A DNA stretch of 64,000 nt from assembly GCF_029227915.1 (NCBI RefSeq), contig NC_079888.1, positions 12,261,001 through 12,325,000 of the forward strand. The letters run 5' to 3'. The notes beneath the pieces were generated by a model. It was not told where the DNA came from and did not search any database. It saw nothing but the letters and a program-made list of their open reading frames with translations. Below are positions 1 to 64,000 of this stretch, piece by piece. The stretch is from Hydractinia symbiolongicarpus (Eukaryota; Cnidaria; Hydrozoa; Anthoathecata; Hydractiniidae). Each line of letters begins with the position of its first letter. Position 1 is the stretch's first letter. Made by a program: the position numbers and the translations under genes.

Positions 1-748
1 TTGGAAGTCAGTGGTCACACAGGTCTTGTGATTTAAATGGTACTTGATTTTCAGTAGCCCTTTACCACCCAACCGTAAACAAATTGTGTGAGGTTTGGAA
101 AATTTTTTTGGGCGAGCATTTTTTTTGAAAGAAGTGAATGATGTGTCTGCATAACATAAGCATAAATAAAGTGAATGAGTATTGAATGAATGGATGAATG
201 TTCCATGGTTTGACTCACCTAGTATATATGATGTTGGGTATGGTGTCAGTGTGTATTTTGTTTACCTAGATAATAAATACTAAGTGTGAACAGTGCAATA
301 CAAATCAGTGCGTACTAGTTGTTATCGTGTAAAGTTAGTATTAAATTCTCACGGTGAACAGTGCATTAAAAAATAGTGGATGTTATCGTGTAAAGAGAGT
401 ATTAAGTACGCGCATGGCCGTTACTTTTGGTTTGTGTTTCGTGTTGATAAATGTAGCGTTGTAAAGGCGGGAATGTACACGTCACGTTACCTCTTTTAAC
501 GTTAAAAGCTGAAAACGACAGAGTTTTAATGGAAACTTTAAACCAAAGAGACAGATTTTCTTTAATTGATAGTCGACTCGAAGTAATTCATTAAAGAAAA
601 GTCTTGAAAGTGAGGTGTACGTGCGTGTGTCTATGGTGTGTGCAGTTTAGGTATTAACGTATAGTGCGATGTATTAGCATCTGTAACCATGGTAGTGTCG
701 AGAATGGTATCTTTGTAGTGATCAAGAAATGTAGTGTAACGCACTTAC
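1..748. other. Probable intron of the CUB/discoidin gene
   Basis: AT-rich sequence downstream, in the minus sense, of the last visible donor. A diffuse repeat of 'gtgaacagtgca...cgtgtaaag' occurs at about 285-400 (two copies). No exon continuing the CUB gene could be recognised. Confidence 0.4.
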
Positions 749-1243
749 GTGTAACGCCTTCTTGCCAGACTGAATATTTTAGGTTGAATCCTTCTCCACG
801 ACGTTTCATATTTGATGTTTCCGTGTGGCCAGGATGGTATTCAATACGAAGTTCGTTCTTTGAGTACACAAACGCGAAAGGCGACTGTACACCAGCTAAA
901 TTTTGAATAATGTGCGACGAAGCTGTAAGAGACAATGTACATTATACTCTGTTAAACGAAAGTTTTCAATTTGTAAAATATGTCTTCTCCGATTTTAAAC
1001 ACCTTAAAATACCTGTCAGCGAGAGTTGTATGTATTTTATTATTAGCCTACCTGTCAAGCCAGCTTTGACTAGTAGGTAGGATCCTTGATTTCTTTCGGG
1101 AAAATGCACCCTTTTAAATTCCAAATTTATTCGACTACCTTTTGGTAGCTTGAACAACCAGGTGCTTGTCTTGTTTACTCGAGATAATATTTCATGTACT
1201 CCATTTATCACACCATGTTGGGATGTTATGAGTCGACCAAACC
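749..1243 (-). CDS. CUB domain 5 (two exons, 1243-1052 and 922-749)
   Basis: The first exon reads GFGRLITSQHGVINGV then TSTWLFKLPKGSRINLEF, a CUB N-terminal half in which the usual first cysteine is absent. It ends at a GTAGGC donor in phase 1 after GLTG. The second exon has SKNELRIEYHPGHTE and GEGFNLKYSVW, the last two CUB strands, and stops at a GTAAGT donor after codon phase 1. No cysteine is seen within the domain, so it is a degenerate CUB. The next exon is not in the first 748 bases in any form I recognise. Confidence 0.72.
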
Positions 1244-4200
1244 CTGAGTTAAGAAAGCAGAGAAAAATATTAGGACCTCCAGGAAGTTACAACAACAAAA
1301 AAATCACTGTCTTAAGTTTTCTATTCTATTAAAAGCTAATGGTGGCACCGTAGCTTGTTGCAATAACTCTCGCATTGTGCGCAGAAGACCGCTTGAGATT
1401 CAGTTCCTCTTGGCGGGAATTCAATATGGACGAGTGAGTGTTACCATAAATCCAGTCATGTGAAAAAGATGATTGGGAAGGCACACTGTGTGACCTGTTG
1501 GATATTGCAATAAGTTATCTAGCATATCGCCGGCCTGAGTAGCTCACAATGAGCATAAAATACTCCAAACCTCATCATCTATGCCATGGTTCCTCCTGCA
1601 AATAAAAGACAGGGTATATTCCTCGATTTTTGTAAGCTAGCTGCACATCTTTTCATCTATCTATGCTTTTTATATTTCTTCAAATTATATACGTTAGCAA
1701 GAGAAGCTGGAAAGGTGTATCGAAAAAATATTGAAAAGCAAACTTTCTTTCTTTCTTTCTTTATTATTTTTAGTATATTCTTTTCTTAACTTTGAAATAA
1801 AATATAAAAAACGCCATAGTAATTGCACATCCCTAGTGCCGAGAATAATGGTTGCTAAAATTAAAACGCATTGGATCACAACCGGTATCAACATCGAGGA
1901 AATTAACGATGTTAATCGCACTAAAAATCTTCAAATGCCAAAACCTACCTAAATCTTCTCTCGTGTAAGTGAATTTTACACCTTGAATTTCTTCAGGAAG
2001 TTTGAAACTTTCAAAGTTCATCCATATTTGCCTAGACATTGGCATGACGTAAACGCCTGGCTTCTTTGAATCACAGAACGTTTCATTTGCCGTATGAGTG
2101 TGACCATCATACGATATGCGCAGTCTTGAAGTAGCACAGTCTGCTTGTAATGCGACAACATGAAACAGGTATAAAGTATTACGACTTGAAGAAGCTTCCG
2201 GTGAGATTACCCATGTACTTGTGGTTTTCTTGTACGTGCTGTAGTTAATCGTCTTTTCTGGTTCCGTCAATGTTTCACCGCTGTCTAAAAGATTTTAAAC
2301 AATGTAATGTAAAATACAGAAGTTAAATGGTGAACTTTGATGTTTAACTTCTTTTTCTTTACACCTCTTTTTTTCAGACCTGTTGGCAGCCATGTACTCA
2401 GGACCTGTTGCCTTCCTTAATTCGGGCGTCACATTAAAAAAGATGTGTGAAAAGGTTATCGAATAATCACTATTCAATTGTGCCAAAGAAAAGACCATTG
2501 TACGCCCGTTTTAACCACTAACGCCATTTACGCCTGTTTTTCATTCAGTCTATTTTGATACAAAAAATCATACTACCTCCAGTATCCACTTTACAGCCGT
2601 AAACTTCCACGCGCATGCACACGTGTATTCGCCGACCTGATTGGTAATCCAATGGCTGAATACGAATTTTTTTCACCGCCACCGATGGAGTGAGTATGTT
2701 CTCCTTCGTTACGTTATAAAATCTGTTTCCACCAAATAACTAAAGAAACAGCAAAGCACGTGACCTCCATGAAAAATGTTGCATATTCACATGCAAACGC
2801 ATATACCAAAAATTGCATTGCAAACATTAACATACTTGACGTCGACAGAAATGATTTTAGTGATTGAATCTACCTCGCAAAAAGATAAATTGGTTTTTAT
2901 GGTAATACTGCCTAACCGTACGAACGGTTGACATACATTTTCTAAATTCCTAGATACAATCCAGATACAATCTGTAGAACAGAAATAGTGACATTACCAT
3001 TAATGTGCCTTATCGAAAATTATTCATTTGTATCTTTAGACTTTTGTTACTGCAATTTTATTGTAGTTGTCATTGTAACCGACTTCTGAAAAAGAAGTAT
3101 AATTATAGACGATAAGAGCACCTACTGTGTACGGGTTTTTTCTTTCCGTATCTACATAGCTTGCATAATGTTTTAATTTCTTTCCAGTTGTATACAATAC
3201 TTTGTACTTTGTGACGTAATATGTATTTCCATACATCGTGTAGCCCTATGAATATTATTATTATCAAAATTTTAATTTGATTTGAACGAATATTATGAAC
3301 TATTACATCGAAAACGTATACCAAGTTCATTAAACTGCAGCTCCTAGCGTTTAAACGTCGGCGCTCAACACGTTCAATTTCCGTTACATTAAAGATGGCA
3401 GCGTTTTCTGAATTTTTACTTGTTATTTAAAGAGATGACCGTCTGCTAGAAAGTTGACTGTCATTACTTTCGAAATACAGGCATCGCGGCCATAAAAAAA
3501 TCTACCGCGCCTACCCCGATACTAAACGCTAGAAGCTACGACGAAGAATGCTTTAATGAAAGGGCTTATTGACAATGGTGGTAGAAAGGCTTGGTGAAAC
3601 CATGCATATGTACTACCAGAATAAAATTTTAAAGAAATTGTAAGAAACTTCAATACAAGATAAAACAAAAAAGCCGAGAAATATTTCCTACCTGTGTAGC
3701 TATACGTGTGACTTTTGTTACTTGTGGAAAAGTGATTTCAAAGTATTCACCAAGAAACTTGGATTTCCTTTCCTAAAATAGGAAAATCTAAATCTTATTT
3801 TTTCTTACAGCTTCATACGTTATTATGTGTGGTGGGATTGTCAATACTCAGAGTATTTAGGGTTTTTTTATCATCTAAGCAAGTTGTGGCAAAGTTGTGG
3901 CAACTTAAATTAGATTTTCGATTCCTGGTAAAAAAAAAACGATACTGCTCAACTGCTTGTTTCGTTGTTTGTGTAATATAAAAAATAAACGAGTCACTAA
4001 TTTGCAGTAAATAACTCAAACAACTTCATAGCATTGTCAAAAGCAATTCCAACTGGCTTACTGCGCTACACCACGCGAATGGACCATTTAAACGCCCAAA
4101 ATCTGCGCCCAGTATATGAGGTTTGTGAGCTATTTTAAAGTTTGATGATGTTAACACATTTAGTCTGTCAATGCGCCCATCTTCCATACCAAGCGACTCG

Positions 4201-7200
4201 GAGCATGCTGAAAAATATAACGTAATCATATACTTGAGAAGGGATAAGACCGTATGAACGGCGTGACACTGGATTTTTTCGCCCTCTATCTTCACCTCTA
4301 AATGTCAAGTACACTTACTCTTTTTATGCGTTTTGAACATAATTTGGAATCCCTTGCCAGCCATTTCTGCGTTACTATGGAAACGAATGTACATGGCTTG
4401 ACCACGTGATATAATCACTTTGGGGTAAAACATGTTACAGTAATGTCCTGAAAAAAACGAAGAACTGAAGTTAGAAAAAGACTAAAATAGAATTGTTTTT
4501 AGCTGAACATAGTCAAGCTTTAATGGATATTTATTGGCTATTTATTATTAATCAACCAACCTTGCTCCCGGGATATTATACGTTTTTAAGCTAACAAAAA
4601 TGGCTTACGAGGTTACATTTAAAATTATTGATAATTAAAGTTTAATGATACAAGCAGCAGATTTAACAGTAAAACAACGTTTGTTGTTTTTGTGTAAATT
4701 TTACCGAGAAGAGGCGACGTTTCTGTAGGACCATCACGGATTTCAATGTAGTCATCAGCACAGTCGCCCCTCTTTGACATTAGAACATCCATGTAGGCGA
4801 TATGTAAGGATATATACTGATTCTTATCCGTTGTTATCGTCCAAACGCATTCACTAAACGCAGGGTATGTTAAGTGCCTCGCTGGATTAAAGTTTGGCGA
4901 CTCGATTGTTCCGTTTTTTATAAAGAAATCTCCACCACAACCTAAACGTTACAATACGAAGAACACGTTATAGTTTGTCGCTAAATTTGCTGTCCAGATC
5001 AGTCTTGATGAATCAGTGGAAAATATTCTCCCAATGCATGCTTACAAAAATTGGTTTGATTTGATTTAAATAAAAACTTACGTTCAGTGGATGATTGGGT
5101 GAAAATCGCTCGGAAACCTTGCAATCTTCCGTAGAGGTCGGAATGAAATTTAACTGATACTTCGTTACCAGAAGTCACCAATGGTGGAGGGGCATCAAAA
5201 CAATACCTTTAATAATTAAATAAATTATAGTTTGCAGAGATATGGAAGTATAAATTTTGAGCGTGATAAACTTACTGTCCAATTGTTTTTGCATTATTTG
5301 AATGTCCATCAGTAATTACCACGGAGTCCCTGCATTTACACGTGCCTCCACTTTGGCATGTTGATTCCACTTCGAAAAACAGAAATCGAAGAGCAACATA
5401 TTTTCCCTTGGGAACCTTGATCTTCCACTCGCATTTTCGATTGCGTGGATAATGCAAGGGGAACCGGGGGGTCGTAATTTCTCCATGCACAGCATTTATT
5501 TCACCACCGCATTCTAAATATAGGTATTCCCTTACAGTTGATTATGCCTGCTTATCTTGCAATTAATTTATTTTGTTTACCTTACCAGTAACTTGTTTAC
5601 TTTGTAACATGAACATTTTGCGGCATGAAAATGTTGCTTGACCCGCGAAATTAAAATATCGCAATAATTTAGTTTCGTCAACCTCAAAATTAAAATGCTT
5701 TAAGAATTTAATGTAAAACATTTTTCTGAACAACAAGTAATGTTAGAGCCAGCTAGAACAGTTAAAAGTCGGTTACAGAAACTTTTTTTCTCATACTTAC
5801 ATATATATTAACGATTTTTGACAGTTTCTTTAACCGCGAAAATGAAATACCGTTCTTCTCTAACCCCGAAATTAAAATAAAAAATTTTTCAAGCATTAAT
5901 TCCTAGCCTTTATAGAGAGTGTCCCACCTCTTATTGGCAGCATTTTAACTCTAATTTCATCTCGTCCCCAGGACATTTTTTGCTTTTTGATATCGGACAC
6001 AGAAAGAATAGTCAATTTTTCCCGCTATTTATAATATCAAAATGAAAAAAAGGCCTTGGGAACAAGGTTGACTCTGGTGGTGACGAGATTGTCAAGAAGT
6101 CATACCTTTCTCCTTCAATGCTACGAAGGTAGCTTTGAATCCTTTCATCTCAATCGTACTGTCTGATTGAAACCAAAGTCGAAGTTTGTTAAATGTTGAG
6201 GTGATTACCTTAGGAGGACGTCGTTTGTTACAATACTGACCGCCTAAAAGCAAATAAGACATTATCAGTACACGCGAAAAAGTGTTTTTTTTCTTTTTTT
6301 TTCTGTGATATACTTTGTGTTATGGGATTAATGACATTTAGTTTTTAATTTATACATTTTTTTTTATTTTTATTTAATATTTATTATTATTATATATTCT
6401 TTAATTATGTGTTATTTAATTTAAAGTTACCTTTTATACGAACCCATTCTGTGTTATTAACCATGATTCCTAAAATACCGAAGGATTCATTTTTATTTTC
6501 TCTGTCATTTTAAAATAGAATTTTTTTTTAAATTGTCTATATGGTGATGTCATTAGTGCCAGGCCTTTTTTCAGTGAAACGTTTACTAGAACTTTTGTTT
6601 CTTCTCACCGAATGCTTACGACAGGGCACTTTTTTATTTCTTACAATAATTTTATAGAGAATTACAAGTTCTTCCAAAAAATCCGAACTTTATAAAGTTT
6701 TTAAACGGCCAATAAGAAGCAAAGAGGGTCAATTTTTTTGCGGCGAAACAATTAGCACATGTACCTACTGTTTAGCAAAAATGAAGACACTTCGCAGTAT
6801 GTATGCGCTAAATCCGCTAAATGTTTAGAGTTTTTAACAAAAAAAGATCAATTGGAAGACGAGCTTATTTCAAAAGAATGAAGAAGATTTTTATCGTGTT
6901 TGATAACTGGTGGTAAAATTAATTCTCACCAATCATAGGTGAGTTGATATCTCCGCCATCTTTAACTTCCAAAACATCCGTCTTACAGTCTTCGTACGGT
7001 TCGACGTCAAAATCAACGAATGTGAGTTCGATATAATGCTTCTTTGGTACTGTAATTGTCCATATGCATGAACTTTCTGCGGGATAATTTTCGGGATAAT
7101 TCGGTGTGCTTATTGTTCCTTGTGATCCTTGTAAGTTCTGACTGCATTGTTTGCTTGTTGCTATGGTAACAAAAGATAATTTAAATTAAAAGAACGTCCT

Positions 7201-10200
7201 TAAATGTGATCACATTTAAAAGCTCACCAGCTAAAATTCTTACAAACCAAGCCAGACTTTTATAAGAGGCAGAATGTCAAATTTTAAACTTTTTCAGATA
7301 GATAAATAAATGAGTACTTTATATCCATTTTTATTTCACAAAATTTATTTTCGCAAAACTGTTTTATTGTGGATTATTAAAAAAAACTGACCACACTTAG
7401 TGCAAGTGAATATTTTCGGCCTAAAAATTCTTTGCTAAAATCTTCTGTCAACATTTTTTTCCCGATAAAGTACTCAAATCTGACTCATAACTGTCACAAA
7501 AAATGCGTCAGGAAAGGGAAGGGAGGAATATCTTAACCTTTTTCGTGGATACGAGAAATAACACTGCAAAAAAAAAAACCCTGACATGAAAATGCGCATG
7601 AATGGTCCTTGTTATTTGGAAGTGCTAAACAACAACATGTCTTAACCAGATTTTTTCTTATGGAAACAATAACAAAACAACACCGTGCGCCCCAGCTTTG
7701 CACAAAAAAAATTGTACATCCATTTTTTTTCATAAAAAGAATAGCTATTTAAAATTCCAGACAGCCATTTTAAATCACATAAAGCTCAGAAAACTTTTTA
7801 TTTTTTACAATTTTGTTTGTTCCAGTTGCAACCGTGCGTCATTCATTTTAACTTTACTAATTTTAATTTTAATTTTAAAATAGAAATGGAATACTTTTCT
7901 CTATGCCAATTGACGTCAATCATTCCGTGACAAAAAACCAACTGAACTTTGTATTGATTTATTTACTTCTAATAAAAGCGTCTGTGTTAATACCATATTA
8001 TAAAGATAAGCAAATGCGAATAAAGGGAAATAAGTAGCGGAGTATAAGGAAGGATGTTGAATATTGTTATTAAATTTGCCAGGATTCTGACAGTGATATG
8101 TATTCCAGGAATTTTAATAGCTGTCTGGGTTTTTAAAAGCTAGACTTGTCTGACAAGACACCTCCGGTAAGATACTGTCATCAGGAAAATGGACGGAATG
8201 TCCTGTCACGTGTTGCTAACAGCAACTGACGTGTGAGAAAAACCTTTATAGTCCTATGATTTTCCCCCTTTTTAATGCAAGTTAGCAAAATCTATGCTGC
8301 TCTTTCAGCAACTAAAAGCCTCTTGAGCTGTCTTTGAACGTACAACTTTTAAGATTATAATGTGCAGAAGAATTTGCCTATTTCCTTTTTTTAGGCTTTT
8401 AATAAAGCCTGTAAGGATGGATAAAGGTTGTGTAGTGTGTAGCCTTAGCACTAGTATTTGAGATGAATATAAAAAGCCAAAATGTTTTAGATATAGACTT
8501 ATTTAAATTTTTGTTCATTAATTTTGTTAGACGTATTTCTGACAAAAATTTGAGACAAGCTTTTATCGTTACTTTGAGTTGCATTGCTGACTGACTGAAC
8601 ACCGACTGAACACCATTCCAAATCAAGAAACGCATTCGTCATGAAGAACATATAAAAGAAAAGAAAGTTTGCAAATTATCTTGTATTTTTAAAATAATAA
8701 ATTGATTTGCCCGATTTTTACCCAGAAAAAAATTCGGACGTTCTGAATAAATTCCAAATTTCAACAACAACTTTTTTTATCTCTCGCTGCACTACGATCT
8801 TATGCTACAGTTAGAGCATGATAAGAAAAATACTAACAAGCTCGTTCCTAGATTTTTCTGACTTTTTTTAAGGACCAATTGGAAGTCGAAACGAGGCTAC
8901 TAGGAGAAAGTTTATATGTCAGGTGATTCACTTGCTTATCAAATGCCACGCTTAACTTTCTATCACCTCCTGCCTAGACCCCACCTTATCTCCTTATAAG
9001 GACAACAAACTAAAACAAAAAGCTATGAAGTTGAGGTTGATCTTCACACATGCCGCCTTTATGATTTATTTAGAGACATTCTATTGGTCAAAGCTTACTT
9101 TTAGCTTGTAGTCAGCGTTTAAACAAGGAGAAAAGGAAAACAACTTATATGCAGTGACTCAACGACATCGAAGTGTTTACAACAACACGTGGTTTGTGGA
9201 ATTTGATTTAAATTATGCAGAAACAAAATTGATCAAAACATGATCAAAACAAGATGAATATTTTAATATAGCAACCGCCATTTTGATTTGAATCAAGGAT
9301 TGTTATTTTATTTATTTATTTTTGTGTTTATTTTTTATTCCTTTCCTTTCCGTGTGATCATTTTCCATTTTAATATCATTCTTCGTTGCTAAGCAACCAT
9401 GGTAGTGAAACGGTATGAAACAGTTCAATAAAAAGTCTGAGAAGTGTTTGATGTCAGGGAGCAATTATATATACACCTAAGCTACATGAAGTGACTGTTG
9501 TTTCAGACATCAACTTCGTTCCCAGGACCAAATGTTAAGAAAGTAAAATAACTAGTAGATATTACTTACAACTTAAAATATTAACACCGAAGGTTTAATA
9601 TCGCCTCTCTCTTCATGTAGCTAGGAAAGGCTGCAAGCAATTTTATTATTCTCATAATATTTAATCGGTAAAAAGTGCCGAGTGATTAAACAGTCATTTT
9701 ATTTTATTATATTCTTAATAATTTATTTATTTTTTTATATTTTATTTATCAAATTTCAGGTCTGTAAAGTAAAAATCATTTTTAGATTGGCTAGATTTAG
9801 ATTTAGATTTCATTTTTATGCACTCCACCGCATTGATTTTATTGTTTTGTAAAGAAGTTGAAGGAGTAAACAGTATTCCAAGTGCAGAAAACGTGCTTAA
9901 ATTCCTCCGTGCACTCTTACCAACCCTTTTTTGCCAACCCAAACATTTTAAGTCCCAACCATGGATGCCATCTACGCAAAAAGCTCCTTGTACCCAACAA
10001 TACCTATTATAAGGATAGAGACATCCCCTTTGGAAACATTTAGTACGTGAGACACTAACAACCTTTTCACAATTCAACAGAAAACTATACAATATTGCGT
10101 TTGAGAGAAGGGACCTGGTGATCTTGTTTGTTTCAGCACTTGTTTTTAACGATTATTTTTTAAATACCAAGGATAAAAAAACTTTTATGAGCAAAGAAAC

Positions 10201-10571
10201 TAAATTTTATTTGAATCAGTTGTTTTAAAAGTTTTCCTTTTTTTTTTCTTTTTCGACAAGTTTAATACTCTCTCCTGCAAACTTTTATTACAAACTATTC
10301 TCACAGCGCCAGATTTTTGTCCATAAGGCACCAATTTTGTAAGACTTTTGACATTTAAAAGTGGTTTTGGGAACAATTCTTTAGTATTATTATAGATGGT
10401 GTTTCTGGATTGACAACAGTCAATTCTAGCGCAATGCATGACTGTTAGAAACAAGAGTATGAAAATCAACTGAAAATAAGAAATTGAAAACTCACCGGTC
10501 GTGATTTTTAAAACTAACGTGAACAAAATGATACTCTTGGTTAATTTTGAAATAATAAACTTTATCTCCAT
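749..10571 (-). CDS. Multi-exon CUB/discoidin (F5/8C) receptor-like gene, 3' end beyond the window
   Basis: Predicted secreted or type-I surface protein. Exons on the minus strand, in coding order: 10571-10496, 7160-6930, 6243-6106, 5513-5276, 5206-5082, 4941-4705, 4447-4319, 4207-4062, 3772-3692, 3245-3126, 2739-2577, 2284-1949, 1243-1052, 922-749. Each is bounded by AG and GT, and every junction keeps the reading phase, with module borders mostly in phase 1 as is usual for extracellular shuffled domains. The 2386 nt read through without a stop. Domain order is signal peptide, CUB, CUB, CUB, F5/8C, CUB, CUB. The last visible donor (after codon 795, phase 1) shows that more exons lie left of position 749, so any membrane anchor is unseen. 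Neuropilins have CUB-CUB-F5/8-F5/8-MAM and DCBLDs CUB-LCCL-F5/8, so this is not a simple orthologue of either. Ligand and role are unknown. The splice model is hand-made, and extra exons in the 3.3-kb first intron cannot be excluded. Confidence 0.85.
1949..2284 (-). CDS. CUB domain 4 (single 336-bp exon)
   Basis: One exon of 112 codons, phase 1 at both ends, carries a whole CUB-like domain: STWVISPEASSSRNTLYLF, a DCATSRLRISYDG...FCDSKK cysteine pair, then IWMNFESFKL and VKFTYT. The first CUB disulfide is missing, since there is no cysteine in the N-terminal third. That occurs in divergent CUB domains. Unlike CUBs 1-3 and 5 it is not interrupted by an intron. Confidence 0.78.
2577..4207 (-). 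CDS. F5/8 type C (discoidin) domain, four exons
   Basis: Exons 4207-4062, 3772-3692, 3245-3126 and 2739-2577. Visible hallmarks are CSESLGMEDGRI (the C-x-LGM-x-G opening), an AWC motif, FLGEYFEITFPQ (the L-x-V-D-F-like strand), VTRIATQGY, the YVTKYKVLYTTG strand, LFGGN, and the closing KKIRIQPLDYQSGRRIHVCM ending in a cysteine. Both end cysteines that pair in discoidin domains are present. The internal introns are phase 0. Such domains bind phospholipids, glycans or protein ligands outside the cell; which one applies here cannot be told. Confidence 0.9.
4319..4941 (-). CDS. CUB domain 3 (two exons, 4941-4705 and 4447-4319)
   Basis: The domain opens CGGDFFIKNGTIESPNF, continues with CVWTITTDKNQYISL, and shows the acidic YMDVL...GDCADDYIEIRDG segment typical of calcium-binding CUB domains. 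The second exon has GHYCNMFYPKVIISRGQAMY and a GKGFQIMF strand. Junctions are phase 1. It is followed directly by the F5/8C domain, as in neuropilin-like proteins. Confidence 0.88.
5082..5513 (-). CDS. CUB domain 2 (two exons, 5513-5276 and 5206-5082)
   Basis: This CUB starts CGGEINAVHGEITTPRFPLH, followed by a CEWKIKVPKGKYVALRF strand. It has an extra cysteine cluster, CQSGGTCKCRD, where most CUBs carry a single cysteine. The second exon gives YCFDAPPPLVTSGNEVSVKF and GFRAIF, the usual C-terminal CUB strands. The intron falls in phase 2 inside a Gln codon (CA/G), and the splice sites GTAAGT and aaag are clear. The additional cysteines suggest an extra disulfide or a variant calcium loop. Confidence 0.87.
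5955..6068. mobile_element. Short inverted-repeat element, 'TCGTTCCCAGG' family, in a CUB-gene intron
   Basis: The ends read ctcgtccccaggac and ggccttgggaacaag, an imperfect terminal inverted repeat around about 90 bp of AT-rich sequence without coding capacity. Related ends occur at 29036-29149 and 54586-54665, and half-like pieces at about 8845-8895 and 9509-9522. The behaviour fits a non-autonomous MITE-type element. No clear target duplication was found. Confidence 0.5.
6106..7160 (-). CDS. CUB domain 1 (two exons, 7160-6930 and 6243-6106)
   Basis: The first exon begins just before a cysteine (SKQCSQNLQGS) and has the canonical CUB opening GTISTPNYPENYP, then SSCIWTI and a second cysteine pair at YEDCKTDVLEV-DGG. 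The second exon supplies GQYCNKRRPPKVITS and the closing KGFKATF strand. The four-cysteine pattern of a typical extracellular CUB is present, so this is the most canonical of the five. The intron splits the domain at the GG-x-YC turn in phase 1. The acceptor could instead lie 7 nt later (aacaag), but that would break phase with the signal exon. Confidence 0.88.
7161..10495. other. Long first intron of the CUB/discoidin gene
   Basis: AT-rich, with no phase-compatible exon recognised. A cysteine-rich open frame on the minus strand at about 10092-9921 (six cysteines, ending at a good GTAAGA donor) lies inside it. Its possible acceptors are in the wrong phase for direct joining to the signal exon, so it is not added to the gene. 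A piece at 7385-7490 resembles the repeat at 18017-18115. Confidence 0.4.
10496..10571 (-). CDS. Signal-peptide exon (exon 1 of the CUB/discoidin gene)
   Basis: An ATG at 10571-10569 opens a 25-residue leader, MEIK followed by FIISKLTKSIILFTLVLK and ITT, with a basic N-region and a hydrophobic core typical of a eukaryotic signal peptide. A GTGAGT donor follows at 10495 in phase 1, matching the phase-1 acceptor of the first CUB exon 3.3 kb downstream. The frame stays open upstream with a TTG, so the ATG is chosen as the first methionine. The link to the CUB exons rests on phase and on the need for a leader; no transcript is available. Confidence 0.6.
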
Positions 10572-13500
10572 CCTTATTTTCGTTTTTAATTCCTTCTTCA
10601 ACTTTTTACTAGTCTATATAATTTTTTACATATGTAATTCTTCTGTGACTATTTTATTTCGTTCTTCTATTTCTTTACATCACCTATTCATACGTTAAAT
10701 CTAAACAGAAAACATTCAACAGTTATCTATCAAAAATCTTTCAACCGATCCAAACCTCTTTGTGTTCTATCACACCTGGTGAAAATACACAAAAAGTTAA
10801 TTCTAAAAAAAAGTATATTCTCTTTACAATAGTAATTTCATACACGCGGTTATATTGATCACATGACCAAAGCAAGATAGATATTTACTTTTAATTTTCG
10901 AGTCAACTCATAAATATTTTTTATGATTTTTTTTTGCTTTTTATAGCTACATATACGTTGAGAATGGTAATTAGTCACGTGTTTTGTCTGGGAAAAGGAC
11001 GATCAATAAATGTGGAAATAACTCCCCTTTATAAATATATCCCCTTTGTTTGCTTTCCATAATGGCAGCGCAGCTGGGAACCTACATGAAAAGTTCGTGT
11101 AAACAAGACTGTTGTTTTCACAGGTAATGCTTTTCAGACAGTTTTGTATCTTCTCATATTGTCCCATTTTTCTCACCACCGGAGAAGGGAAGCGACATTA
11201 AACAGAAACAAACGGAGGAGGGAGGAGAAAATCCTTGTATGCATGTAGTTAAACTGCGTGATACAGGGGAGCATCGAGTAAGAAAGAACAAATGGTCCAT
11301 TCTTTTTTTATAACATCGTAAGGAACATGAAACAGGAAGTTTAGCTATGTGTCTATATTTAATGAATGCTGGAATGCCTTGGCAGCACTATGAAGCACGG
11401 CTTGCTTTATTTACTATTTTGAGTCTTGTTTAGAAGTAATATTTAGGCAAGGAAGAGCTACATGCCTTACGTATAAACGGTTTAATTTGATTTAAATTCT
11501 ACTTCTTAATTACAAAATTTTTGTTTTAGATTTGTTTATTCAATAAACAATTAGATTTTATCTATATTAATGGTTTGTGCCACGGTAGACTAATTAGTTT
11601 GAGTAATGAGAAGACATCAAAAATATATAAAACTTTACATCTATATTTCAGTTGATATGACTTATTAACAGAAATATGGATGGAATATGACGGTACTGCT
11701 ATCAACGAGAGTCCTGCGAAGGGGGTCCTAGTGCATTTAAAGCTCCTATTTGAGCTACCAAAGTGGTGAAAGCACAGCAATTGCTTAAACTCTTCAATAG
11801 AAGTTCCGAAAAATTAGCTTCGCAAATACAGTATTAGCATTAGAATGTTATTGACAATTCTAAGGATGTAGAAATTCTCATTTCACACGTCAATGCAGAA
11901 TCTTTTTTCTGCTGCATGTTTTTCTATCAGAACAAACTTTATAAGAACATTTGATAAGCTTTTTCATTTTTAAGTAGTACCGGCATGCTTCTTTAAACTT
12001 CAAAAATGACAAAATCAAAAACAATTCAAGAAAACTGTCATACTTTAAATTAAAAAAAGGTAAGCACGTTGGAAGCCTTCGTTCAAATTCACACAAACAT
12101 GTAGCTATTAAGATTAGCTAATGTAAAAAAGTTACTAACATATAATTATCTTTTACCGATCTCCGCCGTGGCGGCACTTTTGTTGTTATAATAATCGCGA
12201 AAAACTTACATACTTGCGATTTTTAAATCTCGACTATCTTAAAATGTGTCATCTCTCTACTGCCCACTTGTTTATGCAAATTTATAAATTTTAAAGGAAC
12301 CTTGTATGATATACATTAATAATTTACCATGAAATTATTTATTCTAGTGATTCGCCTTATAAGTCGAAAATTTCTACTCTTTAATTTGTCATATATTTTA
12401 AAATGCTGTTATTTATATGTCAACGTGTGAATAAAAATAATAACCACGCAATTGAGTTTTAACGTTGAGCATGATGTCACGTGACCATACATGAATGGTA
12501 TCTCAATAATGACTAAATTACTGTCATGTTTTTAATTGATTTAATTGTTTTAATCTTTATATTTTTATTTAGTTTATAACTATTTTTAGTACTAGAGTCA
12601 AAAATTTTCACCTATGACGCAAAAACACGCCTTTGATTAAAAAGTTGCTTCGAAATATCTCCCTGTTGTTTAAACAGCTAAATTACTCCAAGTATTAAAT
12701 TATTCAAATTTCAAAATAATAAATTATACAAGTGGGCTCCACTAAAGCTATACCCTTTTCCTGTGTAAAAAAGCAGTGATAAATTTTATTAAAAAAACAG
12801 TAACAATTCGCACATGAAACAATGCTAGTTACGGTATTAAATTTAAAGTCAAACTTAAAAACGGTTTTATTTACTATGGTTTAAAATATTAATGACGAAA
12901 AAAAACTGGCTACTGCGAGCACACAGTCCACGAATAATTATACATGTCTTGGAATAGTTCTGGAAGGTAACCATGTCTAGTTTCTGCTTCAGAAACCTTG
13001 TAGGCCCCAATTTTTTCTTGCAAAAATGTTTGGTGGAACAAAAACCTAAACTCAAATGCGTAGAAGTATCATGGTCGTTTTTTTTCACTTTAGTCGTCCT
13101 GAAATCTCAAACCATATTGTTTCTGAATTTTTAGGACGCCAGTGATGGTTTAAACTTTGAGCTGGTGGAGAATGATTATGATTCCTTATTTGAAAACGTG
13201 ATTACAGTTCTAAGTGGATAAATCAACTATCCTTAGCCGCCATTCCAACAGCCGCCACTGCGCAGCGGTTTAATTATTTTGTAGACCACTGCTGTATGGA
13301 AAGTTTGATTTGTTTTCAATAGGCCTCTATTTAGGTATCTTAAAGTTCAGTGATTACGAGTTATGACTAATAGACGCCAAGTCTGTATTTCGGTCTTGCT
13401 GTGACGCCAATTGGCGTCCTATCTAGTCGAAGGGTTAAGAGTTAAAATATTTAACAAACATTCTGAGAGTTTATTGGATTTGGTATAGTAATCCAAATAT

Positions 13501-14783
13501 CTTCAAGAACAGCATGTTCTAAAGGTGTGGCAAGCCAGAATTAACAAGAAAAAAAGGTAGACAAACGTCGATCTAGCTGTTACGGTGGAATAACTTTTGT
13601 CAAATTTGAACATGACATTAAATACAGTAAATGCACTTACTCGTAAAAAAAAATTTAAACAGGAAACCAGAAAAAGAACAGCAGGTAAAATAGGTAAAAA
13701 AAAGAAAAGAAGATTAAGTTACCTTTATGGAGCTGGTGGTTTTTGTAATCTATATATTATTTATCTCGCGAAAAGTTCGCAGACTTTTTCTCACAAATTA
13801 AGATTAAATCTTTTGTTTATATTTTAATATAAGCGCGTGCGCTTAATGAATGTGTTAAAAGCGATCGTGAACGAGCAATTATGTCTTTTGTTTGTTTATC
13901 TAAAAAATAATGACAGCCATTTACCATCACACGTGTGGTAATTGTCACCATTTGTATTCTTGTTTGGCGAATGCTTTCTACGTTAAACAAACACATTGAG
14001 CGTTTGTTGAATTCTCAATTCTTCATGCTTGTGGGAAGTGTCAGTAGTATGTGTAAATAGCTGTACGGTAACTTCTTTCGCCGACACTTTTCTTACAGTA
14101 ATTATTCTGGACAAAATAGACGGTTGAATTGTCTCATCCATCCTATACGCTACGATTTTTAGTTTTTAATACATAGAAAAAAAAATTAGGCAAAGTTTTT
14201 GACAGGCCTGAAAGTGATCACAGTTCCCACATTTAGAACTTTCTTCAAAATGTTAGGTTCATGTCAAAACTTACGTTCTATTTCAAATTTCCAGACAGTA
14301 TATGGACTGTTTAAAACTCCTCCTAACTGCTTGTTCTGCATCTTTTCCTTTATTAGTATACAACGCTTTCTATGTAGAAAGTTATATATGACACCAAAAC
14401 AAAGAAGCAAGAATCGGAAGACTTCTAGTCCGTAAATTTAAAAAACGTTTAGGTTAAGAAGATTGAAAAAAAATAGAGCAGTTGTGTCTAATACTGAAAA
14501 GATTTAGCAATATGAGAACAGGTTTAATATAAGAATCGACGGAGGGTAATATAGGGTAAGGTAATTTCTGCTATAAATACTCTTTGCAAAACTTTACTTA
14601 CAAATTTTATTGGTGTATGAACAAGATAATATGCAGTTGTTTAGAATTGTTATGTTTTTAAATTTTTAAGAAGTTCGCCAGTTTTTAATAATTAGTTGCG
14701 GTCACTAATGTAAACGCATAACTTTTACTCTCTTATTTTTTATTTTTAATAATTTACTATTTATTAAGAATATATACTGAGAA
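10572..14783. other. Intergenic or upstream region, no supported gene
   Basis: Low-GC sequence upstream of the signal-peptide exon on the minus strand. Open frames are short and lysine-rich or otherwise of low complexity. A plus-strand ATG at 11062 followed by 21 codons and a GTAATG site could be an isolated first exon, but nothing supports it further. Confidence 0.35.
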
Positions 14784-14785
14784 AA

Positions 14786-14812
14786 ACACACACACACACA
14801 CACACACACACA
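14786..14812. repeat. (CA)n microsatellite
   Basis: About 27 bp of alternating AC directly in front of a 'CTTCTGGGGACC' repeat unit. The same CA-run next to GGGGACC units is seen at 32210-32220 and 24380-24390. Confidence 0.9.
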
Positions 14813-14823
14813 TACCCACATCT

Positions 14824-15145
14824 GCGCCTTCTGGGGACCAAAGTTAGAAAGCGCCTTCCCAGCCAAACGCGAAAGTAAAAAAATAAAAATGAAAAATACC
14901 TTTCTACATGAGGTTGTTATATATAATTGGTTTTATAGCTCCTAAACATATAATCTTACCTACTCAATAATAATAAAACGGTTTTTTAGACAGATTTTCG
15001 CATGGTTCACAAAAAAGTTGGAAAGCGCCTTGTGGGCCACATGTCAAGGTTGTGAAGTTTCAAAGTGCCTTGTGGGGACAAATATTGTTTCCCATGATAA
15101 TAGCTTTCTTATATCTGTCGCGATGCATCAAGTTTGTTCTGGGGA
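14824..15145 (+). repeat. Dispersed copies of the CCTTGTGGGGACC repeat
   Basis: Units at 14826 (ccttctggggaccaaag), 15027 (gcgccttgtgggcc), 15068 (gtgccttgtggggac) and 15138 (tctggggaccatgg) are spaced irregularly. They are the same core that forms the tandem array at 24.2-25.1 kb, and appear inverted at 23.0 and 32.0 kb. Confidence 0.7.
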
Positions 15146-15480
15146 CCATGGATTGAATCCCGTTCACTGACAGACAGTATGTTAGCAATACACGAAGTAG
15201 CTTTACTTCAATTACATTACACCAATAACACTCGGCCGTCATGATGAATGGTTCGATCGTAGTGAACAATTCTCATGAATGCTTGTCTTGGCTGGAATTT
15301 CCATGACAAGCATTCATGAGAAACGCCAACGTGGGTGTTGTTAACATATTGACACACGCAGTGTAATTAGTTTGTCTGCGGCTCTGAGTTCTGGGACGGC
15401 TGAACCAATTCCGCTTACTGCCAGTCATTGTGTTAACAATTCTAAAAGTGGCTCTACTTTAATTACGTTAAAGTTTTTAA
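15140..15480. repeat. Composite dispersed repeat with internal duplicate and 18-bp hairpin
   Basis: The stretch ggggaccatggattgaatcccgttc... (15137-15215) recurs diverged at 15392-15470. Between them lies a perfect inverted repeat: ttctcatgaatgcttgtc (15270-15287) against its complement at 15305-15322, with a 17-nt loop. Sequence related to 15230-15270 (cgtcatgatg...gatcg...gtgaac) and to the rest occurs at 51780-51912. No coding potential. Probably a non-autonomous element family, class unknown. Confidence 0.55.
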
Positions 15481-15499
15481 TTAAACAATGTTTTTTAGG

Positions 15500-18400
15500 G
15501 GAACAATAAAAGTTAATCAACCTTTATTTTTTTTTCCGGGACTCGGAAAATTGAGGAGTATCCCATTGTTTTGCCAGGACTTTTGAGCGCTGTCCTTGAT
15601 ACTTTGAGGGAAGAAAGTGTTTGCAGAAGAAACTTTTGCGGTTTTCGCGATTTTTGGAAAATTCGCACAAGTTTATTAGCGCAAAATGTTCCAATTAGAA
15701 ATGAACTCTAAGAATAATACTGCTATAAGAAAAAATTAACAAAAACTAGTTTGAATACTCGTACGATCTTTAACTTCATATAAAACGTAAGTATCGTGAG
15801 GGTTGAAGCAATTAGCTTTTCCAAAAAATGAAATATAAAATAACACATTAATACACCATTTACAGTTTTCATTTGGTATTTAATCTTAAAAGAATTTTTT
15901 CATTTACAACTATGTTTTTAAAAATAAAAAATAACTTAATACAGTACAGTTTGATCTGGTAATAATATATTTAGTAAAACACCCGTTTTAGTTCCCTCTC
16001 GAACAACTATTTAATTTAACTTTTTGGGAACAAACGTCCTTTTAATATAACTAGTGAGATGCAAATGTTCTGTGCGTTTAATAAACTTAAACTATCTAAA
16101 CTTTCAAAATAACTACCGGTCAACACTATAAAATTTATATCAGAAAACAAAGCCTAAAATTAATAGACATTTCCTGAAGCTTTTTAGTCACTGGGAGAAT
16201 GTGATACTTGAATTTCTAAAAACTTGATAGAGAAATTTTTAAGTTCACAAAGCAAACATATATATATAAATAACCTGCTAAAACGATGAGCATAAATCAT
16301 GATTATAAGAACCAACCTAGAAAGTCTTTTGGTGCTGATTTTCTAATGAGCTACTTTAACGACATTGAAAATAATAAAACGGGTGCAAGTACAGTTTTCA
16401 TTAAAAGTGACGAACCTCATAATTTATCTTCTACAAAATAAACGTTTATACAGGTTAGAAGTTCTTGGCTCAACCACTATACATTAGACTCTTTATTCAT
16501 TTGAATTCAGGGCCAACACACAGCTATTGAAATCAAGAGGGTTACATTAACAAGACGGTGCAAACTCAAAGTCGAACCGAGGCGCAAAGAAAATCTGCCT
16601 TTAAACGCCCTCTTTAAAATTTAAATCAAATTTTTAAGCGCTCAGTAAAGTAGATTTTACAACTTCGTGAATTCGATAACGGAATGTTCCAAATAAATTA
16701 AATTCGAATTATAAGAAGTCAGCCCAAAAAGAATTTCTGCCATAAAAGTCCTACGAAAAGGACTTTTCGTAAAAGACTTGTTTTTTATTTTCCCTTCGTT
16801 TCTCTGGACCACGCTCCCGACTCAACCCTCCCTATTTTTTACTTATAAAGTAATCAATCTCAATATAGTGTGTGACAATGAAAATAATATTGTACAATAT
16901 AGTTTTGAAAGTTGCCGATGTTTTAGTAAGTAGACATAACACCTTTCAAAATGTTTGTAAATTGGCTGCGAAAACTGTGAAACTTTGGCCAAGAAAGGGA
17001 ACAAATTTCTGTCAGACCGGTAGGAGTATGAAACTATAAAACTATACAGCCTGTTTTAAATTTTTGTTTGCTTTAAGACATTTTGCGTTTCAGGTACTTT
17101 GAACGTCAAAACAAGCATATGCGATGGAGTCTAATAATGGCACATTTATAGTCTTGTCATTTGACAGCCATGTTTTTGTTTCTACACTTCCCAGACCTCA
17201 CACAATATTTTACTACTGTGAAAATCATCACACCAACCCTTTTATTACACAACAAACAACAATAGAGAACGTACAACAATTGAAAAATTAGAAAAAGAAG
17301 TACGCAATATTTTAATTTTCTTTATAAACTTGTTTTGTTTGTTTAAAAAAAAATCTTCCCTTGACTGTTGCAGATGTAAGTGTACACAAGAAGCACTTCT
17401 TTGAAGTAAAAAGAAAGTAAAATTTTCATAGTTTCGGACATTAATGATAATTGTGAAAGAAACACTTTTAGAAAACTTTATTCAATTGAGGAAGTATATA
17501 TTTCATTGTGTGGCCAGGGTCGCGCTAAATAACGCACTTACTTACTACATGTACTATGGGCGTATTGTCATGACTTTTTTTACAGGGTAAAAAACATACA
17601 GGACAAGACTAAAGCATTTTAACTTACCGTAGAGACTTTTGGTGCAATCGTAATAGGCATCTTGGTGTTTTTATTCTAAGATGAATTTTATAAGAATATT
17701 ACAAAAATGTTATAATTTGTTGTTTCTTTCTTTATAACTAACTAACTAACTAACTGTTCTCCAAGGAAGATTGCTTAACAACAATTGATTAACAAGAACG
17801 AACAGACAGAAATGGACTCTGCCATTAACTTCTATAGGGCGCATTTTCGAATTACAAAACGCCACTGCGCTATCGTTGACGTATTTACCTAACCGCTCTG
17901 AGAAGGTTCCGTCAATACTATAATCAAAAAAAAATGTGAGAGTAGAAACGAGAGAATGATGTACGTCTATTATTCTCGCATGAAAATTTTTCCAAATTCT
18001 AGTTTAACGAAAAAAAAGTCGGCAAAAAGTGACTAAATTTTGTGCAAGTGAACAACATTTTTGCCGACCAAAAAATTCTTACTGACTTTTTTTACCGATA
18101 AGGTATATAATACTTACCAACATTTGTTGAAAAAAAACAAGAATGAACCAAATTTAGCGTTATAGCGTTGCTGCTTTTTTTCTTCTTCCTCGGCGCTAAT
18201 AAGTTCCCCAGGATACTCCAATAAGAACTCCCCCTTCGTAAAATTCTTTTCTGCGAAAACTCCGAAACCTAAAAAATTATTTTAACTTAATTAGCTACTT
18301 TGTACATTGCGAACTTGCTGCCTGGTAGTAAAGCAAAACTACATTTACTAAACAGAGTGCAATTCGCGATTAATTTTTAGTTAGTAGTTTATAAAAGCGA

Positions 18401-19480
18401 ACGAAATAAAAGAAAACAGGGTAATAAATGTCCTTTGTGCCACGTTAAATCCAGTGTCGCAGGGGCATTTTTTTGAAAACACGTTTTTTTAAAAAGGAAC
18501 ATAAAAAATAACTATATTATTTCATAATCTCTTTAAAACACACCAATTTTATCTAAATTTAAGGCATTTTCCGGCAATTAAGAGGTAATGATTAGACACT
18601 GAACTGCTAATAGAATGATTCAAAAGATATGTCTTCACTGGGTGTTATTTGCGACAGTTTTTGCGACAAAAAGTAGAAACCAATTCAACTTTTTGTCATG
18701 ACGACAATCGCGACCAAACCAATCAAATTCCAGTATTTATGACGATCGTCACAAAAATCATCTAGTGATCGTCTATGATTTGCAAGCAGCACAATAGCTA
18801 AAAAAATAAATCAAGTAACCATAGACAATATGTCTTAACAATAAAAAAGTAAATTTTCACGATTTCATAAATTGCACTCTAAAGGAGTTACGGATTAATT
18901 TGTACTTATAAAGGGCGTCGTTTCAATAGTATCTCATAATCATTCTATTAAGGACAAAATTTGTATAAACAGTTACAACTGTGCGCAAACTGCAGTGTTC
19001 ATGAGGTTAAAGGATATGTTATTAAGCATTTGAATTGACTTAGAATTTTTTTTTTCAAATTACGTAATTTTTATTGAACTTGTCAAATTAAGCACAGCGA
19101 AAACACGTGTTGATCATCCACGAAATTAAATGCCCCGAAAACTTTAAAAACCACCCAAACTATAAAATTTTATTGTACTTTTGCTGTTGCCCCATTTAGG
19201 TTTATTTCACTTTGCAATTAAGGACAAAGAGGTCACGTGTTCTAAAAAGGGGAAAATTAATGGGGAGATTATTTTGCAAAATTTCTTAAAATTGCTGGAT
19301 AATTTTTCTTCCCTGAATTTTTCGTCCGCCGAGATACTGTATTCCATTGTATTTTGCTTCTGCTAACTTTAAAATACCTCTTCTACTAATTCCTTGAAAT
19401 TCTATCTCCCAAAAATAAAGGTTATATTATTAATACAAGAAATGCGTAGTGACTAATTTTCTTTCGTTGGTAAACTTCCA
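15500..19480. other. AT-rich region without recognised genes
   Basis: No conserved coding frame on either strand. It contains a (TAAC)n run at about 17736-17756, the short palindrome tacgaaaaggacttttcgta at 16752-16771, and the fold-back repeat at 18017-18115. Otherwise nothing could be supported. Confidence 0.4.
18017..18115. repeat. Fold-back repeat with gtcggcaaaaa arms
   Basis: Arms gtcggcaaaaa (18018-18028) and tttttgccgac (18058-18068) are perfect complements. The following sequence (aaaaaattctt...ttttttaccgataaggta) matches, diverged, the stretch at 7385-7475 (gtgcaagtgaatattttcggcc...cccgataaagta), so a small family is present. Confidence 0.5.
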
Positions 19481-19645
19481 TCCGCAAAAACTTCTACACC
19501 ATTTTTCTTTTAATTTCTTCGTACTTCACAAAAATTAATTCCGCAAAAATTAATTCCGCAAAAATATACTCCGCAAAATGAAGTATTTGGGGACTACTCA
19601 TCCGCAAAAATATGGTTCGCAAAAATTTATTCCTCAAATAATTTG
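19480..19645. repeat. Short tandem-like repeat of attccgcaaaaatta
   Basis: At least six imperfect copies of 'tccgcaaaaatt' (for example 19541-19580 and 19600-19630). On the minus strand they translate to a repetitive FAELIFAE string, which is a by-product and not a gene. A further copy is at 21072-21095 (catccgcaaaaatttcttcc). Related to the 23503-24007 element. Confidence 0.6.
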
Positions 19646-19799
19646 TGCGCATAAGATAATTGTTTTTGGCATTTAAGAATGTGTGGTTTTTTGTAATACT
19701 CAGCATACCTATTTCTTTATTTATGTAATATTTTCTCAACCCGTCCTGATCTACACCTTTCGTTACATGAGCCACTGCCACTTCATTATGATCGATTTT

Positions 19800-22700
19800 G
19801 GCTCTCTTTCTGCGACCCTACAATATTAAAATACTCATATTAACACTATGCCCAAAAAGTTTAATCTTATTAAATTTTATTTCTTTGGAGATAGAGTGCA
19901 CAAGACAATCTTAAAGAAGAACGAACAATGTGTTTTTTAGTTGTTTTAAAAGCAGTAAATTGTGCTTTTTGCTTTATTTTTACATTATTTTTTGTAGTTA
20001 TCGAGTTATTAAGAGACAAAGAATATAGATTGAGTTAAACTGTATTCGAGTTATCCGGCGTAATTATAAAGAGTTTGATAAGCAAAACCCTTAGGAAATC
20101 AAAAAAAGTTTAAATAGCCCATATTCGAGTTAAGCGGCACCTACTGTAAAAAGAAAATTGTTTCTTAGCAGTAAATGTAGATTCGCTTGATTTTGTTCTT
20201 ATAATCTTTAAAAAAAATTCTTTGCAAAATGTCAGATTCAACATTCCTATAAACTGGGTTCTGATTAAAAAACGTATATACCGTGGAGATTTCACTCTGG
20301 TTTTACCAAAAACAGCAGTAGTTTAAAATTATGTAAAATGTTTCTCAATAATCAGTGTCTCAAGAGAAGGCTATAGGCCGCATAAAGGAAAGCAGTAAAA
20401 ATCTTTCTCAATAAAATATCCCCTAATTTACGATCTTACAGGCGATATATCAATCGGAATAAAAATATTAGTAATAGCAATAACATGAATTTGAGAGTGA
20501 TTTGTGTTGTTGGGATTATTTTCGAATTAAGATTTTCACGGTTCTGATAACTTCCTAAAAATCTATTTTTTTGCAATAAATCAAAAAAATATTTTCCTTT
20601 TATCGATATTGATAAAATACGTTGTACAATAACACTTCCGCCAATCAAACGGTATTCACATTTTACAATTTTATAAAACCGGGTAGTGGTATCAGAAAAA
20701 ATTAAAATCAGTCATATATATAATTACAGCATGTAGAGCATTTCATTACTGATCTAAGCCTAACCTGTCTACAAGCCATTAAGATTGATAATTGAAAACT
20801 GGGATTCTATGAGAAAAAAAAGAAATAAATTAGGTGTCGTAAACTGAACACATATTTTATACTGTAGCAAGCGTAATTTGGTGTCGGAGTTCAATATTAT
20901 TTCAGATATTTGAATTTTAATATACATATTACTAATTTAGACAATAACTATATAACTTTGTTGTCATTTCATTGGTTTCCATACTTTGTTTTGCTAAAAA
21001 ATAAACTGCCTACCACATTTTTTTCAGCAAATAATTTGTACCTCACTAATTATTTGTGGAAGAAAATGTGGTCATCCGCAAAAATTTCTTCCACGATAAA
21101 TTTGTATCCTTAAGGTGTTCTCCATATATAGAGTTTAGCTTAAAAAATAGCATTTTTGAAAGAAGTAAAATAAATAAAAAACTGGGACTTTGTGAAGAAC
21201 AATAAATCGTTTTACATACATCTTTCACAATTCTTTGAAAAGCTTTAAATTATATTTATACCATTATATAGGTGTTTAAAAATGCTTTTTAGTAATGTAT
21301 AAATAAAAAAACTTCCATTTACTATTGCCAAAAATATCGCGATTTATAAAACCAAGCTCAAAAGGTATTAAGGTATACTTTAGTTGTTTCAGGATTGGCA
21401 AAAAACCTGTTTTATACACATTTTATTCACATTCTCATACAATATTAACAAAAAGCTGAACATAACGCCTATACAGTACTTTCACAGGCAACAATTTTTC
21501 TTCCTAAATATATATATTGTCTTTGTTAAAACACTATGGAGCTCATTAATCAACCTGATATATACAGAGATTCAGCTACAAAAGTTTACAAATCCTAATC
21601 TATAACAATTCTCTGCAATTATTGATGGTGCACAAAGCAGGTATAGGCAAATTAAATTTTAGGTCAACAGATTTTTACAGAATTAACGTGAGAAAAATGA
21701 ATTTGAAAGACTGAGGTAGCTGCTTCTGGGACATATATTTTAATAATATAATACAACAGTCAGGGAAAACTTTCAAATATGCCGTTACTATATGCTGTTA
21801 AGTATCAATTAAGCATTTGGTACATCCTATAAGCAGCAAATCACTTATATATTTAAACCATTAAAAACAAAATACTTTAAAATTCATGCACTAAGTCTCT
21901 TGTTTCTTTTGGTGTGCAGAAGAAAAGTATGCGTGCCCACCTCCAATTATTTTAAAGCAATAAAAAAATTTGATGTAGGGAACACATGCTTAAATAGACG
22001 ACAATATCCATCTTGCTTTCATTTAACCAAAACCGCATGTACAGGCAATGGTGACAAACCGCAGTGTGGTATTAAAATTTTCAACAAAAGCCTAAAGTAC
22101 TTGTGACTTATATATATAAGAACCTTGAAATTATTTATATTAAATTTTTGCCGGCACTTTATAACGGCACTACAACATCAAAAAAAACAAAAAGTCGAAC
22201 AGCATTATTTTAAATCAGTTATGTTACTTGTTCTGATAGTCACGACTTCCATTTCAAAAATATCTCGTTTTCGCAAGAAACAACTTTGAATCAATTATTC
22301 CTATACCTTGGCTGAAAGCATGCTATCTTATTAACCGTTTGTTAAATAAACATGGTTTTGCGTACAATGCTAAATTTTAAGATACTCTCTAAGTTTAACC
22401 CAGCATATTTACACTGTAATTTCCTTAAGGTGTACTGGGTGTTCAATTTAAAGGTATATATACTATTTATACTGCAACAGTATATTTAAAAGTTTTCTCT
22501 GACTGTACAAGGCAAGATCAAACTGCCGCTATTTTTTATTGTGTAAAAAATATGGAGCAACTTTGAAATTAGTACAAAAAAATCTTGGTTATATATCATG
22601 TAAAAGCTGCAACTCAGATAGACAAATACACAATATAATCATGTCCACTCTAAAAAATAAAATTTCTATATGCACTTGCTTTTGATGCTAGCTGGCAAAA

Positions 22701-23000
22701 TGCCTGGAAAATTAACATAAACTTGAAGATGGATAAATAAGAAATTCTTGTCCTTGTATTATAAGTGCATAGTAACTCAAGAGTAACTGCCATGACTTAA
22801 ATAAAATACTTAGCTTGCCAGTTAGCTTGTAGTTAGTTATAGCTAGCTATATATTAAAGGGAAAAAATTCATCTTGAAGTCAATTTTCAGCAAAAAAAAG
22901 GAAGCGTAAAAAAGGCTGCCTAGAGAACCAGTTGGAAAGTAAAAATATCATACCTTGAGTTCCTCAATCTTTTAGCCAATCTTTTAGTTTTCCGACTGTC
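19800..23000. other. AT-rich region without recognised genes
   Basis: Nothing coding is supported. Two copies of 'attcgagtta(t/a)(c/g)cggc' (20043-20060 and 20124-20140) look like part of a dispersed repeat. Confidence 0.35.
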
Positions 23001-23037
23001 AGAGATGAAAGTGAAGTCGCGAATATGTACTGCAACA

Positions 23038-23120
23038 ACGGTCCCCACAAGGCAAGTGTGTAAATTTACACATCAATCCCAACCATGCTACCTATGGTCC
23101 CCACAAGACCGTGTGTTAAA
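23038..23120 (-). repeat. Inverted copies of the CCTTGTGGGGACC repeat
   Basis: Two units, ggtccccacaaggca (23040) and ggtccccacaagaccgtgtg (23097), stand in the opposite orientation to the array 1.2 kb downstream. Confidence 0.7.
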
Positions 23121-23502
23121 TTTCACAATGGTCACAATCGAAGTTGTGCAAATAACGCGGGATATGTGCATATGTTTTCATGACTTTAAAAGGCTCTGCT
23201 TTTTTTCTTTGTTTTTCTTGAACTTCGCCATACTTGTTGTCATTTTGAAAATTTGTTTACGGCAAAAGTGCTGACTAAGCGCAATCTGCTGCTTTCGTAC
23301 TTTACAGAACGTTCGGTTTACGACAGACCCAATCCAAATCCCTGGCCCTTTCTTATTTAATTTTTTGACTTGAGATAATATGCCCTAAAGGACCACTAAA
23401 TATTACTCGTATTAATTTCCGCTATAAATCATAAAAATTGTGAATGGAGCATAATTCTGCGCGTTATTAATTTTAGAAATTTTTATCTTATTTTATTATC
23501 TT

Positions 23503-24007
23503 AAAGGGGACAAATTTTTGGCGTAAAAAAAACTTGGCGGAATTGGCAGATTTAACAAAAAATCCGCGGATTTTTTGTTAAATCTAAATGTTAAATCCGC
23601 TAAATTAAATTCCTCCAAAATTAAACTTTATTACAGTCTGTCAATTTAAATCCCTGCCGAAATGATATTTTTTTCGCTATCCGTCGATTTCTTCGTGTTT
23701 CTGCAAGAAATTCTCGTTCCCAAAGCTCTTGCATGAGAAGATTATAATTGACGACGGTATTGGCGACGAGCGACTTTCTTTTTTATCTAAGTTATTAATG
23801 TAAAAAGTCGATTGATTTACAAAGAAACAAATAAGAATACATACGTTTAAATTTTTTTCGTCATCCGTTCAATTAAATTCCTTCAAAATTAGTTATTTTC
23901 GTTATCTGCTAAATGTAATATTTTTTGGTATCCGCCAAATTAAATATCGCTAATTCCGCCAAATTTTCCTTCGACCAAATTTTCTTCCCGCCAAAATTTG
24001 CTCCCTT
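23503..24007. mobile_element. Fold-back/MITE-like element with long terminal inverted repeats
   Basis: The left end aaaggggacaaatttttggcg matches the complement of the right end (cgccaaaatttgctccctt) with one base difference and one gap, and the next segments (cttggcggaatt and aattccgccaaa) also pair. The interior is filled with 'tccgctaaattaaattcc' type repeats and includes a perfect 38-bp palindrome. No protein-coding capacity. Likely a non-autonomous DNA element of about 505 bp. Confidence 0.6.
23548..23585. repeat. Perfect 38-bp palindrome without spacer
   Basis: Left arm agatttaacaaaaaatccg (23548-23566) is followed at once by its exact complement (23567-23585). It sits inside the fold-back element and can extrude as a 19-bp stem with no loop. 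Confidence 0.85.
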
Positions 24008-24223
24008 GAGAATAAATTTAGCCACGGAGCAAATATGATTTCTAGGAATTCGTGGCACTTTTCTGCTAACGATGAGTTCAGCTGTGATTAAGTAGGTACT
24101 TTTACGTTCACACTATGGGCCGAAGTCTTAGCGGTCTCACTATGCAGAACTCATCGTTATCCCTAGTGACAACCAAACTCTACTGCCTATTGTTATATAT
24201 CTCACAAAAACATTTAACATGCA

Positions 24224-25125
24224 CGCTTAGGGCCCATTTATGAAAACATCACCTTTAGCATACACGCCTTCTGGGGAACATTTATGAATATCTTACTTTT
24301 AACACACAATCCTAAGGCCCATTCATAATAACGACACACACGCCTAATGGGGACCATTTATGAAAACGTTATTTTTGACACACACACACCTTTTGGGGAC
24401 CATTTATGAAAACGTTTTTTTTGACACACACGCCTTGTGGGGACCATTTATGAGAATGTTATCTTTGATACACACTCCTTATATGACCATTTATGTAAAG
24501 GTCGCATTTGAATCACACACGCCTTCTCGGGACCATTTTAAAAATGTCACATTTCATACATACGCCTTGTAGGGACCATTTTGAAAATGTCACATTTGAT
24601 ACACACGCCTTGTGGGGACCACTTTGAATATGTCACATTTCAAACACACGCCTTCTGGGAACCATCTATTAAATGGTCACCATTTGATACACACGCCTTG
24701 TGGGGACCATTGTGAAAATGTCACATTTGACACACACGCCTTGTGGGGACCATTTTGAATATGTCACGTTTCGCACACACGCCTTGTGGGGATCATTTTG
24801 AAAATGTCACATTTGATACATAAGCCTTGTGGGGATCATTTTGAAAATGTCACATTTGATACACACGCCTTGTGGGGACCATTTTGAATATGTCACATTT
24901 CGAACACACGCCTTCTGGGAACCATCTATTAAATGGTCACCATTGATACACACGCCTTGTGGGGACCATTGTGAAAATGTCACATTTGATACATAAGCCT
25001 TGTGGGGACCATTTTGAATATGTCACATTTCAAACACACGCCTTCTGGGAACCATCTATTAAATGGTCACCATTGATACACACGCCTTGTGGGGACCATT
25101 GTGAAAATGTCACATTTAGTATTCT
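24224..25125 (+). repeat. Tandem array of a 43-45 bp minisatellite (about 21 units)
   Basis: The consensus is acacacgccttgtggggacc followed by attttgaaaatgtcacatttgat. Units begin near 24224, 24262, 24303, 24336, 24380, 24425, 24469, 24513, 24557, 24600, 24643, 24688, 24731, 24774, 24817, 24860, 24903, 24947, 24990, 25033 and 25077. The left units are diverged and the right ones nearly identical. Units of three subtypes (ttgaata, ctattaaatgg, ttgtgaaaatg) recur in the same order three times, forming a higher-order repeat of about 130 bp. Open frames across it are by-products of the periodicity. Confidence 0.9.
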
Positions 25126-28100
25126 ACTACGTGATAGCTTAGTAGTGATAGCTTTGCCTGGCTGGAGAAACGGATGTACGGTATAGATATACCTTATGTT
25201 GATTAGCTAATTTTCGCGAAGGGTTTTTGATAAGACAAGAATCCTGGGATTACGCCTATAGTTGTCAGGTAAAAAAGATACACATTTTGTGATATTTTTT
25301 AACCAATATAGATTTTATTTTTGCGAATCTAACAGTATTTTTACAGTATTTTTATTGAAATAAGGTACTTTTTCAGGGCTGTAGCTGACACCTACATCTT
25401 CATTTATTTTTGGGAGAGGACATGGAAAAAATTTTGAGATTTTAAACTTGATGTTGGGTAAAAACGCTTCATCTCTGCACAGGTTTCTTTCATATGAACT
25501 GACGAAAAATATTGCTACCGCCTTCCTTTTCAAATACTGATAGAATATGTTAAAATTTTAAAATTCAATTTTTAGATTATTATGGTAATATCAAATCAAC
25601 AACAAAAATTTAACTCAACGCATTTTTCACAGTATCAATTGCAAAGTTGTAAAATCCTACTGAAAAATAAAAAAATAAGAGCAGTTCAGCCAGAAGCTCC
25701 TGGCTTTTATAGAAAATTGTACTTAACAGCTGAATTTATATGGAATATTTAAGCTACAGATTTTACATATAGTATATTTTTTAAAAAAAATGTTAAAATT
25801 TTCACTCGATATTTTTAAAATTAATCTGGGAACTTCTGGAAGCCTGAAACAAAACTTGTTATGTATAATATATATATACTAGTCGTTAGCCCGTGGAAAA
25901 ATCCACGGGTTCGCCCGTCGCAGCTACCATTTTGCGTGACAGACAGACAGACGGACGGACATTATAATATAGATAATATATAAAATTGAAGATTCTAATA
26001 TTTTTGTATAAAAACAACTTTATAAAAACACCAGCCTCAAATTTTGCTAAAAAACAAACAGCCCAAGGCTCAAATCATCGGTTTCAAAAAAAAGGAGAAA
26101 AAAATAGTAAATAAAATAAATAAAATAAAATAAATACAACCCTGGAAAATAAAAAAAGAATCAATGTATGTACCTCTCCTGCAATTCTCTCTTAAGCAAT
26201 TGTTTTTGCTTGGGGTCGTTTTTGATAGTTTATAAACATAATTATAAAAGTTGAATTAGCAACAAAAAAACCCAATTTTTTTATATAAAAACATAAATTC
26301 CAGAGAACTTTTAAAAAAGTATATAAATAAAAAACAAAATAATAATATTAATGAATTCTGCAGAACAACAACAAATCAGGTTCGAAAAGACTCGAAAAAG
26401 TAGAACAGCTAGCTTCAAGAAGGATTTTTTTGGTTCTTTAGAAACAACTCATAGTACTAAGATATGTACGAAATTAAATGAGTGAGTAGTATAACGTGCC
26501 AAACGCCCTAAAATGTTTTAACATGCTATTTTTTGATATCTCTAAATCGTGTCGCGGTTTAATTTATTTTATTTATTAATAAATAAAACTTGACGGCAAA
26601 ATTCCAGTGCACTGGACGTGGATATTTTTTTTCCGATATTCATTACTTCATTAAAGAAAATTAACATGCAAAAATTAGTCCACGCAAAGAAATCTTCTAC
26701 AATCACTTACAGAGAAAATATACTACTAACTACTGAAAATAAACTTGATGGTAAAAAATTATACGAAATCGGTCGAATAAATACAAAAGTAGGACTGCTT
26801 CCTAACACATCGACAGGAAGGAAGGTATTCTAGTAGTTTGAAAGGAAGAATGATAAAATGTACACTTTTCGATTTGAGTCTTTTAAATACGTGTTTTTCT
26901 ACGTATAAGATAGTCACAAGGAATAATCATAAATATAGGTAAGAAATAAGAAGTAGTTTGGCTACTAGAAAGTGTAGTAACCCGAGTGGACACGAGCCTC
27001 CAGACTGTTTTTTTTTGGGTCTATGAAGTTTATACTTTCCCATTGAAAAAGTATGCAGAAGTATTAAGTTTTTGAAGTATATATTGATTTTACTTTTAAG
27101 CTTACAAGACTTTATATGATAATAAACCATGATAAAGGTAAAATAAAACCAGGAGACACTCCTATATATATGTTGAATTTAATTTTAGACGCTAAGTCCT
27201 TAGAAGCAACATAACTAATTTCTGCTGCTGCTACTTAACAAATCATTTCCTGCATATCGTTTAAAATTTGAAACAGTAAAATCTGACCTGAGCCTGGAAC
27301 TTCTTATTTTTTGAGCCTTTTTTAGCCTGATTTGTTCGCTTCAGAATAAAGCTTCATTTTGTTCTTATTTATGAATTTTTTGAGTTTCTAAGAAAAACAC
27401 AAGAGCTCTTTGCTTTGAGATCAACCTCTGGCCCCATCTGGTCACGTGATGCTTCTCATTGGTCTACTTGATTTAACATAAACAAATGGCAGCTTATGTT
27501 ATATTTTTAAGCATAAATTTGGCGATTTAAATCTAGCAAGAATATAAATTGGCTATACTAGGTAGCGTTAAAGCACACTTGGACGACCACCCTTGTGTAA
27601 AATGTTTAATCATATGGTCATATCTTGCGTTATCTCGAACATTTTCTCGAACAAATTTAATTCAAAAATAGGAAAGGAAAAAAGGTCAGGCGGCTATAAG
27701 AATTGCAATAAAAGACAACAAAAGATTATGTCTTTAAGAAAATGTACGCCCAGAATTTATTTAGAAAATTAAAACAAATTGAAGCATAAAGTATTCCAAA
27801 ATACCTCCTTGAGCTTTAAAACACTATTGTAAAAAGAGCAATTTAATTTTTAATTTCTTTCCCCACTTTACACTCGCTAGCAAATTTCCAAGTAATAGAA
27901 ATATATGCCTTTATAAAAAAATTGTTTTGGTTAAATTCATCAATTAAATTTCTTTCTATAGCAACTTGAAGACGGTGTAACCCGTGATGATGTATAACCG
28001 CTACACTAACATACTCGTTCACACAAAAACGTTAAAAAGTAATAAACGGTGTGGATAATGTACTGTGAAATACAAAGCCCGAGATCAAAAGTACCGACCG

Positions 28101-28935
28101 AGCTTGCGATATTTGTACTCTTAACTAAGGGCATTTTATTTTAAAGTGCAACACCAAAACCGCTCAGCAATTTTGAAATAATTCATACGATTTTTGGCCA
28201 ACCAGAGCGCGCAAAAATCCGTCGTTTATATCTTTCAAAGTATTTCTTACATATCGACATCGAAGAGATAAGCGTCGGGACTCCTGGCTAATGGAACCAG
28301 GAATATTTCTCCCATTAGCCAAATTTCTCAGCGAATCTTACGCATTTTTTTGCAATTCACCCATCAGCATCACTCTAAAATGCAGTAAAATTCCAAAACC
28401 TTGGTCAAGAGCACGGTTTTGATTTTTGTGTGCAAAATAATAAATTATGATTCCGTTTTGCAGGAACAGGGAACGGCACAATCTCAAATAATTTTAGAAA
28501 TAAGAACACAATTAGCGGAGAGAAAAGTAAATCTTTTTTGTAAGAACCATTTTATAAGAACACGAGCCCAATATTTTGCTAGAAAATAAGAACAGAATAA
28601 GGTTCAGGTTCAAATCATTGCTCTCAAAGGTAAAAACAACACGCTTCAGTTCATATTTTCAAGAACTTTCTTTTTACCAAAATTATGATTTCTTTTTCCT
28701 TCTTACATAAATTGTGAAAATTAGTTGAATAAAATTAAGCAACCATTAAGCAACTTTAGATCTACATATTGACTAAAAAATCTTAAGTTGCCTATTAAAA
28801 ACAAAACAAAACGTGCAGGAATCAATGCGTTATCAGAAGAATCAATTAACACAAAATTTTCAATGTAAACAAACTTAGTGGTAATAAGCATGTATACACA
28901 TTATATCTATCCACACTTGTAAACACGATCTGATG
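25126..28935. other. AT-rich region without recognised genes
   Basis: No coding frame could be supported. Fragments with 'cagcctcaaattttgctaa...' and 'ttcttataaaa' at about 26030-26075, 27290-27370 and 28480-28620 resemble similar fragments at 31725-31810, 62760-62830 and 63120-63220, and probably come from one old dispersed repeat. Confidence 0.35.
25878..25976 (+). mobile_element. Short dispersed element with CCCGTGGAAAAATCCACGGG hairpin (copy 1)
   Basis: It starts actagtcgttag, then carries a perfect stem (cccgtgga 25890-25897 and tccacggg 25902-25909, four-base loop) and ttcgcccg, and ends with a (gaca)n run and attataatatagat. The same start and end occur at 40402-40551 and, diverged, at 49638-50426, which shows that these are element ends. 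Class not assigned. Confidence 0.65.
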
Positions 28936-29035
28936 AAGTGTTAGTGGCGCAGCAGTCAATTAGAATTAGCAACTTTTTCCCAGAACCTTTTTGCCTACCT
29001 ATACTTTCTGGTGAACATGGTTGGTCGTGGTTGAG

Positions 29036-29149
29036 TAACCTCGTTCCTAGGGACATTTTACGGATATCAGAGACGGCGCAAATAAATTTATTTCTTCGCG
29101 CCGCAAATGATATAAGAAAAAAAAAATGGCCCTGTCAACGAGATTGGTT
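29036..29149. mobile_element. Short inverted-repeat element, 'TCGTTCCCAGG' family (copy 2)
   Basis: Ends aacctcgttcctagggac and tggccctgtcaacgagatt pair imperfectly around about 80 bp of non-coding sequence. Same family as 5955-6068 and 54586-54665. Confidence 0.5.
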
Positions 29150-31030
29150 GTAAAGGAAAGTCCTGGAAACTAGGTTATAAAAACTTAAGATATTAAATGA
29201 AATCTATGTAATAAAACTTGCAAATAGTCATGGGATTAACTCTTCGCGGGACCTTTTCTGAAGAAAGAATACTTGCCCGGTCATCATGTTAAGGAAGGGA
29301 TAAACTCTGGACACAAAACACAAACAATAGGATGACGAGCTCTTAGACAACATTATATCAAATTGCTGAGAAAACCTTTATGAAAATTACATACAAAATG
29401 TAATAAAAACGTCTCCTCTACGTAATTCCGCATCTGTGTTACTTAGAAAACAACACAACCGTGTCGACTGATGCATATGTCATATCATTAAAACACGCTC
29501 TTCATACATTGCGGTATCCTTGTCAATTTCCACTATGACAATGCGATTTCAATTATATCAATAGTCTTTCCTTTATTAACTGTTTTTGCAGATTTCGCTT
29601 TCTTTAGAATCATAGGCTACTTGTTTCCTTTTGAGAGCAGTATAGTTCGATCAGTGGATTCTAGGAGAAAAAATGATATATCAGATACGACAGATAAAAG
29701 ATGTGGGTTAAAATTGGTGTACAATTTTAAGTGATTCTAAAAATAGTTTAAACCTTTTTAGCCTGGGTTGTATAGACAACAAAACACAAGCTATTTTTAT
29801 TACAGGACATAAGCAATTTTGTTCATTCAGGAAAAACTGGCAATTCTCTGGTGCATAATCGATTATTGGTTTCACGTTTCACAATGCAGTCTAGTTAATG
29901 GTCATGTACAATTTAATTACTGGTCTATTAGTGAAGATAATAATTTAAATGTTATCTACTTTACCATGTGTTTTTCCATTATAGAAACACATAGAAGGTA
30001 TGGCTTAAGGGTTTCAAGATCAACTTACTACTTAATAAACCGTGCCTCGACTGTTCCATGTCACATACCAATTAACAACAAAGAATTACTGGTTTTCCTT
30101 GGCAATATGTCCGTTTGTTTGTTCAACAGTCCCATACGCTAGACAAAAATTTATTATTATTAATTCTGAAAATAGTGCAACAACTAAGATGCGTCAACAG
30201 AGCAGAACACTTGTAAGGTGCAATTTATAATCGGGAAAATAATCGGGAGACTATTGCGGAAGAATGTGTTGGGGTTCAGCTTCACTGCAAATATAAAATA
30301 AATTAATTGATTAAAAAAATATATTTTTTTTCATTGTGTATTTTAAAAATATTTACATTTTATACTTATACTTAGGTCGTATTTTGATTAGTTTCACTAA
30401 TTTCATAAGTATGGCTATAGGATCGATATTCTCAGAGACCATTTTCCAAAAACCGTAAAAAAAATTTCCGCGAACACTGTGAAAGTTTAATTAGTTGCAT
30501 AGTCGCTTACTTAGTTTGTGCGTATCATGTAATCGGCTACATATTTTCCCGAAATAGTAGGCATACCGATGCCAGATACCTGACCGATGTCGGATCCCAC
30601 GGATACAGGATATCTTTGCCTTGCCTGCCCTTGCCTTGGCTTTTCTTTACCTTTATGTTCGACACAAAAATAAAAAATTCGACAAAGGCCCTCATCAAGA
30701 TTTCCTTACACCATAGAAATCACTAATATTTTGCGATTTCTTCACGGTAATTCTTCAATATTTTATTGGCTAACGATTGGCCAATCGTAGACTCCTGATT
30801 TTAAGAACGTAGGACAATTTTGCTAGACGCTTATACAACGGAGCTCGTTGGAATTTTTCCCCTTCATTATCCAGTCACAATATGGCTACTTTTAGTGATC
30901 CAAAACTATTTTGAAGGATGGGTGCTCTGTTGTATTGTCTCATACCTATTTTTCGCAACGGTATTAAATCCGTAACTTTTCTTAGCGATCAACGATATGC
31001 ATGACTTTTTTTGAATTTAAGTCTTGTTGT
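29150..31030. other. Region without recognised genes
   Basis: The longest plus-strand frame (about 29819-30142, 107 codons) has no motif I recognise and no splice context. It is left unannotated. Confidence 0.35.
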
Positions 31031-31196
31031 ATGAAATCAGGTAATCTTTTTTCAATACCTTTTTGGGCGCTATGCGATTATTTACAGCGAGAAGACGCGC
31101 TTCATATGTTCCATCCAGAAGTTTTTAATGAGCATAGATAACTGCACTATATGGCTCCACTGATCCATCGGAAATTATTACTAATGTTGGATTTCC
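31027..31196 (-). pseudogene. Decayed BEL/Pao-type retrotransposon RNase H-like fragment
   Basis: Read on the minus strand, the frame gives GNPTLVIISDGSVEPYSAVI, then an in-frame stop, then GTYEARLLAVNNRIAPKKVL. This order (a SDGS-type aspartate motif, Y-A-x-I-Y, R-L-L-A-x-N-x-R-I-A-P) is that of the RNase H-like segment of BEL/Pao polyproteins, where one sees FSDAS...AYGAVAY...RLIAAKSRVAP. It has at least one stop inside and stops on both sides, so it is a dead fragment. LTRs were not found nearby. Confidence 0.5.
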
Positions 31197-31959
31197 AATA
31201 GCGTTATTAGGTTTAATGCGCCGTTTGAATTCAATTCATCCAAAAGAGGAATCTCCTAAAAAATGAGTCCCATCCTAGTTTTTTGTCTTGTACCCAAAAG
31301 TTTGCGTAGCATTATTTTGTCTCATACCGTTAGGGTGACAATATGTCCAGCAGATCGTAATACGAATTAACGTATGACAGTAAAATCCGTTTTGTAGTAT
31401 GAGGTGGGAAACCTTTAACCATTGTTTTCGGGTGAAACTGAAACATATCTTTTTCAGGATCATATAGCGTCCGGAGTACTCAATCTTTTTTCCCGTCTTC
31501 CCGTCCTCTCTTACTGACCTCTGAACAGGTTCCTTTTTGCTTTTTACTCACGCCCGACTTTACTCACTCTTCTATTTTGAATCCACCACTTTCAATAATC
31601 GTTTCAATTTAATTCATCATTGTGTCAACAAATACAAGATATAAACAACGTTCTGCTTCTACTCCTTCGTTCTAAGTGATCTCTATTAAGGGTTTTGAAG
31701 CTGTGTTGTCACTAATAAGAACAAAATAAAAACAAATCAGATCAAAAAAGGCTCCAAAAAAAAAAGGACATCCTCAAGTCAGATTTTACTGGTTCTTATA
31801 AAAAAAGCGTATAGTTTGTCTAAAAAATTATTTTGTCCGACAGTATGGAAATTTCCTGTCTTTTTCGCCTCTCAATTCGAATCAAAATCAAAATTAAGAC
31901 GACAAAATTAAAATATCATTTTTTCTGATTGCAATATTTCCTACGAGAGGGAAATGTGT

Positions 31960-32222
31960 GTGTTTGTCCCCACAAAACAGATTTTGGAATGTGACATCAT
32001 ACACACGTGGTCCCCACAAGGCATTAAATTTACATTTACATGCCTTGTGAGAACCCCTGTCCTAATGTTGTTTTTTATCATTAGAGGGCTTTTTAAAGCA
32101 TTTTTTGGTCAAAAGCCTTGTGGGACATGTAATTCGGTCCCCACAAGGCAAATGGTCCCCACAAGGCTCTTTCACGCACCACATTGGTCCCCACAAGGCG
32201 CTTATGTGCACACACACACACG
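31960..32222 (-). repeat. Cluster of inverted CCTTGTGGGGACC repeats
   Basis: Copies of 'ggtccccacaaggc' occur at about 31967, 32010, 32137, 32154 and 32186, with plus-oriented ones at 32041 and 32111, ending in a (CA) run at 32210-32220. An open plus-strand frame across it is a by-product of the repeats. Confidence 0.75.
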
Positions 32223-32254
32223 AGCTACTGCTAAAAATTAAAGTTGAAATGACG

Positions 32255-32455
32255 TATCTGTGCTTCAGTTAAAGTTACTAAGAAACATAACCTCACAGTT
32301 GAAACAATATAATGGGGAAAAGATCATCCTATTTTTCCATTACAACTATCACCAGGTTGCCGTTTAACTTTGTTCAATTAAATTTAAGTTTCAAGAAAGG
32401 ATGTAATTAATTTTAATACGGTTAGATATTGATACTTCCTGCTGCATAAACTTAT
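32255..32455 (+). repeat. 201-bp duplicated segment (copy 1 of 2)
   Basis: This matches 36465-36665 base for base over 201 bp without a gap, with roughly half a dozen substitutions that I can count. The offset is exactly 4210 bp. No terminal inverted repeat or target duplication is obvious, and no reading frame explains it. Confidence 0.9.
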
Positions 32456-35400
32456 AGTAAATGACAGTGGAAAAATGAAGTTTTTAATACTATTTAGCCT
32501 TATCTTCTCGAGGCTACAAAAATTTCGTTTTAGGTCAGGTCGATTTCATAATTTCGAAGAGGAGTCTTTTTGTTTTATTTATTATTTATACATTTATTAT
32601 TCAAAGGCACCAAATATGTTAATGCTTATTATAATTATTATTGTTATAAGTTTAAATTGCTGATCTTAAAAATAAGATCAGGACACTATTTATTTTTTTA
32701 CAATGTTTAAATTTTAAGGAAATGTTGTTATAGTATTTACAGAATTATCATTTGAAAAAAGAATCAATCTACCTTAAAAGTAAACTTTATGGGTATTTAA
32801 AATCGGAAAATTAAATACCCAATAAACAAGCTAGATTCTTTGGCACGAAGTTAACCTTGAACGACTGCATAAAAGTTGCCGAGTACGATTTTATAAACAG
32901 ATATTTCTCCACCAAAATTGTTGAAAATCGTTATTTCTTAAACAACAGAGATTAAAAGATCATTCTGCAAAATCTTTGAACAGCTGGGTGTGGTATCTCT
33001 TACAAAACTACCTTTTCTGTCGGGAAAGGAGTTTTTAGACTTAATGTCCCGGCGCGGTGCAGAAAAACGACGACATTCACCACCAAATAGGCCACCCACC
33101 ACCCATAACATCAACCACCAAATGGGCTTAAGGCATCATAAGGTTAAAAGGCCTCTGGATTGGTCAAAACGTTAATCGACGATGGACCCTAAGCTGTACG
33201 CAGATTTATCCTTTACATGAAAGAAGATGTGTACTATTGATCTACAACATTACCTCAAGGTCATAAATTAATGCGGGAGTTAATTAATGCAACATAAATT
33301 AAATAAATAACTGATAACAAACTTTTAACTAATGTTTAAATTAAATCTGACAAATTACGAAATATTTGAAAAACTTGTCTGTGTTTGTTCCTAGGTAGCA
33401 AATGCTAATACCGATGATAAGCGTCAAATAATTGGGAACATATTTCGTCTCCATAAAGGGGGAGTTTCCACCTCCGTAACTTATATCTAAGAAAAACAAG
33501 CCACCAGAGAGACGCCAAGTTTTTCTAAGGTTTTCTTTTAACACATGATAAAATCATTGGTCCAATCTTGCATATCGATCCCTCAAGAAGATTGTTAACT
33601 TATACATCGAAGCTGTACAAAGAAACTTAAACTTAATGAACGATCAGAAAGCGCTTCTAATTCACTACGTTTTTAAGGGGCAAACGACGGGTGCAGTTAC
33701 ACCATTGGTAGAAGAAAATAACATTCTGTCCGTAAAAATGCCTGGAAGCCACAATTACCTGGTTTTCGTTATGGCGTATTTCCTCATGACGTCAAACTTA
33801 ATGTACGTTTGTTCGTGCTTAAGCTGCTGCATGCGCGTTGGATTGTCGATCTCTTCGATAACATTATGCCTCATAAAAACATTTTTAACCCGGTCAATAA
33901 TAGGTAAGGATGTCAGTAAGTGATAAGGTATTTCTTATACTTCATTTATCATTACTATATCTCACATGCAATTCGATGCATTCCTGACATCAGCATGCTG
34001 AAAACTTTATCGCTATTATATTATCGCATATTATCGTTAATCGTTTATAATGCATCAATATGACATAACATTAGTTAACATGAATAATTAATTTGTATAT
34101 TTTAATCATTAGCTACTTTAGTTCCAATGCAACTAGCTACTTACCAGCACCTAGTAAGCAACTACGAGAGTTTCCCTAAAGTCATGCACCTTAGCCTTAA
34201 AAGCATCGTCCTGACACGGTTCACTTACCTAATGTGATTAAGACAAGCTAAACGACTACTGATATAGTAATCACTTCAAAAAACAAAAGAAATTGATTTT
34301 CAATGAACCCATTCTTAAAATAAAGATAAAAATGTCTTCTGATTCGCGTCATTTCAATGCTCTTTGTAAGTCAGGTGAGGTAAATTGCGTTAGTTAAATT
34401 ACTTTTTTATAAGTGCTTGTAGACTTTGCGTTAATTTCCTTTGTGGTAATTTTGTTATGGTTAATTTGTGCTTCGTTAATTTCCTAGATTAAGGTAAGTT
34501 TTTGTACAACAACAAACGTAATTAAAGGGAAGTTCAATTTGATTGGCTCATTAGTGTAACTGAGCAAACAAACACGCTCTTGCTGAGTAAATATCTAACT
34601 AGCAACAAATAAGTAACAGTCAAATCTGTAAAATAAACAACGACTTGTTTTGTTTGTGTCAGAAAAAATAGTATATGCAGGACCCTAGAAGTTAAAACCA
34701 AAAACATAGTATTAAACCTTTATAAAAGATACCGTCAAAAAATTTTACGTACCAATAATTTGTCGAGAAATCTTTTGTCGTACGACATGGCTGTCAATTC
34801 TAATTGCAATAATTGGAACCTACATGCTAATTATTCATGCTCCTAACAAGAACAATTTTACCGCGGGATTTGATATTTTCTTTATTTGTTGATCAACTCT
34901 GGCAGCTTTAATGTAATAAAATATAAAATGGTTAGACAATCTTTCCATTGTTTTATCAAACGATATAACAATTATTAAATATAAAGTATAGTTCGACCTC
35001 CTTAACCTGTACTACCATCTTTTTGTTCCTGAGATATTTCAACACTAATCGTTTTATCTCACAGCAAGAATTTCCCTTTATACTACGGTGCTAGGAGTTA
35101 TACGTGCTGCCACAAGTTCTGTGGCGAAGATAAGAATACTGCGGCTTAAACATCGCTAGAACTTTAGGTAAACTAAGAATAATAGACTCAAACCAGACTA
35201 CGGTTTTTACAACCATTCTGCTATTGGTATTCAAAGCACAAGAAAAGAGAGATTTTACGCCATCTCATGCTGATGACGTTCCTTCTATTCAGATTAACAA
35301 CGAACATACGGAGTGCTACCATCCGATTCTTTTTTAACTTATAGTGTAAATCTAAGGGGTTGGCGTGACATCCTTTGCTTTATCGTGGCCTTCTTAGTCG

Positions 35401-36464
35401 TGCCGCAGCACATAAAGCTCATGAAGACAATAAAAACATGAAAAAAAACACAACCATTGCAAACTTATAATTATTAGAAAAATTAATTATTAATAACAAA
35501 CTTCTGGACAAAGCAAATCTTTTGTCACGATTCAATTTGACCTGATCCCTCCACATTTTTAAATGCAAGTGCATTGTTATAAAGGTCTATGTTAAAAAAG
35601 TAAAGCGTGGCAAGGTACCAGATTACTTAAGAACAACATTGCTTTGCATGTAAGCAGGATCACTGTGTTACGGTGTCATTTGTTGGATAAGACAAGAACT
35701 CCTATATCTGCCTTAATTTGCTAGAAATACATCCTTTTTCTCTCTACTTTACAGTATCAAATAAGGGATCCGGATAACGGAAATGGTGGAGTTGGTGGAA
35801 AGAATATTAGGACAAATTGTCTAACTTTATGAAATTTGACGATTTTTCTTCTTCTTTGTAATCATTCGTTAATTTTACATCAGTGTGCAAAGAAAATTGT
35901 CAGTCCTAACGACTAGCCATTGTTCTGTATTAAGCAATGCCTCTCTTCTTAACAACTCTGCGAATGTCTTTTTGTGTGCCGTTTCTTTTCGCGCTTATTT
36001 ATTTTTTGCAATGATCAAAAAGGTTCGCAGTTTATGCTATTTGTAGTAACACCAAAGTAAGCTCTAGGGAATTGATATTTTTAAGTTGACGTCCATTGAA
36101 AAATATCTATCTTTTTAAGTGGTTTGTGGGTAAAAAAAATAGGCTGGTTAAAATAATTTTTGTCTTTTTCACGCCTTAATAAGTGCGTTAATGACGACTG
36201 GCTATAGTAGATAGGTATTCTAAATATTAAAATAATAATTACTCAGAACGTTAAGTAATATGTCTTAAAAACTAGATGCAAGGCATAGGAAGACAAACAA
36301 ACAAACAAAACAAAACAAACAAACAAAGGAACAGAGAAAGAACAAACAAATTAATAAACAAACAAAACAAACAAAGGAACTGATAGAATTGATACAAATA
36401 TTTTTTTTTAAAGTATTAGAAACTTATTACCAGGGTAATTAAAGTCAAGAGTCTCGGACACACA
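32456..36464. other. Region without recognised genes
   Basis: No supported exons. It includes an 11-bp-arm hairpin, tgggtatttaa (32790-32800) against ttaaataccca (32811-32821), and an A-rich (CAAA)n tract at about 36290-36380. Confidence 0.35.
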
Positions 36465-36665
36465 TATCTGTGTTTCAGTTAAAGTTACTAAGAAACATAA
36501 CCTCACAGTTGAAACAATATAATGGAGAAAAGATCATCCTATTTTTCCATTACAACTATCACCAGGTTGCCGTTTAACTCTGTTCAATTAAATTTAAGTT
36601 TCAAGAAAGGATGTAATTAATTTTAAAGCGGTTAGATATTGATACTTCCTGCTGCATAAGCTTAT
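36465..36665 (+). repeat. 201-bp duplicated segment (copy 2 of 2)
   Basis: Second copy, in the same orientation as 32255-32455. The flanks differ completely outside the match (gacacaca before, gtctgatac after), so this is a defined unit and not a long segmental duplication. Confidence 0.9.
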
Positions 36666-39600
36666 GTCTGATACACATAATAATTGGCATGTCTGGAATG
36701 TGCCCTTAAAGATGCTCCAAAGATACAATTATAACTGTTATTTTTGGTCTTAGCATCATGTTCCCTTTTGTGTGGATGTGCTTCTGACTAACGTCTTCTG
36801 CATTTCAATTGTGGCAAAAAAATAAAGACAATTGAACACAAATTAAGTAACGATGTGTTTTTCCGCTTAATTTAAGAAAAACTGCATTATGTGCTCACGA
36901 CAACAACAGACATATAATGAGTCATCTTTTCTTTGAGGAAGCTACACTTGGGTTTCTCCTCAATACAACAAGACAGACAGGAATGGGGTAAACACACTCT
37001 GTTTGAACTTTAAAAAGTAGTTAGCTAGCTCTACAGAAGGAAAAAATTAGAACTCGATTTTGCGACGGACCGTGTACCCGAATCGGTCGGAAATTTCTAA
37101 TAGAACAGGAAATATTTGATCAACGAAATTGACCAGCGCCGTATTCTTTTGTCTTGGACGGCTTACAAACCCAACAGCCCGTTGTGTGCTAATTATACAA
37201 ACACATATTTTCTTAACTGCCTGTGGAAAGTGTTATGAAAGCGCACCTTGGGTCTCAATCCCAAATTTACGTGGTGGTGCGAAAAATAATTTCAGCAAAT
37301 AAGTTCTTTCACAAATGAACTTCTCTCCGGGTATTTTTACGCAGATGAATTTCTGCAAATATGGTTAAAGGAGAAGCGAACTGATCTGCTGAATAAGACG
37401 TTATGATGAGTGGTTTTTTTTACAAACCAGGCCGACTGGCTTAGTCGTCTTCTCCATACCATAAATCAATTTTGCTTACATCATTTTGAAATGTGTAGTG
37501 TGGGTGGGGAATGTTAAAATGCGATGTCTTTATGATAGAACAATTAACACGAATAGGCCATGCTAACGTCACCAAGAATTATCATAGTTTAAGGCTTTAG
37601 ATCTAACCAAATAACATAAAATCCATCGTTCGTTATTAGCATTACGGAATGAAATTTGACAAATTCAAAATGCATGGGTCTAGCATAAAGAAGGCTCTGT
37701 GTATGGTCTCCGAAATTCAGCATTAATTCAAATAGTCGTTTGAACAGGATTTTAATTTTGAAAGCTTTTGGATTCTCTGGTACTAGGTTTTTCTAAAACT
37801 GGTTTCTTGTTAAAAAAGTATTGGCTTAAGTGGTGTAAAAGTACCTGTCGTAGAAAATACAAGAGAGAATTTAATTTCACGAAAATTTATCGTATGAAGG
37901 TATCTGGAATACATTGCAGAACCGAGAGAAATTAATTTTCAATTTAATGGCCAATTACTGGGCCCATCAATAAGAAGGAAATTCATAGAGAAAAAACGAT
38001 CAAAATACTGTCTGATCAAAATACTGTCTGATCAAAGAAAACTGACGTCCGATGTAGAGATACAGAAATCAACAAATACGCAATCTGTAATCTACCTAAA
38101 CATTTCTGTTATTACCATATATAAATATGGCACAAAAGGGGTAAGAAATTGATGAATTTAAGCAAACACAATGACTTATCTCAAAGTTTTATTGAGAGCA
38201 AGATTTTGATAAAATGAATTTCGCTAGAATTTAAATTGTGAATGATGGAATTGACAAAATTCTCGAGAACATATTTTCGCGAATGGCAATAGTGGCATAA
38301 AAGTATTGCGCAATAAGCTTAAAAATTCGCGAAATTTGATTCTCGTGAAAATTTATTCCATTAAATGCTATACTTAAGATTTGCATCGTTGATTATTGTC
38401 ATGCATTTTTCACTTTTTCTTGTGTTGTCTTGGTTTTATGGTTATGTTACTAAGTAAAGTTCTCTAAACATATCCAGCATCCAGAAATTTATACTAAAAA
38501 TCAAGGTAAAGGATATCCATGGAAGACCATAACTCAGAAAGATGTATGGCTACTAATAACAACCTTATTCTTTGCAGTTGTTTTTCTTACCGTGAAAAAA
38601 ACATTTTGACAGGCGAACAGATTTAGAGAGTTTAAGAATTGAATTTATGCTCCGTTTCAAAACTAAAAGTTGTTGATTATCGTAACGTCAAAAGGGTGTT
38701 CGGATATTACATATATCGTGAGAAAAATTTAAACTGTTTCGCGCATATAATAATTAACCCTTAGGCGCCGAATGACGTTCGTATACATCGGAGCGAGACA
38801 AAAAACCGACATCTATTCATAAGTACTCAATTTTGGCAGCAGCAATGGCGACTCAATCAACATGGAAGATGTGGGTAGCCTGAAATCGCATTTAAAACGA
38901 GAGATTTTTCAAAAAACTTTGGTTTAAAAGATTCTCTATTTCTATTTCGTATATTCTGTTGTACGTGGTTCCCACACACGGTCCTAGTATCGTGAAACCT
39001 TTAATAAATCAATCAACAAGTTAACCTGGTGAGATATGTAATCCTATTCTTATGGTGACAGTCATAGAAGAAATCCATTCATTAAACGACTAATTACATG
39101 AATGATCCGATAACCGATTGGACTTAGAGTCTTGTTTTTTTTCACACAAGTCTAAAGTATTTTTAGAATCGCGATATAGAATAGGATTACTGGACATATA
39201 GGACGACAATAAAAGCAACCTACCATGGTGTGATTAGTAACAAGTCACCTAGCTGCATTATAGACGGATTATTTAAATTATGTGAGGCATTTGGGAAGTT
39301 CAGTTCTGCAAATAAAAAACCTATTTAAAATGAGTATCATGCTTTTGACGACCTTGCAGTTGTGTTTGTCGTAAACAACATTTTATAGTGTTATTGATAC
39401 TATTGATTTAAACACAGGGAGGTCTCAGTGTGTTATGATAGCAAACATAACGCACCGATTGGATGAAACGATTAAAAAAAATATCAATATCTGACTAAGT
39501 TTCCCAAAAAAGTGCGTTCTTATATCTAACGCAACATTCAAATATTATGGCTATTTATAGCAATGCGCTATCACGCGTTTAGCGGCACTGAAAAAGCAGA

Positions 39601-39749
39601 TTCTTTCACATTGCAAAATGCATTGTCAAGTGAATCAATGTTTGAAAGTAAGGGTTTCTCCTCGTTAGAATGATGACTAAGCGATGACAAACCCGACAGA
39701 CCTGCTCCCCAAAAGAAACTAAGGAAAAAAAAGACCTTTTTTGTAAACA

Positions 39750-39752
<3 letters not shown>
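36666..39752. other. Region without recognised genes
   Basis: AT-rich. 'Cgcgaaa(a)ttt' type repeats at 37265-37370 and 38215-38365 look like diverged members of the tccgcaaaaatt family. Nothing coding is supported. Confidence 0.35.

Positions 39753-39833
<81 letters not shown>
39753..39833. repeat. (AT)n microsatellite, about 80 bp
   Basis: An uninterrupted run of alternating A and T. The minus-strand open frame across it (repeated YI codons) is an artefact. Confidence 0.97.
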
Positions 39834-39834
<1 letters not shown>

Positions 39835-40401
39835 CCCTATTTGCAATATATGGTCTACAGTGGCATAATTTACAAGCAATGGGTTACAAAATTATTTTGC
39901 TTATAAAAAGCTTTGTCAACTCACATTTAGTATGCTACATATGCTGATGTGTTGGTTTTTTAGATTTTTACTTTGCCTTTGGCCGTTTTACGTATTTCAA
40001 TGATTTTTGTCGCCCTTAATTTTCAGAAATGTATATTCATGTCGCCTTAAAAAAAATATCGATGATAGACATTAACTGTCGACGGTGCCGTCTTTTTAAG
40101 AAAATGGCCTATTGTCTTGCAGGGTCAGATTTTGGATACAACCACTCACTTTTGACGATATTTGCGCCTTTTCTTATCACTTTTTTTTGTACGTCGAATT
40201 TGCTGTTTCGGGTGACTTACGATATGTTGCCCAAAACTGTGGAAAATAGATCACATTCTTTGTCGGTATAACATTCTCGTGTTACTTCTTCTGTGTAGGG
40301 ATCATTTTTCTTTGGTTAGCCTCGCGTTGCACTTACGATTGCATGTTTTAGCACATAAATATTAGCCAATTTATCACCAGACCAGACGGAATATTATATT
40401 A

Positions 40402-40551
40402 TACTAGTCGTTAACCCGTGGAAAAATCCACGGGTTCGCCCGCCCTTTTTATACCACATTGTGTGCTTCTCGCTACTTGCGCAGCTAAGCTACATTTTGA
40501 GCGACAGACAAACAAACAGACAGACGTATACGGGTATTATAATATAGATTA
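40402..40551 (+). mobile_element. Short dispersed element with CCCGTGGAAAAATCCACGGG hairpin (copy 2)
   Basis: It begins tactagtcgttaacccgtgg with the same perfect 8-bp stem, followed by ttcgcccgcc, a 60-bp interior longer than in copy 1, a (caga)n run and the end tattataatatagatt. Confidence 0.65.
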
Positions 40552-42008
40552 TTATGTGAGCGTGTACAGAAAAAAACAGTTTTCGCAGGGAAACCAGTTT
40601 TCAAAATGATTGTCTTTTGACTTTTTTTCTGATATGCAAAAAGCATACTAGACCACGTATGGTCTGCCCACGAATGAACAAAGTAACTTGAAGAGCCTAG
40701 CCAGTATTTTAACACCTCACAAGATACGTGCACCTATTTTTCGAAAGTAGCTATGAATCATGTGCCCTGCGTGAGCGACAAGGTTAATGTATGTAACGTT
40801 TGCACACCATATGTCATAGAGCTGTTTCTACAACAGTTTTTTTCATCGTGATTAACTACAGCTGTAAACCAATGGTGTTCTGAGGTACATAGTTTTGATT
40901 CGAAATCAGTCTATTTCTCGAGAACGCAATCTTGCATTTAAGCAGCTGATCAAAACAAAATTCGAAAAAGGAAATTCCGTGGACAAATGCAGATCAGCCG
41001 CTCACAAACTACGGAAGTAGATGAAGTTTACGTCGCTAAAAATAATAACCTAGTGAAAAATCAATTCCCGTTTTTTTGTAAAAAATATGTATGTATGTAT
41101 TTCCACAAATGGAAGAAAATGGAAAGAAAATTACTGCCGTGGCTTCTCATGCCTGGCACAAATTTTGTACAAGGAGCTTTCTTCACTGGCTCACCGAGAT
41201 GTTGAAAGTTGAAAAAAAGTAGGTGATTGAATGAACAACAATAACAGAAGTATCAAAAATGCACAATGGACTAAATTCGTTATACCATAAGAGTTGAAAG
41301 TCAAAGTGGTAAACGTTAAATACGGTGGAAGCAGTGATAAATAATTTTCATGATTTTATTGTTGTCAATATATTTTCTCAGCTTTTAAGGTAAAAATTGT
41401 AAGTTTTCCCTTAATTGTTAATTACACTTTTGAAAAAAGTACTGAAAACAACAAAATGGTTTGTTACTTATAGCATTTTTGAAACACAAGTATCTAGTTA
41501 GATCAGGTGAGCATATTTGCTAAAGAGTTTATAATGAATATGTTTTTACCCCCTGGATATCTAAAACTTTTATATTCTTTCTTTACTTAAAAAACTCCCT
41601 TGGTGGGTCTAAGCCTTAAAAAGTTTTTCTTATGTATATTAATAAACATGAAAAGTTTTTAAAACAAAAATAGCACAAAATGCTGTTTTACCTACCACAT
41701 ATTTTTTTTTAGCTTGGATCCTTTGAAAGACGAGATTTCGGGGGCATCAATAGCGACAAAGCAATATGTTTTTTCCACTTTATTACACTTTAGTGAAATT
41801 CTATAATAAACAATCTATATGCAAAAAGTAAAAATTACATTGGACATTTAAATATATCGAATCTACTCACTTATGTTACAAAACATCATGGAAATGAACA
41901 AAATACTCGTATCAATGAATATAGATAATGAACGGGATGGTCCTACAAATATATAACATAAAATAAAGAATAAATTTGAAAAACCGGTTTCAAATTTTTT
42001 TGCTACTT

Positions 42009-42014
42009 TTTATT
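42009..42014 (-). promoter_or_regulatory. Candidate polyadenylation signal AATAAA
   Basis: Hexamer on the minus strand about 43 nt after the TAG of the fusion gene, in correct order for its mRNA. In AT-rich DNA this can occur by chance. Confidence 0.4.
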
Positions 42015-42056
42015 TCCAAGGGATGACGTTCATATAATAAAGATATAAAAGAAAAT

Positions 42057-43246
42057 CTATGAGGTTTTAAGTATCTTTTCTAGGTTACTCTTCTTGATTC
42101 TGTCACGCTTTGCTCGTTCGTTATTAATCTTTGTTCGAACTTTTTGCCAGGGAATGTCAAGACTATTTTCTTCCAGAAAAAAATTCATCTCTTCACGGGC
42201 TATAATGAAAATGTAATGAGGCTGAAAACGTTAATGGAGTGGGGGTGAGACATGACCATGCCTGATAGAATAAAAACCTTTAGAATCTCTTAAGATAGAA
42301 ATTGCCTGGGACTTTAATGCCATAACCATATTGCCAACTGTGCTAATTAGATGACATTTTGAGTTACAGCTAACAACAAGAGTAACTTACAGGGCATTGG
42401 ATTTTGCGATTCTCTTCTGATGTATTTTTCAAACATTTTCAGGAATTTCACATGGACAGATTCTGGCCAAGCCAAGTACGAGCGCTCTGAAATATATGAA
42501 AATCTAAACTCATGTATTTCCTGACGACAAATGTCTGGATAATGCAAGGCATAATAAGCAATCCATGGAATTTTGCTGAATATGAATATACTGAAAAAAA
42601 TATTATACCCATGTTTGCATTGGTTCTCACCGGTAATACTATAAAATAAAAAAACGTATTAAAAGCTATACCATTGGATTTCCCATAGGACTTCAGTAAA
42701 GTAAAGGTCTGAAATCAATGATAAGGTAAAGATTTACAATGTAAACAATTCATTTCGATGTAGAAATACGCTGTATATATTGCGACTCGTGGATTTCTCC
42801 GTTGAATAAATGCAAGCTAATGTCTCTTCATTGAAGTCGAAAGCCTAACGCAAGGCAGTTCACACTTCAAACCGTATTTCAAAAAACCCGGTTTAACTAA
42901 GCCAAAACATGGCTACAAAATCTAGTCAGAAAATATCGAAAAAAATTTAAAATCAGCCTAGTCGAATTTAAACTTTTGTCACTTTTTGTCAGTAATATTG
43001 CAGCTAGCTAGTCCTGAAGCTGTTCATCCACTGCTTTGCCTACCTCTCCTTAATTTTAAACTACTACTTGGCGAATATAAACCGCCGCAAATAATTTTAT
43101 TTTTCTGTACTGCCACTTACATTCATTTTCTTTGTCACATGACAAATCAACGCTATTTTGGGGATGGTAATCATCATCATCATCATCATCGTAATCGTCG
43201 TCATCTTCGTGGTCATAACGTTTACGTTTACAAACTTTCGACCGAG
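42057..43246 (-). CDS. C-terminal acidic and DNA-binding-like exons with the stop codon
   Basis: Exon 43246-43111 has KVCKRKRYDHEDDDDY with a run of seven aspartates encoded by (GAT)n. Exon 42590-42391 has IPWIAYYALHYPDICRQEIH and VHVKFLKMFEKYIRRESQNP. Exon 42199-42057 has REEMNFFLEENSLDIPWQKV, RTKINNERAKR and ends KILKTS-stop (TAG at 42059-42057). The W...F-x-K-x-I...P...W-x-x-V-R-x-x-I-N order resembles the C-terminal Myb/SANT-like segment of recombinase proteins of this type. The donor of the first exon is set at GTACAG, phase 2, because a GTAAGT 10 nt earlier gives the wrong phase. A reverse AATAAA is at 42014-42009, about 43 nt past the stop. Confidence 0.62.
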
Positions 43247-46200
43247 CTGTAATTATGAATTATTCAAAATATAACTCGTATGCTTATTTGTGGAGAATAT
43301 GTTAAAAAAGCGAAAAATGATATAACCATTATAGCATTTCTAATCTTTTCATTGTATTGCTTAGTACGAATGACAAAAAATACAAACTTACAGCGCATGG
43401 AGTAACTTTTCTCAGATTTTCGTGATAGTACGTTTTTTCCTGATTGTTTTACACCTAACCAAAAGGGAAAGCTATGAATACATGCATATATTTTATACAG
43501 ACTACGGCCGACTAACGTAAAAGAAGTTTGACAGCGGATATATCTGAGCATGCATGTCTAGATTATTTTTATTTTATGTAAAATTCACTTCAAATTTGAA
43601 AGTTTAAACCAACAGAACGCGACGATGATTATTTTTCTAATCAATCTTAACTGGAAAGGATTTATCGTAACTGTTATAATTCTAGTCAATAAAATCCAGT
43701 TTAAATTCAGCCCTCAATTTTCGTAAAATGAATAAATAAAAAAACAACCTTTTTTATTTTGGTTCACTTTATGTCTTTTCACACACTTATCTGCTAACAT
43801 ACATCTGGATTTTTAGCTTTGGTGACTTCCTCATAAAGGATTTGAAATAACGTGTTAACTTTTCTTACCAGCTATATAAACATTCAATCCAATGCAACTT
43901 ACAGGTTTTTTCCGAACTTGGTTTCTTTTCGTTCCCTTTGAATAATCTCTGTGATGCTTCGTCACCTGAGAACGATGTAAACATGCAATTAGGATAAGCA
44001 GTGTGACGTATACTGACCTAAACTATGAAAATCCTGGAACATACATGAAGTTTCTGTACTAACTCTACTTTGTCCTTCAAATTTTCTTTGTGATGCTCCG
44101 TTACCTTAAAAAATGTGAAAAACGAGTGATTGAATTATAATACTAGCTAAATTCTATTTGCTGATGTGGCAAGGATCCTTTTGGGTTCTTAAAATGTCAT
44201 ATCAGAACTTGAAAAAGAGGTTTACTTATATATCTCAAGGTATGCATCATATTTTTTATCGTAACGATATGCTCAAACATTTGCAAACAGTTTTAAGAAC
44301 ATTTCTCAACGTATTACAGGATTAAATGTGACTTGTTCACAAAACGAAAGAGTCGCACTAGCATGAGAGTAATTATGACAAACATACCTGCATCTATCTG
44401 AAGGAGTTGCTTTCCAACTTTCGTAATCTCCATAAGGGCAGGAGGGGCTTGATATGTTCCTTCGTTAATAGCACGAGAATGTCCCATGTGTTTGTAAAAC
44501 CAATCCCGATCTGATTTTGGTATGTGAAGTGCAGCATAAAGGGTACTGACCCTATGCCTATTGGATGTCGCTTTAATATTGTCTGGCTTCTTTAGGTCTA
44601 TTTTTTCAATTATATTGTGAACTGCATGCCAGCCAGACGTATGTCCTTCAGATTTCCTTGTGCTGGCAAAAAGGTAGTTATTATCAGGTAGAATTCCAAC
44701 GTCACTTCTTATATCTGGGTCAGCCAGTTTTTTTAGAGCATCTATTGTATCTGGTGGAATAAGAACCGGGACTATATGATTGTTGCCTTTTCCAGTCATA
44801 TATGAAATCTTGATTGTATCAACTAATAATTGATCAAGAGGATCTAAGTAATCAATGCGTTGTCTATCTATCCAAGCATCATTAATCGCCTGCTGAAAGT
44901 CATCTAACAACATACGTGCTGGCTCTCCTCCTAAAATATTAATCATAGATCATTTGCATATTACAACTAAAATAACAACTGATACTATAGATATAGAAGT
45001 TCCGCCACGTAACTGAATAAATTACCTCTACGTGCATTTAGCAAAGTTAATCTACAGCAAGCACAATCTCGCAACTCGACATACGAAGACACATCAAATA
45101 TTGTGAAAGGATCTTGCAAAAGCTCTTTCATCCTTTGCATTACATGGTTCTTAAGAAGTTGCATGTCTTCCTCCAATGGCAGCTCGGAAGGTTTTCGCAG
45201 TTTTATATTCTTGTTTTTGTTTAGTTGGTAGGTTGCATCTGCAAATACAAAGTCTTCATACATTTCTAACACAGAAATAAATCGGTCAATTTCTTCAGCA
45301 GCGGAATCGTCACTAGAAACTAAGTAATGGCCTTTCAAAACCTTTGCAACGCGTTTTAGTAAGTAGTAAATATTTTGTTTTAAACCAGCCTTAAGTTCGT
45401 TGTCTTCACTGGTTGTGTATACATCAATAACATTTTTTAAATGTTCAAAATTTCTACGGTTGAACATATCACTTGCATCTCCATTTGGCCTTTCAATGTC
45501 ATTTTGCTTAAGAAATAAATTGTACATGTGAGCAATTCTTCGCATGTCTGTCCTGACAGACTTTCTGACTTCAAATGACTTCTCGCATTTTCTTTTATCT
45601 TTATGATAAAACACTGTCCCAACTTTAATGATGGTGTTATCTGTCCTGCATATATCACCAATATTATCCCTTTGGAATTTTGATAAGATATTGTCACGGA
45701 AATCATCAGTTATTCTTAAGTTTTCTGGTAATGATAACAAGTTGATAGGTACGGGAACAGTTTTTTTACACGAATTAGCCTGGCAGTTTTTCATATGCTG
45801 ATACCAAAATCTCCGAGAAATAAATTTCTTACAGTTATTACAGTATACCAAATCATTTTGATCCCTTCCACGTCTCTCTCGCTCAAATTCAGGTTTTTCA
45901 TTTAAAGCTTCTTTCATATTATATTCAAAGATTCCTCGGCGCCTGAAGTCCTCATAAGCTGCAAATTGCTCTTTTTTTTTAAGTTTGAGTACAACCTTCA
46001 CTTCAGGGTGGTGTTTATGCTTTGATCTGATATGCCTTCTTAAATATGACATTTTCTTTTTGCAAAAAATGCAGTATCTGTACGGTTTCTTTCTTCGGCG
46101 CTATAAAAAAAAAAAAGTAACTAATAATACTTTGACATAAGCGTTACTTTGCAAATACTACAATTTTAGGGTTTCGTGAAAAAAACCCGGGTTTTTTAAC

Positions 46201-49200
46201 ACATTTCACGAAACCCACTAAAATAATAATTAGATAGTTTGATATATTTTGAGCAGACGCGATGGACTTCAACCCTTAACAGTAAAATAGAAACTATACT
46301 GGGGGAAAATATGGCTAGGTACACAGAAATTGAAATTTTCAAAAATTTAAAAATTGATTAAAATACGCTTATAAACTTTTGTTGATAGACCAACCCTTCC
46401 AAAACCCTGAAAAATTGTCTACATTTCTTTGAAAAAATGACAATATTATATACTTATTATCAATAAAATGCGATAAATTAATGCAGAACCTTTTTTACTA
46501 TTGTCCGTGCAGATTTATGTTCAATTGACGAAGTAAGTGAAGTACGGCTTACGCTCTAAAGAAAAATAATGTAAAATGTATGTCTATGTGTTAAAACGAC
46601 AAGCAGGATTATGTCTATTTGTGCTACCCATAAAAAAGTTTAGCATGGACTGTAGGATTTTTTTTTTGAGCATTAGCTCGTCAGATAAAGATAAAAAAAC
46701 AACAAGAAAAAAGTTTCAAATTTATAATAATAAACAATAAAGCTAAGAATATAAAATTAAATTGGTAAAGTTTCAAAATATGTTTTTTTTACCAATGCAC
46801 TTTGGTCTGTATCAACAACATGCACATCAGTATCTATCATAAAACCAGAATCGTTTAGCAATGACACCTAAAGATGGCAAAAAAAGTAGTACCATCTTTT
46901 ATATAGTATAAAGTTGGGCACATAAATTAGTCATCCAAATGTTTGGAATTTGGAAATGCTAAGGGGTTCACCAAATTTGAGTATGGATGTGTGCTACTTC
47001 CGAAATATTAACTAAAATTTTAGACAGAGTGAGATTCAAATCCACGCACTTTAACGTTCCCAGCATCAAGTGACAGCTTTTTTAGGGATGACGCTTTAGC
47101 CATCCGTTTATGGAACAAATAATCACATTGGAAGTAGCACACATAGATAGACAACATACTATACAAACTTTAGTTGTTATTACAGTAAATTACCTGGCTG
47201 AGATTGTTAATCTTTCTCTTACTGTTCTAAAAATATTGAAACAAGATCGCGTTAGGAAAAACAACCTGACCGAGACCAAAGTAAAATATGATAAAACACA
47301 AACAAATAAGATAAGAACATGAAACAGAAATGTTTACCTTTAAAACAAAATTTTTTAAGCGCCATTTATTTTTACGTTTTCGGCAAAATTTCTACAAATG
47401 AAAAACATAGCAATCTTAATGATAATAATAAAATATCATACTAAGTGCGAGATCAAAGCTGTCTTTAATTACTGAATTTTTTTAACCAATTAACTAAAGC
47501 AAACTTTTGGCGTAGTCCAGACGGCCACAGGAGTTAGCTAAAATATCAGATACAATATTCATAGATGAAAGGACAATTTTTAAAGGATGTCCACACAAGT
47601 AGTTCATACTCTTTTTAGGATCATTTTGGTTAGATCGAAAATATCAAACACTGATAATTTGATTTTGACGTGTTTTTGTTGTGGCAGTGTTATGCAACAA
47701 GGGGTAATATTGGTTTACAGATGACCTAACTTTAGTAGGATACCTAGTTTAAACTGCACTCGGTGGATAACTTGCATAAGCAGATAATTATTTGGTGTTT
47801 AGATCTTATACGTTACATCTTTCTTTTTTGATTGTTTTGGGAGAAAATATATACGTTTTATGCAAAGGTTGATCTTCCAGAGGCATACACCTAGTTCATT
47901 ATATTTAATGCTACAGCTGATTGCATCATTATGGTAAACATACCGTTTTATTCTGATCAGGTGTTGAAGTGACCTAAAGAGAAGCTGAATTGTAAAAACA
48001 TAAAAAGTTCTATAAGCGGGAATTTGTAAATTGAAAGAATAATAATAATAATGTAACGTGTGAGCATACAGCATATACATGTAAGGTTGAAGTACATAAC
48101 AAACCTGTAAGCAGTCTTTTAGAATAAAATCTTTGTTTTGGTCTTCACCTTTATTCTAAACACATGCATACACACATACGTAACAAAACCATACTTCCCA
48201 TATTCCTTAATATTTTCACATGCATGCATTTACATAAATTAATGCAAACCATAATTTTTTAGAAAAACTTCACTTTTGGCGGTAAATGTAAACATTGTTT
48301 TTTTCAGTGCAATTAGGTCTAGAACCAGATATGAATTCTTTGTAAATGTCAAGTTTAGGGTTGCTTATTCTTAAAGAAACAAAACAACAATTCCAGTTTG
48401 AAGAGAATGACAAAACAAATATGAAATGACCAATTTACAATAAACTTATTGTCATTTCTGAAGTTTAAGTGAAATTTAAAATAATTCCAGAGTCTTACAC
48501 CTTGTTCATTATATTTAATGCTACAGCTGATTGCATCATTATGGTAAACATACCGTTTTATTCTGATCAGGTGTTGAAGTGACCTAAAGAGAAGCTGAAT
48601 TGTAAAAACATGAAAAGTTTCTAAGCGGGAATTTTTAAATTGAAAGAATAATAACAATTTAATGTGTGAGCATACAGCATATACATGTACGGTTGAACTC
48701 ACACTATCTATGAAATGAAGTAAATATCTAACCTGTGCGCAGTCTTTTAGAATAAAATCTTTGTTTTGATCTTCATCTTTATTCTAAACACATGCATACA
48801 CACATACGTAACAAAATCATACTTCACATATTCCTTAATATTTTTACATGCATGCATTTACATAAATTACTGCAAACCATAATTTTTTAGAAAAAATTTA
48901 CATTTCACAGTAAATGTAAATACTAGGTAGTTTGCTTATTCTTAAAGAAACGAAGCACAATTTCAATTTGAATAGAATGACAAAACAAAGATGAATTCAC
49001 CAATGCACAAAACATTCCCAATAAAATTGTTAGTCATTGCCATTCCTGATGTCTTAAATTTTGTTGATGTGTGGCGATTAATTATTATTCTGACTGTGGT
49101 ATTTAGGTAATGTGATTGTATAATCCTGTTTGGATAGTCTTAAAAAATATAAAGCAGCATTAAATCTTGATTTGAGCTTTATTTGATTGTTTTCCGATAG

Positions 49201-52200
49201 TTTTAAATGCTCACAAATTATACTTTATGTTAAAAACTTTTAGTAAAATTTAAAATAAATAGGAGAACTGTGTAATTATGGCATGGAAAAACTACATACC
49301 GTTTTGTGTACATAACAAACCTGAAAACTTTCTATACAGTTCTTAAGGTCGGACCTAAGGGCAGGATCCTCGTCTTCACTCTATAGAAAGTAAATAAAAT
49401 ATTCCTTAACACCTTTGCAGGAGCTAAAGAAACGCATACAAAAATACTGTCTTACTTTTAATTCCAAAAGACTGCAAAACCATTTTCTTGATCTTATTAT
49501 CCTGAATAGTTTCCTGAAGGTTTTTTTTTAACTCATTTTATTTTAACAGACAATGTTCATAGGGTCTTTTTTCTGAATTTTTCCTTTTTGCACATGACCT
49601 AATTTTACTGCAATTATTTTTATTATTATTAGGTAATTAGTCGATAAGGCCCATGGAAAAATCCACTTAGTCGGGATAGCAATGGAAAAGAACAGTCATT
49701 TGAATTTCGATAACGTCCGCCAGGACCCGTTTATAAATGAAAAAAGAATTAGAAACTCATTTACACATTAATTTTATTGTGTAGAGGTGGAAAAGCTGAT
49801 GAAGAAATGAATAGAATCATGCGCTTTTGACCAACTGTTTAGGAGATACAGAAGTTTATAATTTTGCTGACGTCAGCAAACTACCCCTGCAAAGTAGAAA
49901 AAAATTTCATTAGAAATTTGTAAACCCGTTGCCTTCATCGTATAGATTTTGAAACACTATCAAGAAAATATATCCAATCATTCGCTTTTGACAATGGTTA
50001 AGGAGATAAAAAGGTTTAAAAACTTTTGTTGACGTCAACAAAGTTCCACTGCAAAGGACAAAAAATTTTTCTTCAGAAATTTGCAAACCCGCTGCTTGCA
50101 TGTTATAGATCTCGAAACTCTTGACAAACGGTTAAGGAAATCTATGGATTTTAAAATTTTGCTGACGTCAGCAAAGTCCATCTCCCAAAAAAAGTCAAAA
50201 ATTTTTTTTTAAGAAATTTCCATACACGTTACATTCATCGTATAGATCTCGAAACGCTGATCAAGAAAATGTATAGGATCATTAACCTTTGACAAACTGT
50301 TGCGCGGTGAAAAATGACTGACGTCACCACTTCTTTCCAAGATATTTGGCCTTAAAGTTTTAAGTGCACTGTAATTGCTTTATTACCTTAGACACACAGA
50401 CACAGTCTTCGTATTATTATATAGATATTCTTTTTAGATGATGTTTACATGAGAGTTAAATTGGCTTGTAACTCAGATCATTATAAGTATCTAAGCACCA
50501 ACGCTGAAATAACAAGATGCTTTTTTCGAGGTTACTTTCCCGAACTTCATAAATATTCCAAATTCAATTATAAAAAAATTGGTGCTAAAAATGATTCTAA
50601 TTTCTAAGTTCCTTACCAAACAGTAGAACAAATAATTTACATTTATAAATATTTCTATTCTTTCTATGTCTTAATTGCAAGCTGAAATTGCAGCCAAACC
50701 CTTAATATAGACAAGCTTTCTAAGAAAAGGTTCGTTTTCAAAATAATTATTTTCTTCAAATATAAATAAAATGCAGTCAGAATATAATGTTGCTCTAGTT
50801 TCTTCATAATAATTTTTTATTCTATATGAATATTCTGATTTGAAGATCTTAATTTCGATGATTAAAAGGCATATAATAGCTATGGCAGAAATCTTTGAGC
50901 TGTAAGGCTTTTCGTTATTATTAAACTGTACAGATATAAATAACGACAAATTTAACGAGAACAATAAAATTTGTTGTTAATTATATATAACTGAGCTTAC
51001 CATTAGAAATTGTAAATCATCTGTGAAAAAATCCTATACAATAAACAAAGTAAGGACATTAAAATAAGATAAAACTTACACCTAGCATTGTTGTAACAAC
51101 TTTGAAAGGATAACATCACTAACCTCAACAGGCTTATTTGTGTGTGTCTTTTCATCTATAATTAAAAAAAAAGAAAATAACATCTAAACCATTTGTAGCA
51201 CATTGTAATGTAAACACAACTTCCACAATGATAAGGAAAAAATATCAAGTTAAAAACACAAAAAAAATTGAAAATAAAGTTGTGACTTTATTTTTAATTT
51301 TGTTGTGTGTTTTTGGACTTGATTATTTGTCTTTACCATTATAGTGCTATAAATGTATTTTCGTCACCTAGACATTATTACTAAGCAAGGTATTTTTACC
51401 TGGTTCCAGCGTAATCTCCATTATTCCACCTACTACTTTAAAACTCTCAACACAATTAAAATCGATGTTATCTAAATGATAAATTTGAGCAGAAGATGCT
51501 TGATAAAACCACATTAAATATCACTTAAATTACTACAAACCAATCTCATTACTTTTACATACCTTCTTCAGATTTAATGTGAACAGTCGTTGCCACATTA
51601 CTTGCTTTCTAAAGTGTATTTTAGTTTACAGTTTGTGACCCTCTAAGAAACGTTATTATTCCATCCTTTAACTTTTTATGCTTAATCCATTTATAATTCT
51701 TACACAAATTAGTTTTCTGTTTCTGTAAACAAAAAAATGTTAAGACAGCTTTTTTTACAAATACATTTACGCATATTGAAGAAGAACTATTTTGTTTATC
51801 ACTATCATACCGCCGGGCAGTGAGAAGGATTCGATCTGCGGTCCCTAGAAGTGGGAGCTCGCCCGTCATGATGGGAGGTCCGATCGGGGTGAACATTCTC
51901 AGTTGAGAATGATAACACAGATGCGCTATGATAAATATTCACCTCTATACATTTATGCAGTTTAAAATGTCTAAGATTTAAGGCGCCTCATATATCTTAC
52001 TGAAAACTGTAAAGGGTATTAGTCAATTTGCCGTCAACTTTTAACTACTAATAAAAAGTTACTTACCAGGGAATTTCTCACATCAGTAAAGAGATTTAGA
52101 CACTGGAAAAGAAACATTACAAAAGATGGACAGCATAGCTTTTATGTAGTTAGGCATGTTGCAAAAAAAGGAATATTGCTGACCTTACTTACATTGACTT

Positions 52201-55200
52201 TTGTTATATGACAGGAGGTGACAAAAAATTGTCTAGGATTGGGTTAAAATATGTGGCCTAAGAAATTGGGTATTTTAGACATTAATAGTTTTTAATTTAT
52301 CAAACAATAATGATAAAATTTTAAATTACCTCCACAGTACTTGGCCTTTCCTCAAATTTAGGACTCCAAGCTTTCGATATAAGATCCATGACTAATTCAC
52401 ACTCAGGTAAATTGTACAAATTTGACACATGGCTAATATCTGGTCTTTCATCTTCTTTTAGAGCTTGTAAAAGCAAGCCATCATTTAGCAAAGGTAAAAC
52501 ATCTTGCCATGGAGAATTAAGATCAGACATTATTTCATAGCTTGAAATAGCCAAGGAGTAAGTATCCGTTGCTTTTGATGGCTTTTTTGCAGCTCTTGAA
52601 CACAATTCAGGTGCTGTATAGGCAAGGGTCATGCCTTTAAGACTATTCAAAGTGATAGTGCTTGTGATAGTTTGTTGCAAAATAACCATTTCATCAAAGT
52701 CTGTAATTTTTATTTGAATTTGTTTATTGTTATTAGTCACTAGTAGATTGCTAGGTTTAAAATCCCGGTGAACTATGCTATTTTCATGCAAAAAAATCAA
52801 CCCCCTTGTTGCTTGCTGAATGTAATTTAATCTTTCATCAAAGACAAAATTACCATTGCTATTATGTATTGATAACAACTGACGCAAATTGTTCACTTTC
52901 TCACCTTCAAGATATACTTCACAAAATTCAAAAAGGAAAGCAGATGGGTGAACGCTATAGCCAAGAAATTGTACAATATTCTCATGCTTCAATTTACACA
53001 ACTGCTCAGCTATAATGATTAAATTCTTCTTCATTACTTTTTGTTTAAAGCACTTGACAGCAGCACATCTATTTGGCTGTAGCAATTTATATACAACAGC
53101 AGACATTCCTTCATCAATTTTGTGTGACAGGTTTATTGACATATTTAAATCAAGAACTTCATATTTAGAGATATCAGTCAACTTCTAAATTGAAGAAAGA
53201 AAACAAATTATGATGTTCTACTCCCTTTATCCAGAAAGGAGAAATTGTTGTGGCAGCTATTCAGTTATCATTATATAGAATTCTTTGCATGATTAACTGA
53301 ATAGTAAGGGTAAATTCTATTGTTACACTATATTGCACACACTATTGCAGGATTACTTGTAGAAAACAGATTCCAATAGTACAGCTATACATACAAATAG
53401 AATGTTTAAAAATGTTTTTAATTTGCTGAATAAAAATGCTTAATGTGCAGACACAGGAGGAACTCGTATTGAGGTAATTTACATCTATGTTTTTTTCCAA
53501 TGAGAGTTTAAAAAGAATAAAAAAGGCACCCTAATTTTCTCCTTCTCGTAACTGCTTGTATCTAAAGCTTCAATTTTCATGCACACAAAATAACTTATAG
53601 CACAGAGGCTTCTTTCTACTGTGCTTGAATATATACTTTCATTGTAACACATTTGTGTCAACGAACTATTTACATATGATAGTACTAATGTTTATGGTTT
53701 ACCCAAGAAGAAATTTCGAAAACTTTTTGAGTTAGCTGTCACTTGTTTGTCTATTGCAAGCAAGTTGAGAGTGTGATAAAGTTTCAAATAACATACATTT
53801 GATTCTCTTTTTAGCGAATCTGGACGAAATCACCTACTTCAGTTTGCGTAACATGAAATTGGTTAAGAGCTAACTTTTCAAAAATTTCTTAGGAAATGAA
53901 AATTGCAACTTTTGATACCACTGCATTTATCCTAATAATAAATAGCAGCTTCTAAACAAAAGTGTACAAGTCTTTACAAGGACACAGGAAAAACATCAAT
54001 TTTGATTGTTGCTTTTTCTATCCCTGAGTTACGGAGAACAACTTTAAATTAGGAAGTGTAGAATTCAAAAATTAAGCATATATATTTGAGTTAGTAAAAC
54101 AGTAAAATATGATTAGCACAATATTCTTGATGAAAATGATGAGAAGTTTGTTAAAAGTAAGTTGTCAAATTGAGCTTTTAATGAAACTTTTTTTATATAT
54201 ATTGATGAATTTCAGTAAGGCCAAACATTTATTTGTGTTGAAAAGGAAAACAACAATCTTAATCTTAACAATAATAATTCATGTTCATGTCTTCAGCTAA
54301 TTTAAATAACAAAACAGACTGTTAGGGCTATAAATTCTTTAAAATGCAACAGCACTTACTCTAGGAAATTCTGCATCCTTTAAATCAGCAACCGTATATG
54401 GCATTTTCGTCTTTTTATTCTAAAATATAACAAAGCAAGAATTCTTTTATTCTCGTACTTCAATTTTTGAAGATTTTTTGTCAAACAAAAAGAAAAAATT
54501 CGAAACCAAAGTGCTTCTTTGATTATAGAATTATGTGTTTGTGTTTGTACGCTCTGAAAACCAACTGCATATTGTTAACATCTTTTCCCAGGGCCTGTTT
54601 TTTGCAATCTAATAAGGGGCTAGTGATATCAAAAAGTAAAAAAGAAGCTCTAGGAACGAGATTGCATTTTATTGGAGGAACTTTAAATTTCTTAAAACTG
54701 TCTATTGTAGTAGATAAAGTTCTTCCAACAAATTTTGACATGGAGTATAATGAAAATTTTTCACTTTTGCTTCTGCTACACAACCCTTTATACATGGATT
54801 ATTGTATGATTAAAAGTCAAGCCAGATTTTACGTGTTTATTTGCATGTTAACTATAAAGTTTGATTAGCAGCAAATCACAACAACTATAATTTAACACAT
54901 CTAGGTACAAAATTTTTCTAATTGTATGGTAATACACTCTTACTTACATTTAAAACTTGTCTAATTGTAACAAAAATTTCAATTAGAAAAGATATTCAGC
55001 CTCAGTAGAAACATAAAGGTACCTTGTATAGAAAAAAAATATTCTTCTTATATATATGGCATAAAGTTTTATAAGTAATAAACTATACAACTATAATTTT
55101 TTTTAATTTTTTATAAAATGAGTTATATTATGTAACTTATGTAAGCCTAGAAATGCAACATTCTAAACTTTGTTAATAGTGCATGTTTTCTCTACCATTT

Positions 55201-58200
55201 TCAAGGACCTGTCCCTGAGCTTAGAAAACACAAAATTTTTTTAGCTTCTTATTTTAACATGGTTTTCAAACATAAATAATAAAAGGATTTGTGTATTATT
55301 CAAAGCCACTCAGGGTTACGAAGGAACAGTAAAATTATCGACTTTGCTTTAATATTCCGATGAAAAAATTTTATTTCATTTATGCTATTGATTCCTCTAA
55401 CAACAATAGGAAGCAAAGCAGATATAAGCACTAGCAGATCGTTTAAAACTGATAAAACTGACAAAAAAGAAATATTGTACCTGCTGACGCCACCATAAGT
55501 TAGGAGCACAGTAGTCATATCTGAGTTCAGTTCCAGAGGGGATTTCTTCAGTTGAATACAAACAAAGATGTATTCGATCATTGTAATGGATTTTTCTAAC
55601 CTTGCAATTTCCTTTTGGAGAGTCATTAACATACCTGCCAATTCTGTTTTGATAATATGTAGCATCAATACTAATGTATAATCACAGAATAGCATTATTT
55701 TAAACTGGTTAATCGCCAGTTTTTACATTTAAATCAGTTAGAAAACTTTTTAACACCTTTTATATATACCAAAGAAAAGAATTTTACAAAAACAGTTAGT
55801 ATTTAACATTTCCAGCTGAATTGAGCTGCTAAACGTTTGTGTGGCTGCACAAAGAGAAAAAAAATCTGCCATTCACAATTTGATATTAATTTCAAAATTT
55901 TTCCATGGACATCAATTTTAATTATCACAGACTTAAATTTGATCACCCTTTACAATAAACATACAATATGAATGTGGCCTACTTACCAATATTTTTGCAA
56001 ATTATCTTCAAAAAAGTACAGGAAGCAACCCTCCTTTTCATAATTGATTTCTCTAATTTCTCCTTCTTCTTTCGTTATTAAATCACCTGCATACTCGACT
56101 AAAAATGTATTCTTGGGAATTTTTTCTTTAGTAAAAACACCCTTCCCTAAGTAACAATATATTACATATGTGACATGTTTTGCGAATTAGGATACTCATT
56201 AAAATTTACATTAAAAATATGACACAAATATGCCACATGTTATTGAATATTATTACATATTATTGAAGTTCTATGTATGTCATAATAAGTCATCCATTCA
56301 TTTTTCTACGCTACAAAAAACATTTCTGTGTATTCTTATAAAACCTTTAAAATACCAACAGGGTCTTAAACATAAATTATAAAGAAAATTTTATATATAC
56401 AAAGCCCTCGCCATATTTTAATTAAAATTATTAACAAACTTACTCACAAAGTTTTATGTTGGCATAACTTATATACAAAGTTTTCACTATAATTTCCTAA
56501 AACTGCTTAAAAAAATTATTTTAATCTTACGGAAAACCTAACAATTTCTATAAATTATTTTTTTTAAATATTATAAAATATATTTCTATAAATTTTAAAC
56601 ATCAGTATCTACAAAAAAACAAGGTACCCCAAATTGCAAATCTTGATGTATATAGAATTGTTATTGCAAAACTATACTGAAAACGTTGGGACTAACAAAA
56701 GTATTTTGGGACTGATATTATTAGTCTAACGTTTTCAAATCTATACACTGACTTTGTACATGTATACAGTCAAAACTGTCTGCAACAATCGTAATTTTGT
56801 TGTTGTTATTGGTCACACTGTAGAAAACCTATGTGGAAATGTTAAATGTCTTTATAATTATTTATTGTCATAAAAAAAATCAAATTCAGATAATCACCAA
56901 TGATCCTTTGAAATTTAAAAAAAACTCACGTCAGTAGTCTTACTGTCAACATTGCTGTCACGTCGGCAGATATTTTACAAAGCCTAAACATTTGCTGTGT
57001 TTTATTAAAAATAAATTTTACGGCATGAACATTGTCTTATTTCATTGTCAAAAAGAAAATTTAACATTACCATATTTTATTAGAGACTTCTCTGGACTGG
57101 AATAACTTTTTTTTAATTTACACACAACTTACACTTATATTATATTAGAATGTGTTTCTACATTGTTGTTCATTGTGACACTATAAGAAAATGACTGATT
57201 ATCTTAATTTTCACGCATTTTTGTTCACTTTATATTGTCTTAGGTGAAAAAAAATAACAAAAAAGTTTTATTCATGCAAAATAATTTTTTTGTGTGTGTG
57301 AAAGAAAGCATTTTTTTTGATGAAGTTTTATGCATAAGTTTCAATTCAAAAAAGACAAAAAGATAAGTACTTTCCTTATTATACAAGCATATAATGAAGA
57401 AAGAATGTGACCATTCTGTCAAGGTGGTTTGATTATACTTACCAATATATTCATTAATATAGGCCACAAACAACTCTGGTCTGTCTTGTTGGTTTAGTAT
57501 CCAGGTTGTTGCATCTTCAAAGGCTGAATGCGTGTTCCTTCTTGTTGATCTAGTACTTCTTAACATGTTGAACTTTTCTGAAGAAATTTCTTTCTGAAGA
57601 TGAGACAGAACAACTAAAAACGGATTTTATAAGCAAATTATACTTAACTATATGACATATAACTATAGAATTATATATATAGTACAATTCTTGCAAATGA
57701 GCTTTGGGTAGTGTTAGAAGTACCTGTTTTCTGTTGTTTCACAATTGTTTACAACAAACAGAATGATAAATTAATTGTGAAACAATGAAGTTTTTGTTAA
57801 GGCATACCCTTTAATTTTCTAAAGATTGTAAGTTGGGAACTGTTTCAGAGTTAGAGTAAAAAACAACTGAACTTCATTGTGACTTTTGTTTATTACATAC
57901 AAATTTAATAATTCTTGCAAGTAAATTATTGTTTAATACACACACTTTTTGCGATTTTGCAAGGTCCTTTTTCAAGCTCTTGTGAAATCTGTGGAATTTG
58001 TGAAGCTGAAATACTTGAACATTTAAAATTCTATTGAACAAAACGTGTTGTGCTAATAGAATTATTAAACTTAATAATACTGATAATTTTATAGCGAAAT
58101 AGTGTGTTTGACCTACCTAAGGAGCTTTTCCACAAATTTTAAAATTACAAACAGGGGACGTTAAAAAAAGACAAACTTAGGCTTTATATGAAGGCTTTTT

Positions 58201-58338
58201 ACCGTTTTATAACAAAAATGACAATATTAAAACTTCATACCTTTTAACAAATTTATTACGAAAGTCAGGAGTCAGTGAGTCATAGGAGTTTCTAACTGCT
58301 CTTGCTAAATTACTCATTCCAATTTTCATATATTTCTT
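42057..58338 (-). CDS. SET - protein kinase - zinc finger - tyrosine recombinase fusion gene (22 predicted exons)
   Basis: Predicted exons in coding order: 58338-58241, 57988-57942 (uncertain), 57613-57443, 56146-55987, 55670-55481, 54419-54360, 53184-52330, 52102-52067, 51608-51563, 51471-51400, 51155-51124, 49380-49321, 48783-48733, 48155-48105, 46867-46793, 46100-45026, 44930-44388, 44104-44060, 43965-43903, 43246-43111, 42590-42391, 42199-42057. All have AG/GT borders and compatible phases, and the sum is 4209 nt, an exact multiple of three ending in TAG. Domains by residue: SET about 75-222, kinase about 243-527, acidic repeated linkers about 590-643, C2H2 and CCHC fingers about 677-775, tyrosine recombinase about 1020-1200, C-terminal DNA-binding-like region to 1402. 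The 5' end is not fixed. The exon ending at 51124 can be read on to a TAG at 51082, which would instead split this into a SET-kinase gene and a finger-recombinase gene. Function is unknown; a chromatin or nuclear role is inferred from the domains. Confidence 0.62.
43903..44104 (-). CDS. Two homologous small exons after the recombinase
   Basis: Exons 44104-44060 (NGASQRKFEGQSRV, donor GTACAG) and 43965-43903 (DEASQRLFKGNEKKPSSEKT, donor GTAAGT). Both start with a phase-1 Gly/Ser junction and share the x-x-ASQR-x-F-x-G core, so one is probably a duplicate of the other. Low-complexity hydrophilic linker. Confidence 0.6.
44388..44930 (-). CDS. Tyrosine recombinase catalytic domain
   Basis: The exon starts GGEPARMLLDDF, completing the N-A-R-R-G-G-E box begun in the previous exon. 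It then shows MTGKGNNHIVPVLIP (the candidate catalytic lysine turn), ATSNRHRVSTLYAAL (box II arginine, with T where HxxR has H), and YKHMGHSRAINEGTYQAP, with the conserved GH and the nucleophilic tyrosine. These are the marks of the phage-integrase/Crypton fold. All catalytic positions except the first H of HxxR can be placed (about residues 1025, 1074, 1151, 1177, 1186 of the model). Whether it still cuts DNA is unknown. Confidence 0.82.
45026..46100 (-). CDS. Zinc-finger and N-terminal recombinase exon (1075 bp)
   Basis: It opens with a C2H2 finger (YCIFC-KKKMSYLRRHIRSKH, spacing C-x2-C-x12-H-x4-H). It has a second CCHC-type knuckle (YCNNCKKFISRRFWYQHMKNC) about 70 residues later. A long helical region follows, corresponding in position to the core-binding domain of tyrosine recombinases, and ends at CACCRLTLLNARR, which carries the first catalytic arginine. 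The donor GTAATT is phase 1. The exon is far longer than its neighbours, as if retained from an intron-poor element. Confidence 0.78.
46169..46216. repeat. Hairpin with 13-bp arms in the intron before the zinc-finger exon
   Basis: gggtttcgtgaaa (46169-46181) and tttcacgaaaccc (46204-46216) are perfect complements. The spacer itself contains the palindrome aaaacccgggtttt. Possibly a small fold-back element. Confidence 0.7.
46793..46867 (-). CDS. 25-codon phase-0 exon before the zinc-finger exon
   Basis: Acceptor ctttag, donor GTAAAA. It reads VSLLNDSGFMIDTDVHVVDT followed by DQSAL, open in phase 0, and joins RRRKKPYRYC of the next exon. No domain is recognised. Confidence 0.55.
47887..48922. 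repeat. Direct tandem duplication with 610-bp period
   Basis: 47887-48292 and 48497-48922 align nearly throughout (for example the identical stretch from 'ttcattatatttaatgctac' onward at 47894 and 48504). Small insertions near 48710 raise the later offset. Each copy carries one 51-bp coding exon of the fusion gene plus flanking intron, so the duplication lengthened the protein by 17 codons in frame. Confidence 0.9.
48105..49380 (-). CDS. Three homologous acidic micro-exons
   Basis: Exons 49380-49321 (SEDEDPALRSDLKNCIESFQ), 48783-48733 (NKDEDQNKDFILKDCAQ) and 48155-48105 (NKGEDQNKDFILKDCLQ). All are phase 0-0, begin after -tag, end in CAG and are followed by GTT donors. The last two are copies made by a 610-bp tandem duplication that includes their introns. 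The protein result is a short acidic repeat with a single conserved cysteine per unit. Confidence 0.65.
49638..50426 (+). mobile_element. Element with hairpin-family ends and TGACGTCA subrepeats
   Basis: The left end tagtcgataaggcccatggaaaaatccac and right end gacacagtcttcgtattattatatagat match, diverged, the ends of the elements at 25878-25976 and 40402-40551. The interior is built of four diverged repeats of about 130-160 bp, each with 'cttttgac(c)aa...tt(a)aggagat...aaaattttg' followed by the palindrome TGACGTCA at 49868, 50030, 50163 and 50319. No coding frame. It sits in an intron of the fusion gene. Confidence 0.6.
51124..52102 (-). CDS. Linker exons after the kinase (four small exons)
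   Basis: Exons 52102-52067 (CLNLFTDVRNSL), 51608-51563 (KASNVATTVHIKSEE), 51471-51400 (NIDFNCVESFKVVGGIMEI plus TLEP) and 51155-51124 (EKTHTNKPVE). Phases run 0-0, 0-1, 1-1, 1-0, exactly what the flanking exons need. No domain is recognised; they may be a disordered or regulatory linker. If the donor GTTAGT at 51123 is not used, translation continues to a TAG at 51082. Confidence 0.55.
51780..51912 (-). repeat. Dispersed repeat related to 15.1-15.5 kb
   Basis: ccgtcatgatgggaggtccgatcggggtgaac followed by attctcagttgagaatg matches cgtcatgatgaatggttcgatcgtagtgaac at 15235-15268. The preceding cagtgagaaggattcgatc part matches the inverse of 15137-15215. It lies in an intron between linker exons, and the open frame over it is not a gene. 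Confidence 0.55.
52330..53184 (-). CDS. Protein kinase domain in a single 855-bp exon (DFD variant)
   Basis: A whole kinase fold in 285 codons, phase 0 at both ends (acceptor caatttag, donor GTAATT). Visible motifs are a glycine-loop-like DEGMSAVVYK, AVKC with the ATP-contacting lysine, helix-C AEQL, HENIVQFLGY, catalytic loop VHRDFKPSNLLV (D, K and N all kept), DFDEM in place of DFG, TLAYTAPEL, DTYSLAISSYEI and ERPS. The HEN-V-FLG and ERPS features recall the TKL/RIPK/receptor-kinase group. Loss of the DFG glycine with all catalytic residues kept leaves activity open; it could be active or act as a binding module. Genomic position and phase place it between the SET and recombinase parts of one transcript. 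Confidence 0.85.
54360..54419 (-). CDS. 20-codon phase-0 linker exon between SET and kinase
   Basis: Bounded by attttag and GTAAGT, it reads NKKTKMPYTVADLKDAEFPR. It is phase 0 on both sides and joins WWRQQ of the SET exon to KLTDISKYEV of the kinase exon. Its form (NK-x... DLK-D) is like the repeated exons at 49.3-48.1 kb, which suggests one ancestral micro-exon spread within the gene. Confidence 0.65.
54586..54665. mobile_element. Short inverted-repeat element, 'TCGTTCCCAGG' family (copy 3)
   Basis: Ends tcttttcccagggcctg and aagctctaggaacgagattg pair imperfectly. Located in the intron between the SET and 20-codon linker exons. Confidence 0.45.
55481..56146 (-). CDS. KMT5A-like SET domain (two exons, 56146-55987 and 55670-55481)
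   Basis: A SET methyltransferase domain. The first exon has GKGVFTKEKIPKNTFLVEY and AGDLITKEEGEIRE, the G-x-G-V-F...V-E-Y-x-G-D opening of SETD8/KMT5A-type domains. The second gives CIDAT, RIGRYVNDSPKGNCKV, then LCLYSTEEI and GTELRYDY with the active-site tyrosine, ending NLWWRQQ. The pseudoknot NHS is NDS here. S-adenosylmethionine-dependent lysine methylation is the family activity. No post-SET cysteines follow; the next exon is a short phase-0 linker into the kinase. Splice sites are GTAAGT and GTACAA in consistent phase. Confidence 0.88.
56678..56738. repeat. Imperfect hairpin in the intron before the SET exons' end
   Basis: tgaaaacgttgggactaa (from 56678) and ttagtctaacgttttca (to 56737) pair with one mismatch and one bulge, with a loop of about 25 nt. 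Non-coding. Confidence 0.55.
57443..58338 (-). CDS. N-terminal exons of the SET/kinase/recombinase gene
   Basis: Exon 58338-58241 reads KKYMKIGMSNLARAVRNSYD and SLTPDFRNKFVK, entered after cttctttag-type sequence and ended by GTATGA in phase 2. A following short exon (about 57988-57942) would give FHKSLKKDLAKSQK; its donor in a GTGTGTGT run is unsure. Exon 57613-57443 (VLSHLQKEISSEKF...ILNQQDRPELFVAYI) ends in GTAAGT, phase 1, and leads straight into the SET domain. The helical segment before the SET core is like that of KMT5A-like proteins. No initiating ATG is assigned; the start may lie above 58338. Confidence 0.55.
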
Positions 58339-60088
58339 CTAAAGTAAGATATATATCATATCAAAACAAATAAAAAACATTGGAACAATATCCTGCATGT
58401 CAGAATAAACATCTATTATGAAAATATCTGTGTTCTTATGAAATAAAAAAACATGGCATAAAAAAAATTTACATTTTACATTTTATTATGTGCAAATTTG
58501 ACCCCCAAAAAGCCATAATTTAATTAATCACCATTATCAAACAAAAGTCAACTTGGTTTGTATATATTTTGTTGGTTTGTGATGTCAGATGGTGTTAACT
58601 CAGCCTGGATTGTAAGGGGCATAAATTCCAGTAGAACAACATAATCGTAAATATAATTTTCAACAATTTAACAACATGCAACATGCGAAAGTAGGTAAGC
58701 AAAAACAACTTTGAGGCTGTTTTTGTTTCGTTTTTCTATCGCAAAATCACATTCAGTATAATCTATTGTGCATAATCATTTGAAGTTTCATTTTCAAGTT
58801 TAGCAAATTAAAAGAACACAAAATTGTGGTAACTATGTGGTAACTATGTCTATAATGCTTATAAACTCAAAACTAGATTTAAATGGTGACAAATAGATTT
58901 TATTTTGATTAAATACATTTATTTCAAAGTATCAGAAATAAAATTACTCCTAGACAATTGTAGGTGGCACAGTTTAGTATTTCTGCACTTCGTTCATTCA
59001 GAATACCATAGACTTAAGGTGGTCAAACACCAAAATTTTCTAAAAATCCCTTTTATACAATCAGCTGTGATTACACATGATAACTTAAACATATATAATT
59101 GAAATTTCCAAAATTAAAAATTATTGACCAAATTTTTGGAAAAGTGAAAAAAAAATCCAAAAAGTAATATTGGAGACGGGGGTTAGGCTGATAAAGTTAA
59201 AATGACTAAAATTGTCTGCAGATTATTACTAACAAAATCAACATTTTATAAATAAAATAACTATGCAAAGTTGCTTTAAAATAAAAAGTATACAAAATGA
59301 CTGTCTTATTTTTTTGAATTTTTTCCGTCCAGGGGGTAAAATTCCAAAAATCTGTTTTTTAAAATATAAAATCAAAAAAAGAAAAAATCAAAAAAGTGAG
59401 ATAGTCGTTTTGTGTCAAATAACATCAGAAAACAATATACAAAATTGAAAAAAAAAATAAACCACCCGTTTGGTTTTAATCATTTGCAGACTTTTTCACC
59501 CCCTAATTCCGGAAAACAGAGAAAATTGTGTTTAAAAACTTTGACTATGAAAAAATAAAGATGTACTGGAGTGAAAGTCTAAAAAACCTTACAAAAGTTC
59601 CTTGGAGTGTCCTAGTGCTGTCAATATAATTATCACATAGATTTTATAAACAGGTATTTCTGATAGAATTATAAAAGAATGATGTCTGAGTCCAATTTTC
59701 CAATTGGTTAATATCGTGAAACAAATTCAGCAAGTTCAACTACCTTGGTGCTTAAATGTTTTAAAATTGTTTGACATGGACCATTATATAATGGAGGCAG
59801 TACATGAGTCCATATTAGAACAGAAACGTTGTAGTCCAGCATGTCTAAATGTTTGGCGGGCATATACAGATTTCAGATTTATGTTAATACGCTTGGTATA
59901 CTTTTGTTGATTGGCCCCTTTTTACTAGCAAAAAAAGGTGTAGCTATATTTGTTACAATTGCTTCATTTAAGGGATAATTTACTTGCTAAACCATTTCTT
60001 TTAGTGCTGAACTTTCACGTTACTTGCTCTTTGCACCTTCCCAAACGCCACATATAATGTTATTACAAAATTGCATTGTTCAAAACAA
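58339..60088. other. Region upstream of the first recognised exon of the fusion gene
   Basis: AT-rich. A plus-strand frame at about 59704-59910 has a protein-like composition (EQKRCSPACLNVWRAY) but no known motif, and is not annotated. Further 5' exons or the promoter of the fusion gene may lie here. Confidence 0.35.
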
Positions 60089-60433
60089 GAGGGTGCCGAT
60101 AAGTCACAAACGGAGTTCAGGCGATATTTCAACTAAAATTGGCGGTTGTCCCCCGAAACCGCCCGCACTTTCCCGAACTCACCCAGAACATTCCTAAACT
60201 CACCCGGAACATTCCCGAAATGCAATTCCTTGTAACAAACCATGCGGACGATGCTTGGGAAGAAGGCGCTTGATGAGAAAGGAGTTAATAAAGTTTATAT
60301 ATAAGTTATTTATAAAGTAAGCTTTTTCAAAAACCATCAAAAACGGGTTTTTTCGGGCGAATACTTGAATTTTTTTCAAAACGCCAAACTCGCCTGAAAA
60401 CGCCCGCACTTTTTACGGCTTATCGGCACCCTC
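60089..60433. mobile_element. Non-autonomous TIR element (345 bp)
   Basis: Perfect 15-bp terminal inverted repeats: gagggtgccgataag (60089-60103) and cttatcggcaccctc (60419-60433). The interior is more GC-rich than the flanks, with a tandem of 'cccgaactcacccggaacattcc' type units at about 60155-60220 and near-complementary 'aacgcccgcac' and 'ccgcccgcac' blocks near the two ends. No open frame of note, so a MITE. The target duplication is unclear because both flanks are 'ttcaaaaca'-like. Confidence 0.75.
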
Positions 60434-63278
60434 GTTTCAAAACACCAACATCGATAATTTTGTATCCTCTTGTGCCATTGGCCCAGCCTTGTCTTTTTTA
60501 TTCTAAGACAAACAGCAATAGCATGTGTTACAGTATAACTTAGATTGAGAATGTTCTTATTTGAATATAAAATCTTTGCCTTACTCATATTACAAAGTTT
60601 TTTGGACCAGGCTGACTTGTCTGCTCGTGTGCAGTGTAGACATGAGGGGTCTCAGAAATAAATTCATCACCAGAATAGACACAGGAGACTATAAAGTCTG
60701 TGTTTTCTTCCTAAAAGTTTATATTTTGGCAACCATTTTTAATTATTAATTCTGGAAACAAGACTTCCTTTTCTTCCTATATCTTCTTTTTCTCACTGTT
60801 GTTTTCATTTCATATATATGTATCCTGAAAGAACATACATTAATTTGTATAATGCAACTATTTTTCCTTAAAATATAGACAAAACTAGCAAATAGTACCA
60901 AACAAACACAGCAAAAGCAAAAATTCTTCCAGCTAGCTAGCTAAGAGTTTTTTTATTTACAACTGGCTTTAAAACGTGACCTTTTGAGTATACCGCGGGA
61001 AACAAAGCCGATATTTTCATTTCATTTACTTATTAGCTGTGGAACACATAGTTTCGGCTAAAAGCTCGAACAAAATCCTGATCTTCTGTGATTTAAGTGA
61101 AGATATGCGTATCTCGGACGCGGTTAGTAAAATTGACGTTTAATCAGCGATTTTAAAAGTTGCATAGCTCATGTTTGGAAAAGACTGGAATAGTCTCTTT
61201 TTGTCTATGTTCTCTATGCTTCTATATGCTAATAAAGATACAATCACATCCATGTAAATCTTAGTAAAATCATTTTTATTATCTTGGCTATAACTGGCGT
61301 ATATATATAGCAGGCCAGCTATTTTGTGCTTTTCTCCAAAGTTTTTCATTTAGTTTGGTAGCTATAGCTAAGTGCATTTTGTGCTATCCATCGTGTTATT
61401 ACTTCTTGTGTTATCTTTTACCAACTTGAAGCTAGCCACAAAAGTAAGAAATGCCTTCTTACTTTTGTAGCTAGCTTCAGTTTTTGTGGCTAGCTTCAGC
61501 TCAGGTCAGCTATAAATCTTGTAATAATACCCTGCAAATTTTAGCTGAAATACTCTGCTTAACAATGTATCTTTTCATACATCATAGTTTGTAGTGTTAG
61601 CTTCACAGCAACAAAATAAAATATTTTATTCCAGTGGTATAAAGTTTCAATAGAGTTTCAATGTTTACGTTTTGACGGGATAATAAAATACAGACTAGCT
61701 ATATAGAAGAAGTAAATTAACAGTCGGGGAGAACTGATAATTAGCTTGTAACAAGATAGTCGATGCTTATAAGGCTATAATACAGTGGAGATCTTTTTTG
61801 CCTAAATTTCCACAATTTTCTTCAATATGTCGATATTGTAGGGTATGCCTTCCCATATTTTTCACATCTGACTACGTCTTTTCAATGTTTTTCCATAAAA
61901 TCAGTATTTTTAAGGTTAATTAGCCGGTATTAGTTTGAAAATGAATATATATATATATATATATATATCTTTCAAACGCAGTCGTTTCTTGTTCTTCTTT
62001 TCTTTTTTATTGGAGCATACCATGCTATGAAACTAGGTAGATGACTATTGGAAGATCGATATCGATGAAAAGTGTAAAAATTGAAGAAATAAGATCTCTA
62101 CCGTATAATTAGCCACATAAGCAGCTAATTTTACTGTGTATCGTATAATTTCCTGTATTGGCTGACTGTCCTTTAAAGGCTAATTATCAGTTCTTCCAGA
62201 CTGTTTAAGTTATGATAAAAATTGTTAGGCTAGTAGCATTTTTTCACTTATGTATGTTGTAAATTAATCTGCATGCAAAAACTAGATTTTAATTTCAAGA
62301 CCAAAAAATGCCTCCACTCAAAATTAAAGTTTGTAATAGGCTGGTTGGTCTATGGATTATTGCATGTTTATTTTGCCTGTCGATTTGCACAAAAGATCTT
62401 GGGAAATTGCTCGGATTTGTAGAAATTTTCTGCGGACCATGTCTGAAAGGGCGTTCTATTGGACTAGCCTTCAACCCATGAAACAAGGGTTGGCTCAGAT
62501 ATTTTTAGACTTGCCATCCCTTTTTCGGGCGTCCTCAGTACAAAATGACAATTCGGCTATACCAGTTTGAATAAAATACGTATTTATTGAGCATGCTGCT
62601 CAGTGACTAAACAGGAGGGGTTCTACAATTTTGCCAGCCTGTTTAATTTTTCCTCTGTAAAACAAGCACCAAAAGCTCATTTTTTATTAGTTATGCTATA
62701 AATAAAGTATTTTCAATGTAAGCTCAAATAGAACCTGTTTTTTGTGATACACACTTTTTTATGTAAGAAACACGCTTACAAGAAACCAGAGGCTCAAAAT
62801 TTGAAAATATTAAGAAACTTAGTTTGGCTCAGTACCTCAAACTCCTCCAGACCATAGACTATTACAGAAAATATTACAGTGAGCTCTTAGCACTTTTTTA
62901 ATTGGTCAAATAGCAGACAAAACTAGAACTATATATTAAGAGAGAAACAACCCTTCATTTCCAAAACCGATATGAATTATCAGAAAGCAATACTCATACT
63001 ACTAACACAGCACTAGTATATATCACTTAACAAACAAAATCATTTGAACTGTAATGAAATAGGTCAAAAATGTTTCCATCGTTGGTAAGCTCATCTACTT
63101 CCATGTTGTCAAAATTAAGAACTGTTAAGAAACTTTTAGCCTCAAAATCAGAAAAAAATAAAAAACTTGAGCCTCAGTAGCCAAAACTGGTTTCTTATAA
63201 AAAACAGCGTGTACAGTATATATATTCAATCTTGTCTGTGAGAGGTAATTAATTTGCATTGTATACGACAGACTGTAG
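60434..63278. other. Region without recognised genes
   Basis: It contains an (AT)n run at about 61944-61969 and the hairpin at 61428-61478. A minus-strand stretch at 60497-60445 looks like another NKK-type micro-exon (acceptor ttag, NKKDKAGPMAQEDTKLSML), but its donor is weak. Open frames at 62295-62570 have no recognised motif. Confidence 0.35.
61428..61478. repeat. Near-perfect 23-bp hairpin with 5-nt loop
   Basis: Left arm gaagctagccacaaaagtaag(aa) at 61428-61450, loop atgcc, right arm at 61456-61478, with a single mismatch. A third partial copy of the right end (gtggctagcttcag) follows at 61487-61500. Could be a fold-back fragment or, less likely, a small-RNA precursor. Confidence 0.7.
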
Positions 63279-64000
63279 ATTGTAGCAGGACAATTTAGTG
63301 CAAAAGTTCAGCAGTTAGCCCACAATGGTCAATGTGATAGTGACAATGTTGAAAGTACTTGGACTACTTTGAAGAATTGTCTTCTAGAAGCTTCTGATGA
63401 TACCTGTGGGTGGTCGAAAGGACCAGCTAGACATAGACAGACCCGATGGTGGAATAATGATGTTGACCAGTGTATAAAGGAAAAGAGGAAACTTTGGAAA
63501 GAGTGGAAGTTAGGTGGTAGTAAAAATATTTACTTAGAAGCTAAGCGTCGCGCTCGTACAGCAGTGTATAAGGCAAAATCAGAAGCAGAGAGAAACAGAT
63601 TTGCAGATGTTTTAAGAAGGGAAGACCAGCGCAATGAGGTATTCAAGATAGCAAAGCAAATGAAAAAGACTAGTCAAGATGTTGTAGGTGAGAAGTGTAT
63701 ACGTAATGATGAAGGTGTTTTGGCTAGCACAGAGGAGGAGAAAAGGGTAGCTAGGAAGAATCATTATCAGAGGTTGCTTAACACTGAGTTTGATTGGGAC
63801 GAGGATAATTTGTCTGATGATGATGTTGTAGAAGGGCCAGCTATGCAGATCAAGACAGAATGGGTAGTGGAGGCTATTAGGAAATTGAAGATTGGCAAGG
63901 CTGCAGGAGTATCAGGTATTGTTGCAGAGATGGTAAAAGCATCTGGATATATTGAAGTTGAGCTTATTACAAGTCTTGCTAACCAGATTATAAAGGATGG
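63279..64000 (+). mobile_element. 5'-truncated non-LTR (LINE-type) retrotransposon ORF2, running off the right edge
   Basis: The frame is open from 63279 to the end of the window (240 codons), with no stop inside. It covers the endonuclease-RT linker (NDVDQCIKEKRKLWKEWK, EAKRRARTAVYKAKSEAERN) and the first RT motif (IRKLKIGKAAGVSGIVAEMV followed by KASG). K-x-G-K-A-x-G-x-S-G-I-x-x-E is the RT domain 0/1 signature of jockey/CR1/RTE-like LINEs. A TAG precedes the open frame, and no endonuclease catalytic part is seen upstream, so this copy is 5' truncated. Its intact frame suggests a fairly young insertion. Clade is not assigned. Confidence 0.85.

Follow-up and report, generated by a model that had tools for sequence, protein, structure and literature searches.

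Does the minus strand at one locus of the hydrozoan Hydractinia symbiolongicarpus (assembly HSymV2.0; NC_079888.1, 12,261,001-12,325,000, a stretch of 64,000 nt hereafter called the window) encode a single protein that joins a SET domain, a protein kinase, zinc fingers and a tyrosine recombinase, as an earlier note had proposed, or do these parts belong to separate genes? As judged from sequence, one gene with the order SET-kinase-zinc finger-recombinase is well supported at this locus, which we read as a member of a family of tyrosine-recombinase transposons that bring along a KMT5A-like SET domain and, at this locus, a TKL kinase. On the reading that we hold to be probable, a single multi-exon gene on a DNA transposon-family copy would encode, in this order, the KMT5A-like SET domain, the TKL kinase, a fast-evolving linker, two zinc-finger-like modules, the tyrosine recombinase and a C-terminal 'KINNER' tail (Table 1).

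Table 1. Features of the locus in window coordinates.
Feature	Position	Strand	Basis
Likely first coding exon, ATG at 57566 (MLRSTRSTRR...)	57443..57566	-	start inferred; 83% aa identity to C5
SET domain exon 1	55987..56146	-	Pfam SET 4.8e-17; 88.5% aa to C5
SET domain exon 2 (YCIDAT; NDS replacing NHS; YDY)	55481..55670	-	PDB best KMT5A, 1.9e-20; found in own-genome SET search
Linker exon between SET and kinase	54360..54419	-	AG/GT, phase 0; 17/17 compared residues same in C5
Kinase exon, TKL-like; AVK and HRD present, DFD in place of DFG	52330..53184	-	Pkinase 1.5e-29
Kinase domain end exon	52067..52102	-	11/12 residues kept in C5
Alternative in-phase 3' end of SET-kinase part: 51722-51704, 51471-51400, 51155-51124, 51033-51001, terminal 84-aa ORF from 50925	50673..51722	-	borders read from sequence
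Stretch with nine short candidate linker exons, all phase 0	46490..49380	-	exon borders read from sequence
Zinc-finger-like Cys/His sets and recombinase N-terminal part	45026..46100	-	own-genome search, 84 matches; C/H positions invariant in 8/8
Recombinase catalytic part (RRGGE at exon junction, GKG, TxxR, HMGH, Y)	44388..44930	-	invariant columns; hhalign
C-terminal acidic/basic exons 44104-44045, 43965-43903, 43454-43392, 43246-43121	43121..44104	-	AG/GT, phase 1
Terminal exons 42486-42391 and 42199-42057 (...KINNERAKRD..., stop TAG)	42057..42486	-	last exon vs C5 6e-10; junction with 43121 candidate
(AT)n tract, inferred 3' border of mobile element	39755..39833	.	sister copy comparison

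Both the SET and the Pkinase matches to Pfam lie within one spliced N-terminal chain joined from exons. Every inner border of the chain has an AG acceptor and a GT donor, and a single frame stays open from 57566 to 43121. Counted from the ATG at 57566, the chain comprises 23 exons that total 4044 nt, and joining 43121 to 42486 creates an in-frame TAG, which two extra small exons (37 and 8 nt) would bypass to give 4089 nt; neither count agrees with the 22 exons and 4209 nt given earlier. The exact model given earlier was not reproduced: this C-terminal junction brings in a stop, and exon 58338-58241 is out of phase with the 57613 acceptor unless an extra exon (57988-57901) is added. The best matches of these two upstream exons in a paralog of the gene (C5) were not convincing (E = 0.25 and 0.094, respectively), and the originally modeled start, from 58338 to about 57588, was rejected as not conserved there. 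The ATG at 57566 and its surrounding context are conserved in the C5 paralog, and selection on this first exon is weak (dN 0.086, dS 0.132). At the other end, the gene of a related family (F1) finishes with a tail similar to that containing KINNERAKRD. A codon-usage score contrasting known long exons with introns gave 0.02, 0.07 and 0.12 bits per codon for kinase, SET and recombinase, respectively (99th percentile of 84-codon intron pieces, 0.009), and six of the nine linker exons exceeded the 95th percentile of intron pieces nearer their length (10 or 20 codons), with exons 47391, 47226 and 46555 and both rejected first exons falling below it; this score is weak for short exons and was not relied on for the gene model.

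Among PDB chains the SET domain is closest to KMT5A/SETD8, the best other match being KMT2A (7.7e-14), and on this comparison it is classed as KMT5A type. Its setting differs: a KMT5A SET domain sits C-terminally in other species (available passages of PMC10368294), and KMT5A is not known to have another catalytic domain, whereas here the SET domain is N-terminal, carries NDS for NHS in the window copy and is followed by the fused kinase and recombinase. The best PDB matches of the kinase exon were RIPK, RAF and IRAK kinases, with RIPK2 on top. Comparison of the window copy with the C5 paralog (dN 0.054, dS 0.267 over 1410 nt) showed purifying selection on both the SET domain (dN 0.052, dS 0.384) and the kinase exon (dN 0.055, dS 0.241). 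Such selection counts in favour of our preferred explanation; it also speaks for a domesticated host gene family that multiplied through ordinary segmental duplication, a reading against which the C5 copy itself can be set, as it appears decayed, with HRN in the kinase where the window has HRD and with a frameshift.

Tyrosine recombinases have a catalytic set of R, HxxR, H/W and Y in this order. In the candidate recombinase module (46100-44388), RRGGE, TxxR, H.GH and Y as well as two zinc-finger-like Cys/His sets are invariant in all eight aligned members, the window's included, with the His of HxxR replaced by Thr; a ninth, shorter sequence (L057) was left out of the alignment and has the four catalytic motifs. 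An hhalign comparison to XerD/FimB/FimE aligned the motifs in order (probability 69.6, E = 4.2e-5). Only one member of the eight, not the window's own, matched Pfam PF00589 (Phage_integrase; 9.1e-5), and one of eight matched a PHROG integrase (0.0018). Searching PDB chains by sequence matched no recombinase, and a structure predicted for one exon from its sequence alone was too poor to use (pLDDT 36). No relatives were confirmed in the viral contigs or the bacterial and archaeal genomes searched. Of the domains that had been called recognisable, SET and kinase are confirmed by Pfam; the recombinase module has four invariant motifs, and its assignment is weak by sequence.

The order of the domains recurs across the genome. 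With 80 of 304 recombinase candidates scored, a SET domain lay upstream of a related recombinase on the same strand within 20 kb in 27 pairs (expected 0.15), compared with none in the reverse order and one on the opposite strand. These pairs comprise four window-family loci, 11 of F1, four of a family F2 and eight singles, i.e. about 11 families, or perhaps 10, since the single on C11 is related to F1 DNA (83-86% in the 3' part). A kinase was found upstream of the recombinase in eight cases and never otherwise. There was no same-strand SET domain upstream within 20 kb in 41 of 68 recombinase clusters, and none upstream of a kinase-recombinase copy (C9) within a searched 5-kb stretch that extends some 3.4 kb past the kinase matches. 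The SET-(kinase)-recombinase order recurs on one strand, with open phase-0 exons readable between the parts in three families.

These phase-0 exons bear on whether the parts are joined at all. In the window the nine linker exons (49380-49321, 48783-48733, 48583-48554, 48155-48105, 47973-47944, 47391-47338, 47226-47194, 46867-46793 and 46555-46490) sum to 450 nt, and two pairs of them form a tandem duplication of about 610-630 bp. The C5 paralog has the domain order of the window, its kinase exon being bridged to the recombinase exon by eight exons that are each a multiple of 3 with AG/GT borders; in F1, which has no kinase, nine phase-0 exons lie between SET and recombinase, one of them ending (L043:4904) without a GT donor. 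Counting any stop-free phase-0 exon from kinase to recombinase, and hence the alternative-tail stretch too, the window held 1191 nt compared to a maximum of 1158 nt over 300 Markov shuffles, and the C5 paralog 630 nt compared to 447 nt (0/300 shuffles reaching it), whereas the 579 nt of F1 were reached by 17/300 shuffles and are not clearly beyond chance. Reverse-strand controls of the window, C5 and F1 tests gave 276, 381 and 378 nt. Chance threading of exons across unrelated neighbour genes might be suspected from the ease with which short AT-rich exons thread, from the exact totals of the first reading that were not reproduced and from the F1 value; it is largely disfavoured and hardly credible given that the window and C5 pass the shuffle test and that order and strand recur in about 11 families.

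Less easily dismissed, yet still unlikely, is that the same mobile element carries two genes, one for SET and kinase with its end near 50.7 kb and another for the recombinase whose start precedes 46.1 kb. An alternative terminal ORF can indeed be read in phase after the kinase (within 51722-50673), which tells against our preferred explanation, and the linker exons are weakly conserved with one match to C5. That match, of exon 46867-46793 (E = 0.001; by eye it also resembles F1 exon L043:6576-6674), opposes the two-gene reading, as does the failure of the alternative tail to find a significant counterpart in C5 (best E = 0.026). The open phase-0 chain, running from kinase into recombinase in C5 and from SET into recombinase in F1, argues likewise, and available passages of PMC10368294 report longer genes with an N-terminal SET and common C-terminal ends as genes. 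The claim of one chimeric gene is supported by the recurring order and the in-frame phase-0 linkers of the paralogs.

The pattern of copies scattered through the genome, with ends in common and unrelated flanking DNA, is clearest in F1, a 17.5-kb element with about 11 near-identical copies ending at (TA)n tracts. Counting the query itself, its 3' end gave 11 matches at 100% rounded identity and its 5' end nine complete matches out of ten; the 3' flanks differed in all five examined, and 18 of 23 terminal positions are inverted. In the window family this pattern extends to the 3' end at two loci: a sister copy on C14 (ending at C14:12428410-12428462) is 99.95% identical over 1971 bases up to the (AT)n tract and different beyond. 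A (TA)n lies downstream of the gene in both the C5 and the window copy, while the 3' stretch of a C12 copy has no (TA)n of at least 16 bases in 4 kb, ending about 550 nt past the stop, which is uninformative or weakly against. A 5' border of the window family was looked for and not found, and the F1 end pattern had no matches in the window. In the C14 sister 500 N stand where the recombinase part would be; this sister stays identical to the window copy for at least 3 kb beyond the window, and the near-identical copies of this family may in part be assembly duplicates. Together with the small size of contigs C17 (35 kb) and C18 (22 kb), that extended identity favours segmental duplication of a host gene, which we nonetheless regard as very unlikely in view of the sharp ends of F1, with different flanks on several chromosomes, and of the change in the window copy's 3' flank at (AT)n. 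Because the related family is multicopy and ends at (TA)n tracts, with a matching 3' end in the window copy, 'composite' fits better than 'domesticated', the other term that had been proposed. Hydractinia has a family of jumping DNA whose gene appears to encode one protein in which a histone-methyltransferase-like domain is joined to a DNA-cutting recombinase and in some cases also to a protein kinase.

Under the single-gene transposon reading, the recombinase would bind the terminal inverted arms, excise a circle and recombine this circle into (TA)n through a TA spacer. Its DNA-binding part would tether the SET domain and kinase, which could then modify, at the donor, the target or the promoter, either chromatin or the regulators of chromatin, with the result that the element would be expressed or would integrate in early embryos. 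On the other hand, (TA)n and imperfect inverted ends would also suit a DDE transposase, and another enzyme, e.g. a DDE transposase of Ginger2-like type that uses (TA)n sites, might move the element while the fused recombinase has another job or is cargo. Precedent comes from nimaviruses of sesarmid crabs that use (AT/TA)n, lack a tyrosine recombinase and encode a Ginger2-like DDE transposase (available passages of PMC10871703). We consider such an enzyme quite unlikely, as no transposase Pfam match was found in three ORFs of the F1 5' region and the recombinase motifs are invariant in 8/8 members; it is compatible with the two-gene reading, so that the odds of the two overlap.

Several known systems resemble this combination in part. 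Cryptons, known from cnidarians and other groups, are DNA transposons with a tyrosine recombinase gene, and those of animals are described as lacking both a C-terminal domain and terminal repeats, unlike F1 with its inverted ends (one end is known for the window element); the available passages of this source (PMC3212892) contain no SET domain and the word 'kinase' 0 times. The label 'Crypton-like' is apt insofar as an encoded recombinase seems present, but the Crypton DUF3504 was absent from the Pfam matches of the eight members at E up to 1. SETMAR/Metnase, whose gene belongs to the host and includes a mariner DDE transposase, differs from the multicopy, recombinase-bearing element here. It is described as a chimeric SET-transposase protein (available passages of PMC4593633). 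The telomere-associated recombinases of endogenous nimaviruses, compared by description, typically have a zinc-binding domain of the C2H2 kind; five of their seven key residues have been placed, and their target is a microsatellite; they differ in being viral and in targeting (TAACC/GGTTA)n, and the available main text mentions 'SET domain' 0 times (PMC10871703). Within the open-licence literature, a SET(+kinase)-recombinase transposon may be undescribed.

According to available passages of PMC10368294, H. symbiolongicarpus has up to 65 KMT5A-like genes, the majority of which have the SET domain at the N-terminus; they are called 'novel predicted KMT5A genes' and regarded as predicted H4K20 methyltransferases. 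Of these genes, 22 switch on in the early embryo, the longer Hydractinia and sea urchin (S. purpuratus) genes have SET and C-terminal ends in common, and a single KMT5A gene was found in Nematostella, so that the expansion is patchy. The available main text of this source uses the word 'recombinase' 0 times. These Hydractinia genes, which share the species and the N-terminal SET, may be the same elements as those described here. It is about an even bet that an undescribed animal transposon superfamily brings a chromatin writer of its own, in the form of a KMT5A-like SET domain that is fused in cis, sometimes along with a TKL kinase, to a zinc-finger tyrosine recombinase targeting (TA)n. In that case the published zygotic 'H4K20 methyltransferase' wave of Hydractinia, like the expansion in sea urchin, would largely be transposon expression. 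If so, a transposon recombinase would arrive at its target with a histone-methyltransferase-like domain and a kinase of its own, giving selfish DNA a direct means of shaping chromatin, and the choice of TA repeats by such elements would become testable. The reported developmental expansion of H4K20 methyltransferases in hydrozoans and sea urchins would then be recast as mobile DNA, and the genes that were reported as new histone methyltransferases may in part belong to selfish DNA.

Our search of the whole 480.9-Mb assembly, in which the window is C14:12261001-12325000, for SET, kinase and recombinase returned at least 112 SET matches in at least 108 clusters, at least 67 kinase matches in at least 58 clusters and at least 84 recombinase matches in at least 68 clusters, the counts being lower bounds (candidates scored: SET 150 of 232, kinase 136 of 137, recombinase 80 of 304). 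In at least 27 same-strand pairs SET lay upstream, within 20 kb of the recombinase, while 0.15 same-strand-downstream SET-recombinase pairs are expected; among the matches listed, SET lay downstream of a same-strand recombinase within 20 kb in no case, and on the opposite strand in one. Grouped by identity and score, the 27 pairs comprise the window family of near-identical relatives (4), F1, a dispersed SET-recombinase family that has no kinase (11), F2 (4), and 8 singles, one of which (on C11) is F1-like in its DNA, giving 10 or 11 families. The kinase preceded the recombinase in at least 8 pairs, with no other arrangement among the matches listed, and SET was upstream in 8 of at least 10 SET-kinase pairs. 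No same-strand SET lies within 20 kb upstream of 41 of the 68 recombinase clusters listed.

The SET and kinase domains of the window gene are both clear by Pfam, with KMT5A nearest to the former and RIPK, RAF and IRAK kinases nearest to the latter among solved structures; the SET has NDS at the position of the NHS of KMT5A, which the F1 SET keeps. The recombinase module was not found in a Pfam search of the window's own protein, and support for it comes from an alignment of eight sequences including the window's (invariant Cys/His sets, RRGGE, TxxR, H.GH and Y), from matches to PF00589 and to a PHROG integrase (0.0018) in one of the eight members each, and from a profile comparison with XerD/FimB/FimE (probability 69.6, E 4.2e-5). 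A ninth sequence, too short to be aligned, agrees with these in all four catalytic motifs.

Comparison among copies provides the best evidence, at the level of sequence, on whether one gene or several is present. In the diverged paralog on contig C5, eight phase-0 exons, each a multiple of three, lie between the kinase exon and the recombinase exon downstream. F1 has nine phase-0 exons after its SET exons, then a recombinase in one exon, then tail exons; these F1 borders are approximate because one end of a linker exon that was picked by eye (L043:4904, in the F1 sequence) and two tail ends lack GT, and the tail as read has a broken frame. Shuffling reached the observed content in 0 of 300 cases for C5, in 0 of 300 for the window, where the count also takes in exons outside the proposed model, and in 17 of 300 for F1. 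Alternatively, the SET-kinase part could end separately, as a chain can be read after the kinase that runs in phase into a terminal ORF; the fast-evolving linker exons, with a sole match (E 0.001) among those compared with C5, also count against a single gene, but the alternative tail has no significant C5 match. A single gene would likely start at an ATG that is kept with its context in the C5 copy. When the exon borders of the earlier note were read again on the minus strand, its total of 22 exons and 4209 nt was not reproduced: the chain predicted from this ATG has 23 exons and 4044 nt, or 4089 nt if two more small exons are used to avoid an in-frame TAG.

Between the window and C5 copies, dN and dS were 0.052 and 0.384 for SET, 0.055 and 0.241 for the kinase, 0.086 and 0.132 for the first exon, and 0.054 and 0.267 over all 1410 nt. 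Since divergence is much greater in the recombinase (amino acid identity 42% and 57% in its two parts) than in SET and kinase (about 88%), elements may have swapped modules. The C5 copy has HRN in its kinase and a frameshift in its recombinase.

A 3' query from F1 matched 11 sequences, itself counted, at 100% rounded identity; the ten other matches stop within or at the edge of a (TA)n tract, past which all five flanks read are different. The 5' query gave 10 matches including itself, nine complete and one (C9) without the first 142 bases, and (TA)n lies upstream in both flanks read. The C6 copy of F1 spans 17,486 bp with ends inverted at 18 of 23 positions, and holds 63 GTGGACA/TGTCCAC motifs, mostly, by our reading, in an intron minisatellite, with none in the 5.4 kb preceding it. 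Three other F1 ORFs were tested and yielded no transposase. The window family ends 3' at (AT)n, past which the DNA of a C14 sister copy (99.95% identical over the last 1971 bases, with 500 N at the expected recombinase part) is unlike the window's; in C5 a (TA)n tract of 566 bp lies about 1.7-1.8 kb beyond the last exon. On the 5' side all five copies match up to 64000 and two for 3 kb further, the 5' end not being reached. It is possible that the assembly has duplicated this family, as contigs C17 and C18 are small and C14a breaks off at 5000 N.

Coordinates of features in the window and elsewhere in the genome
Feature	Location	Strand	Remark
Likely start codon	window 57566	-	
Alternative chain after kinase	within window 51722-51001	-	terminal ORF from 50925
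Tandem duplication	window 48783-47944	-	about 610-630 bp; doubles a pair of linker exons
Linker exon matching C5	window 46867-46793	-	
Junction with in-frame TAG	window 43121/42486	-	
(AT)n, 3' end of window family	window 39755-39833		
Second KMT5A-like SET gene	window 18281-17800	-	NDS too; its first half matched with similar scores at C9:29098772, C14:10764468, C4:4018564
Tandem repeat	window 24336-25117		43-bp and 260-bp periods
Abundant repeat	window 63277-64000		at least 32 copies at 98% besides the five window-family copies
End of C14 sister copy	C14:12428410-12428462		
Kinase-recombinase pair	C9:4929366-4941811		no SET domain detected
Kinase-recombinase pair	C7:12800260-12812736	-	no SET domain detected
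Six SET matches, each 58.6 bits	C2:13181258, C11:17864678, C13:19350270, C14:11854056, C53:3520, C4:27109146		open frames 173-221 aa; may be a further multicopy SET family
Large minisatellite upstream of F1 SET exons	L043:1-2900		probably intronic; repeats the same TGTCCACTTT motif as near element ends

The core site of a tyrosine recombinase consists of inverted arms around a spacer. The F1 ends could supply inverted arms flanking a TA spacer, an element circle would then recombine into (TA)n, and recombinase and zinc fingers might carry SET and kinase to element or target chromatin, H4K20 being suggested as SET substrate only by similarity to KMT5A. According to PMC10368294, up to 65 KMT5A-like genes occur in H. 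symbiolongicarpus, the SET being N-terminal in most of them, 22 KMT5A-like genes are switched on in the early embryo, the long genes have both SET and C-terminal ends in common with sea urchin genes, and Nematostella has a single KMT5A gene; the word 'recombinase' does not occur in its main text. We infer that these published genes are the present elements. In the accessible parts of the literature, the nearest kinds found are Cryptons (PMC3212892), from which the present recombinase differs in the profile test for membership, and nimavirus recombinases (PMC10871703), which it resembles by description. The window feature is real and unusual, and is probably a transposon-encoded SET-kinase-recombinase gene; transposons with a tyrosine recombinase are a known kind, and the novelty lies in the effectors fused to it.
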